DNA from: Rhodoferax sp.
GTDB lineage: Bacteria; Pseudomonadota; Gammaproteobacteria; Burkholderiales; Burkholderiaceae_C
DNA length: 45,093 nt
Direction: 5' to 3'
Assembly: GCF_010365055.1 (NCBI RefSeq)
Contig: NZ_JAAFHA010000021.1
Span: forward strand, 1 to 45,093
Of this stretch, positions 1 to 45,093 are shown one piece after another (the first letter of the stretch is position 1; every line of letters begins with the position of its first letter). The position numbers were made by a program, and so were the translations under genes. The notes under the pieces were generated by a model. The model saw only the letters and a list, made by a program, of their open reading frames with translations. It had not been told where the DNA came from and did not search any database.

Positions 1-2
1 TG

Positions 3-698
3 GCGCGGTTGTGCCGGCTACTGGCCGCAGGCGGATCCGAAAGCCGGGGCGCGCTGCTTGGCGCTGCCGCGCTCACCTTCGTCGGGGCGCTGCTGGTTGC
101 GCTCTACACCGGCATGGAGGTGATGGTGGTGCGAGCGATCCCGCTGTGGCATACGCCCTTGCTGCCACTGCTGTTCGTGGTGACGGCACTGGCCGGGGGC
201 ATCGGCCTGACGCTGATCCTCGCTCGCCTGGCCGGCCAGCCCTCGGTGGACGACACCGCACGCCTGGCCCGGGCGCTGGCGCTGACCCAGGGCGCGGCGC
301 TGGTCATCGGCGCAGTCTGGCTGGTGCTGGGCTTCAGCGGTGTGTCGCCGATTCACGCGCAGGCCCTGGCCGAGTTGGCACCGTCTGCCGCCTGGAAGGT
401 GGCGGGGCTGTGGGCGGCAGGCAGCACCGCGCTGACGCTGTGGCTGGCGCTGCGCCACCCGGGCAGCGGGCTGTTGATCGGCTTGCTCGCCGTGCACAGC
501 GCCTGGCTGATGCGCTGGACCATCCTGATTGGCGGTCAGCAAGTGCCCAAGACCGGCGCCGGCTTCTACCCGTATCAACTGCCAGCGGGCTTTGACGGCC
601 TGCTCGGCATCGTCGGCACTGCGGGCCTGTGCATCTTCCTGTTCATCGCCATCACCACCCTGCTGCCGCTCAGCCGCCTGACAGCCAAGAGCGCCTAA
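3..698 (+). CDS. ttrC: Tetrathionate reductase membrane subunit TtrC (NrfD/PsrC family), 3' part
   Basis: Partial gene: the frame is open to the left edge, so the true start lies outside the window. About 230 residues remain, nearly all hydrophobic and arranged as successive membrane helices, with short charged loops. This is the pattern of the NrfD/PsrC polytopic quinol-oxidising subunits. It ends 16 bp before ttrA, and in known ttr loci the order is ttrB-ttrC-ttrA. From family knowledge, TtrC anchors the TtrAB catalytic dimer at the periplasmic face of the inner membrane and passes electrons from quinol to the TtrB iron-sulfur subunit. The assignment rests mainly on the hydrophobic profile and on the certain TtrA next to it. 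A PsrC/NrfD subunit of another molybdoenzyme is the only realistic alternative. Confidence 0.8.
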   Translation, partial: ARLCRLLAAGGSESRGALLGAAALTFVGALLVALYTGMEVMVVRAIPLWHTPLLPLLFVVTALAGGIGLTLILARLAGQPSVDDTARLARALALTQGAALVIGAVWLVLGFSGVSPIHAQALAELAPSAAWKVAGLWAAGSTALTLWLALRHPGSGLLIGLLAVHSAWLMRWTILIGGQQVPKTGAGFYPYQLPAGFDGLLGIVGTAGLCIFLFIAITTLLPLSRLTAKSA

Positions 699-714
699 GC
701 GCAAGGACATCATC

Positions 715-3700
715 ATGAAACAAAATACCCGTCGCCAACTCATTGCCGCCGGCGGCCTCGCCGCCTTTGCCACCGGCTTTTCGCAAACCCTGGGCCGCAT
801 GGCCGACAAGGTGATGGGCAAGGATGCGCCCAAACACAATGTCTGGGGCAACGCCGCTGCGCCTGAATTTACGGTAGACCCGAGCACCGGCCAGCTGCGG
901 CCCAACCCGGCGCAGCAAGTCAGCTACACCGCCTGCCTGGGGTGCACTACCCAGTGCGGCGTGCGCGTTCGCATCGACAAGGCCTCGGGCCGCGTCATCC
1001 GTGTTGCCGGCAATCCCTACAGCCCGCTCTCGACCGAACCGCACCTGCCGATGAAGGCATCCGTCAAGGAAAGCCTGATTGCCATGTCGAGCTTCCAGAA
1101 CAAAGGTCAGGTGGGGCGCTCAACTGCTTGCGGGCGTGGCAACGCGGTGCTGTCGCAGATGAATTCACCGTTTCGGGTATTGACACCCATGAAACGCGTG
1201 GGCGCGCGCAATTCGGGCCAATGGGAGCCGATCGCCTTCGACCAATTGATCCGGGAACTGACCGACGGCGGCGATCTGTTCGGTGAAGGACCGGTGGCCG
1301 GGCTCAAGGCGCTGCGCGATCTGGCCACGCCGATCGATGCGGCGCAGCCCGAACTCGGTGCCCGCGTCAACCAGGTGGCGCTGCTGTCGAGCGTCAATGA
1401 TGGCCGCGAGCCTTTGGCCCGGCGATTCTGGAACCAGGCCTACGGCACACTCAATTTTGTTGGCCACGGTTCCTACTGCGGCGGCGCCTACCGATCCGGC
1501 ACGGGCGCCCTGTTCGGCGACATGAAGAAGATGCCGCACGCCAAGCCGGACCTGGCGCACAGCGAGTTCGTGATCTTCATCGGCACCGCGCCGGGCAATG
1601 CCGGCAACCCGTTCAAGCGCACCGGCGCCCTGCTCGCCAAGGGGCGCAGCGACGGCAAACTCAACTACGTCGTGGTCGACCCGGTGCTGACCAACGCCGA
1701 CAACCGTGCCGCGCCGGACCGCGGCCGCTGGATTCCGATCCGCCCCGGCACCGACAGCGCGCTGGCGCTGGGCATGATGCGCTGGATGCTCGACAACAAC
1801 CGCATCAACATGGCGTACCTCGCCAACCCCAACCTCGCGGTCGCAGAGCAGCAAGGCGAGCCGTCCTTCTCCAGCGCCACCTGGCTGGTCATCACCGAAG
1901 CCGGCCACCCGCGCCAGGGCCGTTTCTTGCGCGGCTCGGACATCGGGCTGGCAGTCGCCGAAGAAGAGCGCTACAAGGAAGGCGACCCCTACCTGGTGCT
2001 GGGCGCTGACGGCAGCCCGGTGCTGGCCGAGCAGGCGAGTGGGCCGGCGCCGCTGGACGCACAGACGACGCTCACGCTTGCTGACAAGCCGCTGGCGGTG
2101 AAAACCGCCTGGCTGCTGCTCAGGGAATCGATCCTGAAGCAGACGATTGAGCAGTGCGCCCAGGCCTGCGGCATTCCAGAGGCCAAGATCAGCGCCCTGG
2201 CCGACGAATTCACGCGCCACGGCCGCAAGGCCGCCGTCATTGCGCATGGCGGCATGATGTCGGGTGCCGGCTTTTACAGCGCCTTCTCGGTGATGACGCT
2301 CAACCTGCTGATCGGCAACCTCAACTGGAAGGGGGGCTTGGTCATGAGCGGCGGGGGCTTCAAGGACAATGGCGAAGGGCCACGCTACAACCTTGAGAGT
2401 TTTGCCGGCGCCGTCAAACCCAAAGGCACGCCCCTGGGGCGCAACGCGCCTTACGAGAAGACCAGCGAATTCGCGCGCAAGAAAGCCCAGGGCAAGCCCT
2501 ACCCGGCGCAGTCGCCGTGGTTCCCCAACGCCCCGGGGCTGGCGACCGAATGGTTCACCGGCGCCATGAGCGGCTACCCGTACAGCATCAAGGCCCTGAT
2601 CCTGTGGAGCTCGAACCCACTCTACGGTATCACCGGCCTGCGCGCCCAGATTGACAAGGACCTGGCCGATCCGAAGAAGATTCCGCTGATCATTTCGGTC
2701 GATCCACTGATCAACGAAAGCAATGCGTTCGCCGACTACATCGTGCCCGATTCACTGATGTACGAGAGCTGGGGCTGGGCCGCCCCCTGGAATGGCGTAC
2801 CCACCAAGACTTCCACGGCACGCTGGCCGGTGGTTGAGCCGCTGGCGGCGAAGACGCCCGACGGCCAGGCCATTGGCATGGAAACCTTCTTCATGGCGCT
2901 GGCCAAGGCGATGGCGCTGCCCGGCTTCGGCCCGCAGGCGATGAGCGATGCCGCAGGACTGGCGCTGCCGCTGGAGCGCCCCGAGCACTGGTACCTGCGC
3001 GGTGGCGCCAACATTGCCTGGCTCGGCAAGGAGCCGGTGCCCGATGCGAGCGACGAGGACCTCGCGCTGTCGGGCGTGGACCGTCTGCGCCCCCTGCTCG
3101 AAGCCAACCTCAAGCCCGAAGAATGGCGCAAGGTCGCCTTCCTGTACACCCGAGGTGGCCGCTACCAGCCGGCCAAGGATGCGCAGGACGAGGCCAACCC
3201 CGAGTGGCAGACCAACCGCTTCAAGAACCCGCTCTGGCTCTGGAGCGACATGGTCGGGGGCAGCAAGAACAGCATCACCGGCAAGCGTTTCGCCGGTTGC
3301 GCTAGCGTGCAGGTGCCGTCCTTCATTGACGGCACGCCGATGCGCAAGGTCTACAGCGAGGCGCAGTGGCCGCTGCAGGTCGTCAGCTTCAAGTCGGCAT
3401 TGCAAAATTCCTACAGCATCGCCGCGACGCGGCTGACCGGCATTCATGCCAGCAACCCGGCTCTGGTGCACCCGGCCGACGCCGCCCGCGCGGGCCTGAA
3501 GAGCGGCGACACGGCCAAGCTCAGCACCCCGGGTGGCAGCGTCAAGACTACCGTGATCGTGCACGAGGGCGTGATGCAGGGCGTCGTCGCCATTGAGCAC
3601 GGCTTCGGTCACCGCGAACTCGGCGCCCGCGCGCACCGCATCGGCAAAACGCAGCAGCCCGACAAGCCCGCCCTGCGCGCGGGCATCAACCTCAATGACC

Positions 3701-3804
3701 TGGGGCTGGCGGACCCAACCCGCACCGGCAAATCGGTATGGGTTGACGCGGTCTCGGGCTCGGCCGTGCGCAATGGCCTGCCGGCCCGGCTGGTCCACGC
3801 CTGA
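715..3804 (+). CDS. ttrA: Tetrathionate reductase catalytic subunit TtrA (molybdopterin oxidoreductase)
   Basis: This 1029-residue protein matches the roughly 1020-residue TtrA family. It reduces tetrathionate to thiosulfate in the periplasm with a bis-molybdopterin guanine dinucleotide cofactor. The N-terminus has a Tat-type signal (TRRQLI, Arg6-Arg7, then a small hydrophobic stretch). Cys74, Cys77, Cys81 and Cys139 form the C-x2-C-x3-C...C site for an N-terminal [4Fe-4S] cluster. Cys255, in the motif GHGSYCGGAYRSG, is the likely molybdenum ligand. A C-terminal molydopterin-dinucleotide binding barrel covers roughly residues 890-1010. An AAGGA ribosome site at 703-707 precedes the ATG. It follows ttrC by 16 bp and so is co-transcribed with it, and it converges on the ttrRS regulators. 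The context makes tetrathionate a better substrate guess than arsenate or selenate. Confidence 0.93.
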   Translation: MKQNTRRQLIAAGGLAAFATGFSQTLGRMADKVMGKDAPKHNVWGNAAAPEFTVDPSTGQLRPNPAQQVSYTACLGCTTQCGVRVRIDKASGRVIRVAGNPYSPLSTEPHLPMKASVKESLIAMSSFQNKGQVGRSTACGRGNAVLSQMNSPFRVLTPMKRVGARNSGQWEPIAFDQLIRELTDGGDLFGEGPVAGLKALRDLATPIDAAQPELGARVNQVALLSSVNDGREPLARRFWNQAYGTLNFVGHGSYCGGAYRSGTGALFGDMKKMPHAKPDLAHSEFVIFIGTAPGNAGNPFKRTGALLAKGRSDGKLNYVVVDPVLTNADNRAAPDRGRWIPIRPGTDSALALGMMRWMLDNNRINMAYLANPNLAVAEQQGEPSFSSATWLVITEAGHPRQGRFLRGSDIGLAVAEEERYKEGDPYLVLGADGSPVLAEQASGPAPLDAQTTLTLADKPLAVKTAWLLLRESILKQTIEQCAQACGIPEAKISALADEFTRHGRKAAVIAHGGMMSGAGFYSAFSVMTLNLLIGNLNWKGGLVMSGGGFKDNGEGPRYNLESFAGAVKPKGTPLGRNAPYEKTSEFARKKAQGKPYPAQSPWFPNAPGLATEWFTGAMSGYPYSIKALILWSSNPLYGITGLRAQIDKDLADPKKIPLIISVDPLINESNAFADYIVPDSLMYESWGWAAPWNGVPTKTSTARWPVVEPLAAKTPDGQAIGMETFFMALAKAMALPGFGPQAMSDAAGLALPLERPEHWYLRGGANIAWLGKEPVPDASDEDLALSGVDRLRPLLEANLKPEEWRKVAFLYTRGGRYQPAKDAQDEANPEWQTNRFKNPLWLWSDMVGGSKNSITGKRFAGCASVQVPSFIDGTPMRKVYSEAQWPLQVVSFKSALQNSYSIAATRLTGIHASNPALVHPADAARAGLKSGDTAKLSTPGGSVKTTVIVHEGVMQGVVAIEHGFGHRELGARAHRIGKTQQPDKPALRAGINLNDLGLADPTRTGKSVWVDAVSGSAVRNGLPARLVHA

Positions 3805-3859
3805 AGTAACCTGAACTGTTGCCAGCGCAAGCCACACCCGACGCGACCGGGGGCTTGCG

Positions 3860-3879
3860 GGGCGCTCAGTCGAGCGCCC
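3860..3879. terminator. Hairpin between converging ttrA and ttrR
   Basis: The perfect inverted repeat GGGCGCTC-agtc-GAGCGCCC overlaps the ttrR stop codon, in the 61-bp gap where ttrA and ttrR converge. There is no clear T-tract on either side, so it may only stabilise 3' ends or act as a weak bidirectional terminator. Confidence 0.35.
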
Positions 3880-4501
3880 GTGGGTCAACGCGCAGCATCA
3901 GGCGCGCCAGCTCGGCTGCACTGCCCACTTCGACCTTTTCCATGACGTGCTGGCGATGCACGTGCACGGTCTTCTCACTGATCGCGAGCTCGCGCGCCAC
4001 CTGCTTGTTGGGTTGACCAATGGCGACCAGGCGGGCCACTTCACGCTCACGCGGTGTCAGGCGCTCGAGCAGGCTCTGGGCCTGTGCGCGCTTTTGCGTG
4101 GTGATCCGCTCGGCGCTGCCATGGCGCACGGCGGCCGCAACCGTATCGAGCAGGGCTTGGTCACGAAATGGTTTTTCCAGAAAATCAAAGGCACCCTGCT
4201 TCATCGCCTGCACCGCGAGTTCGACGTCGCCATGACCGGTCATGAACACCACGGCCGGCGTCCAGCCCCGGGCGCGCAAGGTCTGCTGCAGCTCCAGCCC
4301 ATTCATGCCGGGCATGCGGATGTCGAGCACCAGACAGCCAAAATCCGCGGGGGGCACGGGGCAAGCTGCGAGAAATTCCGCGGCCGAGGCGTGCGCCACA
4401 ACCGGCCAGCCCAGGGACTCAAGCAGAAAAACGAGCGAACGCCGAAACGCGGCGTCATCGTCAACGACATGGACGACAGGGTTTTGATTGAGTTCAGGCA
4501 T
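3866..4501 (-). CDS. ttrR: Tetrathionate response regulator TtrR (FixJ/NarL-type)
   Basis: A 211-residue two-domain response regulator. The receiver domain (about 8-125) has the acidic pocket VVDDD at 12-16, the phospho-acceptor Asp60 in CLVLDIRMPG and Lys110 in LEKPF. A LuxR-type helix-turn-helix follows (about 140-205), recognisable by LTPREREV and SEKTVHVHRQ. The ATG at 4501 overlaps the end of ttrS by 8 bp (ATGCCTGA), implying translational coupling. Its family activates ttrBCA when tetrathionate is present, and it lies beside those genes in converging orientation. Without the neighbours it would be called only a FixJ-family regulator. Confidence 0.9.
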   Translation of the reverse strand: MPELNQNPVVHVVDDDAAFRRSLVFLLESLGWPVVAHASAAEFLAACPVPPADFGCLVLDIRMPGMNGLELQQTLRARGWTPAVVFMTGHGDVELAVQAMKQGAFDFLEKPFRDQALLDTVAAAVRHGSAERITTQKRAQAQSLLERLTPREREVARLVAIGQPNKQVARELAISEKTVHVHRQHVMEKVEVGSAAELARLMLRVDPRALD

Positions 4502-6260
4502 GACAAGGTAGTGTGAAGCTAATGACCAGTCCAGGGCCATCGGTGGGCGCCTGCGCCGACAGCCGGCCGCCGTGCGCTTCGATGATGGTCGTGCAGATCG
4601 ACAGGCCCAGGCCCAATCCATCCGGCTTGGTCGTGAAGAAGGGTTCAAACAATTGTTGCCGCGCCTCGGGCGTGAGGCCGTGGCCGTAATCACGCACGGC
4701 GACACGCAGCACATGGCCGACCTGGTCCAGAACGATGTCCAGACGGCGCTCGGCTTCGGGCAGATGCTGCATCGCATCGAGCCCGTTCTTCAACAGGTTG
4801 AGCATCACTTGCTGGATTTGCAGGGGATCCACGTCGACCACGTAATCGCCGCTGGTACCCGCGTCGATCCCGACCTCGGGGCGGCTCGACAGCATGCCCA
4901 AGAACAGCGTGACCGCCTCGCCCACAAGCTCAGGCAGGACGCGGCGTTCCCTGAGGGCCGCACGCTTGCGGGAAAAACTGCGGATGCGTCCCAAAATGCC
5001 CGCCGCCCGCGCGGCCTGGCCGGCAATTTCAGCGCTGGCCTCGCGCACCGCCGCATCCGTGAGCCGGCCGTTGTCAACGCGCAGCAGCAGGCTTTGCGCA
5101 TAGTTGCCGATGCTCGCCAGCGGCTGATTGAGTTCATGCGCCAGCGTGCCAGACAGCTCCCCGAGAATCGACAGGCGCGACAGGTGTTCCAGCTGCTCCT
5201 GGTGCGCGAGCATGCGCCGTTCGATCGCCTCGCGCTCATCGAGTGCGCGGCGCAGTTCGGTCGTGCGCGAGTGCACCAGATGGTCCACCCGCACGGTGTA
5301 GACAACCCAGGCCAGCAGCAGCGTGGCCAGCACCAGACCAGCAGGCCAGTAACGCAGCGCTGTCGCGCGCAGCGTGCTTTCCTGCAGGTAGCTGTACGGG
5401 CCGGTGCGCAGTTCGCGAAACAAGTCGTGGACCGACTGGTAGTCGGCCGGCACGGTCCAGGACAGCCCTTCGGCTGTTGGCGCCATGGTGAGCAAGGCTG
5501 TGGCGACTGCTTTGGCCAGTGCCGGCGGCGTACTGCGCAAGGTCGCAATCGGCCAGTCCGGATAAAGGCGGGTCGAGGTCTGGCACGGAAAATCGGGCTC
5601 CACGCGCGGCGACAGCACACGAAATTGTGCTTGAAGCTGCGGCGCCAGGCTCTCAATCAGGCAGGCCCGAACGATGCCCGCATCGGCGCGACCCGCTGCC
5701 ACGGCCTCGGTCAATCGGCCCATCGGCAAACCGACGAATTCAAGACTCGAGAAATCCTTCAACGGGTCCATGCCCAGTTGCGCAAACTCCCGCCATGCCA
5801 ACTGGTAGCCACCAAAAGCGTCTTCTCCAACCGCGATCACGCGCTTGCCTGCAAGATCGGCCAACGATCTCAGGTCTTTGCGCTCGGCCAGCACAATCAC
5901 GGCCGATCCGACCGCGCGCAGCGGAGAGGCTGCTTGGGCCGTGGCGAGCGTGGCAATGCGGCTGATGCCAAATTCCATTTCAAGTGCCACGTAGCTGCCC
6001 GGATTGGTGATGACGAAATCGACTGAATGCGCGGCCACGGCCGCACGCAGGGCGGCATGGTCAAGTTGAACCAGAACCGGCTTGTAGCCGGGAAGCGCCG
6101 TGGCGAGGTGCTCGAGCACCGGCTCCCACTGGCCGCTGATCGCCTGGGCGTCAAGAAAGGCCAGTACACCGATGCGTACTGCGCGTGGCTCGGCGGACGC
6201 AGCCAACGTCGGGCCGACGAAAATCATCAGCAGGAAGACGCAACGACGGATTAAATACAT
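4494..6260 (-). CDS. ttrS: Tetrathionate sensor histidine kinase TtrS
   Basis: A membrane sensor kinase of 588 residues from the ATG chosen here. An in-frame ATG at 6299 would add 13 residues, and neither start has a strong ribosome site. The N-terminal hydrophobic segment is followed by a periplasmic PhnD/phosphonate-type substrate-binding domain (about 25-290) of the kind TtrS uses to bind tetrathionate. A second membrane helix (about 305-325) leads to a coiled linker and a PAS-less kinase core. His375 in LAHELNQPLASI is the phosphorylated H-box. The N-box (LLKNGLDAM) and G-boxes (DYGHGL, GLGLGLSI) are intact. It overlaps ttrR by 8 bp and is transcribed first. The periplasmic binding domain plus the location next to ttrA makes the assignment firm. 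Confidence 0.9.
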   Translation of the reverse strand: MYLIRRCVFLLMIFVGPTLAASAEPRAVRIGVLAFLDAQAISGQWEPVLEHLATALPGYKPVLVQLDHAALRAAVAAHSVDFVITNPGSYVALEMEFGISRIATLATAQAASPLRAVGSAVIVLAERKDLRSLADLAGKRVIAVGEDAFGGYQLAWREFAQLGMDPLKDFSSLEFVGLPMGRLTEAVAAGRADAGIVRACLIESLAPQLQAQFRVLSPRVEPDFPCQTSTRLYPDWPIATLRSTPPALAKAVATALLTMAPTAEGLSWTVPADYQSVHDLFRELRTGPYSYLQESTLRATALRYWPAGLVLATLLLAWVVYTVRVDHLVHSRTTELRRALDEREAIERRMLAHQEQLEHLSRLSILGELSGTLAHELNQPLASIGNYAQSLLLRVDNGRLTDAAVREASAEIAGQAARAAGILGRIRSFSRKRAALRERRVLPELVGEAVTLFLGMLSSRPEVGIDAGTSGDYVVDVDPLQIQQVMLNLLKNGLDAMQHLPEAERRLDIVLDQVGHVLRVAVRDYGHGLTPEARQQLFEPFFTTKPDGLGLGLSICTTIIEAHGGRLSAQAPTDGPGLVISFTLPCHA

Positions 6261-6305
6261 GCTTACAGCAACAAGGGGCTTGGGACGGGCATCACACATG
6301 GCCTT

Positions 6306-6352
6306 GTTAATTAAATAGCACTATGTTCAATAAGGACGTGGGCTAGAGCCCT
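6306..6352. repeat. AT-rich degenerate intergenic repeat, copy 1
   Basis: This gap upstream of ttrS contains ATAGCACTATGTT followed by ACGTGGGCTAGAG. The same ordered pieces (ATAGCTGTATGTT, then ACGTGGGATGTAG) recur at 36293-36338, and a looser version lies at 44974-45026. It resembles the short dispersed extragenic repeats I associate with Comamonadaceae genomes; that last point is from memory, not proven here. Confidence 0.4.
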
Positions 6353-6371
6353 AAAACGCTCATAAACAGAG

Positions 6372-7493
6372 CTAGCGCCCGCCGATCGAAACCTTGCCAA
6401 ACACCGCCTGCGCCTCGCGCGGCAGGCAGCGCCAGTAGACCGGGTTGGCCACGACCTCGCCGCCGAGTGTGGCGGCGGCGTGCCAGCCCCAGCGCGGTTC
6501 ATACAAAAAGGCCCGCGCCAGGGCGATCAGGTCGGCGTCGCCAGCCTGCAGAACAGCTTCGGCCTGGTGGGCGTCGGTGATCAGGCCCACGGCGGTGGTG
6601 AGCATGCCGCTGGCGGCGCGCACGGCCCGCGCCATCGGCACCTGGTAGCCCGCGCCCAACGTGATTTTTTGCTGGGGCGAGACCCCGCCGGACGAGACGT
6701 GAATGAAGTCACAGCCCAGCGCCTTCAGCTGCTTCGCGAACTCGGCGCTTTGTGCCACGTCCCAACCGCCCTCGACCCAGTCCGAGGCTGACACGCGCAA
6801 GCCCAGCACGCCGTCAAAAGCGGCGCGCACGGCGGCAAACACTTCGAGCGGAAAGCGGATGCGGTTCTCAAAACTGCCGCCATAAGTGTCCGAGCGCTGG
6901 TTGGCAATGGGCGACAAGAACTCATGCAGCAAATAACCGTGGGCGCTGTGAATCTCCACCGCCTCGATCCCGATGCGCGCGGCACGCTGCGCGGCTGAAA
7001 CGAATGCGTCACGGATCTGCACCATCTGCGCCAGCGTCAGCTCGGTCGGCGCCGGCTCGCTCGGCAGTTGCGCCAAAGCCGAAGGGCCGAAGGTCTCCCA
7101 GCCGCCTTGCGCGGCGCTCAGCAGTTGCCCACCCTGCCACGGCAACGCGCTCGACGCCTTGCGCCCGGCGTGCGCCAGCTGAATGCACACCGGCATGGGT
7201 GGCGCGAGCTGGCGCGCGCGCTGCAGCTTGTCGGCCAGCGCGGCCTGCGTGCGATCGTCCCACAGGCCCAGGCAACTCGGGGTGATGCGGCCCTCGGGCA
7301 GCACCGCTGTGGCCTCGATGGTGAACATCGCCGCGCCACTGTTGAACAGGTTGCCCCAGTGCATCAGATGCCAGTCGCTGGCCTCACCATTCTGAGCCGA
7401 ATACTGGCACATGGGCGCGACCACGATGCGGTTGGACAAGGTCAGGCCACCGCGTGGCGAGGGCAGGTGCAGGGGTGAAAACAACAGGCTCAT
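6372..7493 (-). CDS. NADH:flavin oxidoreductase, Old Yellow Enzyme (YqjM/XenA class)
   Basis: A complete 373-residue TIM-barrel flavoenzyme. The N-terminal PMCQYS holds the active-site Cys typical of the YqjM/XenA class, and HSAHGYLLHEFLSP and the C-terminal FMN-phosphate segment (ADLIALARAFLYEP) are family hallmarks. These enzymes use NAD(P)H to reduce activated C=C bonds of enones, and some reduce nitro compounds or other xenobiotics. The physiological substrate cannot be read from the sequence. It is a single-gene unit, divergent from transketolase across a 115-bp gap, and ends about 110 bp from ttrS, which runs the same way, so read-through is possible but functionally unexplained. Confidence 0.88.
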   Translation of the reverse strand: MSLLFSPLHLPSPRGGLTLSNRIVVAPMCQYSAQNGEASDWHLMHWGNLFNSGAAMFTIEATAVLPEGRITPSCLGLWDDRTQAALADKLQRARQLAPPMPVCIQLAHAGRKASSALPWQGGQLLSAAQGGWETFGPSALAQLPSEPAPTELTLAQMVQIRDAFVSAAQRAARIGIEAVEIHSAHGYLLHEFLSPIANQRSDTYGGSFENRIRFPLEVFAAVRAAFDGVLGLRVSASDWVEGGWDVAQSAEFAKQLKALGCDFIHVSSGGVSPQQKITLGAGYQVPMARAVRAASGMLTTAVGLITDAHQAEAVLQAGDADLIALARAFLYEPRWGWHAAATLGGEVVANPVYWRCLPREAQAVFGKVSIGGR

Positions 7494-7608
7494 GGCAGTC
7501 CTTCAAGGTCTTGGTTCGGAACGCAAAGCATAGCCCAGGCCAGCTCTGTTTTTCCGGCCGGTAAAATCTAGCGTTTCCCCTCACCCCCCACTCCCGGAGT
7601 TGCCACCC

Positions 7609-9690
7609 ATGGCTGATACAGAACAAGCGCAAGCATCACAACAAATGGGCGCCAGCCGCCTTGAGATGGCCAACGCGATCCGCGCGCTGGCGATGGACGC
7701 GGTGCAGGCCGCGAACTCGGGCCACCCCGGCGCGCCCATGGGCATGGCTGACATGGCGGTGGCTCTGTGGGGCTCACACCTCAAGCACAACCCGGCCAAC
7801 CCGCACTGGCTGGACCGCGACCGTTTCGTGCTCTCCAACGGCCATGCCTCCATGCTGCTGTACTCGGTGTTGCATCTGACCGGCTACAAACTGCCCGTCG
7901 CCGAGCTGAAGAAATTCCGCCAGTTCGGCTCCAAAACGCCCGGCCACCCGGAAGTGAACGTGACCCCCGGCGTGGAAACCACCACCGGCCCGCTCGGCCA
8001 GGGGCTCACCAACGCGGTCGGCATGGCGCTGGCAGAGAAACTGCTGGCGGCCGAGTTCAACCGCGACGGCCACCGCGTCGTCAACCACCACACCTACACC
8101 TTCCTGGGCGATGGCTGCCTGATGGAGGGCATCAGCCACGAAGCGGCCGCCCTCGCTGGCGCCTGGAAGCTCAATAAACTGATCGCCCTGTACGACGACA
8201 ACGGCATCTCGATCGATGGTCCGGTGGCGCCCTGGTTTATCGACAACACCGCGCTGCGTTTTGTCGCTTACGGCTGGAACGTGCTGGGACCGATCGACGG
8301 GCAAGATGCCGAACTGGTGGCCAAGACCATTGCCCAGGCCAAGGAATCGGCCGACAAGCCGACCCTGATCATCTGCAAAACGGCCATTGGCTGCGGCTCA
8401 CCGAACCGTGCCAACACCAGCAAGGCGCATGGCGAGCCCCTGGGCTTGGACGAAATCGCGCTCACGCGCGCTGCACTGGGTTGGCCGCACAAGCCTTTTG
8501 TCATTCCCAAAGACGTGTATGCCGCCTGGGACGCCAAGGCCGTTGGCGCCGCCACCGAAAAGTCTTGGAACGACCAGTTTGCCGCCTACAAGGCCGCGTT
8601 CCCCGATTTGGCGAAAGAGCTGCTGCGCCGCATGAAGGGCGAGTTGCCGAAAAACTTCGCCCAGGTCGCGGTCAATACCGCGGTGGCAGCGCACACCAAG
8701 GCAGAAACCGTGGCCTCGCGCAAAGCGTCGCAACTGGCGCTGGAGTCCTTCACCGCGGCGCTGCCGGAACTGCTCGGTGGCTCCGCCGACCTGACCGGCT
8801 CGAACCTGACCAACACCAAGAGCACGCCAAATTTGCGTTTTGACTTTACCGGCGGCGTGGTGCAGACGCCCAACGCCAACGGCGTGATGGTGGGTGGGCG
8901 CCACATCAATTACGGCGTGCGCGAATTCGGCATGGCCGCCATCATGAACGGCATTGCGCTGCACGGGGGCTTCATCCCCTATGGCGGCACCTTTTTGACC
9001 TTCAGCGACTACAGCCGCAACGCCATCCGCATGGCGGCGCTGATGAAACTGCGCGTGGTGCATGTGTTCACGCATGACAGCATTGGTTTGGGTGAAGACG
9101 GCCCGACGCACCAGTCGATCGAGCATGCCGCATCGTTGCGCCTGATCCCGAACCTGGATGTCTGGCGCCCCGGTGACACCGCTGAAACCGCGGTGGCCTG
9201 GGCTGTGGCCTTGCAGAACAAGAACAAGCCGACTGCCCTCTTGCTGTCCCGCCAGAACATCCACTACGCGCCCAAGGCCGGGCTCGGCGACATCAGCAAA
9301 GGCGCCTACATCCTGGCCGAGCCGTCCGAGGTGGGGCTCAAGAAGAAGACCCAAGCCGTGCTGATCGCCACCGGCTCCGAGGTGCAACTAGCGCTCAAAG
9401 CCCAGGAAATTCTTGCTGCGCGAAAGATAGCGGTACGCGTCGTCTCCATGCCGAGTACCACCACATTCGACCAACAAAGTGCCGCCTGCAAAGCAGCCGT
9501 ACTGCCGGCAGGCGTACCGCGCATCGCGGTTGAAATGGGTGTTTCCGCTGGCTGGTGGAAATATGGCTGCGCAGCCGTGGTCGGTATCGACAGCTATGGT
9601 GAATCCGCACCCGCGCCGGTGTTGTTCCAGCATTTCGGTTTTACCCCCGAAAATGTGGCGGACACGGTGGAAAAAGTTTTGCGTAAATAG
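7609..9690 (+). CDS. tkt: Transketolase
   Basis: A 693-residue thiamine-diphosphate enzyme moving two-carbon ketol units between sugar phosphates in the pentose phosphate and Calvin pathways. The N-terminal ThDP/Mg motif begins GDGCLMEGISHEA and ends ALYDDN. SGHPGAPMG and GPLGQGL line the active site. The central domain has REFGMAAIMNGIALHGG with the catalytic Glu, and the C-terminal domain ends with VADTVEKVL. The ATG at 7609 is preferred because GGAG at 7596-7599 is properly spaced; a TTG nine bases upstream is unlikely. It is slightly longer than the usual 660-670 residues because of a linker near residues 330-370. It precedes gap by 43 bp, a common central-carbon pairing in Burkholderiales. 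Confidence 0.96.
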   Translation: MADTEQAQASQQMGASRLEMANAIRALAMDAVQAANSGHPGAPMGMADMAVALWGSHLKHNPANPHWLDRDRFVLSNGHASMLLYSVLHLTGYKLPVAELKKFRQFGSKTPGHPEVNVTPGVETTTGPLGQGLTNAVGMALAEKLLAAEFNRDGHRVVNHHTYTFLGDGCLMEGISHEAAALAGAWKLNKLIALYDDNGISIDGPVAPWFIDNTALRFVAYGWNVLGPIDGQDAELVAKTIAQAKESADKPTLIICKTAIGCGSPNRANTSKAHGEPLGLDEIALTRAALGWPHKPFVIPKDVYAAWDAKAVGAATEKSWNDQFAAYKAAFPDLAKELLRRMKGELPKNFAQVAVNTAVAAHTKAETVASRKASQLALESFTAALPELLGGSADLTGSNLTNTKSTPNLRFDFTGGVVQTPNANGVMVGGRHINYGVREFGMAAIMNGIALHGGFIPYGGTFLTFSDYSRNAIRMAALMKLRVVHVFTHDSIGLGEDGPTHQSIEHAASLRLIPNLDVWRPGDTAETAVAWAVALQNKNKPTALLLSRQNIHYAPKAGLGDISKGAYILAEPSEVGLKKKTQAVLIATGSEVQLALKAQEILAARKIAVRVVSMPSTTTFDQQSAACKAAVLPAGVPRIAVEMGVSAGWWKYGCAAVVGIDSYGESAPAPVLFQHFGFTPENVADTVEKVLRK

Positions 9691-9715
9691 ACCAGTTTCA
9701 ATTTTTGACTTTTAA

Positions 9716-10732
<1,017 letters not shown>

Positions 10733-10748
10733 GCGGTTTTCGCTACCC

Positions 10749-10779
10749 AAAAAAAAACGCGCCTTCGGGCGCGTTTTTT
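10749..10779 (+). terminator. Intrinsic terminator after gap
   Basis: The stem CGCGCC-TTCG-GGCGCG (10758-10773) has an extra-stable UUCG tetraloop. It is flanked by A9 upstream and T6 at 10774-10779, so it can work on either strand. It closes the tkt-gap transcript 25 bp after the stop codon. Confidence 0.95.
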
Positions 10780-10782
10780 ATG

Positions 10783-10884
10783 AGCCGCGCTTCCAGGCGC
10801 CCCGATGATCAGCCACGACATGCCGAAACGGTCGGCCACCATGACAAAGGACGAGGCAAAAAAGTTTTGCCCAGCGACCTCAGC
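10783..10884 (-). pseudogene. Vestigial C-terminus of a VOC/PhnB-type glyoxalase-fold protein
   Basis: On the minus strand, just past the hypE stop, about 34 codons read like the end of PhnB-like VOC proteins. The segment contains QNFFASSFVMVADRFGMSWL followed by IIGAP, close to the usual FxxxFGMVxDRFGVSWMI ending. There is no start, no N-terminal domain and no timely stop: the frame runs on into the gap terminator. This is best explained as a truncated relic left by a rearrangement between gap and the hyp operon. The homology call is from remembered family sequence and should be checked. Confidence 0.5.
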
Positions 10885-11944
10885 AAATGCGTGGCAGCTG
10901 GTCGCCCACCAGCCAATCGACCATGCGCCGGCCACCAAAGGCGGTGGTGAGCTGCACAAAATGATGTTCGTCGGCCATCACCTCGCCAATCACGGCGGCA
11001 TCCACGCCCAACGGATGCGCCCGCAGGGTGGCCAGCAGGCGCGGCGCATCGACCGCCGCGCAAATCACGATCAGCTTGCCCTCGTTGGCCACATAGAGCG
11101 GGTCCAGGCCGAGGAACTCGCAGGCCGCAGCCACCACCGGTTTGATCGGAATGGCTTTCTCATGCAGCATCATGCCGACACCGGATTGCCCCGCAATTTC
11201 GTTCAAGGTAGACGCCAGGCCGCCCCGGGTGGGGTCGCGCAGGCAGCGGATGTCGGCACCGGTTGCCAGCAGCTGGGCGATCAGGCCATGCAGCGCGGCG
11301 GTGTCGGATTCAATGCTGGCCTCAAACGTCAGGTTTTCGCGCTGGCTCATGATGGCCACGCCGTGGTCGCCCATGGACCCGGACACCATCACCACATCGC
11401 CCGGCCGCACCCGGGCGCCGCCCAGTTCCAGCCCATCGGGCAAGACGCCGACACCGGTGGTGGTGATGAAAATGCCGTCGCCCTTGCCGCGTTCCACCAC
11501 TTTGGTGTCACCGGTGACCACGGGCACGTCCGCGGCGTTGGCGGCACTTGCCATGGATTCGACGATGCGAGCCAGCTCAGCCAGCGCAAAACCTTCCTCC
11601 AGAATAAAGCCGGCGGCCAGATAGAGGGGCGTGGCGCCCATCACCGCCACATCATTGAGCGTGCCGTGGATTGAGAGGCAGCCAATGTCGCCACCGGGGA
11701 AGAACAGGGGGGAGACCACATGGCAATCGGTGGACATCACCAGTCGCGCGGGCTTGCCGTTCAACATCGCGGCGGGCAACACGGCGCCGTCATTGCCCTG
11801 GCCCAGGTAGGCGTTGCCCAGATGGCGGGTGAACAGCTCGGAGATCAGCTGCACCATGGCGCGCCCGCCCGCGCCATGCGTCATGTCCACCCGGCCATGT
11901 TTCAGATCGAGCGGACGCACGTAGCCGCGTTTGACTTCACTCAT
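10880..11944 (-). CDS. hypE: Hydrogenase maturation carbamoyl dehydratase HypE
   Basis: A 354-residue PurM/ThiL-like ATPase. It takes the carbamoyl group delivered by HypF onto its C-terminal cysteine and dehydrates it to thiocyanate, the source of the CN ligands of [NiFe]-hydrogenases. The protein ends exactly in PRIC, the essential terminal Cys. Near the N-terminus, DMTHGAGGRAM, and then GNDGAVLP, form the nucleotide-binding region. The ATG overlaps the hypD stop by 4 bp (ATGA), so the two are translationally coupled. It is the last gene of the hypABFCDE operon. Confidence 0.96.
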   Translation of the reverse strand: MSEVKRGYVRPLDLKHGRVDMTHGAGGRAMVQLISELFTRHLGNAYLGQGNDGAVLPAAMLNGKPARLVMSTDCHVVSPLFFPGGDIGCLSIHGTLNDVAVMGATPLYLAAGFILEEGFALAELARIVESMASAANAADVPVVTGDTKVVERGKGDGIFITTTGVGVLPDGLELGGARVRPGDVVMVSGSMGDHGVAIMSQRENLTFEASIESDTAALHGLIAQLLATGADIRCLRDPTRGGLASTLNEIAGQSGVGMMLHEKAIPIKPVVAAACEFLGLDPLYVANEGKLIVICAAVDAPRLLATLRAHPLGVDAAVIGEVMADEHHFVQLTTAFGGRRMVDWLVGDQLPRIC

Positions 11945-13071
11945 GGGGTCATGTCTTTGTAACGCCCGTAACTGTAGTGCGCCGCGCAGGCACCTTCGCT
12001 GCTGACCATGCACGAGCCCACCGGGTTCTCCGGCGTGCAGACGGTGCCGAAAATCTTGCAGTCTTGCGGTCGCTTGACGCCGCGCAGAATGGCCCCGCAT
12101 TCACAGGCCTTGTTGTCGGGCACCGATTGGTAATCCATCTTGAAGCGGCGCTCGGCATCGAAGCTGCCGTACTTCTCACGGATCATCAGAGCGGAATCGG
12201 GCATCACGCCGAGCCCGCGCCACTCGAATTCGCGGCGCAACTCGAACACCTCGGCCACGCGGTCTTGGGCTTTGAGATTGCCGTCGCGGCTGACCGCACG
12301 GGAAAACTCGTTTTCAACCTCGGCGCGCCCTTCATTGACCTGCTTGACCAGCATCCAAATGGCCTGCATCACGTCCAGCGGCTCAAAGCCCGCAATCACC
12401 ACCGGCTTGCGGTATTCCGCGGCAAAAAATTCATACGGACGGCTGCCAATCACGGTCGACACATGCGCCGGGCCGATGAAGCCGTCAATCGGCACCGTGC
12501 CCCACTGCCGCACTTCGGGCGACGCGAGAATCTGGCTGATGGCCGCCGGTGTCAGCACATGGCAGCACAGCACGCTGAAATTGGCCAAATGCTCCTGAGC
12601 GGCCTGCAAAATGGCCAGCGCGGTCGGCGGCGTCGTGGTCTCAAAACCAATGGCAAAAAACACCACCTCGCGCTGTGGGTTGTCGCGCGCAATCTGCAAG
12701 GCATCGAGCGTGGAATAAACCATGCGAATGTCGCCACCGCGCGCCTTGGCCTTCATCAGCGACAAGCCTTCAGACGCTGGCACGCGCAAGGTGTCGCCAT
12801 AGGTGCACAGGATCACGCCCTGATGCAGTGCCAGGTCGATCGCCATGTCAATGCGGCCGATCGGCAACACACACACCGGGCAGCCGGGGCCGTGCACCAT
12901 GCGCACGTTGGGCGGCAGCAAGTCGGACAGGCCGTAGCGGGAAATGGCGTGGGTGTGGCCGCCACAAAATTCCATGAAGCTGTAGCTACGCTCAGGCTGC
13001 GCCAGCCGGGCGATCTTGAGGGCCAAGGTTTTGGCGACCTCGCCGTCGCGGAATTCGTCGATGTATTTCAT
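11941..13071 (-). CDS. hypD: Hydrogenase maturation scaffold HypD
   Basis: A 376-residue iron-sulfur scaffold that, with HypC, carries the Fe(CN)2CO unit before insertion into [NiFe]-hydrogenase. Cys36 (MEFCGGHTHA), Cys64 and Cys67 (GPGCPVC) match the catalytic and thiol-redox cysteines of the family. The C-terminal cysteines in ACECGAIL, KIFGTVCTP and VGSCMVSSEGAC hold the [4Fe-4S] cluster. It overlaps hypC upstream and hypE downstream by 4 bp each (ATGA at both junctions). Length and motifs are standard. Confidence 0.97.
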   Translation of the reverse strand: MKYIDEFRDGEVAKTLALKIARLAQPERSYSFMEFCGGHTHAISRYGLSDLLPPNVRMVHGPGCPVCVLPIGRIDMAIDLALHQGVILCTYGDTLRVPASEGLSLMKAKARGGDIRMVYSTLDALQIARDNPQREVVFFAIGFETTTPPTALAILQAAQEHLANFSVLCCHVLTPAAISQILASPEVRQWGTVPIDGFIGPAHVSTVIGSRPYEFFAAEYRKPVVIAGFEPLDVMQAIWMLVKQVNEGRAEVENEFSRAVSRDGNLKAQDRVAEVFELRREFEWRGLGVMPDSALMIREKYGSFDAERRFKMDYQSVPDNKACECGAILRGVKRPQDCKIFGTVCTPENPVGSCMVSSEGACAAHYSYGRYKDMTP

Positions 13072-13310
13072 GACGCCGCAGCAACTGATTCGGACATTTC
13101 AGAAAACAGCGCCAGCGTGCGTTCGGCCTCTTGCGGGTCCAGTTTTGACAGCGCATAACCCACATGCAGAATCACATAGTCGCCGACCTGAACATCGTCC
13201 AGCAGCGCCAGCGAGATTTCTTTTTTGACGCCCCCCAGATCAACGATGGCCCAATCGCCCGCCGGGCCGCAACCGACTTCAATCACTTTGACCGGTAGTG
13301 CAAGACACAT
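13068..13310 (-). CDS. hypC: Hydrogenase maturation chaperone HypC
   Basis: An 80-residue OB-fold chaperone starting MCLALP, with the essential Cys2 that binds the iron centre and the hydrogenase large-subunit precursor. GDYVILHVGYALSKLD is the conserved C-terminal half. It overlaps the 3' end of hypF by 32 bp and the start of hypD by 4 bp, consistent with coupled translation. It could also be the HupF/HypC paralogue, but with hypD directly downstream HypC is the natural reading. Confidence 0.96.
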   Translation of the reverse strand: MCLALPVKVIEVGCGPAGDWAIVDLGGVKKEISLALLDDVQVGDYVILHVGYALSKLDPQEAERTLALFSEMSESVAAAS

Positions 13311-15648
13311 CTTTAGTCTCCAAAGAATTCATGGCGATCCAGGCCTGCCCGAGCGCGATGCTGCCATCGCCCGGCGACGTGCGAACCGGTGCCAGCACGG
13401 TGATGCCGCCTTGTTCCAAATTTTGCCGCAGACCTGACGATAGCAGGGTGTTGATAAAGCAGCCACCACCCCACGCCAGGGTGCGCAGTCCGGTAGTGGC
13501 TGAGGCTTGCAGCACCCAGTCGGTCAGGGCGGCTACCACGGTCGCGTGAAAGCGGGCGGCGGCCTGGTTGACGTCGCTGGCACTAATGAGTGATGCCAGA
13601 ACGGGCAGCAAATTGAGTTGGCCTCGGTCACTGACCGTCCAGCCCTCAGCCATGGCGGCAGGCCAGCCCTGGTTCTCTATAAAAAGAGTAGCATACTGTT
13701 CAAGCAACACGGGGGGTTGAGCCTCATATTTCATATAAGAACAAACACCCAGCAAACCCGCTGCCGCGTCAAACACGCGGCCCATGCTCGACGTGCGCGG
13801 ACTGTTGAACTGGCGCTGCAGCATGGCGGCCACGGTATCTGCGCCGGGCTCCTGAAAACATCTCACGATGTCGGCGTTGCGGCCCAGCTCATGCAGCACC
13901 GAAGCGGCCATGCGCCAGGGCTCACGCGCGCACCTGTCGCCGCCCGGCATGGCCAAGGGCGACAGGTGGCCCAGACGCTCGAAATGCGCCCCATCGACCT
14001 TGAGCAATTCACCACCCCAGGCGCTGCCGTCGGTCCCCAGGCCCACGCCATCGAGCGCCAGCCCCAACACGGAGCCCTGCCAGCCGTGCTCGGCACACAC
14101 GGCGGCAATGTGGGCGTGGTGGTGCTGCACGCCCAGCGTGGGCAGCCCATGGCGATCAGCAAATTCAAGGGCAGCGCGTGTGCTGTAGTCATCGGGGTGC
14201 AGGTCGTGCGCGACGATCTCCGGCTTGACATCGAGCAGAGCGCACAGGCGCTGCACCGTCTCGTTCAGGAAGTCACAGCTCGCGGCGTTGTCCAGGTCGC
14301 CAATGTGAGGCGACAAAAAAGCTTCATCGCCACGGGTCACGCACACCGTGTTTTTGAGATGGGCGCCAAACGCCAGCACGCAAGGCCGGGACGGACCGGA
14401 TGGCCCCGCGTGTGGCAAGCGAATGGCGACGGGCGCGTAACCCCGACTGCGGCGGATGAATTGCGCTCCCCGTCCCAGCGGGCGCAGCACGCTGTCGTCG
14501 CAGCGCGCCACGATGTCGCGGTCGTGGTCCAGATAGGCGTCGGCAATGCCAACCAGCCGCGTGCGCGCTTCAGCCCTATCCCGCACGATGGGCTCACCGC
14601 CCGGGTTGGCGCTGGTCATCACCAACACCATGGCTTGCGGGTCATTGATCCAGGCGCTGCCCGCAGGTCGGCCAGCGGCCTCATGAAACAGCAAGAAGTG
14701 GATCGGCGTCGTGGGCAGCATCACACCCAGCCACAGCAGGCCCGGCGCCACACCGCACAAGGCCGCATCGCCACCTGGCTGCGCGCGCAGCAGCACGATG
14801 GGGCGCTCGCGGCTTTCCAGCAGGGCTCGCTCTGCATCCGACACCTGCGCATAAGGCGCCAGGCTGGCGACGTTGGCCAGCATCACGGCAAAGGGCTTGT
14901 CTTCGCGGTTCTTGGTGAACCGAAGCCGCGCCACCGCCTCCGGGTTGCGCGCGTCACAGGCCAGGTGAAATCCGCCCAGCCCCTTGATGGCGACGATTTT
15001 CCCGTTTTGCAGCAGGTGCAAGGTGCGTTCAATCGGATCGCCTTCAATCGTCTGGTGCTGCGCATCCCGCAACGCCAGCGTGGGGCCGCATTGCGGGCAA
15101 CAGGTGGTCTCGGCATGAAAACGCCGATCCGCCGCTGCCCTGTAGTCAGCGCCACAGGCCGGGCACAGCGGGAACTCCGCCATGCTGGTCTGCGGCCGGT
15201 CGTAAGGCAAGGCGCGGGTCACCGTGAAGCGCGGGCCGCAATGCGTGCAGGTGATGAAAGCATGGCGCGAGCGTCTGTCTAGGGGGTCAAACAGCTCGTT
15301 CAAGCAATCGGCGCAGACGGCAACATCCGGGCCAATGGCCGTGACGGCGCGGCCCTGGACGCTGTCAATGATGGAGAAACCGGCCCAGTCTTCTACCATG
15401 GCCTCACGCGCTTGCACCGCATCAACTCGCGCCAACGGCGGTGCATCCGTGCGCAGACGCTGCAACAGTTCGGCAACTTGGGGCGCAGCGCCCTGGGCCG
15501 CCATCTCGACCCCCTGGGCGTCATTGCGAACCCAGCCGGTGAGCTTGAGTTCCTGCGCCAGGCGCCAGACAAAAGGCCTGAATCCGACCCCTTGAACAAC
15601 GCCGCTGACCCGGATGTGACGGGCAACGAGTGGCAACGCGGTCGTCAA
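13279..15648 (-). CDS. hypF: Carbamoyltransferase HypF
   Basis: A 789-residue multidomain enzyme that makes carbamoyl-AMP from carbamoyl phosphate and ATP and passes the carbamoyl group to the HypE terminal Cys. The domains in order are acylphosphatase (about 8-95, [18 protein letters not shown]); a double C4 zinc finger (CADC...CTHC and CPAC...CPQC, about 110-185); a YrdC-like domain (about 200-385); and a Kae1-like domain with HHHAHIAAV (about 475). The start is TTG at 15648, the only suitable start before the acylphosphatase domain. It overlaps the hypB stop as TTGA, so initiation is probably coupled. It overlaps hypC at its 3' end by 32 bp. Confidence 0.95.
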
Positions 15649-16568
15649 GCCTGCGCCTGCTGCAAGCGCGCTTCCAGATGGGCAATACGCGCCTTCAGCC
15701 CGTCCACCGTCTGCTGCCGGTCGGCGCTGGCCTGGGCTATGCCATCACGCAGAAAGGCCAGCCACTCGTCCATGCCTTCGCCACTGGTGGCCGAGAGTTC
15801 AATGACATGAATACCAGGATTGACCCGGCGCGCGAAGCCGATGGCTGCATCCACGTCGTAATTCAAATGCGGCAGCAGGTCAATCTTGTTGAGCAGCATC
15901 AGGCTGGCGGCACGGAACATGTCGGGGTACTTGATCGGTTTGTCTTCACCCTCGGTGACCGACAAGATCACTACCTTGTGTGCTTCACCCAAGTCAAAGG
16001 CGGCGGGGCACACCAGGTTGCCCACGTTTTCAATCATCAGCAGGGACTCATCCTCCAGCTTGAGTTGTTCCATCGCGTGCCCGACCATGTGGGCATCCAG
16101 ATGACAGCCCTTGCCGGTGTTGATCTGGATCGCCTGCGCACCGGTGGCGCGAATGCGGTCAGCGTCCTGACTGGTTTGCTGATCGCCTTCAATCACTGCC
16201 ACGGCTTGCTGGCCCAACAGGGCAATGGTCTTGCACAGCAGCGTGGTCTTGCCGGAGCCGGGGCTGGACACCAGGTTCAGCGCAAAAATGCCGCGTTCAG
16301 CCAAACTTTGCCGGTTGGCCTGCGCGTAAGCGTTGTTCTTGGCCAGAATGTCCTGCTCAATCTGCACCATGCGCTTCGGACTGAGGCCGGGGGCGTGCGA
16401 ATGGGTGTGCGCCTCGCCGTCACCATGGACGTGGTCGTGCTGATGGTCATGGTCATGGCGGTGGCGGCTGCCATCCGCATGCACATGCTCGTGCACAGCG
16501 TCATGCTTATGAGCGGGCTCGCCCTCGATCCTGACTTCACCCAAACCGCAGCCACAAGTGACACACAT
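15645..16568 (-). CDS. hypB: Nickel-binding GTPase HypB
   Basis: A 307-residue GTPase that inserts nickel into the [NiFe]-hydrogenase large subunit together with HypA. The N-terminus carries CVTCGCG, the CxxCGC-type high-affinity nickel site. A histidine-rich stretch (about 20-58, more than 15 His) can store nickel or zinc. The G domain has the P-loop [10 protein letters not shown], the switch and metal region ([11 protein letters not shown]) and NKIDLL. It is the second gene of the operon, 76 bp after hypA, and overlaps the hypF TTG start. The long His-rich segment marks it as the storage type, unlike the E. coli form. Confidence 0.96.
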
Positions 16569-16644
16569 AGCCAGTCTCCTTATTCAATCAGTTGAGGACA
16601 GAGTTAAGCTCGCTTCACGTCGCTGCGGTCTGTCCGACACTGTC

Positions 16645-16986
16645 TCAGGATACTTCAAGTTCCTTGACCCGCATCTCCGTACCACCGGTGACCTGCAGCC
16701 GGTAGCCGCCGCAGTGCGGGCACTCGCCAAACACCTCTGTCATCGGCACCGTCTTGGCGCAAGCCATGCACCAACCGGCTCCAGGCAAGGTGATGATCTC
16801 CAGCCGCGCTCCTTGGGCAAGGCTATCCCGCATCACCGCATCAAAGCAAAATAGCATGGCTTCGGGCTCGACGCCCGAGAGCTGGCCAATTTCCAGCCAG
16901 ACCGCGGTGACTTTTGTGAAGTGATCCCGGCGTGCTGCGTCTTCCATCAGTTGCAGCACACTCTCCGCGAGTGACATTTCGTGCAT
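16645..16986 (-). CDS. hypA: Nickel metallochaperone HypA
   Basis: A 113-residue nickel chaperone. It starts MHEMSL, where the His2 side chain and N-terminus bind nickel. Its zinc site is formed by CMAC (about 73-76) and CPHC (about 89-92). It hands nickel to the hydrogenase with HypB. It is the first gene of the hyp operon, whose promoter must lie in the 168-bp gap shared with the divergent HDOD gene. I found no convincing -24/-12 (sigma-54) or -35/-10 element there. Confidence 0.96.
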   Translation of the reverse strand: MHEMSLAESVLQLMEDAARRDHFTKVTAVWLEIGQLSGVEPEAMLFCFDAVMRDSLAQGARLEIITLPGAGWCMACAKTVPMTEVFGECPHCGGYRLQVTGGTEMRVKELEVS

Positions 16987-17154
16987 GGGCGCAGCTTAGC
17001 GCTTTCCAAAGGCAAAAGAGCCACGACGGTGCATGAACAAATGACCAGCGACGAAGGGAGGCGTGAAGCCCCTTTGTTCGCCCCAGACCAAGGCCGGCCT
17101 TGACCTGCTGCGCAGGCCCTAAGATACTGCCCAGCTTGCAACACAAGGATCGCT

Positions 17155-18036
17155 GTGGCCAACTTACCCCAACTTGCTGTCAAGGCCGCGCCTCATGCGT
17201 ACCTGACGGAGCCGCTGTCTGGGCTCGCCGCCTGGCTGTGCTACTTCCGCGGCGCCGACATTCCAGTCCTGGCTGAGACCGCGCAGGCCCTGGAAGTATT
17301 GCGCGCTCAAGAGGACGAACGGGACGATGTGGACGCCGGTAGCTTGAGCGCGGTGATTGAGAACGACCCCTTAATGACCCTCAAGCTGTTGGCGCATGTG
17401 GCCGCCAAGCGCAAGCCTGATGCCGCTACCAGCACCGAGACCGTCACCAGCGCGCTGCTGATGCTGGGAATTCCGCCATTTTTCAATCACTTTGGCCCGC
17501 AGCCTACTGCGGAGGAGCGGCTGCAAGAGCAGCCACTGGCGCTGGACGGCCTGCGTGATTTGCTCAAGCGGGCTGAGCGCGCCAGGTTGTTTGCATTGGG
17601 CTTTGCCGTGCATCGCGCCGACCTGGATGCAGCCGCGATTCAGTTGGCCGCGTTTTTGCATGACTTTGCCGAAATGTTGCTCTGGTGCCACGCGCCCGCC
17701 CTGGCGCTCCAGATTCAGGACGCCCAGCGTGCCGACTCGACGCTGCGTTCTGCCGACATTCAGCGCAGCGTGCTCAACATCGAACTGGATGATTTGCGCC
17801 AAGCGTTGATGAAGGAATGGCGCCTGCCCGAACTGCTGGTGCACATCAGCGACGGCAAGCACCCGGACCACCCCAGCGTGCGCAACGTGCTGCTGGCCGT
17901 GCGGCTGGCTCGCCACACCATGCTCGGCTGGGACAACGCGGCCGTGCCCGACGACATTGCCGACATCGCCGCCCTGCTCAATGCGGCGCCCCGCATTGCG
18001 CTGGCGTTTGTGCACAAGATCGATCAGTCGGAATAA
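17155..18036 (+). CDS. HDOD-domain protein
   Basis: A 293-residue protein resembling the HDOD family, a degenerate HD-hydrolase fold found in bacterial signalling proteins. The N-terminal part has the typical pattern: a hydrophobic-charged start, then DAGSLSAVIENDPLMTLKLL. After that comes a helical region with a lone HD (FLHDFAEMLLW, about 167). The full catalytic HD-phosphohydrolase signature is absent. GTG at 17155 with AAGGAT at 17145-17150 is the chosen start. It diverges from hypA and its exact role is unknown. It has no receiver, GGDEF or EAL domain attached. Confidence 0.75.
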   Translation: MANLPQLAVKAAPHAYLTEPLSGLAAWLCYFRGADIPVLAETAQALEVLRAQEDERDDVDAGSLSAVIENDPLMTLKLLAHVAAKRKPDAATSTETVTSALLMLGIPPFFNHFGPQPTAEERLQEQPLALDGLRDLLKRAERARLFALGFAVHRADLDAAAIQLAAFLHDFAEMLLWCHAPALALQIQDAQRADSTLRSADIQRSVLNIELDDLRQALMKEWRLPELLVHISDGKHPDHPSVRNVLLAVRLARHTMLGWDNAAVPDDIADIAALLNAAPRIALAFVHKIDQSE

Positions 18037-18191
18037 TCAAATTTTGCAGGCTGGTTCCTCAACCTTCGACCTTTCTGCAACGTCGCGGTTCGCGCTGGCT
18101 TGCACTTGCTTACAAGTAGCACACTATCGGACAGTGTCTTGACTCAAATCATGCTACAACATCGTCACCGGTTCAGTTTGGGCACTTGGTC

Positions 18192-18221
18192 TTGACATCA
18201 AAAAGCAGCAAGTGGTCTAAT
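18192..18221 (+). promoter_or_regulatory. Sigma-70-type promoter for the cytochrome locus
   Basis: A perfect -35 TTGACA (18192-18197) is followed after 18 bp by TCTAAT (18216-18221), 4 of 6 to the -10 consensus with the key A and final T. This predicts a start near 18228 and a leader of about 43 nt before the first monoheme cytochrome. Confidence 0.6.
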
Positions 18222-18270
18222 TTGCCGTTGTAGACATGTCACTTACTCTTTACTTTGATTGGAACGCAAA

Positions 18271-18615
18271 ATGTTCAAGACCACTCTCTCTGTTGTTAGC
18301 GCATCGATCCTGTTCGCCTTTGCCAGCGTGGTCCCGGCGCATGCCGCCGTTGATGAAGATGCTGCTAAAGCCCTGTTCAAAAAGAACGACTGCACCAAAT
18401 GCCATTCGGTTGATAAAACCAAGAAAGGCCCTTCGCTGAAGAAAATCGCGGCGGATCTCAAAGGCAAACCTGACGCTCAGGCCACAGTCATCAAGAACAT
18501 GACAACTGGGCCAAAGGTCAAGCTTCAGGACGGCACCGAGCAAGAACACAAAGTGATCGACGCCAAAGACGACAAAGAACTGAAGAACTTGGCTGACTGG
18601 ATTCTTGCGCAGTAA
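18271..18615 (+). CDS. Small periplasmic monoheme c-type cytochrome
   Basis: A 114-residue class-I-like cytochrome. Residues 1-25 are a Sec signal ending in PAHA. The single heme site is CTKCH (Cys41-His45). A normal class I cytochrome has an axial Met about 17 residues before the final Trp-Ile-Leu; here that place is His93 (EQEHKV). Met77 is the only Met in the mature part and is not kept in the neighbouring paralogue. So the iron may be bis-His ligated, which would mean a low potential (inference). ATG 18271 is chosen for the GGAA just upstream. It is the first gene of the EET locus and probably shuttles electrons across the periplasm, in a position like that of MtoD beside mtoAB in iron oxidisers. 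Confidence 0.85.
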   Translation: MFKTTLSVVSASILFAFASVVPAHAAVDEDAAKALFKKNDCTKCHSVDKTKKGPSLKKIAADLKGKPDAQATVIKNMTTGPKVKLQDGTEQEHKVIDAKDDKELKNLADWILAQ

Positions 18616-18714
18616 ATTGCCAGGCGCGTGATTTCGGGGACGGCGTTGGCAGCGATATTTATGACTGACACCGCTTTCTACGATTAAGTTAGCGCGTCAG
18701 AAAGTCAAAAAACT

Positions 18715-18748
18715 AAACGCCAATCGCAACCAGCGGTTGGCGTTTTTT
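18715..18748 (+). terminator. Intrinsic terminator or attenuator between the two monoheme cytochrome genes
   Basis: AAACGCCAA (18715-18723) pairs with TTGGCGTTT (18737-18745) across a 13-nt loop and is followed by a run of seven T. The loop contains a competing small stem, AACC-agc-GGTT. The next start codon is only 28 bp beyond, too close for a promoter in between. The downstream gene must be reached by read-through, or from a promoter upstream of the hairpin. Confidence 0.75.
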
Positions 18749-18775
18749 TCGTTCAAAAAGAGCAAGGGGAATGGC

Positions 18776-19282
18776 ATGAAGCACTTGATGGTTCGATGGG
18801 GTACATGTGGGTTGGTATTGCTGGCCTTGGCGGGATGCGACGGCGGCAGTGGCCAGCCAGCGGCACCGGCTGCGACTGCAAGCGAGGCTGTGACCGCAGC
18901 ACCGGCCACTGTCGTCGTAGAGGCGGCGCCAGCGCCACCGCCTGCTGCCATAGTCGCCGCTCCCCAGCCACCGCCGGCCGCTGTCGTCAGTGCCGCCGCG
19001 CCGACCCGCGCAGCTGCCGATCCCGATGCCGCTCAAGCTTTGTTCAAGGCGAATGACTGCACCAAATGCCATGCGGTTGACAAGGTCAAGAAGGGCCCTT
19101 CCCTGAAGAAGATTGCTGCCGATCTCCGGGGCAAGGCCGACGCGCAGGACAACGTCATCAAGAACATAACAACCGGACCGAAGATCAAGCTGGCAGACGG
19201 CACCGAGCAAGAACACAAGATCATCGACAGCAAAGACCAAAAAGAACTGAAGAATCTGGCCGACTGGATTCTTTCGCAGTAG
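18776..19282 (+). CDS. Monoheme c-type cytochrome lipoprotein with Ala/Pro tether
   Basis: A 168-residue lipoprotein: the signal peptide ends in the lipobox LALAGC (Cys21). An Ala/Pro/Val-rich tether (about 27-80) leads to a cytochrome domain (81-168) nearly identical to the preceding gene's product. The heme site is CTKCH (Cys95-His99). There is no Met anywhere in the cytochrome domain, so Met ligation is excluded. His147 sits at the axial position. ATG 18776 with AAGGGGA upstream is better than the TTG at 18737, which would put charged residues before the signal. It is a tandem duplicate that gained a membrane anchor, probably attaching the same redox module to a membrane's periplasmic face. 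A strong hairpin lies directly upstream. Confidence 0.85.
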   Translation: MKHLMVRWGTCGLVLLALAGCDGGSGQPAAPAATASEAVTAAPATVVVEAAPAPPPAAIVAAPQPPPAAVVSAAAPTRAAADPDAAQALFKANDCTKCHAVDKVKKGPSLKKIAADLRGKADAQDNVIKNITTGPKIKLADGTEQEHKIIDSKDQKELKNLADWILSQ

Positions 19283-19499
19283 TTTTAAAGGCGGCCTGCC
19301 CTTGTCTTCTGCGACGCAGTTGACGCGAAAATGACTAAAGGAAGTGGCCAATTGTGTTCAGCGACAGGCATTTCTTCAATAAATTCGGATGGCGGACAAA
19401 AAAATCTAAACTTGGTACTACGATAGCTCCCAAACGTTTTTTGCTTGCCTTTCAAAGGTCTTGCGCCGTGAACGTTAATTGGTTTTGAAAGGACTTAGG

Positions 19500-20429
19500 A
19501 TGAATATTAAAAGCCTATTCGCCATTGCCGGCATCTGTCTATTTGGTTTTTTTGGCCCTGCCTTGGGCGCCGATGCGGAGCCTACTGGCGCAGCGTTCTG
19601 CGTCACCTGTCACGACGACGAAGACCTTCCAGACATGAGTCGTTCGGCGCACGGTTTTGCCGCCGACAAGCGTGCCCCGGATTGCATTAGTTGCCATGGC
19701 GCCAGTGAGACTCACGCCCGCCAGCCGGCCGGGGTCTCGGTCCAGCCCAAGCCTGATTTCACCTTTGGCAAAAAGAGCGGAAAACTCTCCGCCTTGGCGG
19801 CCAATGATCGCAGCCGGGTTTGCCAGACTTGTCATGACAAAGATGCCAAGCGTGCCTTGTGGTCCGGCAGTCAACACCAGGCGGCCGATGTTGCCTGCGA
19901 CAGTTGCCACCAGGTGCACGCCAACCGCGACAAGACCTTGAACAAGCTCACGCAGCCAGAGACTTGTTACACCTGCCACAAGGAGCAACGCAGCCAGATG
20001 AACAAGCCCTCACACCATCCGGTACCTGAAGGCAAGATGACGTGTTCTGACTGTCACAATCCGCACGGCTCGGCCGGTCCCAAACTGGTCAAGCGCGACA
20101 GCATCAATGACACCTGCTACACCTGCCACGCTGAAAAGCGCGGGCCGTTCGTGCATCCGCATGAGCCAGTCGCTCAAGACTGTTCCACCTGCCACAACTC
20201 GCATGGCAGCATGATCCCGGGCATTCTCAAGGCACGTGCGCCCATCCTGTGTCAGCAATGCCATACGCCGCACTCGGCCGCCAATGTCGGCACGATTGCG
20301 TCTGGTTCCGTCGGCTTCAACGCTGTTGGCATGTGGCAAGGCCGCAGTTGCATGAACTGCCACACACAGGTTCATGGCTCTAACAATCCGTCGACGACCT
20401 TGCCGACCCCACAAACGTTGATGCGCTGA
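19500..20429 (+). CDS. mtrA: Decaheme periplasmic cytochrome, MtrA/DmsE family
   Basis: A 309-residue secreted cytochrome (signal peptide about 1-24, ending ALGA). It has exactly ten CXXCH sites, with first cysteines at 34, 62, 108, 133, 156, 182, 206, 228, 251 and 284. This is the count and size of MtrA, MtoA and DmsE. In characterised systems MtrA sits inside the MtrB barrel and conducts electrons through the outer membrane. The ATG at 19500 follows AAAGGA by about 7 bp. The mtrB-like gene follows after 16 bp, so the two are co-transcribed. Length fits the short MtrA type and not PioA, which has an N-terminal extension. Direction of electron flow cannot be read from the gene. Confidence 0.93.
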   Translation: MNIKSLFAIAGICLFGFFGPALGADAEPTGAAFCVTCHDDEDLPDMSRSAHGFAADKRAPDCISCHGASETHARQPAGVSVQPKPDFTFGKKSGKLSALAANDRSRVCQTCHDKDAKRALWSGSQHQAADVACDSCHQVHANRDKTLNKLTQPETCYTCHKEQRSQMNKPSHHPVPEGKMTCSDCHNPHGSAGPKLVKRDSINDTCYTCHAEKRGPFVHPHEPVAQDCSTCHNSHGSMIPGILKARAPILCQQCHTPHSAANVGTIASGSVGFNAVGMWQGRSCMNCHTQVHGSNNPSTTLPTPQTLMR

Positions 20430-20445
20430 AAAACGGAGAACAACA

Positions 20446-22536
20446 ATGACTTCATTCATTTTTTCACTTCGCGCCAGACGAACCGCCGTGGCGCTTGCAG
20501 TTGGTGCTGCCTGCATGACCGCGCATGCACAGGACGCTAGCGTCGAGACCACGGTCAGCGTCGGCGTGGGTGCCATCAATGGCTCCAAGGCCGACCGTGC
20601 ACTTTTTGGTCAGTACAACGGATTGCAGGATGACAGCGTTGTCGGTATGCTGGGTGTCGATTACAGTCTGCGCAATCAGGAGTCTTTCGCCTGGGTGGAG
20701 TTGCAGGGCGCCAATTTGCTTGGCGACACACGCGAACTGGGCCTGGTCTGGAAGAAGCCGGGCAGTTGGAAGTTCACCGCTGACTATGGTGAGTTGGTTC
20801 GCTATGAGCCCAACACCATCAATACCGGTTTGCTTGGCGCGGGCTCAACGACACCTCAGGTGTTCGCCATTGCTGCTGGCACTGGCAATGACCTCAATCT
20901 GAAGACCAAACGCACCGGTCTGGGCCTGGGGTTTACCAAGATCATCTCGCCTGCGTTGCAGCTACAGGTGGATGTCAAAAGCGAAAACAAGACAGGCGCG
21001 CGGCCTTTCGGCGCCTTCCTGAACTGTCTGGCGTCAACAACTTCCACCTGCTTGGCTGTCCCTGGGTTGCCGGTGCTGATGCTGCCCGAGCCGATCGACG
21101 CTAACCACAGCCAGGTCGAAGCCCGACTGAGCTATGCCATGGAGAAGCTGCGTTTCAGTGTTGGCTACTATGGATCGTTCTACCGCAATGCCCACACCGC
21201 CTTAAATCCCAGCGGCCCGAGCGCGGGATTTGGCGTCAATGAGACCTTGTTGGCACTGCCGCCAGAAAATCAGGCGCACCAGATAGACCTGAGTGGCAGC
21301 TACGACTTCACCGGCAGCACCCGCGGCACGGTCAAGCTGGGTTACACCACGGCAACCCAAGACGCTGGCTTCGTCAGCGCCGGCCCGGCCGCAAATCTGG
21401 GTGCCCAAGTCAATACCACGTTGGCCAAAGTCGGACTGACTTCGAGGCCAATGCCCAAACTCTCATTGCTGGCTGACCTGCGCTACGAGAACAGGGACGA
21501 CCAGACGCCACTCGCCAATTACAACAGCGTTGGCACCAATCGCCAACTTTCCAGCGAAAAGACCCAAGGCAAGCTGCAGGCCAGTTGGCAATTTACCAGC
21601 GACTACCGCGGTACGCTGGGTGCAGACTACGAATCCATTGATCGTGGCGTGTTCACCGCCAGCAGCGTTTTATCCAGCATGGTCCCCTTGCGGCAGAAGA
21701 CCGAAGAGGCCGGCGTTCGCGCCGAGCTGCGGCGCCGTTTGGCCGATGACTTGAGCGGCGCCATCAGCGTCTCCAGCAGTCGACGTGATGGATCAAACTG
21801 GCTCCAAGGGAACCCAGGAGCGCCTGGCGTTCATGAGGTTGCCGACCCTGCCAGCAGCTTCGACTTGACCCAGTCCGTGTTCATGCCAACGTTGGCCGAT
21901 CGCCAACGCGACAAAATCAAGCTGTTTGCCGATTGGCAAGCAAATGAAAAGCTCAGTTTGCAGTTCAGCGCTGAAGAAGGCAAAGACAAGTTCAGCACAC
22001 CCAGTGCCTACGGGCTGCAAAATACCCGCATGAGCCAATTGGGCGTTGATTGGGGCTATGCCGTTAACTACAACTGGGCCTTGAACGGCTATCTGTCGCG
22101 CAGTGGCCAGACCATCAACCAGGCACGTTACGCTGGGTCTGTGATGGCATTTGACAACACAAATTTGACCGCATCCATCGGCATCACCGGCAAAGCGGCC
22201 AGCAAGGTCCACGTGGGCGGTAGCCTGACTTACGTGGACGACAAGAGCGTCTACGCGCAAACACTGACTGCTTCGGCACCACCGACCCTTCTGGCAGGCG
22301 GGGGTTTGCCAGACATTGTGTACCGCCAGACCGCTTTGAAGTTGTTTGGCAGCTATGCGCTCGAGAAAGGTTCTTCAGTGCGTCTTGATTTCGTACACCA
22401 GCATGTCAGTGCGAATGATTGGGCTTGGGGAAATAACGGTACCCAGTTCGCGTATTCGGACGGCAGCACGGTGACGCAGAGCCAAAATCAAAACGTCAAC
22501 TTCATAGGCGTGACCTATATCTACCAGCTGCCGTAG
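20446..22536 (+). CDS. mtrB: Outer-membrane beta-barrel porin of an Mtr conduit (MtrB/PioB family)
   Basis: A 696-residue protein with a signal peptide (about 1-28, ending AHAQ) and alternating beta-strand pattern throughout. It contains KTGARPFGA (182-190), a motif I recognise from the MtrB/PioB/DmsF family. It forms the transmembrane sheath around the decaheme MtrA encoded just upstream. No CXXC motif is present near the mature N-terminus, unlike Shewanella MtrB. The only mature cysteines, Cys194 and Cys202, lie in a loop insertion and could form a disulfide. It ends in YIYQLP and not the common terminal Phe. A 16-bp gap from mtrA and a terminator directly after it define an mtrAB unit. Confidence 0.92.
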   Translation: MTSFIFSLRARRTAVALAVGAACMTAHAQDASVETTVSVGVGAINGSKADRALFGQYNGLQDDSVVGMLGVDYSLRNQESFAWVELQGANLLGDTRELGLVWKKPGSWKFTADYGELVRYEPNTINTGLLGAGSTTPQVFAIAAGTGNDLNLKTKRTGLGLGFTKIISPALQLQVDVKSENKTGARPFGAFLNCLASTTSTCLAVPGLPVLMLPEPIDANHSQVEARLSYAMEKLRFSVGYYGSFYRNAHTALNPSGPSAGFGVNETLLALPPENQAHQIDLSGSYDFTGSTRGTVKLGYTTATQDAGFVSAGPAANLGAQVNTTLAKVGLTSRPMPKLSLLADLRYENRDDQTPLANYNSVGTNRQLSSEKTQGKLQASWQFTSDYRGTLGADYESIDRGVFTASSVLSSMVPLRQKTEEAGVRAELRRRLADDLSGAISVSSSRRDGSNWLQGNPGAPGVHEVADPASSFDLTQSVFMPTLADRQRDKIKLFADWQANEKLSLQFSAEEGKDKFSTPSAYGLQNTRMSQLGVDWGYAVNYNWALNGYLSRSGQTINQARYAGSVMAFDNTNLTASIGITGKAASKVHVGGSLTYVDDKSVYAQTLTASAPPTLLAGGGLPDIVYRQTALKLFGSYALEKGSSVRLDFVHQHVSANDWAWGNNGTQFAYSDGSTVTQSQNQNVNFIGVTYIYQLP

Positions 22537-22598
22537 TCAGATGCTGGCAAAGCCGGAGCCGCGTGGATCAAGCGCTGCCCGGTGGACTTCAAAAAAAG

Positions 22599-22637
22599 AC
22601 AACCCGGATATGGCGACGTATTCGGGTTGTTCTTTTG
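22599..22637 (+). terminator. Intrinsic terminator after the mtrB-like gene
   Basis: ACAACCCGGATA (22599-22610) pairs with TATTCGGGTTGT (22619-22630), 12 bp with one G-T pair, followed by TTCTTTT. It separates mtrAB from the surface cytochrome gene, which therefore needs its own promoter. Confidence 0.85.
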
Positions 22638-22680
22638 CACGCGGCATGGGCGCCGGTCTAGAGAAGCCCATGCCGCTGCA
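22636..22680. other. Strong stem-loop just after the mtrB terminator
   Basis: GCGGCATGGGC (22641-22651) and GCCCATGCCGC (22666-22676) form a perfect 11-bp stem with a 14-nt loop. Outer TGCA arms extend it past one bulged base. No T-tract follows on the plus strand, so it is not a standard terminator. It could be a backup 3' structure, a processing site or a protein-binding palindrome. Confidence 0.6.
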
Positions 22681-23026
22681 AGTTGATCAAAAAAAAATTC
22701 GAAGTCAACCCCCCAATCATTTCAGCCGCCCAGTGTGGAGTCTCAAGCTTGAGGGTTGCCACGGGAGCACGGTCCATGCTGGCAGGAGCGTATACCAATA
22801 CGGTCAGAGTCACAGGACCGGCCGTCGCCAATCCATTAGAAGCAACAGATCCATATATTGATATATCTTTATATCAGGTTGCGATAATATTTTTCGAGTT
22901 TGACATAACGCAAACAGTGCACTTTTCTCTCTGCCACGAATTCCTCTCAAGGTAGTACAAACACCTACGCACGTAAAGATGTGTGAACGCGGTGCGAAGT
23001 TTGTATTAATCATTAAGGAGTTCTCA
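22681..23026 (+). promoter_or_regulatory. Leader region of the surface decaheme gene
   Basis: This gap is AT-rich compared with its surroundings. It holds a 12-bp palindrome (CTCAAGCTTGAG, 22742-22753). It also holds an 18-bp interrupted palindrome, TGATATA-tctt-TATATCA (22859-22876). The palindrome overlaps a possible -35 TTGATA (22858-22863), with GATAAT at 22883-22888, a long 19-bp spacer. A perfect TTGACA at 22900-22905 has no matching -10. The start is therefore uncertain, but a regulated promoter here is expected because a terminator isolates the gene from mtrAB. Confidence 0.4.
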
Positions 23027-25672
23027 GTGAAATATTCTGAACTTTCAAGTAAAAAGCGGACAGGGCCGACATGGCTCAAGTTCGCTGCGGCGAGCTTGCT
23101 CGCGGTCGCACTCGCGGGTTGCGGTGGCGGCGATGATGGTGCTGCTGGCGCTGCTGGCCCTGCTGGTCCTCCCGGCCCTCCCGGCCCTGTAGCTACAACG
23201 CCTGCCACTGTGGTCAACCTCGCCACCGTGAGCGCAGACGCTTGGGCCAATCTGACGCCCGTGGGTACGGTTCAGTCGGTTGCAATCAATGGCGCCCCCG
23301 AGGTCTCATTTACCGTAACTGATGGCACCAATCCCGTGGTCGGTCTGGCCGCCTCGCAGCTGCGCTTTACCATTGCCAAACTGGTTCCCGGCGCGAATGG
23401 CAGCCCGAGCAAGTGGGTGAATTACATTGTGGGTAATCCTGATACCGGTGCGCCGGGTCGCCCAACCACTGACAGCGTTGCGGCGAATCTGGTCGCCACT
23501 GGCGATGGCACCTACAAGTACACGTTCTCGCGCGACATTACCGGCCCGCTGCAGACCAAGATGGTCGCTTGGTTTGCCGATGCAGCCAATGCCGCATCGC
23601 CCTACAAAAAGGCCGATGTCATGGGTGCCGACGGGACGCTGCTGGACTATGTTCCTGCCCTGCATCACCGTCTGGTCATTCAGCTCTCGGGTTCAGTTAA
23701 CAATGTTGCTCTGAAAAACCCGATCAATGTGGTCTATGACTTCATCCCTGCGACCGGTCAGGTCGTTGCCGCTGCCGACTCGCAGCGCGAGATCGTGGCC
23801 ACAGCAAAGTGCAACGAGTGCCATGACAAAATTGGCGTCACGACCCCGCATGGTGGCCGTGTCGACACCCGGTACTGCGTGACTTGCCATACCGACCAGC
23901 GTAAGAACGGCCAAGCTCTGGCAACGTCGATCAGTGGTGCGTTCCCCGCGCTAACCAAAACCATAGCCGCCGATGGCCGCATTAGCTATAGCCCAAACAC
24001 CTATGTTGCCGATGGCCAGGTCAGTGGCAACTTCACGACCATGATCCACAAGGTGCACATGGGCAATAGGCTGACCAAGGCCAACTACAACTACGCGAGT
24101 GTGCTGTTCAACAAGGTTGCCTACACGCAAGAGGTTACAAACTGCACCAAGTGCCATGACAATTCAGCCACTTCAAGCGCGAAGACAACACAGGGTGACA
24201 ACTGGAAGCAAGCACCCAGCATTCTGGCCTGCGGCTCTTGCCATGACGGCATCAATTTTGCCACTGGTGCCGGAACAACGGCTGCGGGCGCGACCACCGG
24301 TCACATGGGTGGTGCGGTTCAGCTCTCTGACGACAAGGATTGTCTGGTTTGCCACAAAGTTGGTGGGCTCAAAGACATCGCGATCGCGCATGCTGGCGTC
24401 AACATGACCCCGCATAACCTGACGGTGCCAGCCGGCCTGACGAACTTCACCTACGACGTCAAGACCGTCACCGTGAACGCCAGTAACCAGCCAGTGGTGA
24501 CATTCAGAGTCATGAAGCAGACTGCGCCTGAAGCCACGGCCACGCCGGTCGTCTTCGACGGAACCAGTACCAACTCGCTGGTCGGCTTCACTGGCAATCC
24601 GTCCTTCCTGGTCGGTTACGCCGCTGCGCAGGACGGAATCGCCACCCCGGTTGACTTCAATAACCTGGGCAAGAAAAACGGTCAGCCAGCAACTGTCGGC
24701 ATCAACACCCTGATGAGTACTCTGGGCGCACCTGACGCCAGCGGCTACTACACCGTCGCCCTGACCTCAGCGGCTGCGGCGTTCCCGGCGGGTGCCAAGC
24801 TGCGTACGATTGCGCTGCAAGGCTACTACACCCAAGCCGCTGGCACCAACGGCATTGCAGCCAACACGGCCCGTCACACGCTGTCGAGTGTCAAAGCCGT
24901 CAGCGGCGAAGACCGCCGTGCCATCGTCGAAGCCGCCAAGTGCAGTAACTGCCATGAAGTCTTTGAAGGCCATGGCGGCAACCGCAACATCGGTAAGCAA
25001 ACCGTTGGCAATACCCTCGTCTGCGCCGTCTGTCACAACCCGACCATTGTCACCAGTGGCCGTGGCATCAGCGACACCGCACTGCAGGCTTTCCCGTTCA
25101 CGGCTGCCAACTTGGCAACTTTGACATCATGGGGTGTTGACAGGCTCGCAGTGAATGGTGCCTTGGCGTTCCCGCAGGTTAGCAACAACTTCAAGGACAT
25201 GATTCACGGCATCCACGCTGGCAAAGCCCGTAGCACAAATCCGTTCCGGATTGCTCGTGGCAGTCGGATGCCGAGTGCGCTTCCTCTGATTGACGGCGCG
25301 GACATCACCTTTGTCGGTATCCTGAACAACTGCCAGACCTGCCACAAAGCCGGTACCTACAGCACTGTGCCAGCGAACACACTTCCTTCACGAGACGAAG
25401 CAAACAATGGCGTGTTCCTGAATGGTGTGAGCCGGACTCCTGCTGACGCGCAGGCCGCGCTGGAGACCACCAATGCCACTGATTTGATGACAACGCCGTT
25501 CACCGCATCCTGCGCCAGCTGCCATGACGCAAGTCCGGCTGTCGCGCACATGAAGCTCAATGGCGGTCAGATCCTGGTCACACGCAGTATGGTCAGCACA
25601 GCCGGCGAGACATGCGCTGTGTGTCACAGCACTGGCAAGATCGCTGATGCAGCCGTAGCCCATACCAAGTAA
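23027..25672 (+). CDS. OmcA/MtrC-family decaheme outer-membrane surface lipoprotein
   Basis: An 881-residue decaheme lipoprotein. It starts at GTG 23027, set by AAGGAG at 23015-23020, and its lipobox is ALAGC (Cys32). Directly after the anchor comes a collagen-like run of six Gly-X-Y triplets (38-55). There are exactly ten CXXCH motifs, five in a cluster in the first half and five in the second. The two heme clusters are separated by a beta-rich segment, as in the alternating split-barrel and pentaheme layout of MtrC/OmcA. From family knowledge it is the cell-surface terminal of the conduit, passing electrons to minerals, humics or other cells. It stands alone between two intrinsic terminators. 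MtrC versus OmcA cannot be decided, so no symbol is given. Confidence 0.92.
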   Translation: MKYSELSSKKRTGPTWLKFAAASLLAVALAGCGGGDDGAAGAAGPAGPPGPPGPVATTPATVVNLATVSADAWANLTPVGTVQSVAINGAPEVSFTVTDGTNPVVGLAASQLRFTIAKLVPGANGSPSKWVNYIVGNPDTGAPGRPTTDSVAANLVATGDGTYKYTFSRDITGPLQTKMVAWFADAANAASPYKKADVMGADGTLLDYVPALHHRLVIQLSGSVNNVALKNPINVVYDFIPATGQVVAAADSQREIVATAKCNECHDKIGVTTPHGGRVDTRYCVTCHTDQRKNGQALATSISGAFPALTKTIAADGRISYSPNTYVADGQVSGNFTTMIHKVHMGNRLTKANYNYASVLFNKVAYTQEVTNCTKCHDNSATSSAKTTQGDNWKQAPSILACGSCHDGINFATGAGTTAAGATTGHMGGAVQLSDDKDCLVCHKVGGLKDIAIAHAGVNMTPHNLTVPAGLTNFTYDVKTVTVNASNQPVVTFRVMKQTAPEATATPVVFDGTSTNSLVGFTGNPSFLVGYAAAQDGIATPVDFNNLGKKNGQPATVGINTLMSTLGAPDASGYYTVALTSAAAAFPAGAKLRTIALQGYYTQAAGTNGIAANTARHTLSSVKAVSGEDRRAIVEAAKCSNCHEVFEGHGGNRNIGKQTVGNTLVCAVCHNPTIVTSGRGISDTALQAFPFTAANLATLTSWGVDRLAVNGALAFPQVSNNFKDMIHGIHAGKARSTNPFRIARGSRMPSALPLIDGADITFVGILNNCQTCHKAGTYSTVPANTLPSRDEANNGVFLNGVSRTPADAQAALETTNATDLMTTPFTASCASCHDASPAVAHMKLNGGQILVTRSMVSTAGETCAVCHSTGKIADAAVAHTK

Positions 25673-25712
25673 GCCAACTTAGAGGGGCTGGTTTTACAGT
25701 CCTCTTTACTCT

Positions 25713-25751
25713 GAAGACCCCGCCGTGTCACCACGGCGGGGTCTTCTTTTT
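25713..25751 (+). terminator. Very strong intrinsic terminator after the surface decaheme gene
   Basis: GAAGACCCCGCCGTG (25713-25727) and its exact complement (25732-25746) form a perfect 15-bp stem with a TCAC loop, followed by T5. It starts 40 bp after the stop codon. Confidence 0.95.
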
Positions 25752-25914
25752 GGTGCGCCCACCCTGGGTGCCGAGCCGGCCCTGCACGTTCTTCGGTGAC
25801 TGGGTTTAGACTCAGGCCCATGGGCAATCTGCCGATCCGACAGCGAATCCGACCTACTATTTAAAATCTCCCCGTTGATAGCCATATTGGCCCAAGCATT
25901 TCACAAGGAATCTC

Positions 25915-26328
25915 ATGAAGCCCCTTATTTCCATTGTCTTCACCACGGTCGTCGCGCTGGTGGCCGCTAGTGCTTCTCTGGCTGCCCAAAGCCAGGCTCC
26001 TGCCCCAGCGCAAGTCGCAAGCCCTGCTGCGTGGCCAACGGGTGCTCCCAACAAGAGCCAGGTCAAGACCAAGCCACAAGCTGCCGCCAAGATCAAACTG
26101 ATCGACATCAATAGCGCCAAGAAGGAAGAGCTCAAGACCCTGCCAGGCATCACGGATGCTGAAGCCGCCAAGATCGTTGCCAACCGACCCTATGGCAGCA
26201 AGGCCTGGCTGGCGAGCGACAACATCCTCACCCAGGAAAAATACTTGACGATCAGCAAACTGGTCATCGCCAAACAGCCCTACAAGGATGCCGCCAAGAA
26301 TGCCGCGTTGTATAGGAACAAGAAGTAG
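25915..26328 (+). CDS. Secreted helix-hairpin-helix protein (ComEA/PsbU-like)
   Basis: A 137-residue protein with a signal peptide (about 1-24), an Ala/Pro/Gln/Lys-rich linker (about 25-57) and one HhH domain. The domain starts IDINSAKKEELKTLPGI and includes the hairpin LPGITDAEAAKIV. It has no cysteine, so no heme. The same fold occurs in the competence DNA receptor ComEA and in PsbU, an extrinsic photosystem II subunit that sits near cytochrome c550. AAGGAA upstream supports the ATG. It is bracketed by terminators and lies between the surface decaheme gene and the quinol-linked cytochrome gene. It may bind DNA (for example extracellular DNA) or serve as a cytochrome-docking protein; the sequence does not decide. 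Confidence 0.75.
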   Translation: MKPLISIVFTTVVALVAASASLAAQSQAPAPAQVASPAAWPTGAPNKSQVKTKPQAAAKIKLIDINSAKKEELKTLPGITDAEAAKIVANRPYGSKAWLASDNILTQEKYLTISKLVIAKQPYKDAAKNAALYRNKK

Positions 26329-26368
26329 CGGCGATTGCATGACCGGGTCACCGGCGAAGAATTCATAG

Positions 26369-26403
26369 AACCCGGAGTTGGTAGCAGCTCCGGGTTTTCT
26401 TTT
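26369..26403 (+). terminator. Intrinsic terminator after the HhH gene
   Basis: AACCCGGAG (26369-26377) pairs with CTCCGGGTT (26388-26396) across a 10-nt loop and is followed by TTCTTTT. It lies 40 bp after the stop codon. Confidence 0.85.
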
Positions 26404-26484
26404 GTCAGCGACAGATGCCCCCAACGCAGCCGCTGCGAACCGGCACTGCAGCACATGCAGCAGTGCGCGAGTCGCCACCCCCAC

Positions 26485-26498
26485 TTGATCTATGTCAC
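26485..26498 (+). promoter_or_regulatory. FNR/Anr-like operator upstream of the c/b cytochrome gene
   Basis: TTGAT-CTAT-GTCAC matches the anaerobic-regulator consensus TTGAT-N4-(A/G)TCAA at nine of ten defined positions. It is 75 bp before the start codon. A candidate promoter, TTTACA (26503-26508), 17 bp, CACAAT (26526-26531), would place the box near -46. It suggests induction when oxygen is low. This is a single-site match and could be chance. Confidence 0.4.
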
Positions 26499-26572
26499 AG
26501 TGTTTACAGTACTTAACAGAGTGGACACAATTGAAGTTAAACTTCCCCGTCTAACAATGTGGAGACTTTCCC

Positions 26573-28564
26573 ATGCGATTTGTGCGTTCGGCCCTAGGGG
26601 CCACTTTTCTTTGTCTTGCAAGTGTGCTGTTGGCCTTACCCGCCAGCGCCGCCTCGCCTCTTGACAATGCCACTTGCTTGAGCTGCCATGATGGCAAGAA
26701 AGGCAATCTCGAAGTACCGGCCGCTGACGGCTCAAAGCGGGCGCTGCACAGCGTTGCACCCGACAAGTTTGGCCAGAGCGTGCACGCCCAGATGCAATGC
26801 GTGGCCTGCCACACCGACATCAAGGACAACGCCGAAACCGCCAATGCCCACGCCAAGGACCCAGCGCAAGCGCTGAAGAAAGTGGACTGCGCCGGTTGCC
26901 ACCAAGACTTGTGGGACCAGGCGCAAAAAGACAGCAGCGCCAAGAGCAAGCCCCGTCTTGAGTTGGTAGCCAAGAACATTGCAGCGTACAAGAACTCCTT
27001 CCACGCGCGCCCCAGTGCCGACGACAACACCAAGCCCAATGCCTCGTGCGACAACTGCCACGACACGCACAGCTTCAACGTCCCAGCCAAGGATTCGCCG
27101 CAGTACAACGACTGGCGCCTGACTATTTCGAACACCTGCGGCACCAGCTGCCATGATGACCAGCTAGAAACTTATGCCGGCTCGGTGCACGGCCAGGAAG
27201 TGCTGGACAAGAAGAACCCCAAGGCCGCGGTTTGCTCTGATTGCCATACCGCGCATGCGGTCGTCAATTCTTCGAGCGACCCCTTCAAGCTTGCCGTGAC
27301 CGACCAATGCGGTTCGTGCCATGAAGAAAACCTCAAGACCTACAAAGGCACCTTTCACGGTCAGATCAGCACGCTGGGCTACGCCTACACTGCCAAGTGC
27401 TACAACTGCCACGGCAGCCACGAGATATTGAGGGCTGACGACCCCAAATCCAAGGTTCATGTCAACAACCGTTTGGAGACCTGCCGCGAATGCCACAGCG
27501 GTAAAAAAGAATTGGCTCTGGCGCCGGCCGGTTTTGTCAGTTTTGAGCCGCATGGTCATGTCAATGATTTCAACCGTTACCCGCAAATCTGGGTGGCCTG
27601 GCAGATCATGGTGCAGCTGCTGGTGGGCACCTTTGGCTTCTTCTGGGTGCACACGCTGCTGTGGTTCTACCGCGAATTCAAGGAACGCAAAGCCACCAGC
27701 GCGCATCGGCGCATCAAGGCCGAAGCGGTGCCGACGCACCTGAAAGGCAAACACGTCAAGCGCTTCAGCTTGACCTGGCGCATTGCCCACATCACCTTTG
27801 CCCTGAGCTTGATGGTGCTGACCATCACCGGTATGCCGCTGTTCTATGCTGACGTGTCCTGGGCGCCTGTCATCATGACGGCGCTGGGCGGTCCGCAAAC
27901 CGCTGGCCTGATCCACCGTGTAGCGGCGGTCATTTTTGCCGGCGTGTTCTTCTGGCACCTGATCTACATCACGGTGCGCATTGCCAAAGACTGGAAGAAC
28001 TTCAAGTTCTTCGGCCCGAACTCGCTGGTGCCCAACCTGCAAGACGGCAAAGACATGCTCGCCATGTTCAAGTGGTTCTTTGGGCAAGGCCCGCGTCCGG
28101 TATTTGACCGCTGGACCTATTGGGAGAAGTTTGACTACTGGGCTCCGTTCTGGGGTGTCACCATCATCGGTGTCAGCGGCTTGATGATGTGGTTCCCCCA
28201 TTTCTTCGGCGCGTTCCTGCCGGGCTGGGTGTTCAACGTGGCGGCCATCTTCCACGCTGAAGAAGCGTTTCTGGCGGTGGTGTTCCTGTTCACCGTGCAC
28301 TTCTTCAACAACCACTTCCGTCCTGACAAGTTCCCGCTTGAAGTGGTGATGTTCACCGGCACCTTCTCGCTTGAAGAGTTCAAGCACGACCATGGCGTTG
28401 AGTACCAGCGCCTGGTTGACACCGGTGAACTGGAGAAATACCTGGTGGACGCACCGTCACCCGCCAAGATGGCATTCTCCCGTGCGCTGGGCTTTGTGCT
28501 GATCTGTATTGGCCTGACCCTGCTGACACTGGTTGCGATCGGCTTCTTTAGTAGCAGCCACTAA
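26573..28564 (+). CDS. Inner-membrane multiheme c / b-type cytochrome fusion (CbcL-like quinol oxidoreductase)
   Basis: A 663-residue protein. The signal peptide (about 1-27) is followed by a periplasmic domain with eight CXXCH sites (first Cys at 35, 76, 106, 159, 221, 246, 276 and 304). A ninth, atypical CX3CH site lies at 189-194 (TCGTSCH). The C-terminal half (about 340-655) is a cytochrome b561/FdnI/HydC-like membrane domain. Helices such as RIAHITFALSLMVLTITG, the following GLIHRVAAVIF and FFWHLIYI, and FHAEEAFLAVVFL carry the His ligands for two b hemes. Nine c-heme sites plus a diheme b domain is the layout described for Geobacter CbcL, which takes electrons from quinol to the periplasm. 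Here it probably does the job of CymA for the Mtr conduit. It has its own leader with an FNR-like box. Confidence 0.85.
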   Translation: MRFVRSALGATFLCLASVLLALPASAASPLDNATCLSCHDGKKGNLEVPAADGSKRALHSVAPDKFGQSVHAQMQCVACHTDIKDNAETANAHAKDPAQALKKVDCAGCHQDLWDQAQKDSSAKSKPRLELVAKNIAAYKNSFHARPSADDNTKPNASCDNCHDTHSFNVPAKDSPQYNDWRLTISNTCGTSCHDDQLETYAGSVHGQEVLDKKNPKAAVCSDCHTAHAVVNSSSDPFKLAVTDQCGSCHEENLKTYKGTFHGQISTLGYAYTAKCYNCHGSHEILRADDPKSKVHVNNRLETCRECHSGKKELALAPAGFVSFEPHGHVNDFNRYPQIWVAWQIMVQLLVGTFGFFWVHTLLWFYREFKERKATSAHRRIKAEAVPTHLKGKHVKRFSLTWRIAHITFALSLMVLTITGMPLFYADVSWAPVIMTALGGPQTAGLIHRVAAVIFAGVFFWHLIYITVRIAKDWKNFKFFGPNSLVPNLQDGKDMLAMFKWFFGQGPRPVFDRWTYWEKFDYWAPFWGVTIIGVSGLMMWFPHFFGAFLPGWVFNVAAIFHAEEAFLAVVFLFTVHFFNNHFRPDKFPLEVVMFTGTFSLEEFKHDHGVEYQRLVDTGELEKYLVDAPSPAKMAFSRALGFVLICIGLTLLTLVAIGFFSSSH

Positions 28565-28617
28565 AAAGGCAGCGCCCCTGGGTTGCCAGTGGCGCTTCTG
28601 TAGAAGACCTAAATTAG

Positions 28618-28648
28618 AACGCCGGGCATCGTCACGATGCCCGGCGTT
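28618..28648. terminator. Bidirectional hairpin between converging genes
   Basis: AACGCCGGGCATC and its exact complement GATGCCCGGCGTT form a 13-bp stem with a GTCAC loop. It lies between the converging CbcL-like gene and hemG. T-tracts are weak on both sides (TCCATTTCC on plus). Confidence 0.75.
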
Positions 28649-28671
28649 TCCATTTCCGCATGCGCAACAAC

Positions 28672-29202
28672 TCAGGGCATGTCGCAGACCCGCTGGGCAA
28701 AGGACTCCACCTGTTGCCAGTCGGTGAACTCGATCACCGCCTTGGGGTCGGTCGGGCCGTTCGTCATGAACATGATCAGGCGAATCATGAAGCGGTCGAC
28801 CAAGCGGTAGCGCGGGTAGTCGAGCTTGCCGGCAAAGACACCCAGCAATTTGGGCTGCCAGCTGACCGTGCGCAGGAACTTGATCAGGTAGGGGTTGGTG
28901 TCAGGCCGGTTCTTTTCCGGCTTGCGCGCCACGATGTTGACGGTGAAAAAGGCATTGGCCTTGCTCTGCAGCAGCGCCTGATGGCGCTCAATGAATTGCT
29001 TGACCGTCGGCTGGTGCTTGCCGTAGCGGATGCTGGCGCCAATGACGATCTTGTCAAAACTGGCCAAATCCAGCGCATCGGCCTGGGCCAGCGGCTCGAC
29101 CGTCACGGTGTTGCCCTGCTGCGCCATGACTTGCTGCAAGCGCTCGCAAATGCGGCGCGTATGGCCATCGGTGGTCGAGTACGCGACAAGAATCTTGCTC
29201 AT
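28672..29202 (-). CDS. hemG: Protoporphyrinogen IX dehydrogenase (quinone), HemG
   Basis: A 176-residue flavodoxin-fold enzyme oxidising protoporphyrinogen IX to protoporphyrin IX with quinone as acceptor, a late step of heme synthesis. The N-terminal FMN loop is YSTTDGHTRRI. IGASIRYGKH, VARKPEK and YPRYRLVDRFMI are strongly conserved with E. coli HemG, including the long insert that marks HemG apart from other flavodoxins. The ATG at 29202 has AAGGAA upstream; an in-frame upstream start at 29232 is less likely. It converges on a gene for a nine-heme cytochrome in a locus needing over thirty hemes per full set of proteins, so a supply role is plausible. Confidence 0.93.
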   Translation of the reverse strand: MSKILVAYSTTDGHTRRICERLQQVMAQQGNTVTVEPLAQADALDLASFDKIVIGASIRYGKHQPTVKQFIERHQALLQSKANAFFTVNIVARKPEKNRPDTNPYLIKFLRTVSWQPKLLGVFAGKLDYPRYRLVDRFMIRLIMFMTNGPTDPKAVIEFTDWQQVESFAQRVCDMP

Positions 29203-29402
29203 TCCTTTTCCTTGGTCTGAAACCCTCGGCAATGCCGGTGGATTGGTTGCTTCAGCCAGGGACGGCCCGCCAATTGGCCCCGCCCCAAGCGATCATCGGA
29301 ATTATCCGCGCTATGTGCGCCAGCACACCGACCCGGTCAAGGCGCTGCAACAGAATGTTCTAGTTACCCGTCCTGCCTTGTCAGATCCCTCCGAAAGTCA
29401 CC

Positions 29403-31025
29403 ATGTTAAAAAACAAATTCATCCCCTGTGCGTTGCTGGCCTTGAGCCCCGCTGTCTTTGCTGCGCCGCCGGACGCTGGCAGCCAGATGCAGCAAATTCC
29501 GCCTGCGCCAATCCAACGGCCCGCAGAGCCGGGTATTGACTTCAAGCCCATCAGCCCAGCGGCCATGGCCGCACCAGACAACGCAAGAATCACCGTCAAC
29601 CAGTTGCGCGTCACCGGCGCCAAGGTCTATTCTGAGGCAGACTTGCTCGCCATCACCGGCTTCAAGGCAGGCAGCGAACTCTCGCTGACTGATTTGCGCG
29701 GCATGGCCGCACGCATCGCCGACCACTACCACCGCAACGGCTATTTTGTGGCCCAGGCCTACCTGCCGGCGCAAGACATCAAAAACGGCATCGTCACCAT
29801 CGCCGTGATCGATGGGCAATACGGCAAGGTCGCGCTGAACAACCAGACCAATGTGTCCAACGCGCTGGCCAACAACCTGCTCAGCGGCCTTAACAGCGGC
29901 GATGTGGTGGCCTCAGGCCCGTTAGAGAATCGCCTGCTGCTGCTGTCTGACCTGCCCGGCGTCAAGGTCAACTCGACCCTGGTTCCCGGCGCTACGGTCG
30001 GCAGCTCCGACCTACTTGTCAACATGACACAGGGCCCCCGTATCAGCGGCAGCATTGATGCCGACAACGCTGGCAACTATTACACCGGCGAGTACCGTAT
30101 TGGTGCCACCGTCAACTACAACGAACCGCTGGGCCTGGGTGATGTGGCCTCGCTGCGGGTGTTGACCTCCGGCAAAGGGTTGAACTATGCCCGCGGCTCC
30201 TACCAGCTGCAATTGGGCAAAGCCACGGTTGGCGTCGCCTACAGCGCGCTGGAATACGAACTTAGTCGTGGGGCTTACGAGGGCTTAGGCTACAACGGCA
30301 CAGCCAAGGTTGCCAGCCTTTACGGCAGCTACCCCCTGATCCGCTCACGCAACAACAACCTGTACGCCGGGCTCAGCTACGACGACAAAACGTTTGAAGA
30401 CAATATTAACTCGACGACCCTGCGTGACAAGAAGGCCCAGGTCTTGACGGCCAGCCTGTCCGGCAACCGGCGTGACAGCTTGGGTGGTGGCGGTGTCACC
30501 GGCTATTCGCTCGCCTTGAGCGCTGGCAACATCGACAACAGCAACCCTGGCGAGATCAATGGCAACTTCAACAAGCTCGGTTTCAGTCTGTCGCGGCTGC
30601 AGCGCGTAACCGATACCGTCTCCTTGTCCGCAGTGGCAAACGGCCAACTCGCTTCCACGGCCCTGGACTCGTCCGAACAAATGGAGCTCGGCGGCATGTA
30701 TGGCGTGCGCGCCTATCCGGAAGGTGAAGGTTATGGCGACGAAGGCGTGGTGCTGAATCTGGAAGCGCGCATGCAGTTGCCCAAATTCTCTGACAGCATG
30801 CCGGGCCAGTTGCAGCTGATCGGCTTCGTCGATGCAGGCACCGTGCGCGCGCACAACGCGGACGATCGCCGCACCCTGAGCGGCGCCGGCGTCGGCCTCA
30901 ACTGGTCGGACACCAACAACTTCATGGTGCGGGCCTATTACGCCGGCAAGATTGGTGATGAAGATGCCACCTCGGCGCCCGACAAGTCGGGTCGCTTCTG
31001 GATTCAGGCTGTCAAGTATTTCTAA
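29403..31025 (+). CDS. TpsB outer-membrane transporter (FhaC/ShlB/HecB family)
   Basis: A 540-residue two-partner secretion transporter. The signal peptide (about 1-20, ending VFAA) is followed by a Pro-rich linker and POTRA-type domains; the first begins ITVNQLRVTGAKVYSEADLL (about 61-80). The C-terminal 16-strand barrel (about 205-540) carries GVRAYPEGEGYGDEG, the family's VRGY-type motif with Ala in place of Gly. The protein ends in Phe, as expected for BAM-assembled barrels. It recognises the N-terminal secretion domain of its TpsA partner, encoded 60 bp downstream, and threads it through the outer membrane. The divergent 200-bp gap to hemG presumably holds its promoter. Confidence 0.92.
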   Translation: MLKNKFIPCALLALSPAVFAAPPDAGSQMQQIPPAPIQRPAEPGIDFKPISPAAMAAPDNARITVNQLRVTGAKVYSEADLLAITGFKAGSELSLTDLRGMAARIADHYHRNGYFVAQAYLPAQDIKNGIVTIAVIDGQYGKVALNNQTNVSNALANNLLSGLNSGDVVASGPLENRLLLLSDLPGVKVNSTLVPGATVGSSDLLVNMTQGPRISGSIDADNAGNYYTGEYRIGATVNYNEPLGLGDVASLRVLTSGKGLNYARGSYQLQLGKATVGVAYSALEYELSRGAYEGLGYNGTAKVASLYGSYPLIRSRNNNLYAGLSYDDKTFEDNINSTTLRDKKAQVLTASLSGNRRDSLGGGGVTGYSLALSAGNIDNSNPGEINGNFNKLGFSLSRLQRVTDTVSLSAVANGQLASTALDSSEQMELGGMYGVRAYPEGEGYGDEGVVLNLEARMQLPKFSDSMPGQLQLIGFVDAGTVRAHNADDRRTLSGAGVGLNWSDTNNFMVRAYYAGKIGDEDATSAPDKSGRFWIQAVKYF

Positions 31026-31085
31026 GGCCGTTGTCCTGCAATTGAGCCTTGAACACAGATTTTTTAAGATTTTTGGAGTGAACTC

Positions 31086-34000
31086 ATGAACTGTACTTAT
31101 CGATCCATCTGGAACGACAGCACCGGCACTTTTGTGGCGGTATCAGAAGACGCCAAGAGCGCGGGCAAAAAAACCTCGTCGTGCAGCAATGCGACGGGTT
31201 CGGCGGCCGCCTTTGCCTTGCAGGCACTGGCCCTCTCTGTCGCCCTGGCCTTTGGCGGCAACGCCTTTGCCGGGCCTGCGGGTGGCGTGGTGGCAGCGGG
31301 TGCTGCCAACATCAGCACAGCAGTTGGCAAGACCACCATCAACCAGTCAACGCAGAACGCTGCCATCAACTGGCAAAGCTTCAACATCGCGGCGGGCGAA
31401 GCGGTGCAGTTTGTGCAGCCCAACAGCAATTCGGTCACGCTGAACCGGGTGCTGGGCGCTGACCCGTCCAGCATTCTGGGCAGCATGACGGCCAACGGCA
31501 AGGTATTCCTCGTTAACCCGAATGGCGTGCTGTTCGGCAAGGGCTCATCGGTGAATGTGGGCGGGCTCGTAGCCTCCACCCTGAACATCGCCGACAGTGA
31601 CTTCATGGCGGGCAACTACCAATTCAACGGCGCGGGCAATGGCGCGGTGCTGAATCAAGGCACGATCAACGCCGATGGCGGCTATGTCGCGTTATTGGGC
31701 GCCAACGTTGGTAACGACGGCGTCATTGCCGCCCAACTCGGCACCGTGGCACTCGCGGCTGGCAATGCCATCACGCTGGACGTGGCCGGTGACGGCCTGC
31801 TCAATGTGAGCGTGAACCAAGGCGCGGTCAACGCGCTCGCGCAAAACGGCGGCCTGATCCAGGCCGACGGCGGCCAGGTCCTGCTGACCTCGCGCTCGGC
31901 CAGCGCCCTGCTGCCAAGCGCCGTGAACAACACCGGAGTGGTCCAGGCACAGACGCTGGTCACCGGTGAAGACGGCAGCATCATGCTGATGGGCGACATG
32001 CAAAGCGGCACCGTGAATGTGGGCGGCACGCTCGATGCGTCGGCACCCCATGGCGGCAACGGCGGTTTCATTGAAACCTCGGCGGCGCATGTGAAGGTGG
32101 CAGACGATGTCAAAATTACCACGTTGGCTAGCGCCGGAAAAACCGGGACTTGGCTGATCGACCCACAGGACTTCACCATTGGTACAAATTCCGGCGACGA
32201 TATCGCCGGCACCACTCTTGAAGGGCAACTGGTCACTAACAGCGTCGTCATCAGCACGGTAGAAACCGGAGTCAACACGCCCCCGACAAATTATTATGGG
32301 GCAACCAATGGTGTCGGCGATATCAATGTCAATGATGCGCTCAGCTGGACGGTGTCCAGCGGTGTTCCGACCACGCTGACCTTGAATGCTGCGCGCAACG
32401 TGAACTTCAATGCGAACATCACGGCGACCGGCGGCAACCTGGTAGCGAACGCGGGCAACGATGTAATCGTGAAGGCGGGCCTGTCCACAGGCATTAGGGC
32501 AACCTTCGCAGCGGGAGACAGTGGAAATATTACCTGGACCGCGGGCAATGACGTCATCAGCAATTCGGCCGTTACGGCGACCGGTGGCGACTTCACCATC
32601 TGCTGCGGACGCGATATCAAAATCAATGGGGCCGTGACGACGACTGATGGCGACGCCATACTGAAGGCAGGACGCGATATTGTTATTGCCGCGGCCATGA
32701 CGACGACCAATGGCAACGTGCTGCTGCGTGCCGGAAGCAAACCTTCCGCCGAAGTGCCGGGGCTTATCGGTGGCACCGTGGTCTTTGGGCCGGGTGTCCG
32801 TTATACCGTCAACGGGACTGCCCCTGTTCCTGAGGCTGTCACGGTCGACTCCACCCCAGCTTCCTACGCCACGCCAAATGATTTTTCCGGTAACTTCATC
32901 CTGACCGGCGGCGCCACGCTGACGCAGCACATGCTGGTCTTCGCACAGGGCAATGACAAAGTCTATGACGGCGACAGGGACGCGACTCTTTCTTTCAGGG
33001 GCGACCCCACGCTGGGTGGCACTGTGACCTTGGTTCCAGGCACGGGCCTTTTCGACACCAAGGACGTCGGCACTGACAAACCAATTACCTATACCGGTTA
33101 CAGCCTGGGCGGGGCAGACGCGGCTAAATTTGCGCTTTGGGGTACTTGCACGGATGTTTATGGTTCTGGGGTAACCAGCGCAGCGATCACACCGGCACCG
33201 CTGACCTTGAAGGCCAACGACGCGACCAAGGTCTACGGCACGACATTCACACCGTTGAGCACTGCCTTTACGGTGCCGGTACGCCCGGTGGGTAGTGAAA
33301 CCGTCACTGCCGTCACCGAGACCAGCACCGGCTCGGCGCCCACCGCCAGCGTGGCGGGCAGCACCTATCCGATCGCGATCACGCCAGATAGCGCCACCGG
33401 CGCCAATGGCTTTATCGCCACCAACTACACCATCACGTATCTCAATGGCGCCCTGACCGTGACCCCGGCACCGCTGGTCTTGACGGCCAATGACGCCACC
33501 AAGGTCTACGGCACAACGTTCACGCCGGCCGGCACGGCCTTCACCCAGGTTGGCCTGCTCAACAGCGACACGGTCACCAGTGTGGTCGAGACCAGCACCG
33601 GTTCGGCACCGACCGCCAGCGTGGCCGGCAGCACCTATCCGATCGTCATCACGCCCGGCAGCGCCACCGGCAGCTTCACGCCAACCAACTACACCATAAC
33701 GTATGTTGATGGCAAGCTGACTGTGACGCCGGCGCCTCTGACGATTACAGCCAACGATGTCACCAAGAACTACGGAGAGGCGCCGGTCTTGTCGGGCTTT
33801 AGCACGACGCCCTTGGCGAACGATGAAACGGTTGGCAGTGTGACTGAGACCAGCCCGGGCCAGCCGGCGACTGCGCCAGCCGGCACCACCTACCCGATCA
33901 CCGTGGGCAGTGCCACCGGCGGTACCTTCACGCCCTCCAACTACGACATCGGTTATGTTGACGGCGTGTTGACGGTGCGCCCCTTGCCAGTGATCGTGCC

Positions 34001-34271
34001 ACCGGTAGAAACAACACCCATAGAGACCTTGCCTGACGTTCCCTACGAAGGACCAGTCGTGAAGCCAGGTGTCACCGCACCGACCTGGATGCCGGTGGTC
34101 GTACCCCCGGGCACGCCGCCGGAACTGCTGACCTTGGCACCACCGGTCGTGCCGCCGGTCGTCGTCGCCCCGGTGCTGGTGGTGGAGCAGCCGCCCGTCA
34201 TCGTGGCGCCTGAAACCCCGCCGGAAATCTACGTGGCGCCCAAGCGCGCACGCAAGCAAGACCGCAATTAA
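31086..34271 (+). CDS. TpsA two-partner secretion exoprotein with YDG and MBG repeats
   Basis: A 1061-residue surface or secreted protein. It begins with an extended signal peptide region (ESPR, YRSIWNDSTGTFVAVSE) and a cleavage site near AFA (62). The TPS secretion domain (about 65-190) is of the filamentous hemagglutinin type, with FNIAAGEAVQFVQPN and VFLVNPNGVLFGKG. A beta-helical part (about 190-610) contains NADGGYVALLG and ETSAAHVKVADDV. Then come one YDG domain (about 617-700, KVYDGDRDATL) and three MBG-type repeats (about 701-793, 794-880 and 881-968), the first two very alike at DNA level. The tail (about 969-1061) is Pro/Val-rich, with basic residues at the end. GGAG precedes the ATG, and its TpsB lies just upstream. 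Adhesion or aggregation is the likely role. Confidence 0.9.
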   Translation: MNCTYRSIWNDSTGTFVAVSEDAKSAGKKTSSCSNATGSAAAFALQALALSVALAFGGNAFAGPAGGVVAAGAANISTAVGKTTINQSTQNAAINWQSFNIAAGEAVQFVQPNSNSVTLNRVLGADPSSILGSMTANGKVFLVNPNGVLFGKGSSVNVGGLVASTLNIADSDFMAGNYQFNGAGNGAVLNQGTINADGGYVALLGANVGNDGVIAAQLGTVALAAGNAITLDVAGDGLLNVSVNQGAVNALAQNGGLIQADGGQVLLTSRSASALLPSAVNNTGVVQAQTLVTGEDGSIMLMGDMQSGTVNVGGTLDASAPHGGNGGFIETSAAHVKVADDVKITTLASAGKTGTWLIDPQDFTIGTNSGDDIAGTTLEGQLVTNSVVISTVETGVNTPPTNYYGATNGVGDINVNDALSWTVSSGVPTTLTLNAARNVNFNANITATGGNLVANAGNDVIVKAGLSTGIRATFAAGDSGNITWTAGNDVISNSAVTATGGDFTICCGRDIKINGAVTTTDGDAILKAGRDIVIAAAMTTTNGNVLLRAGSKPSAEVPGLIGGTVVFGPGVRYTVNGTAPVPEAVTVDSTPASYATPNDFSGNFILTGGATLTQHMLVFAQGNDKVYDGDRDATLSFRGDPTLGGTVTLVPGTGLFDTKDVGTDKPITYTGYSLGGADAAKFALWGTCTDVYGSGVTSAAITPAPLTLKANDATKVYGTTFTPLSTAFTVPVRPVGSETVTAVTETSTGSAPTASVAGSTYPIAITPDSATGANGFIATNYTITYLNGALTVTPAPLVLTANDATKVYGTTFTPAGTAFTQVGLLNSDTVTSVVETSTGSAPTASVAGSTYPIVITPGSATGSFTPTNYTITYVDGKLTVTPAPLTITANDVTKNYGEAPVLSGFSTTPLANDETVGSVTETSPGQPATAPAGTTYPITVGSATGGTFTPSNYDIGYVDGVLTVRPLPVIVPPVETTPIETLPDVPYEGPVVKPGVTAPTWMPVVVPPGTPPELLTLAPPVVPPVVVAPVLVVEQPPVIVAPETPPEIYVAPKRARKQDRN
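33187..33990 (+). repeat. Tandem MBG-domain coding repeats inside the TpsA gene
   Basis: Three head-to-tail units of about 260-280 bp (from about 33187, 33466 and 33727) each open with a codon run for PAPL(T/V)...AND(A/V)TK. Units 1 and 2 share long near-identical blocks, for example the stretch encoding ETSTGSAPTASVAGSTYPI, while unit 3 has diverged. Such arrays can expand or contract by recombination. Confidence 0.8.
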
Positions 34272-34284
34272 GTCGGGCTAATGC

Positions 34285-34335
34285 CAAGGGGTTGCGCCGC
34301 GCTGCTGACTGAAGTCGGCGCGCCGCAGCCCCTTG
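34285..34335 (+). terminator. Long GC-rich hairpin after the TpsA gene
   Basis: CAAGGGGTTGCGCCGCGC (34285-34302) pairs with GCGCGCCGCAGCCCCTTG (34318-34335): 18 bp with one G-T pair and one mismatch, and a 15-nt loop. A loose T-rich stretch (GATTCTTTT) follows 10 nt later. It probably ends the tpsBA transcript. Confidence 0.55.
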
Positions 34336-34412
34336 CCACGTCCCCGATTCTTTTGCGGAAGACCTCGCCGACGCCGCGCGGGTTCTCGCCCCAGAAATTG
34401 AAGGGCAGTGAT

Positions 34413-34456
34413 ACCATGACACGCATGGTCGCCTGGACAGGCTTTGTCAAGACAAA
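34413..34456 (+). promoter_or_regulatory. Two palindromes just before the L,D-transpeptidase start
   Basis: ACCATG-acacg-CATGGT (34413-34429) and TTTGTC-AA-GACAAA (34443-34456) are both perfect. The second ends 3 bp before the ATG and occupies the place where a ribosome site would be, and no clear AGGAG is seen. They could be operators or leader structures controlling translation. Confidence 0.4.
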
Positions 34457-34459
34457 CCC

Positions 34460-35323
34460 ATGAAAACACGCAACAACATCATTGAACTGAAGGTGATGGC
34501 AGCAGCACCAGTCACCCGGCGTGCCCGACCCTTGCGTTGGAGTCGCCCGGCGCTGGCTCGGCTGATGTGGCTGGGTGTGCTTGGCGCCAGTTGGGGTGTG
34601 ACGCCTGCCTTGGCCCTGGGCGAAGCGGCGCCGCATGGCACACCGACCGTTGTTGCCACGGCAGCGCCACGGGCCCTGAGTCAGCCTGTCAAGCAAGCCA
34701 ACTTCGGGCAAGAACGCCCGTCCCAGGATGCGCGCCATGTGGCCGACTGGGTGATTGACGCCCGCGACAACCGCGGCTTGCCCTTTGTGATTGTCGACAA
34801 GCTCGATGCCAGGGTTTATGTGTTTTATGCCGACGGGCGCCTGCGTGCCAGCGCGCCGGTGCTGCTGGGCTCGGCGGTCGGCGACGACTCGGTGCCCGGC
34901 ATCGGCGAACGCCCGCTGAGCAGCATTCGCCCCGAGGAGCGCACCACGCCGGCCGGGCGCTTTGTGGCCGACCTGGATAAAAATCTGCGCGGCAAGCAAA
35001 TGCTGTGGGTCGACTACGACTCAGCCATTTCTTTGCATCCGGTGGTCACCAGCAAGGCCGACGAGCGCCGCGGCGAGCGTCTGGCGTCGTCTTCGACGCT
35101 GGACAACCGCATCTCTTATGGCTGCATCAACGTGCCGGCTGATTTCTTCAAGACCGTGGTGAGTGCGGCTTTTACCAAGACCAGCGGCATTGTTTACGTG
35201 CTGCCCGAAACTCGTTCGCCACAAGCAGTCTTCGGGTCCTATGATGTGCAGGAGCGTGCAACGCTGCGCAGAGCCAGCCAAGGCTTGCCCGTGCGAGTCG
35301 CAGCACAAGTCGACGCCCAATAA
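34460..35323 (+). CDS. L,D-transpeptidase (YkuD family)
   Basis: A 287-residue exported protein with a signal or anchor helix (about 33-53) and a YkuD catalytic domain (about 107-250). His193 and Cys222 (RISYGCINVP) are the catalytic pair. The family motif is usually S-H-G-C, and here the His before Gly is Tyr (SYGC). These enzymes make 3-3 cross-links in peptidoglycan or attach proteins to it, acting in the periplasm. The ATG at 34460 lacks a good ribosome site, and the in-frame ATG at 34496 also lacks a well-spaced one. It stands alone between the TPS operon and a converging LysR gene. Confidence 0.85.
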   Translation: MKTRNNIIELKVMAAAPVTRRARPLRWSRPALARLMWLGVLGASWGVTPALALGEAAPHGTPTVVATAAPRALSQPVKQANFGQERPSQDARHVADWVIDARDNRGLPFVIVDKLDARVYVFYADGRLRASAPVLLGSAVGDDSVPGIGERPLSSIRPEERTTPAGRFVADLDKNLRGKQMLWVDYDSAISLHPVVTSKADERRGERLASSSTLDNRISYGCINVPADFFKTVVSAAFTKTSGIVYVLPETRSPQAVFGSYDVQERATLRRASQGLPVRVAAQVDAQ

Positions 35324-35326
35324 GCG

Positions 35327-36247
35327 TCAACCCACAACATCAGTCGCAACGGCGCTTGCCGCCTGCTGCAGCCAGAGCACAAAGCGGCTGAGCACCGGCC
35401 GCTCCTCTGGCGTCTGCGGCGTCACCAGGTAGTAGGCGCGCTCACTGGGCAGAACCTGCTCACACGCCACCACCAGTTCACCGCGCGCCAGCTCGGGCTC
35501 GATCAGCAAACGCGGCACCAGCGCCACGCCCAAGCCGTGCGCGGCCGCCGCCGCGGTCATGGAAAACAGCTCAAAGCGCGGGCCCGCCAGGGCCAGCGGC
35601 GCGCTCACGCCCATGGCCTCAAACCAGCGCCGCCAGGCCTCGGTGCGGGTGCTTTGCTGCAACAGGGGCAAGGCGGCAATGGCGGAGGGTGTCAAGCTGC
35701 TTTGTCCGGCCAGGAAATGCGGGCTGCACACCGGCACCACCTGTTCAACCATCAACTTGCGCGCTTGCGTGCCGGCCCACTGGCTCACCTGCTCGGGCGT
35801 GCCGGCATACAGCGCCGCGTCAAACACGGTGTCGGCAAACATGAACGGGCGGGTGCTGGTTTCAATGTGGATGGTCAGATCGGGCTGCAACTGCTTCAGC
35901 TCGGGCAGGCGCGGGATCAGCCAGCGCGTGGCAAAGGTCGGCACTGCCGCCAGATGCAGGGTGCCGCCCGGGCCCTGGGCCGACATCGCGTCGAGCGTGT
36001 CCTGCTCCAGCGCCTGCAAGCGCGGCGCCACCTGGGCAAAGTAGTCGGCGCCGCGCTCGGTCAGCAGCACGCCGTGGCGGGTGCGGCGAAACAGCGCGAT
36101 GCCTAAGAAGTCTTCCAGCGCCGTGATCTGGCGCGACACCGCGCCTTGCGTGAGCGCCAGCTCCTGCGCGGCGCGCGTGTAGCTTTGCTGGCGGGCGGCG
36201 GCTTCAAAGCAGGCCAGGGCCTGGAGCGAGGGGATTTTTCTGCGCAT
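35327..36247 (-). CDS. LysR-family regulator beside gcdH (GcvA/GcdR-like)
   Basis: A 306-residue LysR regulator from ATG 36247; an in-frame ATG at 36265 would add six residues. The N-terminal winged helix-turn-helix reads LACFEAAARQQSYTRAA and then LTQGAVSRQI (about 10-50), and the effector-binding domain (about 90-300) is of the GcvA type. It diverges from glutaryl-CoA dehydrogenase across 249 bp. LysR regulators usually control the divergent gene, so it probably responds to glutarate or glutaryl-CoA; this is inference from position. Its 3' end is 3 bp from the converging L,D-transpeptidase gene. Confidence 0.88.
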   Translation of the reverse strand: MRRKIPSLQALACFEAAARQQSYTRAAQELALTQGAVSRQITALEDFLGIALFRRTRHGVLLTERGADYFAQVAPRLQALEQDTLDAMSAQGPGGTLHLAAVPTFATRWLIPRLPELKQLQPDLTIHIETSTRPFMFADTVFDAALYAGTPEQVSQWAGTQARKLMVEQVVPVCSPHFLAGQSSLTPSAIAALPLLQQSTRTEAWRRWFEAMGVSAPLALAGPRFELFSMTAAAAAHGLGVALVPRLLIEPELARGELVVACEQVLPSERAYYLVTPQTPEERPVLSRFVLWLQQAASAVATDVVG

Positions 36248-36292
36248 GATGTGCTTAATGTACACAATTACAGGGTTGATCTATCAGAACAT

Positions 36293-36338
36293 TCAATTAT
36301 TTTGATAGCTGTATGTTGTTTAAATACGTGGGATGTAG
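36293..36338. repeat. AT-rich degenerate intergenic repeat, copy 2
   Basis: Within the LysR-gcdH gap, ATAGCTGTATGTT is followed by ACGTGGGATGTAG, in the same order and spacing as at 6306-6352 (ATAGCACTATGTT ... ACGTGGGCTAGAG). Confidence 0.4.
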
Positions 36339-36353
36339 TGCAATTAGATCACT

Positions 36354-36368
36354 ATATTGAACAAATAT
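36354..36368. promoter_or_regulatory. LysR-type binding site in the LysR-gcdH gap
   Basis: ATATT-gaaca-AATAT is a perfect dyad with the T-N11-A spacing of LysR regulator boxes. It lies 107 bp upstream of the LysR start and 129 bp upstream of the gcdH start, a usual place for the recognition site. The surroundings are AT-rich, which raises the chance of coincidence. Confidence 0.45.
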
Positions 36369-36496
36369 TGGTACAAACTCAATGATCCACATATTACAAA
36401 TAGTCATTGCTTGGTGATTATTCATCGTTTGCCTTCAAGCCGCACGGGCGCTACCATGCGTCATCTGCCCTTTCATTCTCACCAGGAGACGCTTCA

Positions 36497-37693
36497 ATGG
36501 CCCACGCCGCATTCAACTGGCAAGACCCCTTCTTGCTCGACAGCCAACTCAGTGACGACGAGCGCATGGTGCGCGAGGCCGCTAGCGCCTACTGCCAAGA
36601 CAAACTGCAGCCGCGCGTGCTGGAAGCCTTTCGCGGCGAGAAGACCGACGCCGCGATCTTCCGTGAAATGGGCGAACTCGGCCTACTGGGCCCCACGATC
36701 CCCGAAGCCTACGGCGGCCCGGGCCTGAACTACGTGGCCTACGGCCTGATCGCGCGCGAAGTCGAGCGCGTGGACTCCGGCTACCGCTCCATGATGAGCG
36801 TGCAAAGCTCGCTGGTGATGGTGCCGATCTTTGAATTCGGCACCGAGGCGCAGAAGCAGAAATACCTGCCCAAGCTGGCTACCGGCGAATGGATAGGCTG
36901 CTTCGGCCTGACCGAGCCCGACCACGGCTCCGACCCCGGCTCCATGGCGAGCCGCGCGCACAAGGTCGCCGGCGGCTACAAATTGAGCGGCAGCAAGATG
37001 TGGATCTCCAACAGCCCGATTGCCGACGTCTTTGTGGTGTGGGCCAAGGAGGTGAGTGAATCAGGCCAAGTCGGGCCGATTCGCGGCTTTGTGCTGGACA
37101 AAGGCGCCAAGGGCCTGAGCGCCCCCACCATTCACGGCAAGGTCGGCCTGCGCGCCAGCATCACCGGCGAAATCGTGATGGACGGCGTCTTCTGCCCGGA
37201 AGAAAACGCCTTCCCTGAAGTGCAGGGTCTCAAAGGCCCGTTCACCTGCCTGAACTCGGCGCGCTACGGCATCGCCTGGGGCGCCCTGGGCGCAGCCGAA
37301 GACTGCTGGTTCCGCGCCCGCCAGTACACCCTGGACCGCAAGCAGTTCGGCCGCCCGCTGGCTGCCAACCAGTTGATCCAGAAGAAGCTGGCCGACATGC
37401 AAACCGAAATCGCGCTCGGTCTGCAAGGCTGCTTGCGCTTGGGGCGCATGAAGGACGAAGGAACCGCCTCGGTCGAATTGACCTCGCTGCTGAAACGCAA
37501 TTCCTGCGGCAAGTCGCTCGACATTGCCCGGCTGGCGCGCGACATGATGGGCGGCAATGGCATCAGCGACGAGTTTGGCGTGGCGCGGCATCTGGTGAAT
37601 CTGGAAGTGGTCAACACCTATGAAGGCACGCACGACATCCACGCGCTGATTCTGGGACGCGCACAGACGGGGATTGCGGCGTTTGCGAACTGA
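36497..37693 (+). CDS. gcdH: Glutaryl-CoA dehydrogenase
   Basis: A 398-residue acyl-CoA dehydrogenase that oxidises and decarboxylates glutaryl-CoA to crotonyl-CoA in lysine, tryptophan and some aromatic degradation. The N-terminus ([20 protein letters not shown]) is typical of GcdH and not of other acyl-CoA dehydrogenases. FAD-contact segments include [16 protein letters not shown] and WISNSP. The catalytic Glu (about 376) is in [21 protein letters not shown] at 36484-36489 sets the ATG at 36497. It is followed, after a 546-bp repeat-bearing gap, by a CoA-transferase that could make its substrate. Confidence 0.96.
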
Positions 37694-38239
37694 GCCATTT
37701 CCGGCATGGCGGGCCGACGGCGAGCCATAGTGAAATTCAGTTGGCATAGTGTTGGTTTGGTTCGTTGATTGGCTCTTGGGAAGATTGACTTTGTTGCTTT
37801 TGTATTCCCCCCCTCTCCCCCAACCCCTCTCCACCCCCGCCGGGGCGGAAAGGGGAGCTAACAGCCACATTTGGCCAACGCTTTGATGGTGGGAAATCTG
37901 TTTCTGGATGGCACGCTGCCTCGAAGTAGCCGCAATGGCGAGGCCGTTTCCCCGCGCAGCCGCTGCGTGCTTTGCCGTCGAAGTCTGAGCGCGACGTGCT
38001 CATTGACGAGAGCGACTGGTTCCTGAGATACCGCCACTTTGAGGCCAGCGCGCCCGTGATTACCAGTTTTCCCGCCTTTCAAGATGCGGCCAAATGAGGC
38101 CCCCCTCTTTCGCCCGGCGGGGCGAGAGAGGGGTTGGGGGAGTGAGTGGGGGAAAAATGGCAAAAAACAAATCATCACCAGTCAACCGCAGCGCAGGCAA
38201 ACAAGTAAAAAACGAATAGAGAAGAGATTGAAAGCAACT
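37694..38239. repeat. Inverted C-rich repeats enclosing a foreign-looking 345-bp segment
   Basis: The gap between gcdH and the CoA-transferase contains CTCCCCCAACCCCTCTC at 37815-37831 and its exact reverse complement at 38126-38142. Both sit in longer imperfect 50-bp arms (about 37807-37857 and 38097-38152), each of which can fold on itself around a GCCGGGGC-like centre. The segment between them holds a short open frame (37930-38097). The arrangement is like a small non-autonomous element or a paired REP-type unit. No other gene is seen here. Confidence 0.6.
37930..38097 (+). pseudogene. Unrecognised ORF remnant between the inverted repeats
   Basis: An open frame of 55 codons without a plausible start. 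It reads like a genuine protein end (contains DVLIDESDWFLRYRHFEAS and ends FQDAAK) and stops exactly where the right-hand repeat begins. A stop codon at 37927 interrupts the same frame upstream. I do not recognise the family. It may be the tail of a lost gene captured with the repeats, or a chance frame. Confidence 0.3.
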
Positions 38240-39511
38240 ATGAACCAAGCAGACCCCCAAGCCACCGCGCCAGCGGGCGCCCTCAGCCACCTCAAGGTGC
38301 TGGATCTCTCCCGCGTCCTGGCCGGCCCCTGGTGCACCCAGATGCTGGCCGACCTGGGCGCCGACGTGATCAAGGTTGAACGCCCCGGTGCCGGCGACGA
38401 CACGCGCCACTGGGGCCCGCCGTTCCTCAAGGACGCAGACGGCCACGACACGACCCAGGCCACCTACTTCACCGCCTGCAACCGCAACAAGCGCGCCATC
38501 ACGCTCGACATGGCCAAACCGGAAGGCCAGGCTCTGATCCGCCAGCTGGCGCTGGAAAGCGACATCCTGGTCGAGAACTTCAAGGTTGGCGGCCTGAAAA
38601 ACTATGGGCTGGATTACGAGAGCCTGAAGGAGGTCAACCCGCGCCTGATCTACTGCTCGGTCACCGGCTTCGGCCAGGACGGCCCCTATGCCGAGCGCGC
38701 CGGTTACGACCTGATGATCCAGGCCATGAGCGGCCTGATGAGCATCACCGGCGAGGCGGACGCGGTGCCCGGTGGCGGCCCGATGCGCGTTGGCGTGGCG
38801 GTGATCGACATCTTCACCGGCGTCTATGCCACCAGCGCCATTCTGGCGGCGCTTGAAGCGCGCCACCGCACGGGCGCAGGCCAGCACATCGACATGGCGC
38901 TGCTCGATGTCGGCATGGCCGTGCTGGGCAACCAGGCGGCCGGCTACCTCAACACCGGCGCCGTGCCGCAGCGCCAGGGCAACACCCATCCAAGTCTGGC
39001 GCCATACCAGACCTTTCCCACCCTGGATGGCGCCATGCTGCTGGCGGTGGGCAACGACGGCCAGTTTGCCCGCTTCTGTCAGGCCGCCGAGCACCCCGAG
39101 TGGGCAAGCGACCCCCGTTTTGCCAGCAACACCTTGCGCGTGAAACACCGCGATGCCTTGATACCGGCGCTGCAGGCAGTCACGCGCGGGCGCAGCACCG
39201 CCGACTGGATTGCCCTGCTCGAAGACAAGGCCGTGCCCTGCGGCCCGATCAACGACATCGGCCAGGCTTTTGCCGATGCCCAGGTGCAGGCCCGTGGCTT
39301 AGTGGTCAATCAGGCCGTAACCCCCGTCGATAATGATCAAGCAGCTATCAAATCAATTGTGACCGTGGCGAGCCCGCTGCGCCTGGTGGCCACGCCGCCG
39401 GTGCTCCGCCGGGCGCCCCCCAGCTTGGGGCAGCACACCGAGGAGGTGCTGGGGGAGTTGGGGCTCGATGCGGCGGCGATTGCCACACTGCGCCAAGCCG
39501 GGGTGGTGTAA
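38240..39511 (+). CDS. Class III (CaiB/BaiF) CoA-transferase, probably glutarate-related
   Basis: A 423-residue family III CoA-transferase. It starts LKVLDLSRVLAGPWCTQMLADLGADVIKVE split over residues 18-47. It has the RNKRAITLD motif (about 82) and a candidate catalytic Asp190 in VIDIFTG, where the family forms an aspartyl-CoA anhydride. With gcdH upstream, the likely reaction is succinyl-CoA plus glutarate to glutaryl-CoA (SUGCT-like). That is inference from position, since family III substrates cannot be read from sequence. The ATG at 38240 lacks a strong ribosome site. A short stretch near 39331-39358 (encoding DNDQAAIKSI) looks like an intergenic repeat captured into the frame. Confidence 0.88.
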   Translation: MNQADPQATAPAGALSHLKVLDLSRVLAGPWCTQMLADLGADVIKVERPGAGDDTRHWGPPFLKDADGHDTTQATYFTACNRNKRAITLDMAKPEGQALIRQLALESDILVENFKVGGLKNYGLDYESLKEVNPRLIYCSVTGFGQDGPYAERAGYDLMIQAMSGLMSITGEADAVPGGGPMRVGVAVIDIFTGVYATSAILAALEARHRTGAGQHIDMALLDVGMAVLGNQAAGYLNTGAVPQRQGNTHPSLAPYQTFPTLDGAMLLAVGNDGQFARFCQAAEHPEWASDPRFASNTLRVKHRDALIPALQAVTRGRSTADWIALLEDKAVPCGPINDIGQAFADAQVQARGLVVNQAVTPVDNDQAAIKSIVTVASPLRLVATPPVLRRAPPSLGQHTEEVLGELGLDAAAIATLRQAGVV

Positions 39512-39534
39512 TCCGGTCTTTGACCGGGGGTTTG

Positions 39535-40509
39535 ATGACACTGCGCCAATTTTTTCAAGGCTTCGGTCCCCTGGTCCTGCTGCTCGGTTTGAGCAGCCTG
39601 GCCAGCGCCCAGCCGCTCTCCTTCGGCTTGATCGGCGACATGCCCTACAGCCACTGGGAGCGCCAGCAATTGCCCGAATTGCTGGCCGACATGGACCGCG
39701 AAGACTTGGCCTTTATCGTCCATGACGGCGACATCAAGAGTGGCGGCAGCGCCTGCAGTGACGCCGTCCTGCACGACATTCTGGGCGTCTTTCAGGCGTC
39801 CAAAACCCCGCTAGTCTATGTGCCGGGTGACAACGAATGGACCGACTGTCACCGCAAGAGCAACGGCGGCTACGACCCGCTGGAGCGCCTGCAAAAACTG
39901 CGCGAACTGTTTTTTGCCGGGGATAAGGCGCTGGGCCAGCGTGCGCTAAAGCTGGAGCGTCAGAGTCGTGACCCGGCCTTTGCCAGCCACCGCGAAAACG
40001 TGCGCTGGGAGGCAGGGGGCGCCCTGTTTGTCGGCCTGAACCTGCCCGGCAGCGAGAACAATTTCCATGGCACGACCCGCAGGGGCGGCCCGGCGGCGGA
40101 GTTCATCGCGCGCAGTGCGGCCAACCGGGTCTGGTTGGCACAGGCCTTTGAGCGCGCCCGCACCAAGCAGCTGACCGGCATTCTGATCGTGATCCAGGCC
40201 AACCCGGGGTTTGAAGCCGCCAACCAGGGGCGACCGCAGCCGGGCTATGCCGACTTCCTGACGCAGTTGCGCGAGGAGACTCAGGCTTTTGCCGGGCAAG
40301 TGGTGCTGGTGCATGGCGACTCGCACTGGCAGCGCATCGACCGGCCGCTGCGCGACCCGGCCAGCCAGCAAGTCATCGGCAACTTCACGCGGGTGGAAAC
40401 CTATGGCTACCCATTTTTTGGCTGGGTCAAGGCCAGCGTGGATGTCAACGATCCACAGGTATTTCGCTTTTCGCCCCGGCCCTGGCGCGCCGCGACGCAA
40501 GCACCCTGA
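39535..40509 (+). CDS. Secreted calcineurin-like metallophosphoesterase-family protein
   Basis: A 324-residue exported protein (signal peptide about 1-24, ending SASAQ-like LASAQ). It has metallophosphoesterase-type metal-ligand blocks in order: LIGDMPYS, VHDGDIKSG, VPGDNEWTD and LVHGDSHWQ. The last stands in for the usual G-H-x-H block, so the metal site is atypical. Substrate is unknown. It begins 23 bp after the CoA-transferase stop and could be on the same transcript, though no functional link is apparent. ATG 39535 is chosen over the upstream TTG at 39520 because a G-rich stretch precedes it. Confidence 0.7.
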   Translation: MTLRQFFQGFGPLVLLLGLSSLASAQPLSFGLIGDMPYSHWERQQLPELLADMDREDLAFIVHDGDIKSGGSACSDAVLHDILGVFQASKTPLVYVPGDNEWTDCHRKSNGGYDPLERLQKLRELFFAGDKALGQRALKLERQSRDPAFASHRENVRWEAGGALFVGLNLPGSENNFHGTTRRGGPAAEFIARSAANRVWLAQAFERARTKQLTGILIVIQANPGFEAANQGRPQPGYADFLTQLREETQAFAGQVVLVHGDSHWQRIDRPLRDPASQQVIGNFTRVETYGYPFFGWVKASVDVNDPQVFRFSPRPWRAATQAP

Positions 40510-40531
40510 GCGCAATTAAACGCGCAGCCCT

Positions 40532-41878
40532 TTACCTGGGGAAAAACTCCGGGTGCGCCTGGATGATCTTCTTCAGGTGCGCAAAGCAGTCGGCATCGAT
40601 CGCCGTGCCCACGGTGTCGGCCATGATGGCCAGCGTTTTGTCAACCGGCACGGCGCCGCGGTAGGGCCGCTCGGCGGTGATGGCGTCAAAAATATCGGCG
40701 GTGGTGATGATGCGGGTCTCCAGCACAATGTCGGCGGCCTTCAGGCCCCGCGGATAACCGCCGCCGTCGAGCCGCTCGTGGTGCGCGGCGGACACGCGCG
40801 CCAGTTCATCGAATATGCGGATGCGGCCCAGGATCGATTCGGTGTAGACCGCATGGCGCTTCACGGCGGCCCATTCGGTCGCGTCGAGCTTGCCGGGTTT
40901 GTCCAGGATGGCGTTGCTCACGCCCAGTTTGCCGACATCATGCAGGAGCGCGCCGCGCTTGAGCCAGCGCCGGCGCGCCTCCGGCAGGTCCAGCGACTCC
41001 GCCAGCAGTGCGGTGTACAGGCCCACCCGCGCACTGTGTCCGGCCGTGAACGGGCTTTTGGCGTCCACCACCTGGCCAAAGGCTTCGGCAATGTCGTCCA
41101 GATAATCTTCATCCAGCACGGCTTCATGGCCACCGGGCTCCAGCGCAAACACCTGCGCCTCGACCTCGGGCGAGTTCAGGTTGGCCCAGAAGGGGGCGCT
41201 GGCCGCCACGGCGAAGAACGCGTCCACCACGGCCGGGTCAAACCACTTGCCACTGCGCTGGCGCAGTTCCGCAGCCACGGCGGCTTGTCCGCCTGAACTG
41301 TTGACCACATCCACCACCTGCGCCAGCAGGGCAATGCGCGCGTACAAAGGAATGGCATCACCGACCAGGCCTTCGGGCCGGCCTTGCCCGTTCCAGTGCT
41401 CATCGAGCGAATGAATGCCCCGCGCCACGCGTTCAGAAAAGCGCAACTGGCGCGCGATGTCGGCGCCGCGCGTGCAGCGCGTCAGGATCAGTTCCTGGGC
41501 GATGGCATCACCATTGGACAAAATGCCGCCCAGCGCCTTGAGCCGGTCCATCAAACCCGCGGCCGGGCCGGTGTGGCGCAGCACAAAACGCAACACCTGC
41601 GGCAGGCTGCCGTCGACCCACTTGAAATCGCGCTTGAAGGCCAAGTCGTCGCTCAGGTACAACTCGCAAATGCGCGAGGCATTGCTGCTGCAACCCAAGT
41701 CTTTGAGCAACAGGGTGTAATAAAGCTCCCACAGCTGCTCGGCAGGCAAGGCCAACTGCTGGCCGATGTGCATGCCGATCCAGCAGCAGCGCACACAGTG
41801 GCCCTCGGGCTGGCCCTCGGTGATGTCCAGCGCATGGCTGAGCGCACCCATGAGTTCCGATAGTTTCAATGCGTGCAT
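40532..41878 (-). CDS. HD-GYP-domain cyclic-di-GMP phosphodiesterase with a degenerate second HD-GYP-like half
   Basis: A 448-residue cytosolic protein. The C-terminal half (about 265-445) is a full HD-GYP domain: HSARVG, LLHDVGKLGVS with the HD pair (about 313), HHERLDGGGYPRGL with the GYP motif (about 365), and ITTADIFDAITAERPYR. The N-terminal half looks like a decayed copy: KDLGCSSNASR stands where HDxGK is expected, and DEHWNGQGRPEGL where HHERxDGxGYPxGL is expected. It lacks the metal-binding His and Asp. The intact half should hydrolyse c-di-GMP; the other is probably structural or ligand-sensing. It diverges from the next gene across 53 bp. Confidence 0.88.
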   Translation of the reverse strand: MHALKLSELMGALSHALDITEGQPEGHCVRCCWIGMHIGQQLALPAEQLWELYYTLLLKDLGCSSNASRICELYLSDDLAFKRDFKWVDGSLPQVLRFVLRHTGPAAGLMDRLKALGGILSNGDAIAQELILTRCTRGADIARQLRFSERVARGIHSLDEHWNGQGRPEGLVGDAIPLYARIALLAQVVDVVNSSGGQAAVAAELRQRSGKWFDPAVVDAFFAVAASAPFWANLNSPEVEAQVFALEPGGHEAVLDEDYLDDIAEAFGQVVDAKSPFTAGHSARVGLYTALLAESLDLPEARRRWLKRGALLHDVGKLGVSNAILDKPGKLDATEWAAVKRHAVYTESILGRIRIFDELARVSAAHHERLDGGGYPRGLKAADIVLETRIITTADIFDAITAERPYRGAVPVDKTLAIMADTVGTAIDADCFAHLKKIIQAHPEFFPR

Positions 41879-41931
41879 AAAGGGCTATTCGTGTTTGTCG
41901 GACAATTATCATTTGCAAAGATCAGCTGCCA

Positions 41932-42846
41932 ATGCACAAAGTAGTTCAGAAAATCCGCTTAGTTTGGATGATGCTGGCAGGGCTCATCGGCCTGCTGTGC
42001 TTGGGCGCCGCCCACGCTGATGTCGCCACACCCGACACCGATTCGGCCGCCTCGCTGCGGGCCAGGTACCTCGCCTTGACGCCGCAACTGAGCAGCAATC
42101 AATTCAAGCGGCCCTTGTACCTGCATTCGGTCGAGTCGCCCAAGCACTTGCGGGGCGAGATCTATGCGCTGGTGGACTACCCGTTTGCCGCGGTCAACCA
42201 GGCCTTCAATGACCCGACCCATTGGTGCGACATGCTGATTCTGCACATCAACACCAAGTACTGCCAGGCCTCGACCAGGCCCACCGGCACCCTGCTGGCC
42301 GTGAGCATCGGCAAAAAAGACTACCAGCCGCTCGGGCAAGCTTACCGGGTCAACTTTGCCTACCGCGTGGCCACCAGCACGCCCGACTATTTTGACGTCG
42401 GGCTCAGCGCCAAAACCGGGCCGCTGGGCACCAGCGACTACCGCATCCGCCTGGACGCGGTTTCTGTGCCGGGCAACAAGACCTTCCTGCACATCACCTA
42501 TTCCTATGCCTACAACTTGGCCGGCCGACTCGCCATGCAAGCCTATCTGGCCACCATCGGGCGGAACAAGGTGGGTTTCAGTGCCACCGGCTCGCCGGTC
42601 AGCGGCGGGCCCGGCCTGATTGGCGGCGTGCGCGGCGTGGTGGAACGCAACACCATGCGCTATTACCTGGCGATTGACGCCTATCTGGCTGCCTTGGCCA
42701 CCGCGCCGGCGCGGCAGGTCGAGCAGCGCCTGCAGAACTGGTTCACATCCACCGAGCTTTATGCGCGGCAATTGCATGAAGTCGACCGCGCCACCTACCT
42801 CGACATGAAGCGGCGTGAGTACCAGCGTCAGCAGCCGGCCCGCTAG
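41932..42846 (+). CDS. Exported protein of unknown function
   Basis: A 304-residue protein with a signal peptide (about 1-29, ending AAHA). I do not recognise a family with confidence. The region HLRGEIYALVDYPFAAVNQAF and the following WCDMLILHIN (about 75-115) have the look of a START/SRPBCC-like fold, with two Cys that could pair (HWCDM, KYCQA). A later part is GLIGGVRGVVERNTMRYYLAI and a charged helical C-terminus. It lies upstream of the penicillin-binding protein gene by 78 bp and diverges from the HD-GYP gene. A cell-envelope role is only a guess from location and export. Confidence 0.7.
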   Translation: MHKVVQKIRLVWMMLAGLIGLLCLGAAHADVATPDTDSAASLRARYLALTPQLSSNQFKRPLYLHSVESPKHLRGEIYALVDYPFAAVNQAFNDPTHWCDMLILHINTKYCQASTRPTGTLLAVSIGKKDYQPLGQAYRVNFAYRVATSTPDYFDVGLSAKTGPLGTSDYRIRLDAVSVPGNKTFLHITYSYAYNLAGRLAMQAYLATIGRNKVGFSATGSPVSGGPGLIGGVRGVVERNTMRYYLAIDAYLAALATAPARQVEQRLQNWFTSTELYARQLHEVDRATYLDMKRREYQRQQPAR

Positions 42847-42924
42847 TCCTGGCGGGCGCCACGCCGCACGAAACGCCAAGCTGCCTAGAATGGCCCCCGC
42901 CATGATCAAACGCCACCACCACCC

Positions 42925-44973
42925 ATGAACCCTGCTCTGCAACGCGCCGTCACCGTCGCCACGGCGCAATACCACTGGCTGTTGGCCGCTGCCCGGCGCC
43001 ACCCCTGGCGGGCGGCTGCGCTGCTGCCGGCGCTGCTGCTGCTTTACGTGCTGGTGCTGATTCCGTTCACGCCCGGCATTGGCGACTTGCGCAAGGCCAA
43101 AGCGGAAGCGCCGTCGGTGCTGCTGGCCAGCGACGGCACCTTGCTGGCCGAGTACAAACGCATCAACCGCGAGTGGGTGAGCCTGGACGTGATCGCCCCG
43201 AGCGTGATGGACGCCTTGATTTCCACCGAAGACCGCCGCTTTTACGATCATCACGGCATTGATTTCCGCCGACTGGCCGGCGCCGTGCTCAGCACCTTGG
43301 GCGGCGATTTGCAGGGCGGCTCAACCATCACGCAGCAGCTGGCGCGCAACCTCTACCCGGAAGAAATCGGCCGCGCCAACAGCATCACACGCAAGATCAA
43401 GGAAGCGATCACCGCGCTGAAGATCGAGGCGGTGTATTCCAAGCGGGAGATCCTGGAAACCTACCTCAACACCGTGCCGTTTCTCTACAATGCCTTTGGC
43501 ATCGAGATGGCCGCGCGCACCTATTTTGACAAGCCGGCCGGCAAGCTTGACGTGCTCGAGAGTGCCACGCTGATCGGCATGCTCAAGGGCACGAGCTACT
43601 ACAACCCGGTGCAGAACCCCGAGCGCGCGCTCAATCGACGCAACTTGGTGCTGGCGCAAATGGTCAAAAATGACAAGCTTGAGCCGGACCGACTCGCGCC
43701 GCTCTCCAAACGCCCGCTCAAGCTCAATTTTGAGCGACAAGTGGTGTCGCTGGGGCTGGCGCCGCACGTGGCCCAGCACTTGCGCCAATGGCTGGTTGAC
43801 TGGGCCGACCAGCGCGCCTATGACATTCAGGCCGACGGCCTGCGCGTATTCACCAGCCTGGATGCCAACCTTCAGAAAACGGCCACCCAGGCGGTGGCGC
43901 GGCAACTGGGGCAATTGCAGAAGCTGGCGGACGGGCGGCGCAAGGCCGGGCAGGAGCGTGCCGTGCTGCAAGCCGGCTTTCTGGCGCTGGACCCGCGCAG
44001 CGGCGCCGTGCGCGCGTGGGTCGGCAGCCGGGACTATGCCCAGGAGCAGTTTGACCATGTGAGCCAGGCGCGGCGCCAGCCGGGCTCGACCTTCAAGCCC
44101 TTTGTCTATGGCGCGGCATTCATGCAGGGCTTTGACCCCTCGGATACCTTCATGGATGAGCCCGTGGAGATCGCCTTGCCCGGCAGCGGCGTCTGGACCC
44201 CCAGTGACAACTCGCCGCCGAGCTACCAGCCCACCAGCCTGCGTAACGGGCTGGTCTATTCCAAGAACACCATCACGGCCCAGTTGGTGCAGGAAGTGGG
44301 GCCAGCCAAGGTCGGGCAATTGGCGCAGGCCCTGGGGGTGCGCCAAAGCAAGCTCAACCTGGTGCCCTCGCTGGCACTGGGGACCAGCCCGGTCACACTG
44401 CTGGAGATGGTCGCGGCCTACGGCAGCATCGCCAATGGCGGCACCTACCGCCAGCCGTTCCTGCTGCAGCGCGTGGAAGACCGCAACGGCAATCTGCTTG
44501 AGCAGTTTCAGCCCGTCACCGAGCGCGCGCCGGCGATGCCGCGCGCGCACGCGCTGACCCTGGTGAACGTGATGCGCGGCGTGATCGACGAAGGCACGGG
44601 TTCGGCCATCCGCACCCGTTACGGTATTGGGGCCGACCTGGCCGGCAAGACCGGCACCACCCAGGACAACACCGACGGCTGGTTCATCATGATGAATCCG
44701 CAGCTGGTAGCGGGCGCCCGCGTCGGCTTCAACGACAACAGCGTCACGATGGGCTCGTGGGGGCAGGGCGCGCGCAGCGCGCTGCCGATGGTGGGCGAGG
44801 TGTTCCAGCAGGCCTTTCGCAAGCGCTGGCTTGACGCAAAGGCGGAATTCGACATCCCGCGTCCGCGGCCACCGCCACCGCCCGAACCGCAGCCCGAGCA
44901 GCGCGACAACCCGCTGCCAGGCGTCGTCAACAATGTGCTGGAGCGATTCCTGCGGCAACTGCTCGGGAATTGA
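42925..44973 (+). CDS. Class A penicillin-binding protein (bifunctional transglycosylase/transpeptidase)
   Basis: A 682-residue inner-membrane enzyme with an N-terminal cytosolic part and one membrane helix (about 29-50). The GT51 glycosyltransferase domain (about 75-245) has STEDRRFYDHHGIDFRR with the catalytic Glu, GGSTITQQLARNLY and KIKEAITALKIE. The penicillin-binding transpeptidase domain (about 300-620) has PGSTFKPF (nucleophile Ser near 389), the SKN motif in VYSKNTITAQL, and GKTGTT (near 575). A Pro-rich segment follows near 650. It polymerises lipid II and cross-links peptidoglycan. It is shorter than E. coli PBP1a because the OB-like insert is absent. Closest to the PBP1A/PBP2-type class; exact paralogue not resolved. 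Confidence 0.92.
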   Translation: MNPALQRAVTVATAQYHWLLAAARRHPWRAAALLPALLLLYVLVLIPFTPGIGDLRKAKAEAPSVLLASDGTLLAEYKRINREWVSLDVIAPSVMDALISTEDRRFYDHHGIDFRRLAGAVLSTLGGDLQGGSTITQQLARNLYPEEIGRANSITRKIKEAITALKIEAVYSKREILETYLNTVPFLYNAFGIEMAARTYFDKPAGKLDVLESATLIGMLKGTSYYNPVQNPERALNRRNLVLAQMVKNDKLEPDRLAPLSKRPLKLNFERQVVSLGLAPHVAQHLRQWLVDWADQRAYDIQADGLRVFTSLDANLQKTATQAVARQLGQLQKLADGRRKAGQERAVLQAGFLALDPRSGAVRAWVGSRDYAQEQFDHVSQARRQPGSTFKPFVYGAAFMQGFDPSDTFMDEPVEIALPGSGVWTPSDNSPPSYQPTSLRNGLVYSKNTITAQLVQEVGPAKVGQLAQALGVRQSKLNLVPSLALGTSPVTLLEMVAAYGSIANGGTYRQPFLLQRVEDRNGNLLEQFQPVTERAPAMPRAHALTLVNVMRGVIDEGTGSAIRTRYGIGADLAGKTGTTQDNTDGWFIMMNPQLVAGARVGFNDNSVTMGSWGQGARSALPMVGEVFQQAFRKRWLDAKAEFDIPRPRPPPPPEPQPEQRDNPLPGVVNNVLERFLRQLLGN

Positions 44974-45026
44974 TTTAGTGCTATATAAAGCATAGCTGTA
45001 TATGCTTATTGCACGAATACGAAGGG
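44974..45026. repeat. AT-rich palindromic repeat, copy 3, at the right edge
   Basis: AAGCATA-gctgta-TATGCTT (44988-45007) forms a hairpin with outer GTGC/GCAC arms. It contains ATAGCTGTAT, as in copy 2. It lies directly after the PBP stop codon and may also serve as a 3' structure. Beyond it, up to the end of the window, I see nothing. Confidence 0.4.
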
Positions 45027-45093
45027 ACTTCCCGCTTCCCGGTAACGGCATCAAGTGCCAAGATTGGGTTTGGAAGTCAATCTGCAACCTTTA

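Follow-up and report, generated by a model that had tools for sequence, protein, structure and literature searches.

Menaquinol is the donor of CymA in Shewanella. This tetraheme cytochrome is the feeder of the MtrCAB outer-membrane conduit in that genus (PMC8805035). Geobacter CbcL, described as having a six-helix cytochrome b domain of FdnI/HydC type after its nine heme motifs, is instead the proposed feeder of Pcc conduits and not of MtrAB (PMC6295460). It belongs to a family, CbcL/MtrH/MtoC, with 3-23 N-terminal heme motifs, whose members MtrH of R. ferrireducens (35.7% identical to CbcL) and MtoC of Dechloromonas and Gallionella are encoded in clusters with mtrAB or mtoAB; MtrH/MtoC genes lie beside mtrAB in R. 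ferrireducens and in Fe(II) oxidisers (PMC6295460). According to PMC8805035, mtoC and mtoD are almost exclusive to the Group 4 mtrCAB clusters of betaproteobacteria. R. ferrireducens, which is named an iron reducer (PMC8805035) and produces rhodoquinone (RQ; PMC6529003), has an mtrABC-cymA-mtrH cluster (PMC6295460, PMC8805035) and two cymA genes (PMC6295460). The first-pass annotation of the locus studied here had presented an Mtr conduit paired with a CbcL-type enzyme as a hybrid architecture, but such pairings have thus already been described (PMC6295460, PMC8805035).

Parts of the locus and its described relatives

We analysed a stretch of 45,093 nucleotides from Rhodoferax sp. (hereafter the window), in which positions 18259-28564 encode two monoheme cytochromes, MtrA, MtrB, MtrC, a helix-hairpin-helix (HhH) protein and MtrH, a fusion of nonaheme c-type cytochrome and cytochrome b. 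The features are as follows.

18259..18615, + strand: mono1, MtoD-like monoheme cytochrome c, soluble in the periplasm; has a signal peptide, probable start codon ATG 18271
18715..18745, + strand: terminator-like hairpin in the mono1/mono2 gap, 13-pair stem and T tail
18737..19282, + strand: mono2, near copy of mono1 with a lipid anchor; probable start codon ATG 18776
19500..20429, + strand: mtrA, periplasmic decaheme cytochrome c of the DmsE/MtrA family, 10 CXXCH
20446..22536, + strand: mtrB, outer-membrane barrel, MtrB/PioB
22979..25672, + strand: mtrC, predicted surface decaheme lipoprotein of the OmcA/MtrC family, 10 CXXCH; lipobox LAVALAGC (by eye)
25713..25746, + strand: terminator-like hairpin 3' of mtrC, 15-pair stem with 11 GC pairs, T tail
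25915..26328, + strand: small exported HhH protein, ComEA/PsbU-like (PF12836, 31.5 bits, cut-off 27)
26367..26398, + strand: terminator-like hairpin 3' of the HhH gene, 14-pair stem, T tail
26573..28564, + strand: mtrH (mtoC/cbcL-like), periplasmic c-type domain with nine hemes joined to a membrane domain of FdnI-like cytochrome b type
28672..29232, - strand: flavodoxin-domain gene, hemG-like, converging on mtrH (PF12724, 172 bits)

Motif counts and family matches bear out the earlier list of parts (a c/b fusion, two monoheme cytochromes, MtrA, MtrB and a decaheme lipoprotein), from which the HhH gene was missing; chance occurrence of the heme motifs was rejected on the CXXCH counts. In the profile searches MtrA (TIGR03508, 299 bits, cut-off 192), MtrB (TIGR03509, 531 bits, cut-off 240; PF11854, 501 bits) and MtrC (TIGR03507, 420 bits, cut-off 209) were all above cut-off, MtrA being the sole copy above cut-off and MtrC the single match genome-wide. 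Only 16 bp separate mtrA from mtrB. Each monoheme protein has one CXXCH motif and matches PF00034 (mono1 41.8 bits, mono2 31.3 bits, cut-off 21.3), and mono1 is 70% identical to its counterpart in another genome of the genus, G046. In mono2, a lipobox (LALAGC-D) is followed by an Ala/Pro-rich tether of about 60 residues and then by the monoheme domain, which shares 82.5% identity with mono1 across 80 residues. The HhH gene also adjoins mtrC in the related loci L121, L123, L130 and L132 (46-63% identity), and a conserved HhH gene is described in some mtrCAB clusters (PMC8805035). Elsewhere in the window, a TtrA homologue is encoded at 715-3804.

The closest comparison is with locus L130 of genome G003, which, judged by the gene content of G003, is probably the mtr locus of R. 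ferrireducens T118. The relative order mtrA, mtrB, mtrC, HhH, mtrH, hemG is common to both, with identities of 70% for MtrA, 69% for MtrB, 77% for MtrH and 88% for HemG, which neighbours mtrH there too; hemG is described close to mtrCAB in strain T118 (PMC8805035). The window differs in having none of the three genes (two cymA and one monoheme) that lie between HhH and mtrH in L130 and no extra mtrC copies, and in having two monoheme genes 5' of mtrA. The order mtrC-HhH-mtrH is also kept in G046 (L132). By gene content the locus is likened to Group 4, whose mtrCAB clusters, also from betaproteobacteria, include an inner-membrane enzyme of MtoC type and a monoheme cytochrome of MtoD type (PMC8805035), whereas no PF03264 protein was found in the window's genome and its second monoheme protein is a tethered lipoprotein. 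The Gallionella-type loci L034, L036 and L057 are arranged mtoC-mtoD-mtoA-mtoB and encode the same families, with MtoC-type proteins 53-56% identical to MtrH; no MtrC-type gene was found in these three loci, and the direction proposed for Mto is inward.

MtrH resembles CbcL, with which it was compared by description only, in having nine heme motifs (eight CX2CH and one CX3CH, the site being aligned across 72 rows) ahead of a C-terminal six-helix FdnI/HydC-like cytochrome b domain with the FdnI fold and conserved His. Residues His 406, 448, 561 and 576 are present in 72 of 72 rows. We collected MtrH loci as the best 80 of at least 584, several of them cut by contig ends, and built a tree from the window protein and the 71 loci with cover of at least 92%, shorter loci such as L071 being dropped. 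MtrH clades with MtrH/MtoC of Rhodoferax, Ramlibacter and Gallionella. The first-pass annotation had considered that the large cytochrome might group with thiosulfate or tetrathionate reductase b-subunits; this is ruled out by the nonaheme domain, the clade and the b-domain matches, the best of which were to formate-dehydrogenase gamma, below cut-off.

Quinone genes and the neighbours of rquA

A search of the whole genome (G000) for a NapC/NrfH/CymA-type protein gave no PF03264 match, although the same family was found in an E. coli control and is present in 51 of 89 genomes of the genus; a CymA/NrfH-type alternative elsewhere in the genome was accordingly rejected. The suspicion of a separate quinol-linked system elsewhere is only partly dispelled, however, since G000:C92 encodes another nonaheme cytochrome together with its own, unfused thiosulfate-reductase-type cytochrome b, adjoined by a histidine kinase gene and a response-regulator-like gene. 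The menaquinone route was judged on MqnA/D and MenD in the window's genome alone: no MqnA/D was found and the best MenD match reached 52 bits against a cut-off of 244. Menaquinone as donor was rejected on these grounds and, since no menaquinone route was found, the quinol of the pathway should not be read as menaquinol. In this respect, as in the lack of a detectable CymA, the window's genome differs from Shewanella. FrdC was found neither in the window's genome nor in G003, and the classical outlet for rhodoquinol, FrdABCD, thus went undetected in both. No RuBisCO was found in the window's genome; RuBisCO carbon fixation was rejected, and this counts against growth on Fe(II) by way of the Calvin cycle.

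RquA, sought among 17 of 20 PF08241 matches and then with its own family model, is present (317 bits, cut-off 175), as are UbiG (281 bits, cut-off 103) and UbiE (402 bits, cut-off 378). From these genes we predict that the organism's quinones are ubiquinone and rhodoquinone. The rquA gene is absent from the mtr locus and lies at G000:C70, adjoining ruvC- and lpxC-like genes, a position shared with G003. Of the good genomes in the genus, that of the window and G046 present the simplest case; neither CymA nor FrdC nor a menaquinone gene was found in the former, the one genome in which menaquinone genes were sought.

In relatives, rquA and mtrH are neighbours in 9 of the best 80 of at least 584 MtrH loci. 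In three it stands directly 3' of mtrH with no frd between (L016, from R. lacus, L018 and L019; RquA of these three was identified by BLAST against RquA of the window's genome, at 64-69%, rather than with a family model), and in six it stands 3' of mtrH-frdABCD (L008, L010, L011, L013, L015 and L071). Among the same 80, L023 (Aromatoleum) has frdABCD near mtrH without rquA. In the MtrH tree all 8 rquA-linked rows and the window protein fall inside a 19-row clade (SH-aLRT 99). Within the genus, rquA and mtrH lie within 6 kb in 10 of the 38 genomes carrying both (3.9-5.6 kb apart, start to start as listed), and all ten have FrdC. In 13 other genomes rquA is 1.2-1.45 kb from a NapC/CymA-type gene; a monoheme gene sits between the two in the three loci inspected (L126, L127 and L128), and a CcmA gene follows rquA in L126. 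The locus and genome sets are not additive, because some genomes are common to both (L008/G051). Across 50 good genomes RquA co-occurs with MtrA (p 0.014) and with MtrH (p 0.036) in tests that ignore shared ancestry, while MtrA occurs without RquA in five and MtrH without RquA in five. In the genus co-occurrence counts, RquA, MtrA and FrdC were scored above cut-offs only, MtrH at E 1e-60 or less and PF03264 only at E below 1e-20 (46 of the 51 genomes).

Direction, partners and quinol of the pathway

We propose that the locus encodes a compact outward Mtr conduit fed by MtrH. The FdnI-like cytochrome b part of MtrH would oxidise a quinol of low potential, most probably rhodoquinol (-63 mV), and pass the electrons to the nine periplasmic c hemes of the same protein, from which the soluble and tethered monoheme cytochromes would shuttle them through the periplasm to MtrA. 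MtrA would deliver them through the MtrB barrel to MtrC at the surface, and MtrC to Fe(III)/Mn(IV) minerals, humics or an electrode. We give this chain, taken whole, an even chance of being right; this estimate and those for the alternatives are not exclusive shares. The broader proposal, that Mtr conduits of Rhodoferax are driven by rhodoquinol rather than menaquinol, with MtrH, or in other species the CymA/NapC-type protein encoded next to rquA, as rhodoquinol oxidase, is a tentative one to which we give somewhat less than even chances. It would make rhodoquinone a respiratory quinone for extracellular electron transfer as well; the literature searched yielded no link of rhodoquinone with Mtr or CymA. 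We counted in favour of the rhodoquinol reading the presence of RquA, the mtrH-rquA neighbours and the failure to find CymA, a menaquinone gene or FrdC, together with the MtrH clade shared with the rquA-linked rows, the NapC/CymA-type genes near rquA in other genomes and rhodoquinone production by the iron reducer R. ferrireducens. Against it we counted the position of rquA outside the mtr locus here, the restriction of the close linkages to FrdC genomes, MtrA/MtrH genomes without RquA, MtrH without MtrA, and the C92 pair.

It is possible that rhodoquinone serves complex II solely, in Sdh-type fumarate reduction, that MtrH uses ubiquinol and that mtrH and rquA lie together because both belong to one anaerobic regulon. 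Rhodoquinol is described as serving the reduction of fumarate (PMC9814641, PMC5953543), and six of the nine rquA-bearing loci among the best 80 of at least 584 have rquA after frdABCD. The remaining three, with no frd between, argue the other way, as does the finding that 41 of 56 RquA genomes are without FrdC and that 37 of these 41 carry MtrA, MtrH or a NapC/CymA-type gene, although 15 of the 33 genomes without RquA do so too. Ubiquinol is also a poor donor to low-potential Mtr hemes. Its potential of +100 mV (PMC6529003) was counted on the same side, and overall we regard this explanation as rather unlikely.

The same conduit might run inward, with Fe(II), Mn(II) or a cathode as the electron source for MtrC and MtrA, and with ubiquinone as the acceptor that MtrH reduces. 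The shared families of the Gallionella-type loci, the implication of the CbcL/MtrH/MtoC family in both directions (PMC6295460) and the ubiquinone genes are consistent with such uptake, but the failure to find RuBisCO in the genome, the presence of RquA, the enzyme of a low-potential quinone, and the naming of the nearest characterised relative as an iron reducer (PMC8805035) make it unlikely. Alternatively, MtrH and MtrCAB may be neighbours and not partners, MtrH serving another periplasmic acceptor and the conduit being fed by, for example, the C92 pair with its adjoining regulatory-type genes. Terminator-like hairpins split the locus into modules, MtrA above cut-off is missing from 9 of the 45 genus genomes with MtrH, and among the best 80 of at least 584 loci many MtrH genes are without mtrAB in the sequence available around them, those of Thiocapsa and Thiodiazotropha having no mtr gene nearby. 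Against this, 14 genomes of the genus have mtrH and mtrA on the same contig and no more than 23 kb apart, mtrH adjoins mtoDAB in the Gallionella-type loci, and the order mtrC-HhH-mtrH is kept in G046 and, with insertions, in the probable R. ferrireducens locus; we consider non-partnership quite improbable. That the parts work as one pathway, as the first-pass annotation had it, is plausible from the match in order and content to the probable R. ferrireducens locus and in families to the Gallionella-type loci, although the C92 pair weighs against the claim.

Implications of the proposed rhodoquinol-fed conduit

Since the architecture of MtrH with Mtr is already known, it is the quinone that may be new. 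To our knowledge, many betaproteobacteria make no menaquinone. Menaquinone genes have been named as a condition for the use of a transferred mtr cluster (PMC8805035). The window's genome offers a cleaner test object than R. ferrireducens, because it has no detectable cymA or menaquinone route whereas R. ferrireducens has two cymA genes. If rhodoquinol feeds MtrH, this would account for Fe(III) reduction by bacteria without menaquinone, would give rhodoquinone a second respiratory role and would provide a two-gene module, mtrH-rquA, for trial in bioelectrochemical strains.

Gene content of the Mtr locus and its flanks

The Mtr locus comprises seven plus-strand genes at window 18259-28564, encoding the monoheme cytochromes mono1 and mono2 (one heme motif each), MtrA (10), MtrB (none), MtrC (10), a small exported helix-hairpin-helix (HhH) protein (none) and MtrH, in which a nonaheme c part (eight motifs plus one CX3CH) is fused to a cytochrome b part. 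A six-frame motif count gave just four stray CXXCH motifs in the window outside 18200-28700. In Pfam and NCBIfam profile searches MtrA, MtrB and MtrC all exceeded curated cut-offs; with the heme-motif counts, these scores uphold the part list of the first-pass annotation, which we regard as certain, and it is likely that the parts form one pathway. Sequence comparison showed mono2 to be almost a second copy of mono1 (82.5% over 80 residues), with a lipobox and then a tether of some 60 residues, rich in Ala and Pro, N-terminal to its heme domain. In E. coli, Asp after the lipid-bearing Cys directs inner-membrane retention; by this rule mono2, which has Asp at this position, may be anchored in the inner membrane, but the copy in G046, the nearest relative found, has Gly there. 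Three strong terminator-like hairpins lie 3' of mono1, of mtrC and of the HhH gene. The HhH protein (25915-26328) is ComEA/PsbU-like, its gene stands beside mtrC in several Mtr loci, and it may bind DNA or protein at the conduit.

The flanks hold a tetrathionate-reductase-like cluster (9-6299), hydrogenase maturation genes upstream of the Mtr locus and a two-partner secretion pair adjoining it.

Features flanking the Mtr locus (window coordinates)
9-698: membrane protein that could be TtrC (by eye)
715-3804: TtrA homologue (1173 bits, under the strict cut-off of 1750)
3866-4777: response regulator (by eye)
4494-6299: sensor kinase with a phosphonate-binding-type domain
10880-16986, minus strand: HypD and HypF (family matches); HypE-, HypB- and HypA-like proteins (by eye)
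29403-34271: ShlB/FhaC-type transporter (family match; 88% in G046) and FHA-like adhesin of 1061 aa with repeated C-terminal domains (by eye)

Comparison with relatives and published clusters

In the window the order is mono1, mono2, mtrA, mtrB, mtrC, HhH, mtrH, hemG, whereas the probable R. ferrireducens genome (G003) has mtrC' (cut), mtrA, mtrB, two mtrC genes, HhH, a monoheme gene, two cymA genes, mtrH and hemG. G046 carries mtrC-HhH-mtrH-hemG, followed by the same two-partner secretion gene as in the window, and, on a separate contig, mono1-mono2-mtrC'-mtrA-mtrB. The proposal of a single pathway, with gene order across Rhodoferax as its check, is made plausible by the comparable order and content of the G003 locus. 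Both MtrA and MtrH occur in 22 of the 50 good genus genomes. Seven of these 22 have no NapC/CymA-type gene by the threshold used (G000, the genome of the window, G016, G042, G046, G061, G073 and G076); the genome-wide check for such an alternative quinol enzyme was negative in G000, and the CymA-free set is a minority variant, not a unique one.

The hybrid of Mtr conduit and CbcL-type entry had been put forward as new. It was already known, because two papers describe such clusters: R. ferrireducens MtrH and the MtoC proteins of D. aromatica and Gallionella are treated as CbcL homologues clustered with mtrAB/mtoAB, the R. ferrireducens cluster combining mtrABC, mtrH and two cymA genes (PMC6295460), and mtoC and mtoD are nearly restricted to Group 4 mtrCAB clusters, with the HhH gene and hemG also mentioned (PMC8805035).

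Elsewhere in G000, contig C92 (locus L088, 4741-6801) holds an unfused MtrH counterpart: a nonaheme cytochrome whose C-terminal segment is hydrophobic adjoins a thiosulfate-reductase-type cytochrome b (127 bits, under the cut-off of 204), beside a histidine kinase gene and a response-regulator-like gene.

Quinone genes and the neighbourhood of rquA

The G000 assembly spans 4.33 Mb in 188 contigs (completeness estimate 100, contamination 2.04). A whole-genome profile search gave no match to MqnA/D, and the best MenD match (52 bits) fell short of the cut-off of 244, while UbiG (281 bits), UbiE (402) and RquA (317) all passed. RquA was first met among 17 of the 20 PF08241 matches scanned and confirmed with its own family model, which none of 14 control genomes passed. 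The quinones predicted from this gene complement are ubiquinone and rhodoquinone, without menaquinone. No FrdC was detected in either G000 or G003. hemG is usually linked to menaquinone; the hemG-like gene at window 28672-29232 sits in a genome with no detected menaquinone route, and its product may use ubiquinone or rhodoquinone.

Across the 89 genus genomes RquA exceeded its cut-off in 56 and MtrA in 49, and 45 carry MtrH. Ten of the 38 with both rquA and mtrH have them within 6 kb, and 13 other genomes carry a NapC/CymA-type gene 1.2-1.45 kb from rquA. Five loci of the former kind (L120, L121/L122, L123, L124, L125) read mtrH-frdA-frdB-frdC-frdD-rquA, then an lpxC-like gene; the frd names are family matches in L120 and L122, where FrdC is under the NCBIfam but above the Pfam cut-off, and elsewhere follow position and similarity. 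The loci L016 (R. lacus), L018 and L019 have rquA directly 3' of mtrH, with no intervening frd gene; within 10 kb either side of the L016 pair (9980-12803) no further multiheme or Mtr-type gene was found. Three loci of the latter kind (L126, L127, L128) have monoheme and NapC/CymA-like tetraheme genes on one strand and a divergent rquA on the opposite one, and in L126 a CcmA gene lies past rquA; this arrangement is perhaps a second rhodoquinone-linked module. In G000 and G003 rquA adjoins ruvC and lpxC (by likeness and by family, respectively). The linkages of rquA to mtrH or to a NapC/CymA-type gene represent a few arrangements inherited among related species, and not independent events.

Rhodoquinol as a possible donor

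In the 50 good genomes, MtrA and RquA occur together in 24, MtrA only in 5, RquA only in 10 and neither in 11 (p 0.014, uncorrected for ancestry); for MtrH the counts are 22, 5, 12 and 11 (p 0.036, likewise uncorrected). At least one of MtrA, MtrH and a NapC/CymA-type gene is present in 37 of the 41 RquA genomes that lack FrdC, the other four having none, and in 15 of the 33 genomes without RquA. Several observations argue against a rhodoquinol donor: rquA lies outside the mtr locus in G000, five good genomes have MtrA and five have MtrH without RquA, and all 10 close mtrH-rquA linkages are in genomes with FrdC. The occurrence of MtrH in loci with no mtr genes nearby, as in Thiocapsa, and the second nonaheme/cytochrome b pair on C92 likewise count against a rhodoquinol-fed pathway.

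In the largely non-subscription literature covered, papers on rhodoquinone or rquA, alone or in combination with extracellular electron transfer, CymA, iron reduction, Rhodoferax or multiheme proteins, gave no title or abstract opening that connects rhodoquinol with the Mtr pathway; in one paper that names both rhodoquinone and extracellular electron transfer, the two are unrelated. The words 'extracellular' and 'extracellular electron' are absent from the available texts of two quinone papers (PMC11707229, PMC13386864). The reported potentials are -63 mV for rhodoquinol versus +100 mV for ubiquinol (PMC6529003). Overall, we consider rhodoquinol a possible, if somewhat doubtful, donor of the Mtr pathway. 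In such a scheme rhodoquinol would donate electrons to MtrH, from which they would pass through the monohemes to MtrA, MtrB and MtrC.
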